Positions 1 to 64,000 of a DNA stretch of 64,000 nt are shown in pieces; position 1 is the stretch's first letter, and every line of letters begins with the position of its first letter. Under the pieces are notes generated by a model. The model was not told the DNA's origin and ran no database searches. It saw only the letters and a list, made by a program, of their open reading frames with translations. The stretch is taken from positions 4,216,001 to 4,280,000 of the forward strand of contig OX637797.1 of assembly GCA_951802425.1 (NCBI GenBank). Direction: 5' to 3'. Source of the stretch: Clavaria fumosa. Its lineage: Eukaryota > Basidiomycota > Agaricomycetes > Agaricales > Clavariaceae. Position numbers and translations under genes: made by a program.

Positions 1-795
1 AAAGGCCAGTTCCATATCGAGTGTGATGCCAGTAACTATGCAACTGGTGCTGTTCTTTCGCAAAAAGACAAAGGCAGGAAATGGCACCCCATAGATTACT
101 GTACTTAAGCAGTGGAATGTCTTCCGCTGAGCAGAATTATGAGATTTATGATAAGGAACTGATGTCCATCATCAGAGCCTTTTGAGAGTGGTCCAAGTGG
201 CTTTTGTCACCCCCAGACCCTGTAGAGGTCTGGACTGACCACCAGAATCTCCTATATTTCCAGAAACCTCAGAACCTAAATGGCAGACAGGCCAGGTGGA
301 TGATGGAGCTCCAAAACTATAACTACATGCTCCATCATGTAAAAGGAAAGAATAACAGCCAAGCCAATCTTCTTTCCCAAAGACCTGGACATGACAAGGG
401 ACACAATGACAATAAAGACGTCACCCTCATCAAACCTGAACATCTGAGAGTCTGGAATATAGTATTGATTGGACCAGATTCCAATCTAGAAAAACAAATA
501 AAACTTGCAACCAGGAAAAACCCCCCTACTGAAGTAGGACATTACTGGCTGGAGACCAGTGAGGGTTTTTGGATGCACAAAAACAGACTGTGGATTCCTC
601 CAGATGCAGCCCTCTGAGAGAGAATAATTCATAGTCATCATGACACCCCACTCTCAGGACACCCAGGTCCTGAGAGAACACGTGAGCTAATTGAGTATAA
701 CTACTGGTGGCAAGAACTCTGCCAGGATACCCTCAAGTATGCTCAGGCATGTGATTGGTGTCAGAGAAACAAGGTGGACCAAACTAAGTGAGCTA
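1..795 (+). pseudogene. Ty3/Gypsy pol relic, RNase H to integrase zinc-binding end
   Basis: This is the decayed end of a Gypsy polyprotein unlike the other families in the window. Nucleotides 10-60 give an RNase H start (ECDASNYATGAVLSQ). Around 225-300 come WTDHQNLLYF and a RQARWMMEL block, which form the usual RNase H to connection segment. Around 630-780 the HHCC integrase finger is recognisable, with its His pair near HDTPLSGHPG and its Cys pair in CDWCQRNK. Stop codons and frame changes occur near 108, 184 and 615, so it is not functional. It runs off the left edge of the window and ends where the family A LTR begins at 818, so it was the landing site of A1. Confidence 0.8.
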
Positions 796-817
796 ATCCA
801 CTCCACCCACACGCCAT

Positions 818-2241
818 TGTCAGGACCCATTCATTTTTCCCCTATTCAAATCAACACTATTGACACCTACAACCCTCCCAACAACCCTCTACCACCTCGC
901 AAGCCCCTCTACATGCTTCCGAAACCTGCTCTCTCCTTCTGGAAGCCCTTGCAACCTCCCCTGCGCCCACACAATACTCGCAACCACCAAGCCATACTTG
1001 CGACGCCTCCTACTCTCTCACTCTACACATATACTCTGCCTGGACCCACCAATCTTATGCGTGACACATCATTGTGCATCTACTTCCACCAGCATGTGAC
1101 TTGCCTCATGGCACCCCTGGCGCTACCACTACCAGTGCCAATACAATAACAGTGTTACAGCTGTTACCTGCATTACATGCGTTACCCATGTGACTTCCCG
1201 CCCAAAGTCACCTGCATCACCTGCATCACTAGTGTCACCCCCGTGACTGCTCTTATGACCTTGCGACCTTAACACTCAAATGTGCCACCAACAGTCAGCT
1301 GTATTATTACTTCAAATATGCGTCCCTTCTTCTCCTCAGTCATCTATAATTATGTTACTTATGATCTGAGAATCCCTCTGTAGTTATAGCGACATATATA
1401 CTTATTTAACTAGGTCACGACTTGTGACAGGTCATCTTTGTGACCTTACTTATGCATACCTAACCCCTCGCAACCTTAGTAGAACATGCACCTAGTCACA
1501 TTATGACTAAACATACCCCGTACTACTATAGTCTTGTTGCCTGGCGACTTCTGTACTTTTCCTTTTCTATTATACTCTCTGTACACATGTATATAAGTCT
1601 CACATGTACTTCTCATACTGTAGACTTGATATTGATGCACATTGGTTTAAGCTTGAGGCTATTATGCCCTTTGAGCTTGGAACCACCGCGATTGATAAGT
1701 CTTGTCTCACTTGGTGACTTCAAGATTGCCAAGACACTCCTGCTTCACTCTGACTCATCCTCTGCACTCATATAAACTTGTGCACCTAAGTATTCTCTTC
1801 ATTTCATCTTGGTACTGATCTTTTGAACCCTACAGGTTCTCCCATTGGTTGGCAAAGTCATCGCCTTCATCGACACACTTCCTAACCTCGTCACGACTAC
1901 CCATGACCCTCCCAACATCGTCCTTTTTCCTTCACTTCATCTTTTCCTTTCTTACGCTTCATCGGTCGACCTTGCGACCTTCTCAGCATCATCTATTTCT
2001 CCCACCTCGTCAATTCTTCCTTTTACATTTTGTCTACCAACTTCGCAACCTTCCCAGCAACGTCTTCCCTTTCTATACTTGTCTTTCTTCACTCTCACAT
2101 CTTCTCAGATGTCTTTGTGACCTTCCGGGACTGAGCATTCTTGACTGTGCTCAACAGTTGATTGGTCTTAGCGAGTTTCCAGCATAGGTCACCAACAAGT
2201 CAATCTCCGGCACTACTATCGAGACGGGACAGGCCCTAGCA
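818..2241 (+). repeat. Family A 5' long terminal repeat (A1)
   Basis: The LTR begins TGTCAGGACCC and ends GGCCCTAGCA (A2 has GGCCCTAACA, giving TG..CA ends). The start is fixed by the same sequence at 13047, 15032 and 58229, and the end by A2 and by the reverse copy starting at 46937. It contains a TATA box, the transcript 5' end predicted from the self-priming match, and several copies or decayed copies of the motif CGCGACCTT. Confidence 0.9.
1590..1633 (+). promoter_or_regulatory. Family A LTR promoter: TATA box and predicted RNA start
   Basis: TATATAAG at 1590-1597 is followed 32 nt later by AGACTTGATATT at 1622-1633. That 12-mer is the exact reverse complement of the primer-binding site just after this LTR (2243-2254). 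A TATA-to-start distance of about 30 nt puts the RNA 5' end at the first base of the 12-mer, as expected of self-priming Tf1/sushi-type elements. The same spacing is present in A2 (18946 and 18978). Confidence 0.72.
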
Positions 2242-2242
2242 T

Positions 2243-2254
2243 AATATCAAGTCT
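2243..2254 (+). other. Self-priming primer-binding site, family A (A1)
   Basis: AATATCAAGTCT lies one base after the LTR end. It does not look like a tRNA 3' end complement but is perfectly complementary to 1622-1633 inside the LTR, at the predicted RNA 5' end. Conserved in A2 at 19635-19646. Confidence 0.72.
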
Positions 2255-2295
2255 CCCCCTCGCCCCACCACTCAACACTTGGATAACACCCTATT

Positions 2296-4586
2296 ATGTC
2301 TTCCAGTCACACTCCTCCCCAACCCATCACTCACCACTTTCAAACATGCACAGGTAGCCACACGATTACTCCAATGGCATTGGAGACTACTCGTGAGCCG
2401 CCTACTACTGTACAGGAACGACCTGCATCCATCATTCAATTGCAGCCTGAAGAACCTGCCCAAATCGCACCTAGCCACGCCTCGTCACTGTGAGAAGAGG
2501 CCGAATCGCTTGTGGAGCAGCTCGGCTACCCGTGCTTCAACTGCCCTTGCCACCACACCTACCAAATTCTCAACAATACTCGCCGCCAATACGAAGTGGG
2601 AACCCTTGACGAAGAATTAGCATACCTCATAGAGACCATGAACCTCTATGAGCCTTTGGTACGATTGACAGACAGATTCCGCACTAATCCACAGAACTGG
2701 TTATACGAGAGTCAGCAACAGTATCCAGGGACGACCGACCACGGAGTTCCCACTCCTCCTGACCTGGATACCCCCTCGCGACCTCCAAGACAGGTTTAAC
2801 CCACCAGAGGACCTCGAGATATGGCACCGCTTTTCCAAGTCGTGGCACAATCCTTACAGAATTTCGCCAATCCTGCCGTGCCAGACAAGCAACCCGCCAT
2901 AGTCTCTAGGATCCCTAGGTATACCGCCCCTTGCAGCAGCTGGCCTACATGGATGCAGCCAGCCACTACTCTGAGTAGGGCACTCCCTCGTGACCCTATA
3001 GGGACCAAAGCAACACTTCAACTTGCCCCCCGCCTTGAGATTCTGGTCAAGCCCTTCTGCATTCCACAACCGGAAGCATGACCAGCATCTCGCCCCCCGT
3101 CTCAGGCTGAAGCCCCACAGGTCCCTCTGGTCCCCCCTATGCCTCCACATCTTGCCACCGTGCTTCAAGATGAGGCCCCTGGTACCCACCACCACCATTA
3201 CTATTACCAGGCTCCTCCCTCCGAAGGACCATCGACCTGAGACACCTTTGCTCGAGAATCCAAGCTCGACACCAGGTGCCCCGAGCTGTTCAATGGTTGC
3301 AACCAGCGCAGATGGAAACCCTTTGTCACGGAATGTCTTATGACTTTCTTCGCAAAGCCCATAACCTTCCAAGGCGACCACAAGAAGGTTACTTTCGTGG
3401 CTTCTTACCTTACAGACACCGCGCAGAGCCACTACACCTCCCTCCTTCAATTCAATCCCAACCACCTGGGCCTACACTCCTGGGAAGGGTTTATTCACAA
3501 GTTTGGAGGAATGTTTTGTCAAGGAGACCTATGTAGATGAGTGTACAGGGCTCCTAGAGCCTCACTGGATGACTAGAGTCCAGTACAAGTCACTAAATTA
3601 GTAAAAGTACATAGGTAAATGAAGTACATGAGGGGACACTCACCTAGAGTCCAGTACAAGTCACTGAGGGACTGAAACTGGACTCTGTGGCGAAGTATCT
3701 ATGCTTACATAAGCAACAACAGTTACATAATGCCTCAGGGTGAAAGGAAAGAGCCCTGGGCAACTATACAACTTAGGAAGGTGAAACTAATGTGAAGGAA
3801 GGATGGGCTATCACATTCAACATGTTTGGGGTAGTAAACATGCAGATTGAGGCAGACCAGAACCTTCGCTTGTTGCAAATGGGTGAAAATGAATGTTTCT
3901 CAAACCACATCATTCATTTTGAGTAATTCACTTTCAAATCCAATTGGAACTTGGCCACCCTACAATCTGAACTCCACCGCTTGATGTCCACATGCATCAA
4001 AGAGGCCATGAAAGTCATTCTGTGACCCACCACATATCAGGAACTTCGCGATTTGGCGATGCAGATTGATCAGAGGCACTGGGAGTATGAGAGTGAGACC
4101 TGCCAAACTCAATTCCGCACTAACCCTCCTGCTCCCCATCCCCCTGTTCAACAAGGCAGAAATCACCCCTCGGCTCAACAAGGCGGAAATCGCAACTACC
4201 AAGCGACGTTGCGACCTCATCCAGCCACTGGCAATAATCCTACAATGCCCTGACCAGCTGCAGGGAATCCCGCAACTTCGCTGCAACCCGCTAATCCACC
4301 CCAACAGCTGAATCTGAACCTGAATCTGCCCTACGTCCCCCTCAGCAATGAGGAATGAGAATGTTGTCATCAGGGAAATCTTTGCTTGAGATGTGGGAAG
4401 CCCGGACACTACAGCGCTGCTTGCCCTGATTGATGAGTAGCCAGACAAGCTGTCTTCACGCTGGAGGAAGGAGAGGAAGAGTTTCAGGAAGAATACAAAG
4501 TAGAGGAAGAAGTGGAAGAGGATGTGGATGACCTGCATGAAGAGGTAAACAAGGAAGCAACTCAGGAGCTTCTGGGGGAACTCTGA
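2296..4586 (+). pseudogene. gag: Family A gag (A1), broken
   Basis: Gag-like protein: an N-terminal Ser/Pro/Thr-rich start (MSSSHTPPQP), a conserved central part (TYQILNNT, FRTNPQN, PGTTDHG), a capsid-like segment around 3290-3520 (LFNG, ITFQGDHKKVTF, HYTSLLQFNP) and a C-terminal zinc knuckle of CCHC type near 4390-4430 (CLRCGKPGHYSAAC), followed by an acidic tail ending ELLGEL and a TGA at 4584. At least six stops interrupt it, and a solo LTR is inserted at 3517. The better preserved copy is at 19694. Pol follows in the -1 frame relative to gag. Confidence 0.8.
3517..3822 (+). repeat. Solo LTR in A1 gag (306 bp)
   Basis: Starts TGTCAAGG and ends ATTCAACA. It is flanked by the 5-bp TSD TGTTT (3512-3516 and 3823-3827). 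Removing it plus one TSD restores alignment with A2 gag around 20935. A 21-nt phrase beginning CTAGAGTCCAGTACAAG occurs twice inside it, at about 3577 and 3644. Confidence 0.82.
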
Positions 4587-6974
4587 GTCGTGACGATCCA
4601 ACCCCCATACTTGTGTGGGCCATGACTAGTTCCTCTTCCCCTCAGTTTCCTCGTAACTTTTTCAATACTCCTATTGCTTCCCAGTCCTCCCAATCCTTCC
4701 TCATAAAAATGCAAATACCAGATTTTGGCTTGATTCCTCTAAATACTCTTGTGGATTGTGGCGCATCCATGAATTTTATCAATTTTACACTTGCGAACAC
4801 CTGTCCAAACCTTTTAATGCCACTTCCGCAACCTCTACCTCTTCAATACTTTGATGGAAGTTCCTCCAGCTCCAACATAACCCATTACATTCTCGCTAAT
4901 ACAAAATTCCCCAATGATACTATCCAATCTATTAAGTTCCTTGTCACTAAGACCCATCCTCTCACTCCTGTCATTCTAGGGCTCGATTGGTTGCGAACCT
5001 GGAACCCTAGGATCGATTGGACCAACCTCACTTTTAGTTTCAGACAGACAGCCCACTCCGCGACTATCCCTCTCACCCTTCTGGATGCAAAACTCCTGAG
5101 TAAACCTTCCCCTGACCTCGCAAACTCGACACTGGAACCCTCTAAACCCCTGTGAGTTCAATTGGTCAAGGCCACCATGCTTCGTCAATTGGAACAACAA
5201 GGAGAATTTATAGGTCTCCTATACTTCCAACCTGCAAACAACCCCTATGATGACAAATCCATACTCACGAGTTCCACAACCACTCAACCCCCCCTGAAAC
5301 CCGAAGAAACAGTCCCACATGAGTACCATGACTTCCTGGACATATTTTCCGAAACTCTAGCCCAGGAACTACCTCTGCACTGTGACTACGACCACTGAAT
5401 TGAACTTGAGGAAGGTGAAACACCTCCTCACGGGAAGCTGTACAACATGTCAGAAGTGGAATTAAAGACATTGAAAGATTATTTGGATGACATGTTGGAA
5501 AAAGGCTTCATTCGGCTGTTGAAATCCCCTGCAGGTGCACCAGTACTCTTTGCAAAGAAGAAAGATGGAGGCCTTCACCTCTGTGTCGACTATCAAGGTC
5601 TCGACAAGATAACTCAAAAGAACTGCTACCCTATCCCCCAAATCGAGACTCTCATCGACCAGTTACATTTGGCCAAAATCTACTCAAAGATCGACCTCCA
5701 TGTTGGATATAACAATGTGAGGATAGCTGAAGGAGACGAGTGGAAAACTGCCTTCCGCACTCACTATGGCGCGTTCGAATATCTTGTCATGCTGTTCAGA
5801 CTCATGAACACACCCGCAACCTTTCAGCACCTCATGAACGATATCTTCCACGATTTGGTCAACGTGAACATGGTAGTCTGCCTTGACGACATCCTAATCT
5901 ACTTGGACAACCTCGAACAACATCGCGACCATGTCCGAGAGGTCCTATGATGTCTACGCAAGGCAGACCTACATGCGTGACCCGAGAAGTGTGATTTCCA
6001 CACAGCAATGGTCGAGTACCTCAGAGTTATAGTGTCCCCTAACGGAATTGCCATGGACCCTTCAAAGATACAGGCCATTTTAAGTTGGCCCATACCCACA
6101 AGGATCCATGACCTTCAGAGCTTTTTAGGCTTTGCTAATTTTTATTGAAGATTCATAGACAACTATTCCGGCATCGTTATTCCACTTATGTGACTCCTCT
6201 GCAAGGACGTGCCTTGGAAGTGGAGCCCGCAATGTCAAGAAGTCTTTGACATACTCAAACTAGCCTTTACTGAAGCTCCCATCCTCCAGCACTATGATCC
6301 CGACCACCCTATCATGCTAGAATGCAACACTTCCGACTACACGATAGTGGCTATTCTCTCTCAAACTGATCCTGCAACTAATGAGTTACATCCCATCCAC
6401 TGCAAGACCAAAACCTGGTGAAAATCACCATATGAAACACCCTGAGAAGTGGTGAATAGCAATGGTTTCCTAGGTGAAAATCACCAGGACTTGTTGATAA
6501 TCACATCTTTATTGGGTACATGAAATGGGTGATTTTCACCACTTATATGACCGAATTCACCCACTGTTCTCTGGGTGAATAATACTACAATTCAAGTGTA
6601 TTTTAAACTCATCTATAATAGGTGAATTTCACTCTATCGCAAGTGCCTTTTAAACTGATCTAATAGGTGAATTTCATGTTGGTTTTTTGTGTCATCTTAG
6701 TCATAATCTTAGGTGTTTTTCACTCTCTTTCACTGCAAGAAATTGCACAAAATTAATTTGTTGATGATATCTTGAAACTGTATTGGTTGATAATCAGGTA
6801 CATCAAATGGGTTATTTTTCAGCACATATATGACCAAATTCACCTGCTGCTCTCCAGGTAAATGTCACTGCTATCAAGCACATTTTAACCTGATATTTGA
6901 GGTGGCTTCTATATACTTTGAGTGATTTTAACTATGTCTCCAGGTATGTTTTTTTTAGCCTCTAAATTATGCAC

Positions 6975-7055
6975 TCAATGGGAGTTGAACTCAAGTGCTC
7001 ATGGAATTGGACTTAACCCATAACTGCTATGTTACCCATTACACTACAGTCCCCA
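6975..7055 (-). repeat. tRNA-derived (SINE-like) segment inside the CACTA element
   Basis: On the minus strand an A-box-like TAGTGTAATGGGTAAC (7046-7031) is followed by a B-box-like GAGTTCAACTCCC (6992-6980), at tRNA-like spacing. I could not fold a convincing complete cloverleaf, so this is a tRNA-derived relic rather than a tRNA gene. Confidence 0.45.
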
Positions 7056-7079
7056 TCTAGACAATAAGATTTTGTGGCT

Positions 7080-7935
7080 TAATGTCACTCACATTGAGAG
7101 ATGTATCACTCAATATCCTCCAGTTTAATATCACTTAGATTGAGGGGTGTATTGTATCACTCAAAGTCCTCCAGTTTAATCACTCAAATTGAGAGGTGTA
7201 TTATATCACTGAGTATCCTTCAGTTTAATTTCACTCAAATTCATGGGGTGCATTGTATCACTCAATATCCTCCAGCTTAATATCACTCAAATTGAAGGTG
7301 TTTTGTATCACTCAATATCCTTCAGTTTAATATCACCCAAATCAAGGGGTGTATTGTATCACTCAATATCCTCCAACTTAATATCACTCAAATTAATGGG
7401 GCCTATTGTATCACTCAATATTCTACAGTTTAATATCACTCAAATTGATGGATGTGTTGTGCCACTCAATATCCTCCAGCTTAATGTCACCCAAATCAAG
7501 GAGGTGTATTGTATCACTCAATATCCTTTACTTCAATATCACTCAATATCCTCCAGTCTAACATCACTCAATATCCTCCAGCTTAATATCACTCAAATTG
7601 AAGGTGTTTTGTATCACTCAATATCCTTCAGTTTAATATCACCCAAATCAAGGGGTGTATTGTATCACTCAATATCCTCCAGCTTAATATCACTCAAATT
7701 AAGGGGGCCTATTGTATCACTCAATATTCCCCAGTTTAATATCACTCAAATTGATGGGTGTGTTGTATCACTCAAATCAAGGGGTGTATTGTATCACTCA
7801 ATATCCTCCAGCTTAATATCACTCAAATTAAGGGGGCCTATTGTATCACTCAATATTCCCCAGTTTAATATCACTCAAATTGATGGGTGTGTTGTATCAC
7901 TCAATATCATCCAGCTCAATATCCCTTAATTCCAA
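7080..7935. repeat. Tandem array with higher-order structure in the CACTA element
   Basis: About a dozen degenerate units of 55-65 bp, each with the core TATCACTCAATATCC followed by TTTAATATCACTCAAATT or a close variant. A 306-bp higher-order period is visible (the phrase ATTGAAGGTG starts at 7291 and 7597), and a 129-bp block is repeated near the right end (AAGGGGGCC at 7701 and 7830). The 228-codon open frame over the array is a by-product of the repeat period. Confidence 0.85.
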
Positions 7936-9973
7936 AATCACCCATCACCTGTTTTTTGGGTGAAAGTCTTAAATCATCTGTCCAGATGGTGATATCAACC
8001 TGCTATTGGGTCCATAGTGATCGCTTTCCATGCACATACAATGATCGCCGCAGAGCTCAACTACGACATTTACGACAAAGAGCTACTCATGATACACGAT
8101 GCCTTCAAGCAATGGAGAGCGTACCTCAAAGGCACGTGATACCAAATTCAGGTCTTTTCAGACCACAACAACCTACGATATTTCACCACCACGAAGCAAC
8201 TCAGCTGCCGACAAGCCTGCTGGGCAGAGTACCTTTCCAGTTTCGATTATATTATTCATTATCGAGCAGGAAAGTTAGGCGCAAAGCCAGATGCCCTCAC
8301 GTGACGACCCAACATCTACCCAAAGAAGTCCGACCAACCTGTGACTAATGCGCAAAATAACAAGAAAATAACAAGGTCGCAATACTGCCAGAACTACTTC
8401 GAGCAGCTGTCATCCTCAACGAAGAAGCCCTGATTTCACGAATTCGACATGCCCCTCACGACTCTTACTTCTCAAAGAAATCACAGGGTGCTTCACAAGG
8501 TCGTGACAAGGTGTTCTTGATCTTGCCCAACAGCTCACTACTACTTCGCAATGGTAAAATATATGTCCCCGACCATGACTCCCTCTGATTCGATATCCTA
8601 TGCTCCAACCATGACCACAAACTATGAGGACATCCAGGTATAAGAAAGACAACCCTAATAAACAGGTTGTTTTTCTGGCCAGGACTCTGAAAGGACATAA
8701 CCGTTTACATCTGTGGTTGTCACACCTGCACAAGGGCAAAACCTGTCCAACACAAACCCTATGGACTCCTCAAACCCTTGCCCATAGGCGAGTGACCTTG
8801 GTCTTCAATTTCGATGGACCATATTGAAGCCCTCCCCCTCTGCGCGACCTTTGACTTGATCCTCATCGTTGCCTGCCATCTTACGAAGCAAGTGATCTTC
8901 ATTTCCACCAACCCTACCAATACCGCGAAAGAATTAGCCCAGCATTTCGTCACCCACATCTTCTCGAAGCATGGGCTACCCGTGGACATAGTGTTGGATA
9001 GAGGAAGATTATTTGTTTCTAAGTTTTGGTCTTCGTTATGTCAAGCTTTGGATATTACTTCAAATCTCTCCACAGCTTATCATCCTGAGACTGATGGACA
9101 AACAGAATGAGTCAACCAAATACTGGAGCAATACATATAAATTTATATGAACTACCAGCAGGATGATTGGACCTACCAACTCCCACTCACTGAATTCGTA
9201 TACAACAACACCCCCCACAGTGTGACTGGTGTCTCCCCGTTCTTCGTGAACAAGGGATACCACCCAAGACTCATGATTTCCCTCAAAGGGATACCCGCGC
9301 ATGAAGCCCACATGGTCACGACTGATCTCAAGACACTCCACCAGCACTTATGAGATCAACTCAAGGTCGCAAACGAGGCCTACTTGTGCTTTGCGGACAG
9401 GAAGAGAGAGGTTACACCAGACTGGAAAGAAGGAACAAAGGTGTGGTTAGACTTGTGAAATGTGAAGATGAAGAGACCAATGAAGAAACTGGACTCGAAA
9501 TGAGCCGGACCTTTCCCCATACTCGCGAAAGTTTCGACTCACGCGTATTGCCTTCAGTTACCGAAATCAATGCAAAGAATTCACGATGTTTTCCATGTTT
9601 CGTTACTCAAGAAGGTCTACAACAACACCTTTCCTCAGCGATATCAGCAACCTCCACCCCCTATCAAAATCAACAGCGAACAACACTACGAAGTTGCTGA
9701 CATACTGGATTCTCGAAGGAGGGGTAGGAAAGTGCTTTACCTCGTACGTTGGGAAGGTTATGGACCTGAGGACAACACCTGGGAACCAATAGAATCACTT
9801 TCCGGCTTGAAGGAACTCCTCGAGGACTTCCATGTGACCTACCTGGAAAAACCCCACATGACTCACACAACTCAATAATTTTCCTTGCCTCTTTTTCGTT
9901 TTTCTTCACTTTCTCACTTTGGACTTCACAGCAATTTATATATGCAATAAAATTACAACAAGAAAAAGTCTAT

Positions 9974-12927
9974 CTACTGGTCATGAGCTTTTCCTTTTCC
10001 TTTCCATGACCCTTCTGCTCCTTCTTCACCTCCCACACTCGCGACTTTTTCTTTTTCCTCCTCCTCCTCTCCAGCCTCAGGAGCCTTCAACTCCAAGCCC
10101 CAATGATCCACCCTTGGAATATCTAACAATTCCCTCCTCACATGATGCTGCTCCTGCTCTGCCCACCTCTCCACCCACAATGGGAGTTCCTTTGGTGACT
10201 TCATCAAGAGGTCTTCGTAAGCAAAGAAGACCATCTCGAGGCCTCGTGGAGCTCACCGACCATACTCCTGCATTGGTCACGTAATTCTAGAAACAAACTG
10301 TCAACTTATCATTGAGAATACGAAACTTGTGAGTACTTACCTTGCAACTGCTCCCTCGACGTCGACAACTCCTCCTCTATCTTCCCCACCATCGCGATTA
10401 ATCCTATAAAACATGGAATTAGCTTATTTCATACCCACGAAACTTGGACTTACTCTCCCTCTCCTTCTTCACCTCCTTCAATTCATGATGCGCTTCTCTC
10501 AACTTAGTCTCCTGGTCTGAAAAAGGAAAGAAATTAGTTTGCAATGCAGTAAAACCAGGCTATTACTCACCTTCCCACTCCCCATGGAGAGCCTCGAATT
10601 CTCTCTCCACTCCCTCAGACCATGCCATTAGTTCTGCAACTTCTGTGTCCACAATTTTGGACGTGGTGTAAGGATAATATGCGGTTTAAACATAGAAACA
10701 TGACAGATACCAACCATCTGGATATTTCGGGATCCAAGGCAATTGCGTCCGATACGATCCGATAACAATCCGACACCGTCCGATAATGTCCGATACTTAT
10801 CTGACATCGGACTCTCTGATCTCCGATTGCCTGTGAAGATCACAGCCCATAAGTCACACACACCGCCTACACCCCTCTATTTCGTCACTCCAGCATGGTC
10901 AGCACTTGACATACTCACTATTCCATTCCCATTCCTCTATTTCATATACATGCTGTAAATCTCATATTGTGATCCCTTTCAACCATCCGATCATTGAAAT
11001 GTTTCAAACCCTTTGCAGTGCTTTGTCCATTGTTCCTTGTACCCCTTTGCTGTACCAGCCTCACTCTCCTTCATTTTACGAGTGGTCCAGATGTACACTG
11101 ATCATCGGATACTTCATTCCTCCAAACCACATACCTCTTCTATGATCCATGACCTCTATATGACCTTGCACACAATACCACATTACCTTCTGTAGCTTCC
11201 GGAAACTTCCGTAGAACCGGATTTGCTGTACTTATGAAATTGTACTTAAGTACATACCAGATTCTATGGAAAGGGAGCTTCTTGAATGCCTACATCGCAC
11301 TGTGATCTTTAGCAAGCTCACCCTTTGTCGTACCTATTGATCTGCTGGCCTTCGTCATCACCAGCCCTTTGAACCTTCGAACCGAAAATCAGACTCCATC
11401 GGATCTGATACCGGATACTCCGGACAATGTATATTTTCATTCTTTGAACTTTTTGCACTCAACCTCCACATCCTCCAAGGTTCTGTTTAGTGTTTCCGTT
11501 GTATAATAAGACCCCCTGAAGAACCCGGCCGCGAACATCTATTTGCAGCCAACACCTGTACAGCCTACTACAGTGGGCACCTTCGACGATTTCTCCCGCA
11601 TTCCTTCTACCTCCTTACCCTTCCCTATAAACTCACGAGTTCAGTAAAAGGTCACTGAACACAAGAGAAACTCACCTTTTGTGCTTTTCTGTGCCTCCTC
11701 CAACTCGCGTTTTACTGCCGCCAGCTCTCCTTCCAACTCCACTTCCTTGCTGGACTTCTCCACCCACAATGTCTTCCTCGAGGGCTCCACAACCTGCTGC
11801 CTCAATGTCGCAAGTTCCCTTTCCACCTCCTCTCTCGTTCCGGACTCATGTGACGAGGTCACCACCTTTGTTTGCACCGTCGTCGTGACCTCCTTCAATC
11901 GCTTCACCTCCTCCTCACTTTTCTTCAGCCTCCCTTCTAGCCAGTGCTCCTTTGTCGCCCTCACTTCCAACCACCCTTGAAGGATCTTGACTTCTTCCTC
12001 ATGGTCCATCACCTTCCGAAGCAACCACCCCTTCTCTCCCGGGGTTGCCAGAATCCGCACCTTCTCTGCAATGTTCGTCAGTTGCACCGGCGCATCTTCC
12101 TCCTCCATCTCCATTTCTGGCATATCCGCAACTTGCCTCCTTGATGTTGAAGGACCTGGCGTTGGCGACCGCAACCTTGCCCTCATTCGTCCTCGGTGCC
12201 CTACTCACATAGGGGTCTCTGAAACCGGTAGGATGGGAAGCTTTCCCCCCACTCGGCTCGCAACCTTGGGTGTCATTGTGCCCACCATTTCCGATCCTTC
12301 AGCGCGCTTCAGTGCCTCGTCTACTCATGCGTCGTCCCATCCGTATTCATTTTTGACATGCCATCAATGGAATTCTTGAACCCATGAGCACTTTCTGTGG
12401 TCTTCTGTGCACTGATGACATTTGCCAGCAGCGCTACACTTGCACTGCCGGCCCTTTGTGACACAGTTGTCACAATCCTGTAATTCAGTGATCAGAGGAG
12501 ATGGAGGAACGAGAAATATTGCTACGCACTTCTTGCTCCCTCTCGTTCCACTCCTTGTTCTCCCTCACTGACCCAATTTTCTTCCATGCCCTCAGGAAGT
12601 CCGCGGGCAATGGGTCAGTTCTGCCCGCAACTTCGCCCCTTATGCCGCTAGGGCCTGCAACATTTTCCTCTGACCCGCTCAGGCCCACGACATCATCCCT
12701 CACCTTGTTGGGGCCCGCAGCCTTACCCTTCCTCTTTTCATGCTTCGCAACCTCCTCTCGGGAATGCACACATCATGCCTGTTCAGCCTTTTGATGGGCT
12801 AGTGCGTCTTCAAGGATCCCCAGGTTGAGACCGGGTTCTGTTTCCTCGTAAAAGCGCATTTCACACGCAACCTTGTTTTGGTCCTTGTCAGTTTCGGGTC
12901 ATGTTGTTTGACAAAGGCAGAGACCAT
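9974..12927 (-). pseudogene. Antisense accessory gene of family A (A1): Zn2Cys6-like cluster plus coiled coil, multi-exon
   Basis: Lies between pol and the 3' LTR and runs opposite to the element. Read on the minus strand: a Lys/Glu-rich start (12859-12530); a 52-nt intron 12529-12478 (GTGCGT..TACAG); a cysteine cluster at 12474-12388 with spacing C-X2-C-X6-C-X7-C-X2-C-X6-C, that of fungal Zn2Cys6 domains; a Pro/Ser stretch (RSPTPGPSTSRR); a long coiled coil (12110-11690, heptads rich in E, K and L); and short coiled-coil exons near 11591-11573 joined across a solo LTR to 10666-10572, then 10520-10457, 10410-10328 and 10285-9974, ending KGKGKAHDQ. Four in-frame stops are all TGA in places compatible with CGA. 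The exact start is unsure (ATG at 12927 or 12859). A2 has the 3' part at 32614-34056, and family C has an intact analogue at 53838-54824. Function unknown; a DNA-binding homo-oligomer is the natural guess. Confidence 0.7.
10667..11572 (+). repeat. Solo LTR, family F, copy 1 (906 bp)
   Basis: Begins TGTAAGGATAATAT and ends CAGCCTACTACA. It is flanked by the 4-bp direct repeat GTGG (10663-10666, 11573-11576). Homologous over its length to 45457-46368. It is rich in CCGATA/CGGATA words (GTCCGATACG, CTCCGGACAA). It splits an exon of the antisense gene, and removing it with one TSD restores the frame there. Confidence 0.85.
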
Positions 12928-13033
12928 GGTGGATGGACTTAGAGAAATTTTTTTTTGGGTGTCATGACCTGATCATCAAACATTGTGCTGACTAATCATC
13001 ATGTGACTTCCACTCTCGCAGGGCTCAAGGCTT

Positions 13034-13046
13034 GAAGGGGGGGTAA
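13034..13046 (+). promoter_or_regulatory. Polypurine tract of A1
   Basis: GAAGGGGGGGTAA directly before the 3' LTR start TGTCAGG at 13047. It is the expected plus-strand primer of reverse transcription. Confidence 0.75.
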
Positions 13047-13706
13047 TGTCAGGTCCCATTCATTTTTCCCCTATTCAAATCAACACTATCGACACCTACA
13101 ACCCTCCTGACGACCCTCTACCACCTCGCGAGCCCCTCTACATGCTTCCAAAACCTGCTCTCTCCTTCCAGAAGCCCTTGCAACCTCCCCCGTGCCCACA
13201 TGACACTTGCAACCACCAAGCCGTACTCGTGACGCCTCCTACTCTCTCACTCTACACATATACTCCGCCTGGACCCACCAATCTTATGCGTGACACATCG
13301 TTGCGCGTCTACTTCCACCAGCATGTGACTTGCTGCGTGGTACCCCTGGCACTACCACTACCAGTGCCAATATGATAACAGCGTTACGGCCATTACCCAC
13401 GTTACATGCGTTACCCACATGACTTCCCACCCAAAGTCACCTGCATCACCTGTGTCACTAGCATCACCCACGTGACCACTCTTATGACCTTGTGACCTTA
13501 ACACTCAAACACACCACCAACAGTCAGCTGTATTATTACTTCAAATATGTGTCCCTTCTTCTCCTCAGTTGTCTATAATTATGTTACTTATGATCCGAGA
13601 ATCCCTCCATAGTTATAGCAACATATATACTTATTTAACTAGGTGACAACTCATGACAGGTCATCTTTGTGACCTTACCTATGCATACCTAACCCCTCGC
13701 GACCTT
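13047..13706 (+). repeat. Family A 3' LTR (A1), truncated
   Basis: Matches 818-about 1475 and then stops after CTCGCGACCTTAA, where unrelated sequence (GATCTTGGATTGCC) begins. Differences from the 5' LTR are mostly CG against TG or CA, for example TATCGAC/TATTGAC and CTCGCGAG/CTCGCAAG. Confidence 0.85.
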
Positions 13707-13719
13707 AACAGATCTTGGA

Positions 13720-15031
13720 TTGCCTGATGTGCACATCCAATTAGAAAGAGATGCTTATTCCTGTAAGGTGAGATTCAAGTGCAGATGAAATCAGGCCAAT
13801 GCATCTCACCATTCTAGATGAGTGACCCCCAGGATAAGGGAGACCATGTCATAATGGTCTTGAACGTGAATCTTGTCCATCCAGCAACTTCTGCAGTGAT
13901 GGAATTTTGGAACAAGACTGATGCAAGTAAGTACTCATTCCAACTTCTATTCAAAATCAGTGGCCTGAGCATAATTTCCAGATCATGCCGCATTTCGAGA
14001 GCTCATGCTTTTGTTCAATCAAAATGAAGAGATGTGGACTAATAAGAAATATCGCATTTTTGTCCAATCTGTCAAACCCAATTTTCCTGGAGACTCTTGG
14101 GGGTATCTCGAGCAAGTTTCTGTTGAGACAGGTGTAGTTCTGAATCTAATGGATGTCTCAAGGAGTGAAGAATCAACAACTATTTGGGAAAGCTCTTCAG
14201 CATAGATGAGCTTTCAATTCACTGCATATAGCAAGTATTCTCATATATTGTAGTCTAGCAGATCAAACAATGATTGCAGGGGACTTTGAGATGGATGTCA
14301 AAGAGCTCGAACTCTTGGATGATGGTCAGTGGATCAATGACCACATTGTGGATTTTGCCCTATGGTAGGCATTGGTGCTCTTTAGCAATCTTACTAATAT
14401 AATGAAATTTATACAGTAAGACAGTAGCTGATGTGCAGATACAACATGGCTCTGCAGCAGCATCATTCTGGTTAGCCAGCTCATTTTTCCTTACTAAATT
14501 ACAGTAAATATTTTAATCTTTAAGAAGTATCAGCTAATGAGCTTGGAGCAGAAAAGATGGAGCAGAGAATGCTTCCAGATGGATTCCAGATCTCACACTG
14601 AGATATACATATTGGATTATTCCAGCCTTCAGCGACAACAAGCAAGTGATTATCTCCTTGTTCCTTTTTCCATCTTCCTCTCAACTGATTACTGCTGTTA
14701 TTCCAGAAAACATTGGTACTTAATAGTTGTAGTTAACCCATACCAATGCTTCATGAAAGGCAGCAATGAAGTAGAGGGATGGTAAGTTCTTGATCATTAG
14801 CATTGGTGTGGAATAATGGAAAGAAAGTATCACAGTTTCATAGTTGTCCTTGACAGCCTTTATGACAAAATACCCACTGAAGATGAGGCTGCAATTATGG
14901 GTGTCTTTCACTCTGCTGGGAAGGCCCAAGGGTTGGTGTCTATCAAGCTGCCCAAAGTCATTTATCTGAAAGTTGGTGTGAATTCTCTAAGGCTTTATTA
15001 TTTGTCCTCATGTTGTGTAATTACAGGTTAT
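13720..15031 (+). pseudogene. Ulp1-like (C48) cysteine peptidase fragment with introns
   Basis: Fragmentary exons of an Ulp1-like SUMO-protease fold protein. A segment at 14280-14364 reads ELELLDDGQWINDHIVDFAL, the usual start of the Ulp1 catalytic domain (L.DG.WLND), and ends at a GTAGGC splice-donor-like site. HWYLIVVVNP (14712-14740) supplies the catalytic His with its Trp, and FIVVLDSLYDK (14835-14868) the catalytic Asp. The Gln and Cys part is missing because the A2 LTR cuts in at 15032. An upstream piece at 13818-13930 may be an N-terminal exon. In fungi, Ulp1 domains are often carried by large DNA transposons (for example KDZ), so this may be transposon cargo, but no transposase is left here. 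Confidence 0.55.
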
Positions 15032-15055
15032 TGTCAGGACCCATTCATTTTTCCT
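15032..15055 (+). repeat. Family A 5' LTR (A2), first 24 bp
   Basis: TGTCAGGACCC followed by ATTCATTTTTCCT; the LTR continues at 18241 after the hAT element and one TSD copy. The TSD TTTTTCCT is at 15048-15055 and 18233-18240. Confidence 0.88.
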
Positions 15056-18000
15056 TAGTGTATAGCAGGGGTACGTGACAACCCGTGGTGTTATATATAG
15101 GGTTTATCACGGTGCGGGTAGGGTTTCTTATTCTGGATGAACTGCCCACACCGTGACAAAAGTGTCACGGTTAACGGGTTGACAGGGTTTTTTTCCCACA
15201 CCTTCTACTCCCTCGCCACCTCTGAGTTGTTGACATCACACAACTCCCTTGCTCACCCTGTTGTGTCCCCAGGTGTCTGGTCCCTTTGGGACTCAACACA
15301 TGTCTGTCCCCACACTTGAAATATGAATTTAACTCACCCAACTTTATGCCCAGTGGCTCATCATGTCGGAGTCCAAAGAGGAGTATATTACACAGTGGCT
15401 AAGGCAGTATGTAAGGGTTGAACTGTCTAGTGAGCGTAACCTCAGCCCTCTGGCGTCGTCTTCATCCGCTTATACAAACACAGACTGCTCACCCTCCCAT
15501 GCTACTGCGATGCCAAAGGCAATGGTGCAACCATCAACATCTTTATCACGTTCAAGCTCGAATCTCTCTATTTCAGTTCAATCAACATCGTCTATCACTG
15601 GCAATAGTCAAGCAAATGCAATAAGCGTCATGTCTGACAAGGAGGACGACACGAAGTCAGTCGAAACCGACCCTCACAAGGCCCTTGGTGTGTTTTACCA
15701 TGCTTGCTATGACTCTCCTAACATCCATTTCTCAGCAGATGCTGCCAGAAGAACATGGCGCTCACCTATCTACGTTTTCTTCAAGGATGATGTTACTGTT
15801 CAATATGAGAATGGATGTCTCTATCATTTCTTTCCGTGTGCTGCTCGCAAATGCAAGGGTCAAATGGGCAGTGTCCGGCGTTTTCAGGACAAGGGCGATC
15901 GGCATTCAACTGCAAATCTTAAGCACCATGCGATCTGCTGCTTTGGGGTGGATGCTGTTAGCAATGCTATGGAAGGCAGGGGTCGAAACGACAATAACAG
16001 CTCCATCTTTCACACGTTTGCTCGCCGGGGGCAAGAGCCTGTAGCCATGTCACATAGGAACATCTCTAATCCTGAGGCTCGGTAAGGCTTCGCTGCTTGT
16101 GTCTTCCAAAGCATCTCTGACTGATATTCAGTGCGCATATCATCAAATGGGTTACTGAGAGCAACTGGCCTGCTAAGATACTCAAAGACCGCGAGCTCCT
16201 CAAGATTCTTACAGCTGGACGTCCCCACTTGACCATTCCCTCGCCTCACACGGTCTCTCGTGATGTCAAGGCGGCATTTGGAGCATGCCGCGAGCGCATT
16301 CACAAACTCTTGCTGGAACACCCTGGCCGTCTTCATTTTGGAACTGATACTTGGTCCTCTCCAAATCAGCGGGCTTTCGTTGCTTGGACTGTCCACTTGG
16401 AACATGAGGGGTCCATGCTTTGTTTTCTGCTGGATTTTGTTGAAGTCCCGGAGTCACACACAGGCCAAACACTTGCCAAGGCGTTTCACACAATGCTGGT
16501 TGACTACGGCATTCAACACAAGATCCTTTCCTTCGTTGGTGACAATGCAACATCCAATGACACCCAGACAACCGTCCTATCCACCCTCGACAACTCGTTT
16601 GAAGAAGATGCACGTGTGCGATGCTTCAATCATACCCTTAACCTCGCTGCCAAAGCCCTCCTCAAGCCATTCAACCCATCACTGGATACACACAGTAGCA
16701 TCCTTGCTGCTGATCCAAATGATGGTGGGGGAGATGAGGCAGTTGTCGAATTCTCTGATGCAGATGATGAAGAGGACGATGACGACGACAGCAGCAGCAA
16801 CACCGAGGATTTTGACGATGGCATCGATGAGCTGGAGCAAATGGAGAGCGAGAGAAGAGACCGGCTCATCGCTGACACCAACTCTGTCCGAGCTGTTGTT
16901 TCAAAGCTCCGTTCTCTATCATTTGCCATTATTCGTTCTACCACCATTGCGCTGCCTGCTTGGCGGCGCCTCTGCTGTGTTCATAATGTCAAAGCAAGGC
17001 GAATCCCACGAGATGTTGTGACACGCTGGAATTCAACCTACGACATGCTCAGCTTCGCCTTGCAGTACCGCAAGCCCATTGATGTGATCATGGCTGACAA
17101 GGAGTACAAGTTGCGTCGGTTTGAGTTATATGATGATGACTGGAAGATTGTGGAGGATCTTGTGGCCGTTCTCAAGGTGTGTATGACCTAGTATTATCGC
17201 TCAAGACAGGCTGACATCCAAGCAGCAATTCAAACAGGCAACACTCTACTTTTCTCAGGACACAGCTAGTATCGCAGCTGTGATACCTGCCATGGACCGC
17301 ATCACCAAGGGCCTCAATCCTCGGACAAATAAGTCTTATCAACCTGCTATCATTGCTGCCCTGAAACTGGCTCGAAACAAAATGAACCGCTACTATTCAC
17401 TTACTGACTCTTCTGTGGTGTATCGCATTGCCATGGTACTTCATCCTGGGATGAAGCTAGAGTATTTCAAACAAAATGACTGGGAGCCAGACTGGATTGA
17501 GCAAGCGAAATTGCTCGTCCGTGATGAATACATGTCTCAGTATGACAAGGTGACGAGTACTGCCACACAAGACCCCACGACCTCAGATACGCAGGATGAC
17601 TTCATTGACTTCGGTGACCTCTCAGTGACAACAGCTTCCCATGCATGTGAGCTAGATGAATATCTTCGTGGCCCTGTTGAGGTTGTTAGTGACCCTCTGC
17701 GCTGGTGGTGTAACAACCAGTTTGTCTATCCAAATCTCTATCGCATGGCTCTCAATTATCTCAGCATTCCTCATAAGTGATTCATCCATAATTGATTGTA
17801 CTGTCTCTAACCGGATTCTAGCCACCTCAACAGCAGTTGAATGTGTCTTCTCTCATGGCCGGCACCTCCTTCCTCATACACGCAACAGGCTCACTGGAGA
17901 GTCCATCGCTGCCCACCTTTGTCTTGGTTCCTGGTGTCGTAACAACTTGATCACTGTCAAGGATCTCCTTGATGTTGTCAAGGGTATTGAATGAAAGCGG

Positions 18001-18232
18001 AAAAAGGTTGATGGTAATGACAGTGAGACTGAGCCTTGAGTATATAGCATTTTTAGCTAGCTCTATGTCAAACCCCTGTACACACCCAGAAAACCGTTCT
18101 AACCGTGGTTATTAGCAACACCGTATATGTAACCCACGGGTAACCGCTACCCCCACCGTTTGTGGAGGGTTTTTGCCGGTGTGGGTAGGGGTTTGGCCAA
18201 TTCAACCCGGGGGTTACCCGTGCCATTCACTA
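15056..18232 (+). mobile_element. hAT transposon, copy 1 (3177 bp, full length)
   Basis: Flanked by the 8-bp TSD TTTTTCCT. The left end reads TAGTGTATAGCAGGGGTA; the right end, read inward, TAGTGAATGGCACGGGTA, so the terminal inverted repeats match at 15 of 18 positions. It carries one multi-exon transposase gene on the plus strand. A second copy with exactly the same length lies at 35296-38472 in reverse. The copies differ at a limited number of sites, mostly CpG transitions. Confidence 0.93.
15363..17994 (+). CDS. hAT transposase (copy 1), spliced; frame problem before the last block
   Basis: Exon 1 is 15363-16081 with a Cys/His-rich, BED-like N-terminal region (FFPCAARKCKGQ ... LKHHAICCFG). 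Intron 16082-16131 (50 nt, GTAAGG..TTCAG) joins in frame to exon 2, 16132-17176. That exon holds the hAT RNase-H-like core: GTDTWSSPNQRAF with the first Asp, FVGDNATSNDTQTT, RCFNHTLNLAAK, an acidic insert (16740-16850) and VVTRWNSTYDML. A second intron starts at 17177 (GTGTGT) and ends at 17222 or 17225; exon 3 continues in frame to YPNLYRMALNYLSIP. The final block ATSTAVECVFSHGRHLLPHTRNRL (17821-17990), the hAT C-terminal dimerisation region, lies in another frame. The only GT donor nearby (17777) does not give the right phase, and copy 2 has the same sequence. Either a non-canonical junction is used or both copies are defective. Confidence 0.85.
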
Positions 18233-19633
18233 TTTTTCCTCAACCTATGACAACTCTACTAACACCTGTGGACCTCCTGGCACTTCCTTACCACCTTGCG
18301 AACTCCCCTTGCATTCTTCCAAAACCCATGGTCAACTCCCGAACACCCCCGGACCTCCCTCTTCCTCTCACAGCACTCACAACCATCCTGTCCTACTCCC
18401 GTCACCTCCCACCACCTCACCCTATGTGCATCCACCACCCGAACCCACCATTCGATGTGCGACATGCCCTGGTACAACTTCCTCACTGAACACGTGACTT
18501 GCTGCGCGGCACCCCCAGCGCTACTGCCAGTGCTACCAGCATTGCCCAGGGTCACCTGCATTGCCACCATCATCCACGTGATCACCCGCATGATCTCGCG
18601 ACCTTATCGATGAAACATGCTGCCGATGATGAAATGCACCGCCAACAAACAGCTGTACTCTCTCTTTCAAATTATGTTCCCTTACTTGCCCCCAGTATGC
18701 AATAACTATGATAGTTGTAACTCGAAGACACCCTCATAGTTATAATTACGTATTTGTTTATTTAGTTAGGTTGCGACCCATGACCGGTCAGGCTCACGAC
18801 CTTACCTATGTTTAGTTTACCTCTCACGACCTTAGTAGAACACACGCATGGTCATTCTATGACTAGCTATACCCTGTACTACTATAGTCTCATCACTCGG
18901 ACACTTCTGTACTTTTCCTCTTTCGTTATACTCTCTGCACATATGTATATAAACCTCACGTGTACATATGGTATGGTAGACTTGATATTGATGCACATTG
19001 GTTTAAGCTTGAGGCCTTGATGCACTTTGAGCTTGGAACCATTGTGATTGATAGGTCTTGTCTCCCTTGGTGACCTACAGATTGCCAAGACACACTCTGC
19101 TCTACTCTAACTTGTCCTCTGCACTTGTGCAACTCACACAATATAAGTATTCTCTCTTTCTGTCTTGGTACTGATCTCTGGAACCCTACAGGTTCTCTCA
19201 TCAGTTGGTAAGGTCATCGCCTTCAACCGATACACTTCTTGACATTGTTGCGACCTCTTGCAATCTTCTCTACATTGTCTATTTCCTTCTCTATGCTTTG
19301 TTGGTTGACTTCGCGACCTTCTCAGCGTTACGTGTTCCTCTCTACATTGTCTATTTCTTTCTCTATGCTTCATTGGTTGACTTCACGACCTTCTCAGCGT
19401 TATGTGTTCCTCTCCCCTCATCAATTTCTTTTCTTATGCTTCATTGGTCAACCTCGCGACCTCCTCAGCAACATCCAAAAAACTCATCTTTTTCCCTTCC
19501 ATGTCTTCATGACTTTCTGGGACCAAGCATTCTTGACTGTGCTCAACAGTTGATTGGCCTTAGCGAGTTTCCAAGACTGGTCACCAACAAGTCGACCTCT
19601 GATGTTACTTATGAGACAGGACAGGCCCTAACA
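18233..19633 (+). repeat. Family A 5' LTR (A2), remainder after hAT insertion
   Basis: Continues the LTR from position 25 to its end GGCCCTAACA. Contains four well spaced CGCGACCT motifs or CpG-decayed forms (18596, 19312, 19386, 19455). A block with CTACATTGTCTATTTC...CTTCTCAGCG is tandemly repeated two to three times at 19260-19470. Confidence 0.88.
18946..18989 (+). promoter_or_regulatory. Family A LTR promoter (A2): TATA box and predicted RNA start
   Basis: TATATAAA at 18946-18953 and AGACTTGATATT at 18978-18989, 32 nt apart as in A1. The 12-mer is complementary to the primer-binding site at 19635-19646. Confidence 0.72.
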
Positions 19634-19634
19634 T

Positions 19635-19646
19635 AATATCAAGTCT
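19635..19646 (+). other. Self-priming primer-binding site, family A (A2)
   Basis: AATATCAAGTCT one base after the LTR end; perfect complement of 18978-18989. Confidence 0.72.
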
Positions 19647-19693
19647 GACCCTTGCCCCACCACTCAACACCTGGAATATAAACAAACTTTACT

Positions 19694-21652
19694 ATGTCTA
19701 CCAGTCACACTCCTCCCCAACCAGTTACTCATCATTTTCAAACTCGCACAGGTAGTTGCGTGATCACCCCAATGATTTTGGAGACCACTTGCAAGCTGCC
19801 TACCACTGTTCAGGAGTGACCCACGTCCGTCACTCACTCACAATCCGAGGAACCCGCCCAAATTTCCCCAAGCCATGCTTTGACCCCTCATGAGGAGGCC
19901 AAAGCCCTCGTCAAGCAGCTTGGTTACCCATGCTTCGATCGCCCTCACCACTGCACCTACCAAATCCTAAACAACACCTGCCGCCAGTACAAAGCTGGAA
20001 CTCTCGAAAAAGAATTGGCATACCTCATTGAAATGGCAAATCTCTACGAAGCACTGGTAAGATTGACAGATGGATTCCGTGCCAACCCACAGAACCGACT
20101 TTGCGAGAGTCAACACCAGTATCCAGGCACCACTGACCAAGGAGCTCTGTCTCCCTCCAACCTGGATACTCCCTCACAACCTCCGAGAGTCGCCCAGCCT
20201 ACCAGAGGACCCTGGGACATCCCGCTCTTCCAAGTTGCAGCACAATCCCTTCAGAACTTCGTGAATCCTGCTGCACCCAACGAACAACCCACCATCAATT
20301 CCAGGATCCCCAGATATACTGCCCCTTGCAGCAGCTGGCCCACTTGGACACAACCAGCCACTACCCCAAGTAGGGTGCTCCCTCGCAACCCTATAGGAAC
20401 CAAAGTGACACTCCAGCCCACTCCTCACCTGGACATTCCAGTCGAGCCCTTCCACATCCCACAGCCGGAGGCACGACCAGTGCCTCTGATGGAGACACGA
20501 CCTGCATCTCGCGCCCTGTCCCAGGCCAAAGCCCCACATCTCCCTCCAGTTCCCCCTATGCCTCCACATGTCACCACCACTCTTCGAGACGAGGCCCCTG
20601 GTACCCATCACCACCACTACTATTACCAGGCCCCTCCCTCTGAAGGACCATTGACTTGAGACACTTTCGCTTGAGAATCCAAGCTTGACACTAGGTGCCC
20701 CGAGCCATTCAATGGTCGCAACTGGCAAAAATGGAAGCCATTTGTTACAGAATGCCTCATGACCTTTTTCACGAAACCTGTAACCTTCCAGGGAGACCAC
20801 GAGAAGGTCACATTCGCAGCTTCATACATCATGGACACTGCCCAGAGTCATTACACCTCCCTCCTCCAATTTAATCCTGACCAGCCAGCTTTACACTCAT
20901 GGGAAGGATTCATTCGCAAGTTTGGAGGGATGTTCGGAGTGGTAAATACACAGATCGAGGCAGACCAAAACCTCTGCATGTTGCAGATGGCCGAGAATGA
21001 ACGATTCTCCAACCACATCATCCACTTCGAATCCAACTGGAACTCGGCCGCCCTGCAATTGGAACTGTATCACTATCTGTCTACGTGCATCAAAGAGGCA
21101 ATGAAAGTCATTCCATGACCCATGGCGTACCAAGAACTTCGCAATTTAGCCATGCAGATCGACCAGCATAACTGGGAATATGAAAGCGAAACTCACCAAG
21201 CCCAGTTCTGCCCCAATCCACCTGCCCCTTGTCCATCTGCTCCACAAGGTGGAAATTGTAACTTCGTGAACATGTTGTGACCTTACCCCGCCACTGGCAA
21301 CAACCCCACAATGCCCAGGCCAGCCGCTGGAAACCCCACGACCCCTTCGCGACCTGCTATCCTGCCCTGTCAGCCAAATCCGACTCCGAATCCGCCTTAT
21401 GTCCCCCTCAGCAGCAAGGAATGAGAACGATGCCATCAGGGAAATCTGTGTTTAAGATGTGGAAAGCCTGGACACTTTAGTGCTGCATGCCCTGATCGGC
21501 AAGTAGCAGGACGAGCTGTCTTTATGTTAGAGGAAGGAGAGGAAGAATTTCAGGAAGTGTATGAGGTTGAGGAAGAGGTGATGGAGGATACAGACAACCC
21601 ACACAAAGAGTTAAACAAGGAGGCGACTCAGGAGCTTCTGGGGGAACTCTGA
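19694..21652 (+). pseudogene. gag: Family A gag (A2), nearly readable
   Basis: Starts at ATG 19694 (MSTSHTPPQPVTHHF). After one TGA (19817) it reads open from 19880 to 20656 and then from about 20660 to 21117, with scattered TGA stops. Order: Pro/Gln-rich N-terminus, conserved TYQILNNT and YPGTTDQG segment, a His/Tyr-rich stretch (HHHHYYYQAP), a capsid-like domain (FNGRNWQKWKPFVTECL, HYTSLLQFNPDQPALHSWEGFIRKFGG) and a CCHC knuckle at about 21450-21500 (CLRCGKPGHFSAACPD), then an acidic tail ending ELLGEL, TGA at 21650. This copy lacks the solo LTR found in A1 gag. The protein would package element RNA. Confidence 0.82.
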
Positions 21653-24442
21653 GTCATGACGAAGAAGTAACCCCCATACTCGCGTGGGCTGCGACTACTT
21701 CCTCCTCGTCCAAACTTCCTCACAACATTTCTAATGCACCTATTGCTTCCCAGTCCTCTCAATCCTTCCTTATAAAAATGCAAATACCAGATTTCGGCTC
21801 TATTCCCTTGAATACTCTCATTGATTGCAGCACATCAATGAATTTCATCGATTTCACCCTTGTGAACTCCCATCCAAACCTCCTAATCCCACTCCCGCAA
21901 CTGCTACCACTTCAATACTTTGACTGAAGTTCCTCCAGCTCAAATATCACCCACTACATCCTTGCTAATACAAAATTCCCTGGCGATACCATCCAATCCA
22001 TTAAGTTCTTCATCACCAAGACTCACCCTCTCACCCCTGTGGTTTTAGGACTCAATTGGTTATGAACCTGGAATCCCAAGATTGACTGGACCAATCTCTC
22101 CTTTAGTTTCGGACACACAGCCCACTCCGCGACTATTCCTCTCACTGTTTTGGACATGAAACCCCTGAGTACACCCTCCCTTGACCTCGCGAATTCGACT
22201 TCGGAGCCCACCAAGCCCCCATGGGTTCAACTGGTCAAGGCAACTACACTTTGCCATCTGGAACAACAAGGAGAATTTATAGGCCTCCTTTATTTCCAGC
22301 CTGCTAGCAACCCCCACAATGATGAATCTCTACTCGTGAGTTCCGTGACCATTCCAACCACTCCTCCAAAACCAGAAGAAATCGTTCTGCAAGAATACCA
22401 CGATTATATGGACATATTTTCTGAAACACTAGCATGGGAATTACCTCTGCACTGTGACTACAACCACCGAATCAAACTTGAGGAAGGCGTGATGCCTCCC
22501 CACAGGAAGTTGTACAACATGTCCGAAGTGGAGTTGAAAATCTTGAAGGACTACTTGGATGACATGTTGGATAAAGGTTTCATTCAGCCATCAAAGTCCC
22601 CCACAGGTGCACCAGTACTTTTTGCAAAGAAGAAAGATGGAGGCCTTCGCCTCTGCATCGATTATCAAGGTCTCAACAAGATTACTTGAAAGAACCACTA
22701 CCTGATCCCCTGAATCGAGACCCTCGTCGACCAGTTATGATTGGCCAAAGTCTACTCAAAGATTGACCTTCATGTAGGATATAATAACGTGAGGATTACT
22801 GAAGGAGACGAATGGAAGACTGCCTTCCACACTTGCTATGGTGCATTTGAATACCTTGTCATGCCTTTTGGACTCACGAAGGCACCCGCAATCTTTCAGC
22901 ACCTCATGAATGATATATTCCACGATTTGGTCTATGTCAACATAGTCGTCTACCTGGACAATATCCTCATTTATTCAGACAACATCGAGCAACACCACGA
23001 CCACGTCTGAGAAGTCCTACAATGACTACGCAAGGCAAATTTGCATGCATGACCCAAGAAATGTGATTTCCACACTATGATGGTCGAATACCTCGGTGTT
23101 ATAGTGTCTCCTGACAGAATCGTGATGGATCCTTCGAAAATTCAGGCCATCCTCAGCTGGCCTGTACCCACGAAGATTCACGACCTTCAGAGCTTTCTTC
23201 GCTTCACTAATTTTTATTGGAGATTTATTGACAACTATTCAGGCATCATCATTCCACTTATGCAACTCCTCCACAAGGATCTGCTGTGGAAATGGAGCCT
23301 GTGATGTCAACAAATCTTCGAAACACTCAAGCAGGCCTTCACTGAAGCCCCTGTCCTCCGACACTATGACCCTGACCATCCTATCACCCTCGAATGCAAT
23401 GCTTCCAACTACGCCATAGCGGCCATTCTCTCCCAGACCAACCCTGCGACTAATGAGCTATGCCCCATCACCTGATGATCGCTGCAGAGCTCAACTACGA
23501 CATTTACAACAAAGAACTCCTTGCAATACATGACACATTCAAACAATGGAGAGCGTACCTCGAAGGTGCAAGATACCAAGTTCAGGTCTTTTCTGACCAC
23601 AACAATTTATGATATTTCACCATGAAGCAGCTAAGCCATTGACAAGCCTGCTGGGCTGAGTACCTCTCTAGTTTCGACTATGTAATTCACTATTGAGCAG
23701 GGAGATTAGGTGCAAAACCAGATGCCCTCATGCAATGACCCGACATCTACCCAAAGAAATCCAACCAACCCACAACCAACACACTCAATAACAAGGTCGT
23801 GATACCACCAGAATTACTTCAAGCAGCTGTCATCCTCAATGAGGAAGCCCTATTTTCGCGAATTAAACACACTCCTTGCAACCCATACTTCACCAAGAAG
23901 TCCCAGGGTGTTTCACAAGGTTGCGAGAAGGCTTTTTCGCTGTCGCCCGATGGCCTACTACTACTTCACAACAGTAAAATATACATCCCCAACCATGACT
24001 CTCTCTGCTTTGATATCCTACACTCAAACCACAACCACAAATTACACAGACATCCAGGTATTAGAAAGACAACTCAACCAATAAATAGGTTGTTTTTCTG
24101 GCCAGGACTCCACAAGGATGTAACTGCCTATGTCCGTGGTTGTCACACCTGTGCAAGGGCAAAACCCGTCCAACACAAACCTTATGGACTCCTCAAGCCC
24201 TTGCCCATAGGCAAGCAACCCTGGGCTTCGATTTCAATGGACCATATCAAAGCCCTCCCTCTCTCCATGACCTTTGGCTCGATCCTTGTCATTGTCTGCT
24301 GACTTATGAAGCAAGCAATCTTTATTTCCACCAACACTACTGATACCATGAAAGAACTAGCCCAGCATTTCGTCACCCATGTCTTCTCGAAGCATGGGTT
24401 ACCTGCAGATATAGTGTCAGACAGAGGAAGATTATTTGTTTC
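21653..24442 (+). pseudogene. pol: Family A pol (A2), 5' part up to the family B insertion
   Basis: Pol opens in the -1 frame relative to gag (LSHDEEVTPILAW). Protease-like IDCSTSMNFIDF at about 21822-21860 has the expected DCG changed to DCS. The RT spans 22380-23010, with [25 protein letters not shown] and YLDNIL in place of YLDD; RNase H lies at 23390-23700; the integrase finger at about 24030-24170 (HRHPGIRKT .. CHTCARAKP) and part of the core to HVFSKHGLPADIVSD. Stops are mostly TGA. The frame is cut at 24442 by family B and resumes at 31632. Confidence 0.85.
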
Positions 24443-24733
24443 TATCAGACTGGGTCTCACACAACTTAAGTGTAAGGTCATGACAACAATACTCAGATAA
24501 GGGGAAAAGAGTACAAAACTGGAAACGACGCAGTATATATAGCGGGAACCCCAGCACTTGCCGACTTTCCCACGCTCGGACCCTCGGATCACATGACACG
24601 CCCAGGCCCAGGTCATGTGACCTTCTGATTACATAATCTTGGACACAGCCACAGGTCATGTGACCTTCCAACAACCCTCCCCAGTTTCTCCACAACTGCT
24701 CTTTTTTGGATGCTTATGTAAGCAATCCTAACA
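24443..24733 (-). repeat. Family B 3' LTR (B1)
   Basis: On the minus strand TGTTAGGATTGC .. CAGTCTGATA, 291 bp. Contains inverted-repeat boxes GGTCA-N2-TGACC and a TATATATA box. Ends in TA rather than CA; this boundary is fixed by the TSDs here and at 41145/43363. Confidence 0.9.
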
Positions 24734-25451
24734 TCACCCCCCTCTTAAGGCTGGGCGTCCTGACCAGCTAGCTTGGCCTTGTCAGGGTGAGCAAGGAAGA
24801 AGTCCTGGAGAAGCAGTGCCACATTGGTGAGGTTCCGTTGTGGCTCCCAAGTGTTCTCCTCTACAGGGTATCCCAACCACTTCACCAGGTATCTCACTCC
24901 ATGCCCCACTTTCTTAACATCAAGGATCACCTCCACATCATACTCCAGGTGGTCATCATCGATTGTAGGGGGCGGAGGGGGAGGCAGGTTCTGAGAAGGG
25001 AAGGAAGGGGGATGGTAAGGTGTCAACAGCAACTCATTGAAGACCCGATGGATGCGCCAGGCCTGAGGGAGTTTGAGGCGGTACCCAGCAGGTCCCACCT
25101 TCTCCTCAACTGCAAAGGGGCCTGCTCTCTTGTTGTCAAGCTTTTTACAGGGCTGGTCCATCTTCAAGTTTCTAGTATCCAGCCAGACCAGATCTCCCTC
25201 AGAGTACTCCCAACTGGGGTGTCATGGGAAGAATGACGAAGTCGATTATATAATCAAAGGCAAACTACGACAATGGCAATCGAGCTAAAAAGGACAACTG
25301 CGACACTCAGAACAAGAAAACCAAAGTACCAATGGCAATCAAGAGCGAGGAGATGCTCCTCGCTGTTGATGGCCATTGGGGATTGGTTTATGGAAGTCAA
25401 AGCATCTAAGTAATACAAAAACCAATCCGAAACCAGGAACTATGTATTACG

Positions 25452-25998
25452 TCAGACGATGTCTCCGACGTTTGGGCCACTAGACCCAGAGCCCGTTATT
25501 GTCCACCGACTGGGAAGGAGACTCCCCAACCTGGACAAACTCGCCCTCAACATCCGGCAGAGCCACTGTAGCCATCTCTGGGGTGGCAGGAGGGGGCGAT
25601 CGAGGAGGGGTGGCATTCCACCCCGAATAGGAGGTAGGGGAGGCCCACCGAGTAGGAGGGGCGGCATCCCACTCTGCAAGAGAAGAAAGATCAGTAAAGC
25701 AGATGAGAAATGGAAGAAAAGACTATACTATGTGGATCCTCGAGGAGGTCACAGATGAGGTTACCAGGGCGGACGACTCGAGGGCATCCCGATGCAAAAT
25801 GGCCAGGATGGCCGCAAGCGTAGCATTGTCAGGCAATGGTAAGAACAAGGAGGTCGTCGGCGCCCCTCTGAATCGCCCAATGGAAGGCAGCACAAGAGAG
25901 GGTGAGGGGGGCGACTTGTTGGAAGACATTGGAGGAGGGGAGGAAGTTGAGTTTGTGAGGGCCCCAGCACATTGCGGTAAAGAGGAGAAGCGGTACAA
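25452..25998 (-). CDS. Minus-strand spliced ORF of element G, unknown function
   Basis: From ATG 25998 a Pro/Ser-rich frame (MYRFSSLPQCAGAL) runs to about 25735. A 55-nt intron follows (GTATAG..TTGCAG, about 25733-25680) and then a second exon. Two frames are open after the intron. The one reading WDAAPPTRWASPTSYSG and then ATVALPDVEGEFVQVG resembles the second exon of element E (WAPPRPSSPTAW..). I do not recognise a domain. Position and splice structure shared with E suggest a real gene of this element family, but a chance ORF cannot be excluded. Confidence 0.4.
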
Positions 25999-26469
25999 GA
26001 CCTCCTTATATACTACAAGGGCAGATAAGGGCCGAGAGATAAGCTGGACAGCAAGGGAGAGCCGTCACACAGGAGCACATGGCGGTGGAGTAGAAGCATG
26101 TGGAGATAAGCCGCTCCATGTGGTGGGTAGCGGAGTAGCACATGGACCGAGAGCAGGAGGCAATACCGGCATCTGATGAGGCGAGTGCGAAGGATCTCAT
26201 CGGAGATCCGCAGCAGACAGACCCATCAGGAAGGCCTGGGCCATGTGGTAGTGGATGATCGCAAACGCGCAGCAAGACAGCTGCAGACTGAGCAGGACTG
26301 CGGAGGGCAGCGGCGTAGCAGATGGACAGCATCCCTGTGCTGCGGACTCGGGCTGCGCCTGCAGCCCCCTGAAGGTATATAAGGGGCGCGATGACATGGG
26401 AAAACCCCAGCGTTGTTCACTTGTCTTAATCACCTTATCGTACTTCGGTGAATCACACTGGTATTCCCT

Positions 26470-26850
26470 ACTTCACCCAAGAGATACCCTATCTCCGACT
26501 GGCCCGAAGTAGCTATCGCTCCAATCCGCAGTAGGATATACCCTACTCCCGAACAGAAGAAGGATCAGATCACCCGACTCACACACCACCTGACCGAGTT
26601 CAGCCGCTCCATCCTTATCGATATCCTCAGGCCGGACCATCCTAATCGATCAGCTGTCGAAAACGTGTTTGTCCAAGGAGTGTCCGACCTCCGCCAGCAA
26701 ATCATCAGGACCGACGAAGCCGAACACAGGGCCAGAATCGAGTTACTCCGATCCCTCGTCGAACCTCTTATTCCGCCTCTAGGGACTCGGATAGTCCCTG
26801 CACCGGATCACCTCACGGAAAGTTCATCCGAACCTTCGGCACAACTTCCC
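26470..26850 (+). CDS. Plus-strand helical ORF of element G, runs to the element end
   Basis: Downstream of TATATAAG at 26376 a frame is open from about 26470 to past the element end. The first ATG is 26665 (some 60 residues); upstream residues read TPEQKKDQITRLTHHLTEFS. The predicted protein is alpha-helical and charged (LRQQIIRTDEAEHRARIELL). The matching ORF of element E has a similarly placed segment (ERQVCHDYRLALETEQTLCSTL). It could be the start of a gag that begins inside the LTR, or a small independent protein. Confidence 0.45.
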
Positions 26851-29800
26851 GTAACATGGGGCGTTTCCCCTTATCGTAGCTCTTCTTCATCACTGCTGCC
26901 GCTTTCTCCATTGCCTCCTTGGCTGCTCTTCGGGACTCCGTGAGCTTAGCCATCCACTCGTCTGCCACTGGGTTCACTTCCGAAGGTGGCCAGAGCCCCC
27001 CATTCCATGGGTGTCGTCCATAGTCAAGGAAGAAAGGTGTCTGTCCTGTCGCTGAGTGCTCACGATTATTAAGAGCAAACTCCGCAGTGGACAACCATTC
27101 AGCCCAATCATCCTGGAGGTGGTCCACATAGGCCCAGAGATAGATCTCCATCTCCTGGTTTGCCCATTCTGTCTGTCCATCAGTCTGCGGATGAAAGGCA
27201 GTACTTGGATTTGCTTTTACCCAGATCATGGAGTAGAACTCCTTCATGAAGTGGGACACGAACTGGGACCCCTGGTCACTCACAACCTTGTGAGGGACTC
27301 CATGGTCACGAAATACTCAATCCCGGAGGAGACGTGCTGCTCCAAGTCCTGTGAGGTCGAGCCCGATCGCTTCGAGCAGTGTCCATTTCGTGAATTTATC
27401 GACAATGACAAGGATGGCATTATGTCCATGGGAGAGGGGGAGGGGACCAACTATGTCCCATGAGATCACCGACCAGGGACCATCGGGCACTGGATGGGGG
27501 TGCAGTGGGGCAGCACACTTGGTACGGTCAGGCTTCGTCCGCTGGCATACCGATCTGCATCTTTCACCATGTCTGGCCACCAATAACCCTTCACTAGTGC
27601 TGCTCTCAACTTCCGGGGCCCAGGGTGTCCAGCAGCAGGGAGGTCATGCTCAAACTCGAGGACAGCCTCACGAGCTCCTAGGGGGACCCAAGTGACTATC
27701 CCCTTTCACCAGAGTCCAGCACGATCTCGCATCCACTCATCATCAAGCTCCTCCGGCTTCTGTACATGTACCGGCTATTTTTCTGGAGTAGTGTCTCCAT
27801 TTCCAATGTGAATGACACACGGACTTCCGTTTCTGGGAAAACCTGCACTGGTGCATCCTCCTCCACCATCTCTCCATAGTCCGGTCTCCGAGAGAGTGCA
27901 TCTGCCTTTGTGTTCGACTTGCCAGTGCGATACTTTATTTCAAAGTCGAAACACTGGAGCTCCCCAACCCAACGGACCTGTCTCGGCTTCAACTTCTGGG
28001 GCTTCCGGAAGTACTGGAGGTTCGCATGGTCTGTCCAGATCTCGATTGTCTCATCTGCTCCAATGAGGTATGCCCGCCACTCGCAAAGTGCCCGAATCAC
28101 AGCTAAGAACTCCTTGTCATACACATCATAGTTCTTCTCAGCTGCAGTGAGGGCCTTGGAGATATAGTCAACCACTCTCCAGGTTCCATCTGTCTGCTGC
28201 TGCGAGAGCACTCCACCAGTTGCCAGATTACTTGCATCTGTCTCTACCTTCCATCTCCCTTTGTCCTGAGGCAGAGCCAAGACCGGGGCCGATATGAGTG
28301 CCTGGCGGAGATCTCGGAAGGCTGCTTCCTCCTCCTCCTCCCATTTCCATGGAACATTCCCAGTCAGCCGGAAAAGTGGCTTTGCCTGGGCAGAAAGATT
28401 CGGGATGTGCCACTGGAGGTAGTTCAACATCCCATTGAACCTCTGGACATCCTTCACATTCCTAGGACGTGGCCAATCTCGGACCGCCGCACCCTTTGCT
28501 GGGTCATGCTCTAGCTGGTTGTGAGAGATCTTCATCCCCAGGAAGATGATCTCACTCTTCTCAAACTCGCATTTACTGAGTTTGAGACACAACCCATTTT
28601 CTCCAAACTTCCTCAAGACCCGATCCATCCAATACTGGTGTGTTGCCAAATCCTCTGCAAACACAATCACATCATCCACATAGGCCTGGACATGTCCTCC
28701 TGCAATCTCCTCCCTCAACACATGATTCATGAAGCGCTGGAAGGTAGCAGGCGCATTCTGCAGTCCAAACCACATGACAGCTGGTTCAAAGAGTCCACAG
28801 GGTGTCAGGAAGGCACAGCAGTGCTGGTGCTCAGGCCAGACCTGCATAGATGGGAAACCTCCCTTTGCATCAATCTTAGAGTAGATCAATGCTCCTTTAA
28901 GCACATCCACTGTGTCTCGGATGTGGGGAAGGGGGTACTTGTCCTTGATCAGGTGTGCATTCAGCCTCGAGTAGTCAATGATCAGCCGCAGCTTGTCCTT
29001 CTCATGTTTGAAGAAGAAGGGGCTGGCATATGGGGATTTCGAGGGCCGGATTCATCCAGAAGCAAGCTGCTCATCTACCCAATGGTTCATCTCCACCATC
29101 TCCTGCCGTGTCAAAGAATACAGCTTGGAGGAGAGGTGCTCAGGGTCCTTTTTGAACTTGATCTTAATATCGAAGTCCGGTCGGGAGCGGGGAAGTTCAT
29201 CCCACTTTGCTTCACTAAACACCAAAGGGTAGCGGCTGGGCCAATCAGGGGTAGGGCCAGAGTTGGGAAAACGGGTGTCTGAAATACTCGCAGATGCGAG
29301 GGTACTTGTTTTCATGGGTGCAGGGGCATGGGGGGATGGGGAACACTGTGGGGGGCAGCGGGTAAGGCTCAGCTCTGCCTTCTGCCAGTCGATGTCCGGG
29401 TTATGCCACTTGAGCCAGTCATGCCCAAGGATGACCTTGTGGGACTGGGTCTTTCCCAGCAGAAAGTGGATCCACTCCTGGTGGTCACCAACCCTTACCA
29501 GCACCTCTATCCCATACCAGACCTTTCCATTCTTGTTCTGCGTCCCATCCACATTATACATGGTGATTGGGTTCAGCAGGAGAGATGGCTCCAGTCCCAC
29601 TCCTTTTGCCCACTCCAAATCCATGAAGCAGTTGGTGCACCCTGAGTCGACAAGGGCCTTCATCATAGTACCCTTGCCTGTGCTGAGAGCCTCCAAGTGC
29701 ACCTGGATGGCCAGCTCTCGTGGCACACATTTCCCCACTTCTGGCTGCTCTGCCAGTCTCACTTCCTCCTTCACCTCAGCCCCAATTTGGGTATGTCTCC

Positions 29801-30166
29801 ACTGCAAGATAGTATACCGGGGTATCTTTGCAGCAGGCACAGGGATGGAAAGGGGGCTGGCACACTTCTCCCCAGCAGGAGTCCTCCTCTCTCTCTCATA
29901 CGACTCTATGCAGGCTCGGAGCTGTGAAATCTCTTTCTCATATCCCTCTGCCACTTGGGGGGCACATGGTGCTGCACAGGTTTGGGCCCTTGGGACCTGC
30001 AGATGCATATCAGGCAGGGTGCAGAATCGGACAGCATGGCCAGTCTGGTGGCATCGGAAACAATGTCTCTCATCAGCAGGGGCACATCCACGGCCCATGG
30101 CCACATCCAGTGGTTGCGGAAAGGTCATGCCAGGTCACGGCAAGGTTGCAAAAGGTCGCATGGGGG

Positions 30167-30793
30167 TCACGATGGGTCGTGCGGGGTTGCAGTGGGTCGC
30201 GGTGTCCGTTCTGCGAGTATCCCATCCAGTCGCCTTTGCTGGGCATCAAGCCTCTCAGCCAGCAGCTTCCATTCTCCATATGTCTCTGGCATCGGGGAGA
30301 CACCATAGATTCTCTCCACCAGCCTCCTACTCAGGTTCAACTCCAGCCAATGGACTAGGATTCCTGAGTCCTTCTCTGCACTCAACTTTGCCCGTCGGAA
30401 CAGCGTCTCGAATTTCGCAAAGAACTCCGGTGCTGTCGTGGTACCCTGTTTCAGCCCTGCAATATCAGCAAGGGCAGTTGCACAGTCATTTGGGTCATCG
30501 AATGTGCACTTCATCTCCTCCACAAACTCTGCCCAGGTTCCGGCCTCGCCACTACCCAGGATCTCTTCTGCTTTCATATTCGCCCATTCAGCAGCGAATC
30601 CTTCTCCAGCAATTTTGCTCAGAGCAAAGAGGACCTTCACCAGGTCCACAGCATAGACAGTCGGGTTCACCATAAACAGGAGGCGTAGGGATTGGAGGAA
30701 CGTACGGAAGTTCCTTTTCTGCCCATCAAAGGGGGCAACAGCTAGGTCCAGCATTCTATAGCACTGTAAAATAAAATTCCGGGCCTTTGGCAC
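30167..30793 (-). CDS. gag: Family B gag (B1), open frame
   Basis: 208 codons from an ATG at 30793. The retrotransposon-gag-like domain is clear: LDLAVAPFDGQKRNF near the start, VKVLFALSKIAGEGFAAEW, FVEEMKCTFDDPNDCATALADI, APEFFAKFETLFRRAKL and LERLDAQQRR-type C-terminal helix (LLAERLDAQQRRLDGIL). It packages element RNA. The CCHC knuckle follows in another frame at about 30065. An acceptor-like TTTTATTTTACAG lies just before the LDLAV block, so the first residues (MPKARNFILQCYRM) may be intronic or displaced. In a related fragment at 39660 the same block follows a Pro-rich N-terminus. Confidence 0.78.
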   Translation of the reverse strand: MPKARNFILQCYRMLDLAVAPFDGQKRNFRTFLQSLRLLFMVNPTVYAVDLVKVLFALSKIAGEGFAAEWANMKAEEILGSGEAGTWAEFVEEMKCTFDDPNDCATALADIAGLKQGTTTAPEFFAKFETLFRRAKLSAEKDSGILVHWLELNLSRRLVERIYGVSPMPETYGEWKLLAERLDAQQRRLDGILAERTPRPTATPHDPS

Positions 30794-30944
30794 TCAGGAT
30801 TTCTTCAATCTCTTAACAGTCCTGTCCTCTCAGGCTGCTCTTCTAGTACTTATGTACCTATAGAACTCTTATTCTAACTCTTATTCTATGAAACTTTTGT
30901 TAATGTGGGGCCTGAATGGTGTCCCAGGTGGTCACTCCACAACT

Positions 30945-31035
30945 CCTAGTGAGTTGCCCGTGTGCCCTTCTGACAATGGTCACAGAGCAAGGGCCCTGTC
31001 CACTGGACCAGGAAACTACAAAAAAACTATGTAGA
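30945..31035 (-). repeat. tRNA-like segment in the family B leader (B1)
   Basis: On the minus strand TGGTCCAGTGGACAG fits a Pol III A-box well (TGGYNNAGTGG). A B-box candidate (GGGCAACTC) follows about 50 nt on but is poor. Present at the same place in the other family B copy (48470-48560), so it belongs to the family. Confidence 0.4.
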
Positions 31036-31245
31036 GGGCCTTTCCATGCCCTGTACTATACACAATTCACTGGTATGTAGCTGTAAAACAAGGTTCCAGG
31101 CCTTTGGCACTTGGTATCTCTTGGGGAGGGTCACAGTAGACTTCCTCCGGGTCTGATCACATGTATCTACACACAGTAAAAATTTCATGCGGTTCTGTTA
31201 CACACCGCAGGCAGGGTAAAGAGATAGAGGATGATAGGGGCTGAG

Positions 31246-31264
31246 CTGTGACAACGTGTCACAG
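31246..31264. promoter_or_regulatory. Perfect 8+3+8 palindrome in family B leader
   Basis: CTGTGACAACGTGTCACAG: arms CTGTGACA and TGTCACAG around a 3-nt centre. Conserved at 48221-48239 with the centre inverted (CGT). Possible dimeric protein site or RNA hairpin in the leader. Confidence 0.5.
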
Positions 31265-31323
31265 TTTGAAATTAAGGGTCCAGGCTAGCCGGGTTAGGAC
31301 ACAGGGCTAGGGTGGACAGGCAG

Positions 31324-31334
31324 ATCTTAGTATT
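31324..31334 (-). other. Self-priming primer-binding site, family B (B1)
   Basis: Minus-strand AATACTAAGAT one base after the 5' LTR. It pairs with ATCTTAGTATT of the family LTR (this copy reads ATCTGAGTATT, one mismatch). Confidence 0.65.
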
Positions 31335-31335
31335 A

Positions 31336-31626
31336 TATCAGACTGGGTCTCACACAACTTAAGTGTAAGGTCATGACGACAATACTCAGATAAGGGGAAA
31401 AGAGTACAAAACTGGAAACAATGCAGTATATATAGTGGGAACCCCGGCACTTGCCGACTTTCCCATGCTCGGACCCTCGGATCACGTGATGCGCCCAGGC
31501 CCAGGTCATGTGACCTTCCGATTACATAATCTTGGACACAGCCACAGGTCATGTGACCTTCCAACAACCCTCCCCAGTTTCTCCACAACTGCTCTTTTTT
31601 GGATGCTTACGTAAGCGATCCTAACA
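31336..31626 (-). repeat. Family B 5' LTR (B1)
   Basis: 291 bp, nearly identical to 24443-24733. Minus-strand TATATATA near 31434-31427 is the promoter; the predicted RNA start is near 31393. Confidence 0.9.
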
Positions 31627-31631
31627 GTTTC

Positions 31632-32484
31632 TAAGTTTTGGTCTTCGCTATGTCAAGCTTTGGACATTACTTCAAATCTCTCCACAGCTTACCATCCCGA
31701 GACCAACAGACAAACAGAACAAGTCAACCAGGTTCTGGAGCAATACATACAAATCTATACAAACTACCAGCAGGACGATTGGACCTACCAACTTCCACTT
31801 GCTGAGTTCATATACATTAACACCCCACATAGTGCTACCAGTGTCTCCCCGTTCTTCACGAACAAGGGATACCACCCCAGACTTACGATTTCTCTCGACA
31901 ACATACCTGCGCATGAGGCCCTCATGGTCGCAACTGATCTCAAGACACTTCACCAGCATCTACAAGACCAACTCAAGGTCGTGAACAAGGCCTACTTGCG
32001 CTTTGCAGACCTGAAGATAGAGATTATGCTGGATTGGAAGGAAGGAACGAGAGTGTGGTTAGACCTGTGGAATGTGAAGATGAAGAGGCCAATGAAGAAG
32101 CTGGATTCAAAACAAGCCGGACCCTTCTCTATACTCCCGAAAGTCTCAACCCACACTTACTGCCTCCAACTTCCGAAATCAATGCAACACGACATATTCC
32201 ACATTTCATTACTCGGGAAGGTTCACGAAGATGTCTTCCCCCAGCGACAACAGCAACCCCAACCCCCCATCGAGGTCAATGGCAAACAACATTACGAAGT
32301 CGCCAACATACTGGACTCTCAAAGGAGGGGTAGGAAAGTGCTCTACCTCGTATGTTGGGAAGGTTACAGACCTGAAGACGACACCTGGGAACCCATTAAA
32401 TCACTTTCCAGATCAAAGGAACTCCTTGAGGACTTCCATGCGACCTACCTGGAAAAACCTCATGCAGCTCATGCAACCCAATAA
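31632..32484 (+). pseudogene. pol: Family A pol (A2), 3' part: integrase end and chromodomain
   Basis: Continues the A2 integrase after family B. It reads open for 274 codons from 31660: AYHPETNRQTEQVNQVLEQY, LPLAEFIYINTPHSATSVSPFF, the GPF/Y module (KQAGPFSILPKV) and a C-terminal chromodomain (YLVCWEGYRPEDDTWEP at 32343-32395), ending AHATQ and TAA. The chromodomain would steer integration to modified histones. Catalytic residues lie in the part before the B insertion or are altered (DGQTE has become NRQTE). Confidence 0.85.
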
Positions 32485-32613
32485 ATTCTCTTGCCTCCTT
32501 TTTGTTCTTTTTCTTCACATCCTCACTTTGCACTTCACAGCAAAATATATATGCACAACAAAAAGACAACTAAAGAAAACTATCTACTGGTCATGAATTT
32601 CTCCCTCCTCTTC

Positions 32614-34056
32614 TCATGACCCTTCCTCACCACCTGCGACACTTGCAACTTTTTCTTCCTCCTCCTCTTCTCCCAACAAAACCCCATACTGGTCCACCCT
32701 CAGGAACTCCAGTAACTCCCTCCACAGATGATCCTGCTCCTTCTCTGCCCACTCGGTCACTTGCAACGACAACATCCCTACCAACAATTTTTGTACTAGG
32801 TCTTCAAAGGCGAAGAAGACCACTTCAAGGCCTCATCGTCAGTGGGTGCAAACATTGCGGAGCTTGCTATAGGTGGCCGCGCCCCTCCTATGCAAATCTA
32901 AAAACAAACCCTCAGTCATCGCAAAAACATATGAACCCACAATCACTCACCTTCTTCTTGCTTCCTCACCTCCTTCAACTCTCCCCATGTCTGCAACACC
33001 TCCTTTGCCATCTCCTCCACTGATACAAGCGAATCTATGGGAACACACATTAGCTCGCATCAATACTCGCGACCTTGAAAACTTACTTTTCTCCAAAACC
33101 TCTGCTTCCTCCAATTGATGCTCCAACTCTTCCATCTTGGCCTCTTGATCTAAATGAATAAGAGGATCAACCGACAATGTTGCGAGATACAAAAAAAAAC
33201 AACTTAGAACTCACCTTCCGCCTCTTTCTGCATCGCCCCTATTACCTCCTCTACTTCCGCGAACCTCGCATGCGTCTTCTCCACTTCTTCCAACCAGCCT
33301 ATAGTCATGAAATCAGTGTATTTCCTACTCGTGACTATCCCACTTACCTCTTTTCTCCCTCCTCAATGCTTCCAGCTCCCCTTGCGTCTCTGCCAACCTG
33401 ACATCTTGGTCTGGAAAGGAAGAAAATCAGCTTGCAGCATGATAGAATGAAAACAAGAACTTACCCTTCAAGTCACCTAAATCCCTCTCCACTTCCACTA
33501 TCTGCCTCCCCAATCTTGCCATCTCCCTGTCAATGTCCTTGGATGCAGATGTTCTCGACACCACCTCGACCTGTTTACCTTTCCCTACAGACTTGCGACT
33601 TCAACAAACACTTTGGAGTACGAAGAAATACCGAAACTCACCCTTCACATTCCCCTGTACTTCCTCTAGTTCATGAGTTGCTGCAGCCAGTTTCATCTCC
33701 AACTCCACCTCCCTCTGTGACTTTCCAACCCACATTGTCTTCCTCATGGGTTCTGCAAGTTGTTGTCCGAGCATCGCGAGCTCCCGTTCCAAGGCTGCCC
33801 TTGGGACCAACATGTCCTTCGTCCTCCCCTCCTCCACCACCCACTCTTCTCTCGACCACACCGGCTTCGTGACATGCCTTCTCGACGATGGGCTGGGTGT
33901 TGGCGATCGCGACCTCACCCACACCCGTTTCCCGCGCCCTCCCTGCGTTGGGGTCCCCAGAACCGGAAGGGATGGGAGCTTGACTCCCACCCGACTCACA
34001 ACTTTTGGAGTCGTTACCGAAGTCGACCTGGGTCCTTCGGCATGCTGCAAAGCCAC
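32614..34056 (-). pseudogene. Antisense accessory gene of family A (A2), 3' part only
   Basis: Homologue of the A1 gene at 9974-12927. From 34056 it reads ALQHAEG, TTPKVVSRVGVKLPSLPV, RSRSPTPSPSSRR, then a coiled coil (ERELAMLGQQLAEPMRKTMW). Short coiled-coil exons separated by about 50-nt introns lie at 33530-33460, 33410-33350, 33290-33220 and 33150-32960, and the last exon near 32823-32614 ends with EEEEEEKVASVAGGEEGS. The cysteine cluster exon is lost because A2 ends at about 34085. Sequence conservation with A1 in exons suggests the gene was under selection before the copies decayed. Confidence 0.62.
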
Positions 34057-34085
34057 CCCCTTCAGCGTACCCCCCCCCTATCCAA

Positions 34086-34320
34086 AAGGCCTAGCCAATT
34101 TTGACTGATGGCCTTCTTATGGGCCTAGCCAATCATCGGCCAAGATATAGCTCTATAGGCTCAGCCGATCAACTGGATCTTGGGGTAATGAAGATGCCCT
34201 TACAAAAGGGTTGGCCAATGGACATCTTAGAAACCATTATACAGGACCTAATTCATCCTAATCAAACAATTCCACTCTCAAACACCCAATGGAGCCATTA
34301 TGAGCTGTAACTCATAGTGT
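34086..34320. repeat. Repeat shared with 57678-57830 (GGCC(C/T)AGCCAATTTTGACTG)
   Basis: GCCTAGCCAATTTTGACTG, TATGGGCCTAGCCAAT and GGCCAAGATAT recur in order at 57680-57750 next to a Harbinger transposase relic. Probably an end of a DNA transposon. It marks the break of A2. Confidence 0.5.
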
Positions 34321-34327
34321 GTCAACT

Positions 34328-34823
34328 GATTCAAGAATTGCATGATTACCAGGTATTCTTCTGAGAGGGGATAAGCCATCTAGACAATGTGAGGTGAGTG
34401 GTAACAAAAACCCAATATGCCTTCTAATAAGCACCCTCTATGGAATTGTAGGACAAACACCTGGACTGCCATTCTATGATGATGTGATATACACTAGACA
34501 CTGAGACATGCTTTGCTTTGCTATGGGCAGAAAATTGGTATTGGGTATGCCATGAAAGATCTTTAGCCAGTCCCCTTGATTCAAGAACTGCATGATTACC
34601 AGGTATTCTTCTGAGAGGGGATAAACCATCTAAACGATGTGAGGTGAGTGGTAACAAAAACCCAATATGCCTTCTAATAAGCACCCTCTATAGAATTGTA
34701 GGACAAACACCTGGACATGCCATTCCATGATGATGTGATATACACTGGACACTGAGATATGCTTTGCTTTGCTATGGGCAGAAAATTGGTATTGGGCATG
34801 CCATGAAAGATCTTCAGCCATTC
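34328..34823. repeat. Tandem duplication, 2 x about 250 bp
   Basis: The phrase TCAAGAA(T/C)TGCATGATTACC starts at 34331 and 34581, and the two units are alike to their ends (GCAGAAAATTGGTATTGGG). The copies differ by a few transitions and small indels. Confidence 0.88.
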
Positions 34824-35295
34824 CCCCTTGGCTGCAGTACCTGTTTTTTGGCATCCATGGAGGCCCTCTTTTTAGCCCTGGTCCTGTATGACCTGAACCT
34901 CTCCTCCTCCTTTTCACTGCTTACCCCTTTCCTTTTCCCTTTTTGTAGGCTGGGTTCCACCTCCTTCTGGATCTCAACTGCCACATGAGTGGTGGGATGA
35001 TCAACATCATCATGATCCTCTACTTCTCCACCCTCACCTACATCATCCTGCTGCTTGTGTCCCCCTATCCTCAATTCCTCAATCTGTCCTCCATCATGAT
35101 CAAGCAGATTCTTACCTGGATAGGACCTGTGATGATTTCTTTCTTCCATCTCACCCTCCTCAACACCATTGCCCTCTTGAACATCCACTGGCTTGCTGAT
35201 ATTGGATTCAGCAGCATCACTGGCTGGGGGAACAGAACCCTCAGCCATGGACTTTTCATATGGTACCACATCTCCACCTTCACTATCTCCATCAC

Positions 35296-38200
35296 TAGTG
35301 AATGGCATGGGTAACCCCCAGGTTGAATTGGCCAAACCCCTACCCGCACCGGCAAAAACCCTCCACAAATGGTGGGGGTAGCGGTTACCCATGGGTTACA
35401 TATACGGTGTTGCTAATAACCACAGTTAGAACGGTTTTCTGGGTGTGTACAGGGGTTTGACATAGAGCTAGCTAAAAATGCTATATACTCAAGGCTCAGT
35501 CTCACTGTCATTACCATCAGCCTTTTTCCGCTTTCATTCAATACCCTTGACAACATTGAGGAGATCCTTGACAGTGATCAAGTTGTTACGACACCAAGAA
35601 CCAAGACAAAGGTGGGCAGCAATGGACTCTCCAGTGAGCCTGTTGTGTGTATGAGGAAGGAGGTGCCGGCCATGAGAGAAGACACATTCAACTGCTGTTG
35701 AGGTGGCTAGAATCCGGTTAGAGACAGTACAATCAATTATGGATGAATCACTTATGAGGAATGCTGAGATAATTGAGAGCCATGCGATAGAGATTTGGAT
35801 AGACAAACCGGTTGTTACACCACCAGCGCAGAGGGTCACTAACAACCTCAACAGGGCCACGAAGATATTCATCTAGCTCACATGCATGGGAAGCTGTTGT
35901 CACTGAGAGGTCACCGAAGTCAATGAAGTCATCCTGCGTATCTGAGGTCGTGGGGTCTTGTGTGGCAGTACTCGTCACCTTGTCATACTGAGACATGTAT
36001 TCATCACGGACGAGCAATTTCGCTTGCTCAATCCAGTCTGGCTCCCAGTCATTTTGTTTGAAATACTCTAGCTTCATCCCAGGATGAAGTACCATGGCGA
36101 TGCGATACACCACAGAAGAGTCAGTAAGTGAATAGTAGCGGTTCATTTTGTTTCGAGCCAGTTTCAGGGCAGCAATGATAGCGGGGTGATAAGACTTATT
36201 TGTCCAAGGATTGAGGCCCTTGGTGATGCGGTCCATGGCAGGTATCACAGCTGCGATACTAGCTGTGTCCTGAGAAAAGTAGAGTGTTGCCTGTTTGAAT
36301 TGCTGCTTGGATGTCAGCCTGTCTTGAGCGATAATACTAGGTCATACACACCTTGAGAACGGCCACAAGATCCTCCACAATCTTCCAGTCATCATCATAT
36401 AACTCAAACCGACGCAACTTGTACTCCTTGTCAGCCATGATCACATCAATGGGCTTGCGGTACTGCAAGGCGAAGCTGAGCATGTCGTAGGTTGAATTCC
36501 AGCGTGTCACAACATCTCGTGGGATTCGCCTTGCTTTGACATTATGAACACAGCAGAGGCGCCGCCAAGCAGGCAGCGCAATGGTGGTAGAACGAATAAT
36601 GGCAAATGATAGAGAACGGAGCTTTGAAACAACAGCTCGGACAGAGTTGGTGTCAGCGATGAGCCAGTCTCTTCTCTCGCTCTCCATTTGCTCCAGCTCA
36701 TCGATGCCATCGTCAAAATCCTCGGTGTTGCTGCTGCTGTCGTCGTCATTGTCCTCTTCATCATCTGCATCAGAGAATTCGACAACTGCCTCATCTCCCC
36801 CACCATCATTTGGATCAGCAGCAAGGATGCTACTGTGTGTATCCAGTGACGGGTTGAATGGCTTGAGGAGGGCTTTGGCAGCGAGGTTAAGGGTATGATT
36901 GAAGCATCGCACACGTGCATCTTCTTCAAACGAGTTGTCGAGGGTGGATAGGACGGTTGTCTGGGTGTCATTGGATGTTGCATTGTCACCAACGAAGGAA
37001 AGGATCTTGTGTTGAATGCCGTAGTCAACCAGCATTGTGTGAAACGCCTTGGCAAGTGTTTGGCCTGTGTGTGACTCCGGGACTTCAACAAAATCCAGCA
37101 GAAAACAAAGCATGGACCCCTCATGCTCCAAGTGGACAGTCCAAGCAACGAAAGCCCGCTGATTTGGAGAGGACCAAGTATCAGTTCCAAAATGAAGACG
37201 GCCAGGGTGTTCCAGCAAGAGTTTGTGGATGCGCTCGTGGCATGCTCCAAATGCCGCCTTGACATCACGAGAGACCGTGTGAGGCGAGGGAATGGTCAAG
37301 TGGGGACGTCCAGCTGTAAGAATCTTGAGGAGCTCGCGGTCTTTGAGTATCTTAGCAGGCCAGTTGCTCTCAGTAACCCATTTGATGATATGCGCACTGA
37401 ATATCAGTCAGAGATGCTTTGGAAGACACAAGCAGCGAAGCCTTACCGAGCCTCAGGATTAGAGATGTTCCTATGTGACATGGCTACAGGCTCTTGCCCC
37501 CGGCGAGCAAACGTGTGAAAGATGGAGCTGTTATTGTCGTTTCGACCCCTGCCTTCCATAGCATTGCTAACAGCATCCACCCCAAAGCAGCAGATCGCAT
37601 GGTGCTTAAGATTTGCAGCTGAATGCCGATCGCCCTTGTCCTGAAAACGCCGGACACCGCCCATTTGACCCTTGCATTTGCGAGCAGCACACGGAAAGAA
37701 ATGATAGAGACATCCATTCTCATATTGAACAGTAACATCATCCTTGAAGAAAACGTAGATAGGTGAGCGCCATGTTCTTCTGGCAGCATCTGCTGAGAAA
37801 TGGATGTTAGGAGAGTCATAGCAAGCACGGTAAAACACACCAAGGGCCTTGTGAGGGTCGGTTTCGACTGACTTCGTGTCGTCCTCCTTGTCAGACATGA
37901 CGCTTATTGCATTTGCTTGACTATTGCCAGTGATAGACGATGTTGATTGAACTGAAATAGAGAGGTTCGAGCTTGAACGTGATAAAGATGTTGATGGTTG
38001 CACCATTGCCTTTGGCATCGCAGTAGCATGGGAGGGTGAGCAGTCTGTGTTTGTATAAGCGGATGAAGACGACGCCAGAGGGCTGAGGTTACACTCACTA
38101 GACAGTTCAACCCTTACATACTGCCTTAGCCACTGTGTAATATACTCCTCTTTGGACTCCGACATGATGAGCCACTGGGCATAAAGTTGGGTGAGTTAAA

Positions 38201-38472
38201 TTCATATTTCAAGTGTGGGGACAGACATGTGTTGAGTCCCAAAGGGACCAGACACCTGGGGACACAACGGGGTGAGCAAGGGAGTTGTGTGATGTCAACG
38301 ACTCAGAGGTGGCGAGGGAGTAGAAGGTGTGGGAAAAAAACCCTGTCAACCCGTTAACTGTGACACTTTTGTCATGGTGTGGGCGGTTCATCCAGAATAA
38401 GAAACCCTACCCGCACCGTGATAAACCCTATATATAACACCACGGGTTGTCACGTACCCCTGCTATACACTA
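35296..38472 (-). mobile_element. hAT transposon, copy 2 (3177 bp, full length)
   Basis: The 8-bp TSD TCCATCAC is at 35288-35295 and 38473-38480. Same length as copy 1, inverse orientation, 17 kb between the copies. The left end is TAGTGAATGGCATGGGTA and the right end, read inward, TAGTGTATAGCAGGGGTA. Protein differences from copy 1 number about a dozen, typically Arg to His/Cys/Trp/Gln, the mark of CpG transitions. Confidence 0.93.
35534..38165 (-). CDS. hAT transposase (copy 2), spliced
   Basis: Same gene structure as copy 1: exon 1 38165-37447, intron about 50 nt, exon 2 37396-36352, second intron, exon 3 to 35748, and the C-terminal dimerisation block at 35707-35534 in a shifted frame. 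Motifs are intact: FGTDTWSSPNQRAF, VGDNATSNDTQ, CFNHTLNLAAK, VVTRWNSTYDML, YPNLYRMALNYLSIP. Differences include ACRER to ACHER, RRDRL to RRDWL and CNNQF to CNNRF. The shared frame shift before the C-terminal block suggests that both derive from one ancestor with this feature. Confidence 0.85.
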
Positions 38473-39423
38473 TCCATCACTTTGCTCATCATCACTATCT
38501 GGCTCATCTGAGCCAGATTCCTCACTTTTGTACAATTCAAATGTGCATTGTGATGATAATGATAAGAGAGCACTCACCCAGTACTGATATGCACAGGCTG
38601 GACTTCTTGCACCTTCCCCTTCAGAGAGAGCCTCTTCACCTTGTTGTCAGATGGCAATGAAGGCTCTTGGTCAGATTGCAGGTGATGGTTGACCAGATGC
38701 CTTGATGACCTTAATCTCAGGTGATGTGGAAGAACATGCTGAAACCAAAATAATTTTTGGCCTAGGGTCTGTCGATGATTAAGAAAATCGCATAGCCTTC
38801 TGACATCGACATAGTGCATTTTTGAAGGTTTGCGGATGTGCATACCATCCAGCAGATATTCATTTGAAATAAACCTTTGGGGATTGTCAGCTATTAGCTG
38901 CCAGGGAACAGCAACCTTCTGATTTTTTGTTGTGTTGCCTATATTTTGGAAGATGCTTGTCAAACTTAGACTTATTGAGGCAGAAGATAGACTCATGATA
39001 AGTGAGGGTTAAAAATGACTGCAAAATTTCCTTCAGTTGTGGAAGTGGCAAGTTGAGCTCCAGAGGGAGAATGGGCCATCCCTCATGATCTGTTGACAGA
39101 TCCCATGGCACACTAACATCTGTTCTTTTCCTGGAAGGCATCTTGTCTTCACCGACAAGAGACTTCCCTTCTGCTTTATCTGAATTCTTGTCAACACATT
39201 CCCAACCTTGACTTGTGATCATTTGCTCACCATTCCATGTCTCACCCAAATATTTGTCCCACTCCTCCCAAACCTCACTGCCAACTTTGTGGAATTGATC
39301 CTTAAAGCCATTGCTGACAGGTCCAGGTGTCTGAATTCTGGAGTGAATATGAGATAGGAATAATATGAGCCTCCTCAGAATCGAGCAATTCATTGTCCAC
39401 GAGTACCAACCCCTCACCTTCAT

Positions 39424-39897
39424 CTGTCATCCCATCAACCCCATCCCCCCCAGTAGAACCAGTTTCTACCGAGCCCCCCGTAGACTTCGCGACTTTAGAC
39501 GAGTGCCTAGTCCAACAAGTACCATCACCACCACCACCACAGCCACCCGCGACACCGGAACCATGACCCCAACCCGTGAGTCCATCGCCGCCCGAACTCT
39601 CGCCGCCGCCCTTGCCTGCACCCGAAATGGCAGATGTCGCCCCCACAGCCCCAATGCCGAGGCTGGACCTAGCCGTCGCACCCTTTGACGGCAACAAGAA
39701 GAACTTCTGGACCTTCCTCAGGTCCCTCTGACTACAGTTCCTGGGAAAGCAGGGACTCTATGTGAATGATCTCAACAAGATTCTGTTTGTGTTGAGTAAG
39801 ATTACAGGAGAAGGGTTTGCCATGGAATGGGCAAACGTGAGAGCTGACGAGATACTGAATGCTGGAGTGGCTGGAACCTGGGAGGATTTCGTCATGG
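39424..39897 (+). pseudogene. gag: Family B-like gag fragment
   Basis: A Ser/Pro-rich lead (VPSPPPPQPPATPEP, LSPPPLPAPEMADV) followed by RLDLAVAPFDGNKKNFWTFL, KILFVLSKITGEGFAMEW and GTWEDFV. This is the N-terminal half of a gag related to B1 (30793) but with the Pro-rich N-terminus that B1 lacks. A TGA at 39729 breaks it. It ends abruptly at about 39897 against a reverse-strand Gypsy RT (family D). Confidence 0.72.
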
Positions 39898-41212
39898 ACC
39901 AGTCTCGAATATGCTGAATATTGGAAGCATCCAGAATCCGTCCCTGATATGTGCATGTGTGTCTGGTAACGATTGTTTTGGGGGTGCAGATTGTCATTTT
40001 CTTGCCATTAAAGGTTCCTCCAACTTTCTTGACTTGCTGGAGCACCCGGTTGACATTATTCAAATGCTCCCAAACGAATCGTCGTATTTGCAGATTCTCC
40101 AGGATCATCTCATAAGTGCCATCCAGAAGCTTGTATCGAGTTTCCGGGCCCTTAATCACTACATTGTCTACAAATGGGATGGTTACATGTGGAATTTTGT
40201 CTTGCAAGATATGCGTGACATCTCCATGCATAATTTGCATCATGTTGGTGTATCCCATTGGGATGCAAGTGAGCCGCCTGGCTCCGAGAGGGGTTTGAAA
40301 TGTGGTGAGGTCTCAGCTTCGCTCATCAAGAGATCGCTGATCAAAGGAAACAAACAAATTGAGTGATCCATGGCATCCATGTCTGGCAAATGATTCTGCA
40401 AAAACCTCCATTATCGGGGGAATGGCGGAGTTGCCAATTGTGACTTTGTTCAATGGCTGGAGGTTGTGAATGAGTCAGAGGGACTTTCCATCTTTCTTTA
40501 ACACACAAAACCACTGTGACTGATAAGAAGAATTGGATTCTTCATAGACTCCAGCCACTATCTTTTCTCAGATGACCTTCAGGACTTCATCATAGATGCC
40601 AGGTGGAATCAGTGTATTTTTGAAGACCCAAAGAACATGTTCAACTGTTGGGATGATAATCAGATCAAAGTATTTTGCATTGAATCGTCCTTTTTCAGTC
40701 TCCTTCCAAGTGAAGGCATCTTCCTGGGCTTTAATAAGATAGTGAACAAGTTTTTCTTCCTCTGGCCATAAAAATCCAGTGGGGTTTGCGTTATGCAAAT
40801 CTTTCCAGTCTTGAGTATATCGGAGACCAGGGTGAAATTGGGGGGGTGTGTTGGAAGAGTTGGTATATCGGCTAGTGGATTGGGATGCCGGTGTCAAACA
40901 ATCCAGAATTCTTCGGGGACTGTTGCTTTGATCGGATTGACGTGGTTTGCCACCTTCTCATATTTCTTTCCCAGGTAAACTGGCAAAATGGCATCTGTGG
41001 ATGGGAAATTCATTTTGGAAGTATTGTTGTACAGGGGATATGTGATATTTGGATGCATCGGTTCACATCTGATAGCGACCGGGGAATTAACAGAGTTGAG
41101 AGAGATGTCTGAGACACTGATACAAGGAATGGGATCGAGAGGGGCTAGATGTTAGGATCGCTTACATAAGCATCCAAAAAGAGCATTTGTGGAGAAACTG
41201 GGGAGGGTTGTT

Positions 41213-41296
41213 GGAAGGTCACATGACCTGTGGCTGTGGTGGGATTATGTAACTGGAAGGTCACATGACCTGTGGCTGTGGTGGGATTATGTAATT
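41213..41296 (+). repeat. 42-bp tandem duplication with GGTCACATGACC box
   Basis: GGAAGGTCACATGACCTG starts at 41213, 41255 and 41297. Each unit carries the inverted-repeat box GGTCA-CA-TGACC. B1 LTRs have two boxes; this LTR has three. Confidence 0.85.
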
Positions 41297-41597
41297 GGAA
41301 GGTCACATGACCTGGGCCCAGGTGTGTCATGTGACCCGAGGGTCTGAGCATGGGAACGCTGGCAAATGCCGAAGCGTTCGCTATATATACTGTGTCGTTT
41401 CCATTTTTGTACTCTTTTCCCCTTATCTTAGTATTGTCATCATGACCTTACACTTGAGTTGTTGTCATGAAAGTGCCGTCCATGCTACCCAGCCAACAAA
41501 TTTCAATTTTTAACTTAAGACACACCATGCAAATCCAAGGACAAGGGGCCAAACCCCAGACATATATTTTATCATGAAAGATAAGTACCATACTTAT

Positions 41598-42384
41598 CTA
41601 CACAAAGGAAAGCCAGGACCCCTCTTCGTCGTGGGGAGAACCTGACGTACTATACTCGGACCCCCAAGACTCCTCACCCCATGACTCGTCGGAAGAGTCT
41701 GAGAAGTCAGACTCACCCACAAATCCAAGGGCAACCCTCAGAGGATGAGAGGCGAACTGACCATCCCAGATCCCAGCCTCTAGGGCCGCCTCTCGCAAAT
41801 CCTGCACAGCACTGAGAGGGCCTTCGTCGTCCAGAGCAGGAGACAGGAGGGAGGAATAGGCGGGGGGGAGCTCAATGGTAGGAAGGGAGGGCGATGGAGG
41901 AGGCGCCACCAATGAGGCACCCAGGGGTTGAAGATCTGGGCCTGAGGATGGTAAGTGGGATGCACAGGACCAGAACCAATCCCAGCCCAATCCTGCCCAC
42001 CTTGGTACCAAGTACCCTGATCACCCCAAGGGGTGGTGGCCCAGGCAGTTGGAGAGGAAGGACGAGGAGGGGCCCAATCCAAACCTATGAAGAATCAGAC
42101 TTACTGGAGACAGAGAGAAGCAACTCAGCTAACTCACCATGAGGGTCCTCAAGAAGATTACAGATACGTCGGTAAGGACCTTGGGTCAAGGAACAATCCT
42201 TGACAAGGTGGGAGGGATCCCCACAGGCGAAGCAACGGTCGAGGACCCAGTAAAGGTCCGCATCGGCAGGGACGAGTTGAACCCACCAATGGAAGGTATC
42301 ACAGGAAACCTTGACCCCAGTACGAGGGGCGAAGAGAGAAGAGCTGTGGAAGAATTCGACGAGGTGGTGGCCTTGGAAGCACAT
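41598..42384 (-). CDS. Minus-strand CCHC zinc-knuckle ORF of element E
   Basis: From ATG 42384 the frame reads MCFQGHHLVEFFHSSSLF, then a zinc knuckle CFACGDPSHLVKDC (C-X2-C-X4-H-X4-C), then CNLLEDPHGELAELLLSV, stopping near 42088. A second frame (42082-41598) continues with WAPPRPSSPTAWATTPWGDQ and an acidic C-terminus (SDFSDSSDESWGEESWGSE). A GTAAGT donor lies at the end of the first part. A 20-nt intron would be too short, so the exact splice is open. CCHC knuckles bind RNA or single-stranded DNA and are usual in gag, but here the protein lies antisense to the presumed LTR transcription. Confidence 0.5.
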
Positions 42385-42550
42385 GACAAGCAGACTCTGA
42401 AGAGATGGTGGAGGAGAGGGAGACCCCCTTTTATTCAGTGACTATGGTAGGCTGATCTCGACCTTGATCAGATGAAGCCCCTATCCATCCATCACAATCA
42501 CCCCTAAGCATATCTCTGACCAAGGATCAGTTTCACTCGACCACAGTATC

Positions 42551-42715
42551 GTGATGATCGATCAGACGATCATGACTCAGAGCAGCTCAATCACGGATCA
42601 TTAGATCCTCCAATCTCATCCTGAACAAGATCACAATGTCATAATGATCAATCAGATGATCATGACTCAGAACAGCTCAATCACAGATCATCAGACCCTC
42701 CGATCTAATCCCCAA
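42551..42715. repeat. 90-bp tandem repeat in element E
   Basis: GATCATGACTCAGA(G/A)CAGCTCAATCAC recurs with a 90-bp period (unit starts 42551 and 42641). Rich in GATC and ATGATC words and their complements. Confidence 0.8.
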
Positions 42716-43019
42716 CACAACAGATCATGATATAATGCATCAAAGTGGGGCCTACACCCAATCACTGATGACATCATCATCATAAGATTTCCCAACAGAA
42801 ACCCGCACTGCTCAAACTCAGCATTCCAGTGCAAAGCATGCAGCTTTCCTGATCATCCATCAATTCTGATATTTAATCAATGACTCATCCATCACATACA
42901 GCCCATAGCTAGAGTATATAAGACCTGGGGCCAACCCACATGTACCCTAGCTTCGATCTTTTCGTCTATACACTTACTTGAGAAAGTTCAACTAAGTCTG
43001 ACTGCAAACGTCACTGTTG

Positions 43020-43339
43020 AGAACTTCGCACTGGAAGGATTTGTCTTCCCACCTCTAAGGTCGCAAGTCATCCCTCCTGAGAGTTTCACCAGTCACCCAT
43101 CGATCGAACAGAACCTTTATTGGTTTGAGTACTACCAACGGTACACAAGAACCTGGATAAAAGACCGACTACTCAGAGCCAATCCACAGACCTACTACCA
43201 GATGCTTAGACTCTTACAGGAGTATTCCCTGTACATCGAGAGACAAGTTTGTCATGACTACCGATTAGCATTAGAAACAGAACAGACCCTTTGCTCTACC
43301 CTTGCACACCAAAGGGGTTTTGCTGTCACAAGCCCAACA
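43020..43339 (+). CDS. Plus-strand helical ORF of element E, runs to the element end
   Basis: About 100 nt downstream of TATATAAG a frame opens (NFALEGFVFPPLRSQVIPP) and continues to past the element end through YYQRYTRTWIKDRLLRANPQ and ERQVCHDYRLALETEQT. No ATG lies near the beginning, so the start is unsure. Tyr/Arg/Leu-rich helices. It parallels the ORF of element G in position and pattern. It may be a gag start within a long LTR. Confidence 0.42.
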
Positions 43340-45456
43340 GTTGTGTGAGACCCAGTCTGATACTAGATTTACAAAGGAAGATGATGAGGAATTCTGAATG
43401 GAAGTGGAGAAGATGGCTGGAGTCTCATATTTGGGTATAGTTTCCATGTCCACGTTGATCAGAGGTGAGTCCATTGGTTTGCGAATATTCGAGGCTCCAG
43501 CCATCAAAAATCCGAATGCGGTTTCTTATTTTTCAAGGTTTTGCAGATTGGGATTCACTCTTTAGTTGGAACTATGATTTGTTCTCCTGTGTTCAGATTG
43601 TTGAGAATGAGATCCTGGGCCCTGTGGGGATGGTCGATTGTCTGAGAGCTGGTTAGCATAAAAAATGGTTGTCTAATGAGAACCTCACAGGGGAGCATAT
43701 CTGCCACTTGCATTTGAACATGGAACATGCATGGACCAATCTGTAAAGAGAAGTTTTTGATGAGTCCAAGCATTGGAGCAATGGTACCATGAGAGGATTC
43801 CATGTGGATAATGCATTCAGAGTGTAGTGGGTTGCCAAGTTTTTCCCAAACGTCTCGTCGCATTGCTACAATCGAACTTCCCTGGTCAAGAAGGCACTCT
43901 GTGGCAACTCAACCATCCAATATGCCTTCAACGATGTGGAGCGGAGTGGCATCGACTGTGACAACAAGATCAGAGGTGTCCGGAGCTGTAACATTCTTGT
44001 AGAGCATATCCTGCATGGTGGAAATGGTGACCAGAACACAGTGGGTGGTAACCATATCCTTCATCTTTTTACAGATGTCTCCGGAGATGGCGAGTAGTTT
44101 GTGAGGTGTGATGCAGACTGGGATATCGAGTGTGCAGTCGAAAACTTGTTGAACAGTTACCATATTTTTGATCAGAGCCTGATAATGATACTGAACATTG
44201 GGTCATTCGATTCTCTCTGGCTTTGATGGATGAGCTACCTGAGCAGGCATAATGACAACAGCCAGTGTGGGAGGTAACCTAGAGGGCTGAGGATCATTAT
44301 TCCTGTGTGTGGGCACTTTCCTTTTGCCCTTGTCTATTTTCTTTGCTACATCATTTGCAAAGGTGTGAACCATATTTTTCAATGCAGTCCCCTCGTTATC
44401 TTCCTTGTCCGATGCCTCTTCCATCTCCAGGGCATCATCAGATGATCTGGTCGGCTGTGCTTCAAATACCGTGGTAGTCACTGGCTGCGTATTCTGGGAT
44501 TGGTAGGTAGCATAGTACTTATCAAAGTGCTCTGATAGGTTGTTCCCCACGATGGTGCCTGGCAAGTATTGTCCGGAAGGCAGGCAAATCCTGCCTTCAG
44601 CATTCTGTGTACACTTGCCGGATTTGATGTATTCAAGGGCTTTCAGACAGGCATTAATGAAATGACCTAGTTCTGAACAAAAGTTACACATCCAATTTGT
44701 AGGGGCATTTGTGGTTTGAGGGGCAGAGCGTTTTGTTGGTTCGAGAGACTGAGCTGATAAAATTGATTCTGGGCAAGCCATTGTGGAAGCAAATGTTGCC
44801 AAGGCCATGGACATGTCAAGCTCTTCCTTCTTGATTACTGGTTTCAGTTCCCTCCTGGGGGCTGCAGATGAGAATCAGAGGGGTCTGGAGAATTGATCAG
44901 TTGTCACGGAGTGTGGGGATGTCGAGGAAAGTAGGAACTCGGCTGTGGCATGAACCTCATTCATTGGGTATGGGTCCTCTGGATGGTGATCAGGTAGTAT
45001 AATAGCAAGCCAGCTCTCGATCCAGTGCCTTGTATGATCCCTAAATCCGAGGATGTAAAGTCAGTTCCTATCATTTGTAGACATGTGCTGTGAGCTGATC
45101 AAATGTGAGGTGATCTGAAGAAAGTCCTGGTAGTACTCTCCATGTTCTGTGCACATGTAAACTCCTTTTTGGGCCAAGTCTGATATAAACCAGTCCAAAT
45201 TGGCAACAGAAAACAAATGGCCACCATCAGAACCTGGATAAGGGCATTGAATGGCTGCTTTGAAGGTATCCCAAGTCCATTCCAGGTGTGGGTCAGGTGT
45301 GAGAGTCTCCCAAAGAAGACATATATCAGTGTCAAGGTAATGCTTTGCATACCAAATTAAATCAGCCTCAAGGAACATCTGGATTAATGCCAGTCAGTAT
45401 GATGTTGATGTCCTTGAAGTACTGGTTGAGGTGTGTCGGTACTCCATTGAAGGCAG

Positions 45457-46368
45457 TGTAAGGATAATATACAGTTTAAACAAGGAAACATCACAGATAC
45501 CGACTATCCGGATATTTCGGCATCAAAGGCAACAGCAACCGATAACAATCCGATACTGTCCGATAACATCCGGATTATCCAATAAATGTCCGATACCAGA
45601 CTCTCCAGTCTTCAATCCCCTGTAGAGATCACAGCCTGCACATCACACGCACCACCTACACCTCTCTATTTCATCACTCCAGCATGGTCAGCGCTCGACA
45701 TACTCACTATTCCATTCCCCTTCCCTTATTTCATATACCATGCTGTAAATTTCATATTGTGATCCCTTTCAACCATCCAATCAGTTAAATGTTTCAAACC
45801 TTTTGCAGTACTTTGCCCATTGTTCCTAGTACCCCTTTGCTGTACCAGCCACACTTTCCTTCATTTTACAAGTGGTCTGGACATGTGTTAGTCCATGTGT
45901 TAGTCATCGGACATTTCATCCCTCCGAACTGCATGACTCTTTTATGAATCCCTATATGACCTTGTATACAATATCACATTGCCTTCTGTAGCTTCTGGAG
46001 ATTTCCGTAGAATCGGGTTTGCTGTACTTAGAAAAATGTACTTAAGTATGTACTGGACTCTAGGGAAATTCAGCTTTTTGAATGCCCACATTGTGCTGTG
46101 ATCTTCAGGAGGCTCACTCTTCATTGTACCCATTGATCCGCTGGCCTTTGTCATTGCCAGCCCCTAGAACTTTCAATCTGAACATTGGACTCTATCAGAT
46201 CCGATACCGGATACTCCGGACAACGTATATTTTCATTCTCTGAACATTTCACATTCAACCTCTACATCCTCCAAGGTTCTGTCTAGTGTATCCATTGTGT
46301 AACAAGACCCCCTGAAGAACCTGGCCACAAACACCTATTTGCAGCCAACACCAGTACAGCCTATTACA
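45457..46368 (+). repeat. Solo LTR, family F, copy 2 (912 bp)
   Basis: TGTAAGGATAATAT .. CAGCCTATTACA, with the 4-bp TSD GCAG (45453-45456, 46369-46372). Full-length homologue of 10667-11572. Confidence 0.87.
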
Positions 46369-46451
46369 GCAGGAGCCCCATGAGCGCCACAGAGCGGATA
46401 TATTGGTTGGTTAGCCATTTGTATTAGTGAGTAGGGTGGTAAGCAAACTTC

Positions 46452-46893
46452 ATCTGGATACCTGAGAAACCATGGAATTCATTGAGCAACTCCCCAAGAG
46501 CTCCAGTTTTACTCCAATCCTAGTGGTTGTTGATAGGTTCATGAAGCAAGGGATTTTTATCCTGACAACCAATGAAGTGAACTCTGCAGAGTTGGCTCAT
46601 CTGTTCATACTCCACATCTTCTCCAAACATGGAGTCCTGTCACACATCACTTCCAACCATGGCTCCAAGTTTGTCTCCCACTTTTTCTGCTCATTGGGCA
46701 AAGTCCTCAATATGACTTTGCACTTTACCTCCAGATATCATCTGGAAGGTGACAGACAAACAGAGCAGACTAATCAGATGTTGGAACAATACCTCCATTG
46801 TTACTGCAATTACCAGCAGGACAATTGGTCTAAACTCCTGCCCCTAGCAGAGTTTGCCTACAACAATGCCCCAAGTGGCACTACAGGGGTTTC
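46452..46893 (+). pseudogene. Family C-type integrase relic
   Basis: Reads MEFIEQLPKSSSFTPILVVVDRF, HIFSKHGVLSHITSNHGSKFVSHF, RYHLEGDRQTEQTNQMLEQY and LLPLAEFAYNNAPSGTTGVS, collinear with the intact family C integrase at 52131-52550. Catalytic Asp in TSDHG is changed (TSNHG), and the HPEGDGQ loop is altered. Codons that contain CG in the intact copy have become TG or CA here, so this is an old, deaminated copy. After 46893 a Pro/Leu/Ser-rich junk frame follows up to the A LTR at 46937. Confidence 0.8.
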
Positions 46894-46936
46894 CCTCCCA
46901 TGCCTTCCACTCCTCCTCCTCCCACTTTCACCATTC

Positions 46937-47855
46937 TGTTAGGGCCTGTCCTGTCTTGTCAATAACACTGAAGGTTCAATTGGTTGGTGACCGGTCTTGT
47001 AACTCACTGAAACCAATCAACTGTTGAGTATAATTGATGATACTCAGTCCAGGAAGGTCACGAAGTCGATAGACGAAGTGTATGAAAGGAGAAGGTTGAG
47101 TTGAATTGGGCAGGTGTCACTGAGAAGGTCATGAAGTCGACCAACGAAGCGTAGAGAAGAAAATAGATGAATTGGGAGAAAGAGATGTTATTGAGTAGGT
47201 CATGAGTAGTCGTAACAATGTTGAGAAGTAGGTCAGTGAAGGCAGTCACTTTGCTGACCGAGAATAGAACCTGTAGGGTTCCAAGAGTCAGTACCAAGAT
47301 GAAAGAAGGAATACTTAGGTTGCGTGAGTTGTTACAAGTGTGGAGGATGAGTTAGAGTTAAGCAGAGTGTGTCTTGACATTCTTGAGGTCACCAAGTGAG
47401 ACAAGACCTATCAATCATGGTGGTTCCAAGCTCAAAGGGCATAAATAGCCTCAAGCTTAAACCAATGTGCATCAATATCAAGTCTACAGTACAGGAAGTA
47501 CATGTGAGACTTACAGTGTATATACGTTCATACAAGAGGTATAACGAAAAAGGAAAAGTACAGAGGTCTCCAGGCGACCGAACTATAGTAGAGCAGGGTA
47601 TGTTTAGTCATATAGTAACCGTGTGCATGTTCTACTAAGGTCGCAAGGGGTTAGGAAGGCATAGGTAAGGTCGCAAGGATGACCAGTCATGAGTCGCGAC
47701 CTTGTAAATAAACATATATGTAGTTATAACTATGAGGGGAAGTTTGGATCATAGATAGGGTAACTATGTACTACAAAAGGAAAGGGATAGACATAATTGG
47801 GAGGAGGTACACAGCTGACTGTCAGTGGCACATTTGAGTGTAAGGTTGCAGTGTC
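46937..47855 (-). repeat. Family A LTR fragment, reverse orientation
   Basis: Begins TGTTAGGGCCTGTCCTG, the reverse complement of the A LTR end, and runs to the AACACTCAAATGTGCCA region of the LTR. The rest (LTR start) is missing because the family B LTR starts at 47860. No A interior lies on either side, so it is a solo or truncated LTR. Confidence 0.85.
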
Positions 47856-47859
47856 ATGG

Positions 47860-48149
47860 TGTTAGGATCGCTTACATAAGCATCCAAAAAGAGCAGTTGT
47901 GGAGAAACTGGGGAGGGTTGTTGGAAGGTCACATGACCTGTGGCTGTGTCCAAGATTATGTAATCGGAAGGTCACATGACCTGGGCCTGGGCGCATCACG
48001 TGATCCGAGGGTCCAAGCATGGGAAAGTTGGCAAGTGCTGGGGTTCCCGCTATATATACTGCGTCATTTCCATTTTTGTACTCTTTTCCCCTTATCTTAG
48101 TATTGTTGTCATGACCTTATGCTTAAGTTTTGTGAGACCAAGTCTGATA
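47860..48149 (+). repeat. Family B 5' LTR of the B/C chimera
   Basis: TGTTAGGATCGC .. AGTCTGATA, 290 bp, the best preserved copy of the family B promoter. TATATATA at 48051-48058. Confidence 0.9.
48051..48104 (+). promoter_or_regulatory. Family B LTR promoter and predicted RNA start
   Basis: TATATATA at 48051-48058, then ATCTTAGTATT at 48094-48104, which is the exact complement of the 11-nt primer-binding site at 48151-48161. The 43-nt distance is a little longer than in family A. Confidence 0.62.
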
Positions 48150-48150
48150 T

Positions 48151-48161
48151 AATACTAAGAT
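48151..48161 (+). other. Self-priming primer-binding site, family B
   Basis: AATACTAAGAT one base after the LTR. Its 11 nt match the length used by Tf1 self-priming. Perfectly complementary to 48094-48104. Confidence 0.68.
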
Positions 48162-48220
48162 CTGCCTGTCCACCCTAGCCCCGTGTCCTAACCTGGCTTA
48201 CCTGGACCCTTAATTTCAAA

Positions 48221-48239
48221 CTGTGACACGTTGTCACAG
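48221..48239. promoter_or_regulatory. Palindrome in family B leader
   Basis: CTGTGACACGTTGTCACAG, 8-bp perfect arms around CGT; counterpart of 31246-31264. Confidence 0.5.
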
Positions 48240-48469
48240 CTCAGCCCCTATCATCCTCTTCTTCTTTACCCTGCCCGCGGTGTGTAACAGAACCATGTGA
48301 AATTTTTACTGTGTGTAGATACACGTGACCAGACCTGGAGGAAGTCTACTGTGACCCTCCCCAAGAGATACCAAGTGCCAAAGGCCTGGAACTTTGCTTC
48401 ACAGCTACATACCAGTGAATTGTGTAGTGTACAGGGCATGGAAAGGCCCTCTACTTAGTTTTTCTGTAG

Positions 48470-48560
48470 TTTCCTGGTCCAGTGGACAGGGCCCTTGCTC
48501 TGTGACCATTGTCAGAAGGGCACACGGGCAACTCACTAGGAGTTGTGGAGTGACCACCTG
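48470..48560 (+). repeat. tRNA-like segment in the family B leader
   Basis: A-box-like TGGTCCAGTGGACAG at 48475-48489; B-box weak (GGGCAACTC, 48526-48534). Same element position as 30945-31035. Confidence 0.4.
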
Positions 48561-48680
48561 GGACACCATTCAGGCCCCACGTTAACAAAAGTTTCATAGA
48601 ATAAGAGTTCTATAGGTACATAAGTACACAGAAGAGCAGCCTAAGAGGACAGGACTGTTAAGAGATCGAAGAAATCCTGA

Positions 48681-49316
48681 GTGCCGAAGGCCTGGAATTT
48701 TATTTTACAGTGCTATAGAATGCTGGACCTAGCTGTTGCCCCCTTTGATGGGCAGAAAAGGAACTTCTGTACATTCCTCCAATCCTTTCACCTCCTGTTT
48801 ATGGCGAACCTGACTGTCTATGCTGTGGACCTGGTGAAGGTCCTCTTTGCTCTGAGCAAAATTGCTGGAGAAGGATTCACTGCAGAATGGGCGAATATGA
48901 AAGCAGAAGAGATCCTGGGTAGTGGCAAGGCCAGAACCTGGGCAGAGTTTGTGGAGGAGATGAAGTGCACATTCAATGACCCGAATGACCGTGCGACTGC
49001 CCTTGCTGATATTGCAGGGCTGAAACAGGGTGCCATGACAGCACCAGAGTTCTTTGCAAAATTCGAGACACTGTTCCAACAGGCGAAGTTGAGTGCAGAG
49101 AAGGACTCAGGAATCCTAGTCTATTGGCTGGAGTTGAACCTGAGTAGGAGGCTGGTGGAGAGAATCTATGGTGTCTCCCCAATGCCAGAGACATATGGAG
49201 AATGGAAGCTGCTGGCTGAGAGGCTTGATGCCCAGCAAAGGCGACTGGATGGGATACTTGCAGAATGGACACCGCGACCTGCCACAACCGGGCCACAAAG
49301 CCAACGAGTGTTGTAA
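48681..49316 (+). CDS. gag: Family B gag of the chimera, C-terminus replaced
   Basis: Open for 211 codons and almost the same as B1 gag: LDLAVAPFDGQKRNFCTFL, KVLFALSKIAGEGFTAEW, FVEEMKCTFNDPNDRATALADI, FFAKFETLFQQAKLSAEKD, LLAERLDAQQRRLDGILAEW. Homology to B1 stops at 49280 (CACCGCGACC). The following bases belong to a family C gag: in a different frame they read QPGHKANECCKR, the second half of a CCHC knuckle. The B gag frame thus runs into family C sequence and stops at 49314. The protein lacks a nucleocapsid, and gag and pol are not joined in one frame, so the chimera is not a working unit. Confidence 0.82.
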   Translation: MPKAWNFILQCYRMLDLAVAPFDGQKRNFCTFLQSFHLLFMANLTVYAVDLVKVLFALSKIAGEGFTAEWANMKAEEILGSGKARTWAEFVEEMKCTFNDPNDRATALADIAGLKQGAMTAPEFFAKFETLFQQAKLSAEKDSGILVYWLELNLSRRLVERIYGVSPMPETYGEWKLLAERLDAQQRRLDGILAEWTPRPATTGPQSQRVL

Positions 49317-49392
49317 GCGGACCTCGCAGGCCAGTGCCAGCGCTGCACGAATCACCTCCGAGGGAGGTGACTCCATGCCAAAAAAAGATTGA
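49281..49392 (+). pseudogene. gag: Family C gag C-terminus (half zinc knuckle to stop)
   Basis: Frame starting GHKANECCKRTSQASASAAR and running to MPKKD and TGA (49390-49392). Only the second half of the CCHC motif remains; the first half lies beyond the B/C junction and is lost. It ends in the frameshift site. Confidence 0.75.
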
Positions 49393-49429
49393 GCAGCCCA
49401 GAGAGCATAGTACGACTCTCCGGCTGCTC
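49380..49429 (+). promoter_or_regulatory. -1 programmed frameshift signal between family C gag and pol
   Basis: Slippery heptamer A-AAA-AAA at 49380-49386 in the gag frame (CCA AAA AAA GAT TGA). A 4-nt spacer follows, then a stem-loop: GAGCAGCC (49391-49398) pairs perfectly with GGCTGCTC (49422-49429), and an inner GAGAG (49401-49405) pairs with CTCTC (49416-49420) around a 10-nt loop. Slipping back one base moves ribosomes from gag into the pol frame (AGA TTG AGC), which is open for 1273 codons. Confidence 0.82.
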
Positions 49430-52400
49430 CGACTCCGATCGTACGGAACCGATACTCGATACCCTTTCCTTTCATCGTTCTCTTTCCCTTCTTGCCTCCT
49501 CTCCTTCTATTTCGTCTCCGTTCAAAGCTATGATAGACTCCGGCGCTGAACTTTGTTTCATTGACGCCAAATTTGCTTCTCGCTTCCGTCTTCCGAAAAC
49601 TCCGGTGACCCCTCGGGAGGTCGTTTTTATTAACGGGACCACCTCCGTATGGGTTACCGAAGCGGTCTGGTTATCCATTCAGCTCTCCGCCATGGATCCG
49701 ACCGATGTCTTGTGTGTAGTTACCGATCTTGATCCCTCTAGTGATGTGATCTTGGGAATGAATTGGCTGTTCCAAAACAACCCGCTGGTTGACTGGATTA
49801 CTGGCCAGATAAAGCCCAGACCATCTAAGAAAGAGGAGAAAACTCCGAAATCTGATCCAGAGGGTGCACCAGCCAGCACTCTCTACTCTGTCCCTCTGTC
49901 CACCTCTGTCCCTCTGTCTGTCTCCGCTCCGTGTGCTCCGGTTCAAATGTCGTCTGCAGCGACTCCGAACCAGACCCGGACTCCGTCTCCATCCCTGCCT
50001 CTGTCTCTGTCTTTGACCCGGTCTCTGACCTTTCCGTCTACTCCGTCTCTCCAGGAGACACCCAAAATTTCTTTTGTGAATGCTGCCGCATTCGTCACGG
50101 CTTGTGGACTTCGCGGGTCCCAAGTCTTTGGCATGACGTTGTCGAGCGAGTCCGCGCGCGCGGCCTCCGCTTCGTTCAACGTCCCCGACACCACCCCCCA
50201 GGACCTCCTCTCCGTTCCGGAGGAGTACAAGGACTTCCCAGATGTCTTCAGTAAAAAGAAGGCAGATACCCTTGCTCCGCATCGACCATATGATTTAAAG
50301 ATCAACCTGCTGGATGGCCAATCCCCTCCGCCAGGTGCGGTCTACTCTCTGTCGCAGTCCGAACTCAGCGAACTCTGCGAGTTTTTGGACGAGCACCTCC
50401 GCATCGGATTTATCCGTCCAAGCCGTTCTCCGCACGGAGCACCTGTGCTCTTTGTCCGGAAGAAAAACGGAACGCTCCGATTATGCGTTGATTTCCGTGG
50501 TCTCAATAAATTGACCAAAAAAGACCGTTATCCGCTCCCGCTGACTAAAGATCTTCTCGACGTTCCAGGAAAAGCCCGAATCTATACAAAACTCGACCTC
50601 CGACACGCGTATCACCTGGTCCGTATCGCTGAGGGTGACGAATGGAAGACCGCATTCCGCACCCGATACGGATCCTTTGAATGGTGTGTGATGCCTTTCG
50701 GGCTCACAAACGCGCCCGCCACATTCCAGCACTTTATGAACGACATATTCTCTGACCTTCTCGACACGTTCATGGTCGTCTACCTCGACGACATCTTAAT
50801 TTACTCCGAGGATCCAAAACAACACGCTGAGCACGTCCGAGAGGTACTCCGAAGGCTCCGGGAGCACGGTCTCTTCCTGAACCCGGCTAAGTGTGAATTT
50901 CACGCTGAAACCGTGGAGTATCTCGGATTTGTTTTATCTCCGTCCGGACTTTCTATGGACACGGCTAAAGTGAAAACTATACAGGACTGGCCGACTCCGC
51001 GGAAGGTCAAAGATGTCCAGTCCTTCCTCGGGTTCGCCAATTTCTACCGCCGCTTCGTCCATGGATATTCCGAGATCGTCGCTCTGATGAACCGCTTGAC
51101 GCATAAAAACATCGAGTGGCAGTGGTCCGACGATTGCCAGTCCGCGTTTGACTATCTAAAAACCGCGTTCTCCACGGCTCCGATCCTCTCGCACTTCATA
51201 CCTGGAGCTCCGCTGATAGTCGAAACGGACGCCTCGGACTACGCTGTCACCGCGATACTTTCTACGGTCGCCTCCGACGGTGAAGTCCACCCTATCGCTT
51301 TTCATTCCCGCACCCTAGGCGTCTCCGAACTGAACTATGACACCCACGATAAGGAACTTCTCGCTATATTTGAGGCGTTTACCGCTTGGAGGCACTATCT
51401 CGAAGGTTCTGAAATTCCGGTCGACGTTGTTACCGACCACAAGAACCTAGAGTACTTCTCCACGGTCCGCCTGCTCACCCGGCGTCAAGCCAGGTGGTCG
51501 GAGTTCCTTTCCCAGTTCAATCTCGTGATCCGATTCCGCCCCGGGCGCCTCGGAATGAAACCTGATGCGTTGACTAGACGTTGGGACGTCTATCCCAAAG
51601 AGGGGGATAGCGACTATGCCCGCGTCAATCCGCAAAACCTCCAGCCGATGTTCTCCGGCGAACAATTGATATCGTCTCTCCGAGCTTCGTCGCTTTACGT
51701 ACCCGCACTCCGCGCGTCGTTTGTGATTGACGATCATCAACTCCGAGAGGACATCCGGTCTGGACTCTTGCTCGATCCTGTGATTGTCCCGATCCTAGAA
51801 GACCTCCACTCGAACTCCGCGGACCCTAAGTGGTCCATGGACGACGACGGACTTCTCCGCGAGCGCGGACGGATTTATGTACCGGACGTCAATGACCTCC
51901 GACTCCGCGTTTTACGCGCGAGACATGATCACCCACTCGCCGGACATTTCGGTCGGACCAAGACTACGGCCTTGGTCTTCAGGGATTATACCTGGCCGAA
52001 ACTCCGAGGATTCGTATCGGACTTTTGCAAGTCTTGCACGACTTGTGGTAGGGCGAAAGCCCCTTGGCATAAGCCATATGGAACGCTCAAGCAGCTACCC
52101 ATACCCGAGAAACCGTGGAATTCCATTTCGATGGATTTCATCGAGCAACTCCCTGAGAGCTCCGGTTTTACCACAATATTGGTGGTTGTTGATAGGTTTA
52201 CGAAGCAGGGAATCTTCATCCCGACGACCGACGAAGTGAACTCCGCGGAGTTGGCCTGTCTATTCGTATTCCACGTCTTCTCGAAACATGGAGTTCCGTC
52301 GCATGTCACCTCCGATCACGGCTCCGAGTTCGTTTCCCGTTTTTTTCACTCGTTGGGTAAAGTCCTGGACATGACTTTACACTTCACCTCCGGATATCAT

Positions 52401-53210
52401 CCGGAGGGCGACGGACAGACGGAGCGGACTAACCAGACGTTGGAACAATACCTCCGTTGTTACTGCAATTACCAGCAGGACAACTGGTCGCAGCTTCTAC
52501 CCCTCGCCGAGTTTGCCTACAACAATGCCCCGAGCGCCACCACTGGGGTTTCTCCGTTCTTCGCAAACAAGGGTTATCATCTGAATATCTCGGTATTTCC
52601 CGAACGCGAAGTAACTTCGGTCCGTGCCCGAGAGCTCGCTGTAGACTTGGATCAGCTGCACCAAGAACTCCGTAACCAAATCGCCGAAGCGCAGAGTCGC
52701 TATCAGGGTCCGGCGGACAAACGTTGGACTCCGGCACCGGAGTTTAAGGTCGGAAACCGAGTATACGTAAAGGCGAAGTTTTTCCGTACGACCAGACCCT
52801 CCAGAAAACTCTCCGACAAGTTCCTCGGACCTTTCGAGATCATCGGAGAGGCCGGTTCGCACTCCTTCGTACTCCGACTCCCCGAGGCCATGCGAGCCGT
52901 CCACCCCGTCTTCCACATTTCCATGCTGGAGCCAGTCACTCCGAATACAATTCCGAATCGTACCATCACCCCGCCTCCTCCGGTAGAGATCGATGGAGAC
53001 TTAGAGCATGAAATCTCCGAAGTGCTCGACTCCAAGATCGACAAACGCCGCACCTGCAAACTCCTATACCTGGTACGGTGGTCCGGATACGAAGGAACCG
53101 ATGAGGAAACATCCTGGCTTCCCGCTACGGAACTTGCCCACACCTCCGAGGCCGTTTCGGATTTCCACCAAGCTTATCCGAACAAACCCGGACCTCTCAA
53201 TACCCTCTAG
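49389..53210 (+). CDS. pol: Family C pol, intact: protease-RT-RNase H-integrase-chromodomain
   Basis: One uninterrupted frame of 1273 codons, entered by -1 frameshift rather than its own ATG (codon 1 is TTG; first ATG is residue 48). Protease around residues 48-54 (MIDSGAE). A Ser/Pro/Thr-rich linker (150-230). RT with catalytic YLDD at 465-468 (VYLDDILIYSE). RNase H with Asp 614 (ETDASDYAVTA), THDKELLAIFEAF and VVTDHKNLEYF. Integrase HHCC finger at about 846-886 (HDHPLAGHFG .. CTTCGR), core residues Asp 916 (SMDFIEQLP), Asp 976 (TSDHGSEF) and Glu 1012 (GQTERTNQ), a DD35E spacing. GPF module (KFLGPFEIIGEAG) and chromodomain near 1215-1268 (KLLYLVRWSGYEGTDEETSWLP). All catalytic residues are present. 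The sequence is CpG-rich, unlike every other element here. Confidence 0.95.
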   Translation: MSSPESIVRLSGCSDSDRTEPILDTLSFHRSLSLLASSPSISSPFKAMIDSGAELCFIDAKFASRFRLPKTPVTPREVVFINGTTSVWVTEAVWLSIQLSAMDPTDVLCVVTDLDPSSDVILGMNWLFQNNPLVDWITGQIKPRPSKKEEKTPKSDPEGAPASTLYSVPLSTSVPLSVSAPCAPVQMSSAATPNQTRTPSPSLPLSLSLTRSLTFPSTPSLQETPKISFVNAAAFVTACGLRGSQVFGMTLSSESARAASASFNVPDTTPQDLLSVPEEYKDFPDVFSKKKADTLAPHRPYDLKINLLDGQSPPPGAVYSLSQSELSELCEFLDEHLRIGFIRPSRSPHGAPVLFVRKKNGTLRLCVDFRGLNKLTKKDRYPLPLTKDLLDVPGKARIYTKLDLRHAYHLVRIAEGDEWKTAFRTRYGSFEWCVMPFGLTNAPATFQHFMNDIFSDLLDTFMVVYLDDILIYSEDPKQHAEHVREVLRRLREHGLFLNPAKCEFHAETVEYLGFVLSPSGLSMDTAKVKTIQDWPTPRKVKDVQSFLGFANFYRRFVHGYSEIVALMNRLTHKNIEWQWSDDCQSAFDYLKTAFSTAPILSHFIPGAPLIVETDASDYAVTAILSTVASDGEVHPIAFHSRTLGVSELNYDTHDKELLAIFEAFTAWRHYLEGSEIPVDVVTDHKNLEYFSTVRLLTRRQARWSEFLSQFNLVIRFRPGRLGMKPDALTRRWDVYPKEGDSDYARVNPQNLQPMFSGEQLISSLRASSLYVPALRASFVIDDHQLREDIRSGLLLDPVIVPILEDLHSNSADPKWSMDDDGLLRERGRIYVPDVNDLRLRVLRARHDHPLAGHFGRTKTTALVFRDYTWPKLRGFVSDFCKSCTTCGRAKAPWHKPYGTLKQLPIPEKPWNSISMDFIEQLPESSGFTTILVVVDRFTKQGIFIPTTDEVNSAELACLFVFHVFSKHGVPSHVTSDHGSEFVSRFFHSLGKVLDMTLHFTSGYHPEGDGQTERTNQTLEQYLRCYCNYQQDNWSQLLPLAEFAYNNAPSATTGVSPFFANKGYHLNISVFPEREVTSVRARELAVDLDQLHQELRNQIAEAQSRYQGPADKRWTPAPEFKVGNRVYVKAKFFRTTRPSRKLSDKFLGPFEIIGEAGSHSFVLRLPEAMRAVHPVFHISMLEPVTPNTIPNRTITPPPPVEIDGDLEHEISEVLDSKIDKRRTCKLLYLVRWSGYEGTDEETSWLPATELAHTSEAVSDFHQAYPNKPGPLNTL

Positions 53211-53837
53211 ACCTTTCTCCGTTCACTCCGATACCCCGAAATTTTTCTTATACTTCTATTTACGTACATTTTCCATTCAATCCAATTCCGTCTCTTTTCT
53301 CCGTTCACTCCGATACCCCGAAATCTCTCTTATACTTCTACTTACGTACATTTTCTGTTCTATACTACTCCATCTCTCGCTTCTCCGTCTTCTCTATAAA
53401 AAAAAATAAAAAAAAATAAAAAAATCCATATTTCTGTCTCCCCGTCTCTCCGTCTCTCCGTCTCTCTCTCTGTCTCGGCCTCCGAAAACTCCGAAAACTC
53501 TAAAAAACCTCCGTATTTCTGTCTCTCTGTCTCTCTGTCTCTCTGTCTCTCTCTCTGTTCCTGTCTCCGAAAACTCCGAAAACTCTAAAAAACCTCCTTT
53601 CTTCTTATTCCTTTTCTCCGTAAACTCCGAACCTTTGATTTTCTCTCCCAAGCCCGACTCCGAACCTCTCTTCGTCTTCTCCGTATTGTCTTACTTATTT
53701 TCCTTTCACTCCGCTTACTTTTCACTCGAGTTCAAAGATAAAAGAAACAAAAATTTTATAAAAAAAAAAAAAAAAAAAAAAAGAAAACAAAAAAGAAAAA
53801 AGAAACAATAAATAAGTATATATATTTTTTATTTTTT
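53211..53837. repeat. Pyrimidine-rich intergenic spacer between convergent pol and antisense gene
   Basis: Holds an 82-bp tandem duplication (CCGTTCACTCCGATACCCCG at 53219 and 53301), a second duplication around CCTCCGTATTTCTGTCTCTC (53430-53600), a run of 20 or more A (53758-53782) and an A/T-rich end. Probably serves as polyadenylation region for both genes. No ORF. Confidence 0.7.
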
Positions 53838-54824
53838 TTAGGCGGAGGGGGGCGAGCCAGGCGATGCCTGCAAAATTCCTTCGGGCTCCTTAAGCCCGGA
53901 CTCCGCTCCCACTTCTCCTGCCTCCGCCTCCGCCTCTTCCTCCGCCTCTTTCTCCGACCCCACCTCCTTCGCCTTTCCCTTCTCCTTCTCCTTCCCCGTC
54001 ACCTCCACCACCATGTCCTCCGCCTCCGCCCTCAGAACCTCCGCCTTCTCCTTCCTCACCTCCTCCGCTGCCTCCGCCTTCTCCGCCACCTCCATCCTTT
54101 TCCCCCACTTCTCCAAAATCCCGCGGAGAATCTTCCGATCCTCCGCCGCGGCCTTCCGCTCCGCTGCGGCCTCCGCCCTCCACTCCTCCATCGCAAACAC
54201 CCCCCTCAGGACCACGCTATGCGTGGCCTGCATCAAATTTTTAATCTCCTCCTCCATCCGCCAACCCCGCGGCACCCACATCTCCGCCCTATCCTCCTCC
54301 GACTCCGTGGACCGCTTGGTCCGCGTCCCCTTCGCCTTTTTCCGCTCAGGCCTCTCCGCCTCTCCTCCTCCGCACTTCTGCTTTGCCCCCGCACAGGCGT
54401 TGCAGGCCGTCCCCCGCCCCCCACTCGGCCACACACAGGCCACCCCCAACCTATGGCATCGCGCGCACTCCGCACGATCCGCCTCCGTCTCCAGTGTCGG
54501 AGACCGCTTCCTCCCCACCCCTTGCTCCCGCGCCACCTCCGCCGCCCTCCGCTTCGCTTCCACCGCCTTCGCCCTCTCCAGCTCCTCCCGCCGCACCCTA
54601 TCCGCTACCTCCCTCGCTTTCCGCTCCTCCTCCTCCCGCCTCCGTCGCTCCTCCTCCTCCCTCGCCCTTTTCTCCCTCAACGCGTTAATTTTCTTCGTGA
54701 GGGCCGCGATCTCGGGGTCCTCGTCCACCGCGCGAGGTTGCGTGGGGGTGGCGACGACGGGTCGTGGGCAAGGGCGGGAGGGGTGACTGGGTCCGGCTCC
54801 GGGCGTCGATTGCGTGTTAGACAT
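53838..54824 (-). CDS. Antisense accessory gene of family C: Zn2Cys6 cluster plus coiled coils, intact
   Basis: 328 codons from ATG 54824 (MSNTQSTPGAGPSHPS); the frame is open 29 codons further upstream (ATG 54911), but the later start fits the Ser/Pro opening better. Order: a Pro-rich N-terminus (1-32); a strongly charged coiled coil (about 36-100, RAREEEERRRREEEERKA); a basic KR patch; six cysteines at residues 120, 123, 130, 141, 144 and 151, exactly C-X2-C-X6-C-X10-C-X2-C-X6-C as in fungal Zn2Cys6 DNA-binding domains; a basic stretch (PERKKAKGTRTKRS); a conserved-looking WVPRGWRMEEEI; a second coiled coil (about 215-300); an acidic tail. It lies between pol and the 3' LTR on the opposite strand, so it needs its own promoter in or near the 3' LTR. 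Family A carries a cognate spliced gene. Not a known retroelement enzyme; likely nuclear, DNA-binding, oligomeric (inference). Confidence 0.82.
   Translation of the reverse strand: MSNTQSTPGAGPSHPSRPCPRPVVATPTQPRAVDEDPEIAALTKKINALREKRAREEEERRRREEEERKAREVADRVRREELERAKAVEAKRRAAEVAREQGVGRKRSPTLETEADRAECARCHRLGVACVWPSGGRGTACNACAGAKQKCGGGEAERPERKKAKGTRTKRSTESEEDRAEMWVPRGWRMEEEIKNLMQATHSVVLRGVFAMEEWRAEAAAERKAAAEDRKILRGILEKWGKRMEVAEKAEAAEEVRKEKAEVLRAEAEDMVVEVTGKEKEKGKAKEVGSEKEAEEEAEAEAGEVGAESGLKEPEGILQASPGSPPSA
54372..54467 (-). other. Zn2Cys6-type cysteine cluster in the family C antisense protein
   Basis: CARCHRLGVAC, ten residues, CNACAGAKQKC. Spacing agrees with the binuclear zinc cluster of Gal4-class regulators, which read CGG/CCG triplets. 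The usual Lys/Arg between the second and third Cys and a cis-Pro in the loop (VWPSGG) are present in part. Confidence 0.7.
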
Positions 54825-55053
54825 GATAAGTTTTTTGAAAGGATTTGCCCGTGTTAGGGGCGAGTGGTGGGAGTGATGAGTTAAGGAAGAGAAAAGCGGA
54901 GTGCGACGCACACAATCGTTTTAACCCCCAAAAAAAATTTCGGACTCCGATCGAAGCGCCGCGAAACTCCGGTGCTAACTTGATATGGGAGCCACGTGTT
55001 CACGCGGACTTTGGCCACAGGGTCTCAGGGGTTCGACCCTAAGAGGGGAATAC

Positions 55054-55770
55054 TGTTACGACCTCATCCGCTTGCATAAGCACTATCCCCGCCCCGGACT
55101 CCGAACTCCGTACCAACTCCGATCCGCTCCGCCATAACCCCGTACGCCCCACTCCGCATCTTCATCGGACCTTACTCCGCCGACCTCCGGACCATTCGGA
55201 CTTCGTTCTAGAACCTTCTCCCTCCATCCCCTCATTTTGTTCACTACTGAGAGGATACCCTTGACCCATAGGAGTCGCTTTTGTTGTTGTTTCTTTGTTC
55301 CAAGAAAATTGCACAGGCACAAGTGATGAAACTCTCCTAGTAATTTGATAAGTACATTGTTTCACATTACTCCTATACTCTGTCCTTGCAGTATAAGTTT
55401 CCACCTGTATCTCCCTGCTCCTCAGTTCGAATATTAACGTCTCTTGATCCTAAAAACATCTCTGAGCTTTCGTCCTCATCGTCCTCGACGTTCTCCACGT
55501 CATCTGATCAACTCCGACCAACTCCGACAGACTCCGATCAACTTCGGAGTTTTGACTTGTGTTCTGTTCCTCCCCTTAGGTATTGTTCTTGTTTGATAAA
55601 TAGGGACACGTATATACACGGTGGCACAACACATACGTTGAGGCCGCAGTCCCATAAGTCTCTCTTCCTTGTGTTTACTTCTCCATTTCTCCGATATCGG
55701 ACTCCGACCGGACTCCGATAAAATATCTCCGCTCCGCTCCGCTAACCCCTCCGCCGCTAACCTTGTTAGG
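55054..55770 (+). repeat. Family C 3' LTR (right end approximate)
   Basis: Starts TGTTACGACCTCATCC right after a purine tract (AAGAGGGGAATAC, 55041-55053). It shares CGCTT-CATAAGCA with the family B LTR start, so B and C LTRs are related. It holds 17 copies of CTCCG on the plus strand against one on the minus strand. The right end lies near GCTAACCTTGTTAGGACC, but no TSD could be matched because the 5' end of the element is not family C. Confidence 0.7.
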
Positions 55771-55779
55771 ACCTTGACA

Positions 55780-56160
55780 GGTCCCTGCCACAGTCATCAG
55801 TGTAGCCAGGGTGACCCAGCCTACACCACAACCAGCTGGTGCTCATTATTGTTGAGATTGCAGAGTTGAGGGCCATGGGACCCACAGGGCAGAGAGAGTG
55901 GAGACAGGTGAGAATGTCCTTTTTGGGAGAATGGACAAAAGTGTCATAAATTTAATGGTGCAATTTGGACTGAAAGGGGGGGGGGGTGACCCCCCCTTTA
56001 GAATTAGGTTTGGAAATGGGTCACTTTTGACCCTTGATGTGACATGTGATTTCTTTTTCTGTGCAATTTAATGGACATAATATTACTCTAAATGCTAGGG
56101 AAAGGCATCCACTGCCAGATTAATCAAAAACTCTAGTGAAAATGAAGTAAAGGAGTATAA
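55780..56160. other. No gene; G/C palindrome
   Basis: Nothing coding seen. An inverted repeat AAAGGGGGGG .. CCCCCCCTTT around TGA lies at 55973-56000; it might be the centre of a small hairpin element. Confidence 0.4.
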
Positions 56161-56169
56161 ATGAAATTG

Positions 56170-56270
56170 CCACAATAGACCAGTGGATAGTTGTGCTGCA
56201 TGATTTTACAATTTGAAACAGACACAATGCATGATTTCAAATCATTGCAGTAGCATCTTTATTTCCTAAG
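56170..56270 (+). repeat. tRNA-derived SINE-like segment
   Basis: A-box-like TAGACCAGTGGATAG (56176-56190) and B-box-like GATTTCAAATCAT (56233-56245) 57 nt apart. No intact cloverleaf seen. Confidence 0.5.
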
Positions 56271-56610
56271 TCTGTTCTGCATACCTGTGATGTTACCTTG
56301 TTTTACAAGGTCTTTAGAGTGCATCCAGGAGCAATTCTGTGTGTGGAATCTTCAGCAAAAAAATATATCTCAAGTTGCCAAGTGTGGCAGAGGGTCTGTC
56401 TGACACCCTCTGTCACAAAGTGAGATTGAGATTTTTGAATGAGATATTACTACCAAAAGTTCGTTGAGGTCTGACCTCAATGAAAACTTGAAAAATTGAA
56501 AACTCTGAGCAATTGTGTGATGCTGCCACCACTTCATACTGCAGCCACCCACTCTTGTTCCTGCACACACATCTCTATTTTGACACACTTCTCATTACTG
56601 TATGCCACTA

Positions 56611-57303
56611 TGGGAAACAACAAAGAAAAGACAACATGGACATCTGCAGACAAGGCTCTCCTAGTTGAAACTCTTGCTTGAGAGAAGGCAAAGGGCAACT
56701 GGGGTGACAATAACCCAAAGCTGGTAGCCTTCACTGCATGTGAGGTAGCCCTGGCTGGTAGTGAGAATGTTTTGGGTGGCATTGCAAAGGGGATTCAAGC
56801 AATCAAAAGTTGGTGGCAACAGGTGTGTGCTCTGGGCAAGTCTTATACCATATGAATGACAGCAGCTCCACAGCTCAAACAAGAATCTGATATTGTCAAG
56901 GAGCTCTGTGGCCTGTCAGGATTTGGCTGGGATGATGAGCACAAAGTAGTAACTGCACCTGCTGATGTATGGGAAGCATACCTTGAGGTGAGTCATCCTT
57001 TGCCTACTGCCATTTCTAAGCTGATTTCTCGGACTCTAGAAGCATCTAAAAGCAAGGCCATGGTGCAAGCAGTCCTTTCTGTTATACGATGACATCGAGG
57101 AAGTGATGAGGACTCTCGCTGGGTCTATTGCACTTGCTTCAGACAAGGGTACAATGTCTTGCAAGGCAGCTGCCATTGCAGCTATTGAGGGTGATGAAGG
57201 TCTATCTGGGGATGTTTTCAATGATGCAGTGGAGATGATCATGGGCAGTAGTGAAGCAGCCACAGTGTACCTTGCAATCAAGAAGCCAGCTGCCTGCACT
57301 TGA
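56611..57303 (+). pseudogene. Myb/SANT-like protein gene of a PIF/Harbinger transposon, two TGA stops
   Basis: Starts MGNNKEKTTWTSADKALLVETL. A trihelix Myb/SANT-like fold is suggested by TWTSADKALLVETL, LVAFTACEVALAG, IQAIKSWWQQVCALGKSY, SGFGWDDEHKVVTAPADVWEAYLE and SHPLPTAI. This is the pattern of the DNA-binding accessory protein of Harbinger transposons, which brings the transposase to the ends. Two in-frame TGA codons (56680, 56853) again fit CGA to TGA. After 57092 the frame changes and the C-terminal part (SIALASDKGTMSCKAAAIAAIEGDEGLSGDVF) continues to 57303. The partner transposase is in part at 57390-57677 on the other strand. Confidence 0.65.
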
Positions 57304-57389
57304 TTCCTCCAGTCTCAGCTTGTTAAGGCTCACAGCTCAGTGTAGTTTTTTTCCTTTTTATTATTATCATGTTTGATACCATACAAATG

Positions 57390-57677
57390 TCATCGATGTT
57401 GCCATGCACAATAATCTCTCCACATATCCTTCACAATTCCATCTCTCCATGCAGCTGCCCATCCACACTCCTTGGCTGTGATATGATTTTGCAGCCTACC
57501 ACAAGGCTCTGCATCTTGATCTTCCTCAGCAGTCTCAAGATCCTCAGGCAGGTCTTCAGGGTCATGAATGTGATTGAAATTGTGAACAATGGCAAGGGCT
57601 GAAACAATCTGTGCCTGTGTCTGGAGGTTGTACTCTTGAGCAACAACAACACACCCTTCAGCATACCCAACCCCCAT
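57390..57677 (-). pseudogene. PIF/Harbinger transposase C-terminal fragment
   Basis: Minus-strand frame reading EGCVVVAQEYNLQTQAQIVSALAIVHNFNHIHDPEDLPEDL in its first half and IVKDMWRDYCAWQHR at its end. The ALAIVHNF..HDP pattern and the MW.DY end are typical of the C-terminus of DDE_Tnp_4 Harbinger transposases. The catalytic part is missing; at 57677 the sequence passes into the repeat GGGCCAGCCCATTTTGACTG. Convergent with the Myb-like gene, the normal order in Harbinger elements. Confidence 0.62.
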
Positions 57678-57830
57678 CTTAGGGCCAGCCCATTTTGACT
57701 GGTGGCCATCTTATAGGCCCAGCCAATTGTCAGCCAAGATATGGCCAAATAGGCTTGGCTGATATGCTTAGGTCACCCAAAAACTATGTTCAGAAATCCA
57801 GATAAGTCGATATTGTGGGTGCCCTTAAAA
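57678..57830. repeat. Repeat shared with 34086-34320
   Basis: GGGCCAGCCCATTTTGACTG, TAGGCCCAGCCAATTGTCAG, CCAAGATATGGCC. Both occurrences begin at a break in another sequence, so this may be a transposon end. Confidence 0.5.
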
Positions 57831-57928
57831 GTCTATATTCTTGACTATATATCCAAGCTCAATACTCTTGTATATGCTAGCTCAATATTCCTGTATAAGT
57901 AGCACTGTTGCTATAAGTAGCACTGTTG

Positions 57929-57929
<1 letters not shown>

Positions 57930-57959
<30 letters not shown>
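57930..57959. repeat. (TA)n microsatellite
   Basis: About 15 TA units after two copies of AGTAGCACTGTTGCTAT. Confidence 0.9.
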
Positions 57960-57962
<3 letters not shown>

Positions 57963-58059
57963 ACAATATCCCACCAATAGTGCATTTGTGGAAAATATAA
58001 AGAAATATTCATAGCAAGCCTAATACCTAAAATATTGGCATGGGGTCTTGTTCACCTAA

Positions 58060-58175
58060 TAGAGAATATTATTATGCACCTGTTGATCTCTAATCCTTGG
58101 GTGGGAATTTCAAGCCTTAGCTGCCAGGTAAAGCCATAGGTCTCATCCACTAGGTCACATGACCTATTCCCCAAT
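58060..58175 (-). repeat. tRNA-derived SINE-like segment
   Basis: Minus strand: A-box-like TGACCTAGTGGATGAG (58157-58142) and B-box-like GGCTTGAAATTCCC (58116-58103), 41 nt apart. Confidence 0.5.
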
Positions 58176-58228
58176 TTTCACCAATGCCCCCTTTTCAGGT
58201 GATCCTTATGCACAATATTCCACCAATG

Positions 58229-58598
58229 TGTCAGGACCCATCCATTTTTCCTTGACCTACGACAACTCTATCACCACTTCTGGACCTCCCAATGTCTCTC
58301 TACCACCTCACAAACCCCCCTGCACTCTTCCGAGACCTGCTGCCCGCTTCCGAATGCCTCCAGGGCCTCCATTGTCTTCTCACAACACTTGCGACCATCA
58401 TGTCATACTCGCATCACCTCCTGCCACCTCACCCTATGCGTATCCACTGTCTGAACCTGCTGCTCAATGCGCTATATGCCATTGCACAACTTCTTCACTG
58501 AGCACGTGACTTGCTGCATGGCATCCCCAACACTACCCCCCAGTGCTACTGCCAGCACTACCCGCATTACTCGTGTTACCAGTATTACTCATGTGACT
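58229..58598 (+). repeat. Family A LTR fragment
   Basis: TGTCAGGACCCATCC and onward, matching the first 370 bp or so of the A2 LTR, closer to A2 (15032/18233) than to A1. It breaks off after CTCATGTGACTTG. Confidence 0.82.
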
Positions 58599-58825
58599 TG
58601 ACTGGTCCAGACTGGGATGCGACTGGTTAGAACCAGTTGAGGACCAGTCTCAGTTCGAAACTGGTTTCAACTGGTTGATGGACCGCAGAAGACCGATTGG
58701 GACTGGTCTTTAAGGGTCCAGTCCAGTTTTGGAAGCAAACCCCAATGAGAAAGACTGGTCTTGGTCTTGGTCCAACCCCTGGGGGTCTGAAAGACTGGAC
58801 TGGACTGGACTTTCAAACACTAGAT
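58599..58825. repeat. ACTGG-rich, hAT-like terminal sequence
   Basis: ACTGGT/ACCAGT and GGTCCAGT words in both directions. Read from the right, the block starts TAGTGTTTGAAAGTCCAG, which looks like a hAT terminus, with subterminal ACTGG repeats. No transposase nearby. Confidence 0.45.
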
Positions 58826-60752
58826 AGTGGTGGTGGTAATGGCAGCGGTGGCTTTGTGTTGCCACTGGGGTGCTAGCAATGGCAGTGCAGATGATGGGTG
58901 TTGGGCATTGCCAGGCTTGCAGCAGCACAGGCACAGCGCCTTGAGGGGCTACAGGAGAAGTACGAGACAACAGACGTGTCATCGATGCATCTGAAGATTG
59001 TGGACTGTCTGTTTGTTGACATCTATCCTAATTTGGAAATGAACCATGGTTCAAGTCACTCGAAACTGATCACCATTGACTTCTTTTGGTTAGTAAACCA
59101 ACCCTAGCCAAGCACTGGATAGTTGGCACAGTTCAAACTCACACCAGCAAGTTCACAACCCTGTAGCTCAGCTGCAAAAGCTCCGCACCTCTTGTAAACT
59201 CACAGATGTTACCTTATGGACCTTCTCAACACTTTGTCTGTTCAGCCTTTCCCACTTAGAGCCTCCCTTTAGCACTACCTTATTAATACTAAGATGTAGC
59301 CTAAACAGTAGTAACACCAGCTTGAGGGAGTAATTAACAGTTATTTCCTTTGCCTTTATGCATATAAGGGTAACAAGGCAGTGGAAATTCAATGGTAAAG
59401 ACCATTTGTTTGTGAAGTTCTTCATTCCTACAGTAGAGCCATTCTCTCCTAGTGCCACTTTCCATAGCTTAAGTCATATTGGGAGTAAGTCTACATGGGT
59501 AAGTAGTACAGAATAGGTAGACGACTAAGAGAGAGCATAGGGAATGATTGAAGAGATGCATAAGGCACTGAACTGCTTGTTCAAGGGGCTAGGTACTATA
59601 GACCATTAAGTACCCTAACAGACTTTAGGTGGCAAGGACATCAGACATGAGCAAGGAGGTTTTGTGTCATGATTATCTGCATTTTATGGGCCACTGGGTT
59701 ACAGACTGACAAGGAGTCAAATTCCCAAGGATGGCCTGACCATGTCTGGCAGGAAACCATGCAGCCATGGCTCAGTCATTCCATTCCACCAGTCAGATGT
59801 TCATTGCAATTCCGTACAACACCAAACAACCAGATCCTCAGGGGAATTTATATAAAGTGGCTCAGTCATCCCATATTTGGAGGCTACATCCAGAAAAGAC
59901 AAGTTGTTGGTGCCTCATCAGTGATGCATGCTGGTGCCTCATTGACAACCACAGTCACTAAGTCACTATGAAACACACCTTGCAAGCCAGTCACTATGGT
60001 CCACAGCAGGCACCCAGCAATGACACCATAGTGGGGGGTGATGTCCATGCATGGGAGCAGAGCCTGCTGGCCAGGAGGACCAATGGTGGGTATATGCAAT
60101 GCCTGCTGGCCAACAGGGTTGGCAGGGACACATGCAATGTGAGAGATCCCAGCATGGGACCCGAGGGGCCACAGCCAAGGCTGGGCACAATCCCACAGAG
60201 TGGGGAGCAGCATCTTCATGCAGAGCTGAAGGACAACAGCTGCAGCAGGCACAAGACCCTAGAGTGGGGTGCAGCATCCCAGATGTGGGGGCAGGGCCTG
60301 CTGGCCAAGAGGAACAATGGCAGGCACAGTGCCTGCTGGCCAAGAGGATTGGCAAAACAGGTGCCCAAGTGCCTGACAGGAATGAGAGTGGGTCCTGGCA
60401 CCATGCATCAGACTCAGACCACAGAGGGTCAAGGTTCAGAGCTGCCTGTATCTACCTCTGGGTTCACTGGACCATCTGAACCTGGACCCAGCAAATAGAC
60501 AAAGGTGGTACTCAACTGGACACAGGATCTTTCCAGGGGGTGGCATGGCAGAGAAAACCAGAGGGCAAGACTGAGAGGAAGGAGGAGAGAATGTTGGGGA
60601 ATAGAAGGCAAGGGTCTTTCCAGAGCTGTAGGTATCTTGGAGGCCCCAGGGCCATCCTAAGACACCCTGTGTGACACCCTGCCTGGAGGACCAGGGCAGG
60701 GTGCAGCAGGATGTGGACACAGACACAAAATTGGCTGCACTGGTGCCCCCTC
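58826..60752. other. No supported gene; imperfect CTGCTGGCCA repeats at 60060-60360
   Basis: I see no convincing coding pattern. GCCTGCTGGCCA(A/G)GAGGA and GCAGCATC(T/C) phrases recur three or four times between 60062 and 60350, giving short overlapping frames in several phases without domain signals. Confidence 0.6.
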
Positions 60753-62137
60753 GAGGGGGATCCAAATAAGCAAATCCAGAGGGACCAGGGTTCAAAGTCC
60801 CAAGAGGACTGGGCCTGAGGGATGGAGTCACAAGGAGCCACCTCACATTTCATCAGTATTTCTTGTCCACATGGATGACATTGTTATGCCTTCCTGTCTC
60901 CACTACCAACTAAGGGCCTTCTTCTTCCATTCCATCTAGCATCCATTCAAGCCCTCATCCATCTGAGGTGCTCCCTGTTGCCCCTGTAGCATCATCAGAT
61001 AGTCACCCATGTACCAGCATATCATTGCCCTTGTATGATTGTCTGCTCTCCTGTCTCTTCCACATTCTCTTCATTCAACAATATTGTGTCTCCCCCATGT
61101 GTTGATAGCTGTGGGCCACACACTTTGATACACATGCTTTCAAGCTTTGACACAAACTCAACTCATAACTTAACTGACTTTGTGAGATGGGGCATCCAGG
61201 ACACCCACTTTGACATTCACATCTAGTCAACTTTGTGTGTCATGTGGGCATGGCAGTCCTGGACACCCACCTTGAGGTACACATCCAGTCAACTTACTTT
61301 GTACATTATGAGAGATGTGGGTGTCCTGGTCCTCCTGGCATGGCTTACCTGTATCTGTATGAGGTCCCAGCCTGCATCACATTGGATCTTGGTAGGTATG
61401 TAGGACCTAGGTTTGGCAATCTAAGAGTGAGTAGCACAGGTGGTGTAAGTAGGATGGAGGGTGGACAGTGTGAGTGGAGTGAGTGGGTGGCACAGGCAAG
61501 GTGAGTAAGGCAGGTGGCACAAGTGAGGAGGTGCAAGTGAGGCAAGCCATGTGGTGTAGCATCAATGAGGTGAGTGGGCTGCTCATGTTCATCAGTCATT
61601 GCTTATGTGTGGCATACAGTGCCTAGGCTATGTCCATGCTGCTCATAGCAACCCACCTCCAGACCCTGATCTTTTTTTCCTTCCCTGGGTTGTCCAGCAC
61701 AATGCAGTTCTGCCTCCTCCCCTTCCTTGCCATGTGCTATCCACTCTATGCTGCTTGTCTTGTTCTTCTGTCTAGGAGTCTTGTGATTAACATAGACCCA
61801 TGCTATTCACTTGTCTTATTTCATCTATGGCCTTATGGCCTCTGCACATGTAAGATTGGTTTGTTGAGACCAGAGATCCCTCAGTCACAAGTGCTTTAGA
61901 ACCCTGTTTATAGCAGTAGTCATGCAGTCATAGTGACAGTAGTGGGATAGATGTGGCTGGTTAGCTAAGTATACAAGGAAACCCCTTCACCCCAAGGGTT
62001 GACCCTTACAGTGCACCAATATTATTAATTGCCCTTACCATGCAATGGCAGTGAATGTCAAGATGCCTCCAACCCAATAATAGCCTTAGTGGCATCAGGG
62101 AATTGGGAAAGGGACATACACAAGTACCAAAAGCATA
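60753..62137 (+). repeat. Left arm of a 1385-bp inverted repeat
   Basis: Base i pairs with base 124321 minus i in the right arm (62184-63568) without any indel that I can find. The only mismatch noticed is CCAACCCAATAATAG (62070) against CCAACTCAATAATAG. Short frames in one arm are mirrored in the other. No transposase and no clear coding content. Confidence 0.93.
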
Positions 62138-62183
62138 GGCCACCAGGTCATATACAGGTCATATGCAGGTCATATGCAGGTCA
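62138..62183. repeat. 46-bp spacer of the inverted repeat with four 12-bp direct repeats
   Basis: CAGGTCATAT(A/G) occurs four times in a row, the last overlapping the arm start. Confidence 0.85.
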
Positions 62184-63568
62184 TATGCTTTTGGTACTTG
62201 TGTATGTCCCTTTCCCAATTCCCTGATGCCACTAAGGCTATTATTGAGTTGGAGGCATCTTGACATTCACTGCCATTGCATGGTAAGGGCAATTAATAAT
62301 ATTGGTGCACTGTAAGGGTCAACCCTTGGGGTGAAGGGGTTTCCTTGTATACTTAGCTAACCAGCCACATCTATCCCACTACTGTCACTATGACTGCATG
62401 ACTACTGCTATAAACAGGGTTCTAAAGCACTTGTGACTGAGGGATCTCTGGTCTCAACAAACCAATCTTACATGTGCAGAGGCCATAAGGCCATAGATGA
62501 AATAAGACAAGTGAATAGCATGGGTCTATGTTAATCACAAGACTCCTAGACAGAAGAACAAGACAAGCAGCATAGAGTGGATAGCACATGGCAAGGAAGG
62601 GGAGGAGGCAGAACTGCATTGTGCTGGACAACCCAGGGAAGGAAAAAAAGATCAGGGTCTGGAGGTGGGTTGCTATGAGCAGCATGGACATAGCCTAGGC
62701 ACTGTATGCCACACATAAGCAATGACTGATGAACATGAGCAGCCCACTCACCTCATTGATGCTACACCACATGGCTTGCCTCACTTGCACCTCCTCACTT
62801 GTGCCACCTGCCTTACTCACCTTGCCTGTGCCACCCACTCACTCCACTCACACTGTCCACCCTCCATCCTACTTACACCACCTGTGCTACTCACTCTTAG
62901 ATTGCCAAACCTAGGTCCTACATACCTACCAAGATCCAATGTGATGCAGGCTGGGACCTCATACAGATACAGGTAAGCCATGCCAGGAGGACCAGGACAC
63001 CCACATCTCTCATAATGTACAAAGTAAGTTGACTGGATGTGTACCTCAAGGTGGGTGTCCAGGACTGCCATGCCCACATGACACACAAAGTTGACTAGAT
63101 GTGAATGTCAAAGTGGGTGTCCTGGATGCCCCATCTCACAAAGTCAGTTAAGTTATGAGTTGAGTTTGTGTCAAAGCTTGAAAGCATGTGTATCAAAGTG
63201 TGTGGCCCACAGCTATCAACACATGGGGGAGACACAATATTGTTGAATGAAGAGAATGTGGAAGAGACAGGAGAGCAGACAATCATACAAGGGCAATGAT
63301 ATGCTGGTACATGGGTGACTATCTGATGATGCTACAGGGGCAACAGGGAGCACCTCAGATGGATGAGGGCTTGAATGGATGCTAGATGGAATGGAAGAAG
63401 AAGGCCCTTAGTTGGTAGTGGAGACAGGAAGGCATAACAATGTCATCCATGTGGACAAGAAATACTGATGAAATGTGAGGTGGCTCCTTGTGACTCCATC
63501 CCTCAGGCCCAGTCCTCTTGGGACTTTGAACCCTGGTCCCTCTGGATTTGCTTATTTGGATCCCCCTC
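62184..63568 (-). repeat. Right arm of the 1385-bp inverted repeat
   Basis: Reverse complement of 60753-62137. Its outer end (GGATCCCCCTC) is followed by AACAAGAAATACTGATGAAATGTG, of which 22 bases from CAAGAAATA also stand inside the arm at 63458-63480. Confidence 0.93.
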
Positions 63569-64000
63569 AACAAGAAATACTGATGAAATGTGGAAGGAAA
63601 ATTGCATTTCTTAAGGTAGATTCATGTGAATATACAATATGGGTGAAGGATGACCAGCAGGGGATGCACATGGGTCGATGATCTGAGGTGTTGTTGAAGG
63701 GTTTTTTAATGTTTTTTAATGTTTTTTGTAATTTTTGGGTTGTGTTTAATGTCTACAATTTCCATGGTTTACATTTTCCCCAAACTTATTTCCCAATGCA
63801 TGCCAAAGCTGCTGACCAAACCAGTCAAAATTCTCCCGTTTATCAAAACCAACCATAGGTTTCCAAAACAAATGCAATGCTATACTGGGCCATCCCATAC
63901 CTATCATATTCCATCCATCTCTTTCCCCTCCCATCACCCACAAAGCAACAATTCCAGCATACAGTCAGAATCCAGCTCTCACAGTCCTCACACAAGTTTG
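63569..64000. other. No supported gene
   Basis: Begins with a 22-bp copy of an arm-internal phrase, then GTTTTTTAAT repeated twice (63699-63725). No recognisable coding or structural feature to the window end. Confidence 0.6.

Follow-up and report, generated by a model that had tools for sequence, protein, structure and literature searches.

An antisense gene for a probable zinc-cluster/coiled-coil protein is selectively maintained in a Gypsy retrotransposon family of Clavaria fumosa and swapped between element lineages

The window analysed here, a stretch of 64,000 nucleotides of Clavaria fumosa DNA, contains between pol and the 3' LTR of a Gypsy element (family C) an antisense open reading frame (aORF), which is a real, selectively maintained gene of that family and whose product, judged from its sequence, is probably a zinc-cluster/coiled-coil protein. 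The aORF has been swapped between element lineages as a cassette, and in a sister Gypsy family (family D) an antisense gene is constrained across a predicted 47-nt intron of the antisense strand. The features of the window that bear on the gene are the following.

47860..49279, plus strand: a different Gypsy family's LTR and gag, to which the truncated family C element is joined
49389..53210, plus strand: pol ORF of family C, with protease, RT, RNase H, integrase and chromodomain (ORF listing, Pfam)
53211..53837, plus strand: AT-rich and CTCCG-rich spacer from the pol stop to the aORF stop (convergent ends)
53838..54824, minus strand: aORF, 328 aa (ORF listing, dN/dS, copy alignment, single-sequence model)
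54372..54467, minus strand: Cys6 cluster C-X2-C-X6-C-X10-C-X2-C-X6-C, residues 120-151 (alignment; Pfam Zn_clus below cut-off)
54825..55053, no strand assigned: leader from the aORF start to the 3' LTR, with a purine-rich tract directly before the LTR
55054..55779, plus strand: 3' LTR (TG...CA), a candidate source of an antisense promoter
12769-11641 and 34056-33601, minus strand: decayed antisense Cys6/coiled-coil frames downstream of the pol of a third family

The aORF runs on the minus strand from an ATG at 54824 to a stop that ends at 53838 and has no internal stop; the same frame is listed as 357 aa if begun at an upstream GTG. The original prediction, made from the letters of the window, had described an uninterrupted frame of 328 codons with this cysteine spacing, which is exactly what was found, and its placement on the opposite strand in the interval between pol (49389-53210) and the 3' LTR (55054-55779) was borne out. 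The protein begins with a Pro-rich N-terminus, followed by a helix (37-102), the Cys6 cluster (120-151), a basic linker, a second helix (186-288) and a conserved C-terminus. The two coiled coils said to flank the cluster correspond to the two long helices of the single-sequence model, at residues 37-102 and 186-288, where the confidence (means of 10-residue blocks) is 87-96 over residues 41-100 and 79-95 over residues 191-280. The domain order of family C pol (RT, RNase H, integrase, chromodomain) is that of chromodomain Ty3/Gypsy, chromovirus-like elements. In the window and in a second copy, L053, the aORF lies between pol and the 3' LTR, antisense to gag-pol, and it is retained in most copies with a conservation like that of pol; both are marks of the aORF-3R class.

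The description of the gene as lying inside a Gypsy retrotransposon holds for family C, but not for the element of the window, which is defective. Similarity between the window and L053 begins only at 49291, and the family C 5' LTR and about nine tenths of gag (measured on L053) are therefore absent from the window's element. L053 is a natural copy with both LTRs, 96.4% identical to each other, in the order LTR, gag (391 aa), pol (interrupted), antisense frame of 328 aa, LTR, and with a possible 5-bp target duplication (CAGTC/CAGCC, one mismatch). The foreign segment 47860-49279 is 94% identical to 30195-31626 on the other strand. At a sharp junction (49279-49291) the LTR and gag of the one Gypsy family abut the gag end and pol of the other, by a deletion or by recombination between two elements.

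The aORF gives at least 131 match rows in the same genome (122 of 254 candidates were scored, and some copies are split over several rows). Near-full-length rows at 91-100% identity number 25, the window's own counted, and further groups lie at approximately 80%, 50-62% and 48-49% identity. The frame is stop-free in 45 of the 67 near-full-length rows that were typed, the window's copy and segmental duplicates included: 19 of 25 with at least 90% identity, 8 of 11 at 75-90%, and 18 of 31 at 50-75%. Among the matches listed, an equally long RT stretch is stop-free in 35 of the 58 rows with at least 90% identity, in 1 of 36 at 82-90%, in none of 3 at 75-82%, and in 16 of 24 at 70-75%. When typed aORF rows were paired with listed RT matches (122 of 1968 candidates), 44 of 80 had an RT on the opposite strand and on the expected side, 4 had one on the same strand, and 32 were unpaired. 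These stop and pairing counts took 80 of the 131 aORF rows, short pieces being left out, 121 of the 122 RT rows and 30 of the 61 family D rows.

Substitution rates were compared among 31 of 54 loci; L051 and L052 (duplicates), nine loci with internal stops and twelve stop-free loci, which lack the start Met at the expected place or have at most 250 codons, were set aside. The median dN/dS in these 31 stop-free copies is 0.37-0.44 where the paired proteins are 45-98% identical, and 0.55-0.59 in the identity bins at either extreme. Since deamination bias depresses dN/dS with or without selection, the substitutions of each pair were shuffled over sites of equal base and CpG state, 200 times per pair. 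For 16 pairs, hand-picked from 465, non-independent and made of copies chosen as stop-free, the aORF dN/dS is 0.19-0.71 against control means of 0.63-0.98, and it falls under all 200 controls in 12 of them. The four exceptions have ratios of 0.50, 0.50, 0.60 and 0.71, and in the latter two pairs another frame is slightly lower than the aORF. The frame is open even in copies at 55-60% protein identity, while shuffled copies gain 0.5-6.9 stops on average (the copies themselves having been chosen as stop-free), so the frame is open beyond chance. The frame is thus carried by other copies and its dN/dS is not near 1, so that neither refutation put forward with the original prediction succeeds: the element family has in the aORF a protein-coding gene of its own, under purifying selection.

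The six cysteines of the aORF (residues 120, 123, 130, 141, 144 and 151) are conserved in 184 of the 186 cells of the 31-copy alignment, with all six present in 29 copies. Zn2Cys6 domains follow the consensus C-X2-C-X6-C-X5..12-C-X2-C-X6..8-C, in which basic residues between cysteines 2 and 3 form the DNA-contact helix. The spacing of the aORF falls within this range, and the neighbouring coiled coil is a further likeness to the Gal4-class domain (PF00172). This much of the proposed Gal4-class assignment stands; the profile does not carry it further, as Pfam Zn_clus scores the window protein at 15 bits against a cut-off of 21, which the 16 ordinary Zn_clus matches of the genome all exceed. A weak Zn_clus match (E up to 1) was returned for 21 of 24 copies, with a best E of 0.0064. 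The alignment is out of register: residues 139-158, which hold the protein's second group of three cysteines, are matched to positions 1-17, in the first half of the profile. The halves in family C are CARCHRLGVAC and CNACAGAKQKC, and the basic residues expected between cysteines 2 and 3 are missing from the first. The order appears reversed relative to PF00172, with the K-rich half second, as if the two pseudo-symmetric halves had swapped places, and long helices stand on both sides of the cluster. The halves searched separately against Pfam gave no match (the frame of the second piece was unchecked in one search), and a search of solved structures by sequence gave six matches, all with E of 0.35 or more and with unrelated names. 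The structure prediction recovered the long helices on both sides, with the cluster itself at low confidence (block means of 42-67 over residues 111-160 in the full single-sequence model); a 95-residue single-sequence model of the cluster reached block means up to 82 with no recognisable fold.

The aORF proteins fall into two types, type I (MSNTQ..., with the related L026-L029) and type II (MSHNP...). Identity between the types is 71-77% in the cluster block, 27-47% in the next three blocks (residues 161-220), 67-73% over residues 221-280 and 78-89% in the C-terminal blocks. When the window (type I) is compared with L053 (type II), pol is 90-98% identical, the spacer 85-90%, two LTR blocks 89-94% and the whole LTR 90%, whereas the aORF and leader are 62-78% identical, the leader (54825..55053) having diverged along with the aORF between the types. 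For this pair, pol has a dS of 0.128 (dN/dS 0.26) and the aORF one of 0.682 (dN/dS 0.39). Within type I, dS is 0.048 for the pol part (L052) and 0.072 for the aORF (L003, the same locus), with dN/dS of 0.61 for pol and 0.32 for the aORF at this locus. A faster mutation of the aORF was considered as the cause of the divergence between types and rejected, as within type I the aORF diverges approximately like pol. At type I loci other than L026-L029, pol and aORF are each approximately 93-98% identical at the DNA level; the figures for L026-L029 are 89% for pol and 85% for the aORF, and those for the type II loci L032 and L053 are 95-96% for pol and 72-73% for the aORF. Trees were built from 24 loci (18 of type I, 6 of type II) for the aORF and for pol, and from 23 loci for the LTR. 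The aORF tree separates the types with support 1.0, whereas the pol and LTR trees are without such a split, and in the pol tree the type II loci L032, L049 and L053 cluster with young type I. Since two old types occupy near-identical pol and LTR backbones and the trees are discordant, the aORF is an exchanged cassette. The swapping suggests that the elements carry their own exchangeable regulator, and recombination during reverse transcription would be its natural explanation.

An RT lineage at 71-74% identity holds, among the matches listed, elements with long open pol frames. In L057 (family D, pol 70%), an antisense coiled-coil exon lies beyond pol, followed downstream by a cysteine exon in another frame; this copy has a 16-nt deletion. 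A survey of the best 14 of 61 match rows of family D found a 47-nt GT...AG stretch in all 14 loci, typically between ERCSQKKL and ECKWTGPARTRSCDQCREKRVGC. It begins with GTAAGT (9 loci) or GTAGGT (5), has CCAG at its other end, and contains CTAA (CCAA in one locus). Removing the stretch gives the spacing C-X2-C-X6-C-X10-C-X2-C-X6-C once more; 8 of the 14 loci have the first cysteine, while five have Arg and one has Trp in its place, as read by eye. Eight loci were compared with L060, whose five closest loci were left out. In these eight comparisons the exons together have dN/dS of 0.17-0.29, at or below the lowest of 200 controls, and one locus has one stop. The second exon has dN/dS of 0.07-0.35 and no stops in the spliced frame, against 0.86-4.16 in the other two frames, and lies below all 200 of its own controls in five of the eight. 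The unspliced frame is open for 274 codons in L060, but past the 47-nt stretch it follows one of the two frames free of constraint, so it is the constraint and not the stops that marks the intron. Between distant loci, identity is 74-79% in the intron and 89-90% in the exons. Of the 30 typed rows, 20 have a listed RT on the other strand, none has one on the same strand, and 10 are unpaired. An intron of the antisense strand cannot work in gag-pol RNA, and the predicted intron thus argues for antisense transcription in the history of family D.

A third, decayed Gypsy family has two copies in the window, with pol at 5309-9869 and at 22351-24443/31627-32460; behind the pol of each lies a coiled-coil frame on the antisense strand, likewise decayed (12186-11641 and 34056-33601). 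The two frames have a common 71-nt stretch at 82% identity, and a cluster C-X2-C-X6-C-X7-C-X2-C-X6-C is found at 12564-12367, near the first of them. A 181-aa part of the antisense frame gives 132 match rows in the genome. Read from these remnants, the third family appears to show the same plan as family C.

Descriptions of antisense accessory genes in LTR retrotransposons go back to the late 1990s, and PMC7264820 still calls their function unknown; in this source Vicient and Casacuberta (2020) review such genes, with Boty of Botrytis as a fungal case, and the product of gene23 of maize Grande is given as nuclear and its gene as antisense-transcribed. For Retand, PMC11963269 (2025) gives antisense TRP28 proteins in 97% of clusters, with predicted DNA binding. 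As described in these two papers, the plant genes (Grande gene23, RIRE2, Retand ORF4/TRP28) resemble the aORF in place, strand and presence in most copies, and are likewise suspected to be nuclear or DNA-binding regulators. They are set apart by their products, described as TRP28 or as without a known domain whereas the aORF has Cys6 and coiled coils, and by their hosts, the elements here being fungal and chromodomain-bearing. In Botrytis cinerea, according to papers that cite Zhao et al. (2011) (PMC8365987, PMC4227169, PMC7264820), brtn is an additional antisense gene of Boty-like retrotransposons, which are, as here, fungal LTR elements with gag-pol and a chromodomain. The window protein and its copies gave no bZIP among Pfam families at E up to 1. 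HBZ of HTLV-1 is an antisense bZIP protein from the 3' LTR that forms a coiled-coil dimer and acts on its provirus. It is also nuclear (PMC11963269), and the logic of an antisense gene beside the 3' LTR with a nuclear, coiled-coil dimer as product would be the same; no homology is claimed, the aORF being Cys6 and not bZIP. The place and orientation of the gene are thus already known. The zinc-cluster type and the exchange look new: in the open-licence literature we found no report of a Cys6 antisense gene in Gypsy elements, of an exchange of such cassettes, or of an antisense intron. The fungal set combines a candidate nucleic-acid-binding domain, measurable constraint, a gene with an antisense-strand intron and a natural exchange of two types, and whether retrotransposons encode type-specific regulators is therefore testable by simple binding and reporter assays.

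The word CTCCG is unevenly distributed over the strands of the element (plus/minus counts: LTR, 17/1; spacer, 17/0; leader, 2/1; aORF, 25/3; pol, 56/8). Its density is 13-28 per kb in the element and 0.9 per kb elsewhere in the window, and it falls at the element borders both in the window (49291-55779) and in L053, as followed in steps of 500-1000 bases. The 56 occurrences in pol exceed all 500 synonymous shuffles (mean 18.6, maximum 30); CTCCG is the most over-represented 5-mer of family C pol and is enriched in all three codon phases. Family D is also enriched on its own sense strand (L057). Triple clusters of CTCCG are found 1872 times across the genome and those of the reversed word 290 times; the CTCCG clusters also occur at no fewer than two places (L055, L056) that are not family C as a whole. 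The word fades in CpG-decayed copies, e.g., L054. The idea that CGGAG arrays serve a CGG-binding zinc cluster as plain operators in the LTR was not adopted: the word is enriched along the whole element with a bias to one strand, and it is not specially retained in individual copies.

For the function of the aORF we propose, at what we consider an even chance, an antisense accessory gene whose dimeric nuclear protein binds DNA of the element and tunes its transcription or copy number. Antisense transcription would start in or just before the 3' LTR; the coiled coils would dimerise the product, which may reside in the nucleus, and the zinc-cluster-like Cys6 domain would, with putative zinc binding, contact nucleic acid, presumably DNA, together with the basic linker. 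By analogy to HBZ, the product may bind the LTR or leader and so tune the element's own transcription or copy number. Because two old types are exchanged between otherwise near-identical elements, the aORF may set specificity, i.e., which elements respond, in a manner that recalls an exchangeable immunity cassette. That the strand-biased CTCCG/CGGAG enrichment reaches into pol is more than a simple LTR operator would account for.

The main rival to a DNA-acting nuclear protein is action on element RNA or cDNA, as a nucleic-acid chaperone, a nuclear import/export factor or a packaging factor in the replication cycle, which we place on the unlikely side of possible. A basic Cys cluster with coiled coils suits RNA or cDNA as well as DNA, sense-strand CTCCG in the LTR, the spacer and all codon phases of pol resembles a signal at the RNA level more than an operator, and PMC7264820 suggests for such genes the kind of role that accessory proteins have in retroviruses. 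Nothing, however, ties CTCCG to the aORF protein. The LTR of family B is without CTCCG, and since its chromodomain frame ends 11 nt before the LTR, there is no space for an antisense gene; this is one family only, and CpG decay erases the word in old copies. An unlikely elaboration of the exchangeable regulator, drawn by analogy, is a self-recognition locus of the immunity type, in which two or more old allelic types of a zinc-cluster regulator recombine among the same gag-pol and LTR backgrounds and each would govern elements of its own type. Incoming or sister copies would then be repressed or complemented by type, as with the regulator cassettes of heteroimmune phages.

We consider it quite unlikely that the antisense transcript itself matters, through convergent transcription, dsRNA or control of silencing, with the protein secondary. 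The convergent genes end 627 nt apart, so sense and antisense transcripts could overlap, and PMC7264820 raises this for plant elements; the coding constraint in most pairs of families C and D, the retained cysteines, and the constraint of the family D frame beyond the intron only as spliced speak against it. That the aORF is a captured host Zn2Cys6 gene, carried as cargo with no role in the element, would be in keeping with the presence of ordinary Zn_clus genes in the genome, but it is very improbable given that old subfamilies and a second family alike have the gene and keep it under constraint, and that none of the 16 host Zn_clus places coincides with an aORF row, as compared by eye. A chance frame opposite a GC-rich stretch, the real gene being the 257-aa sense frame (54013-54786, plus strand) or none, is refuted and left with a probability next to nil: this frame is long in the window and its third positions are also those of the aORF, but the 15 of 31 copies that have no stop in it are all close type I relatives, stops break it in the other 16, including 10 of 10 type II copies and L026-L029, and its dN/dS (0.25-1.01) is above that of the aORF in all 16 pairs.

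Several other repeats were observed. Window positions 60753-63568 form an inverted repeat with arms of 1385 nt, 100% complementary and 46 nt apart, which is a hairpin element or an assembly artefact, and positions 15056-18232 and 35296-38472 form a 3177-nt inverted repeat, 99% complementary, with the arms 17 kb apart. A nearly identical aORF with one stop, 48-49% related, recurs at approximately 12 places, several of them within 60 kb of a contig end (in G000, for example, C10:3286015, C7:52132, C13:1869647 and C14:40879), which suggests the duplication of a subtelomeric block; L054, one of these places, is poor in CTCCG. Pairs of aORFs of the approximately 80% type lie approximately 60 kb apart on four chromosomes of G000 (C7:223486/283710, C3:221247/159164, C2:4706837/4644406 and C4:4037919/4100448) and are a large segmental duplication.
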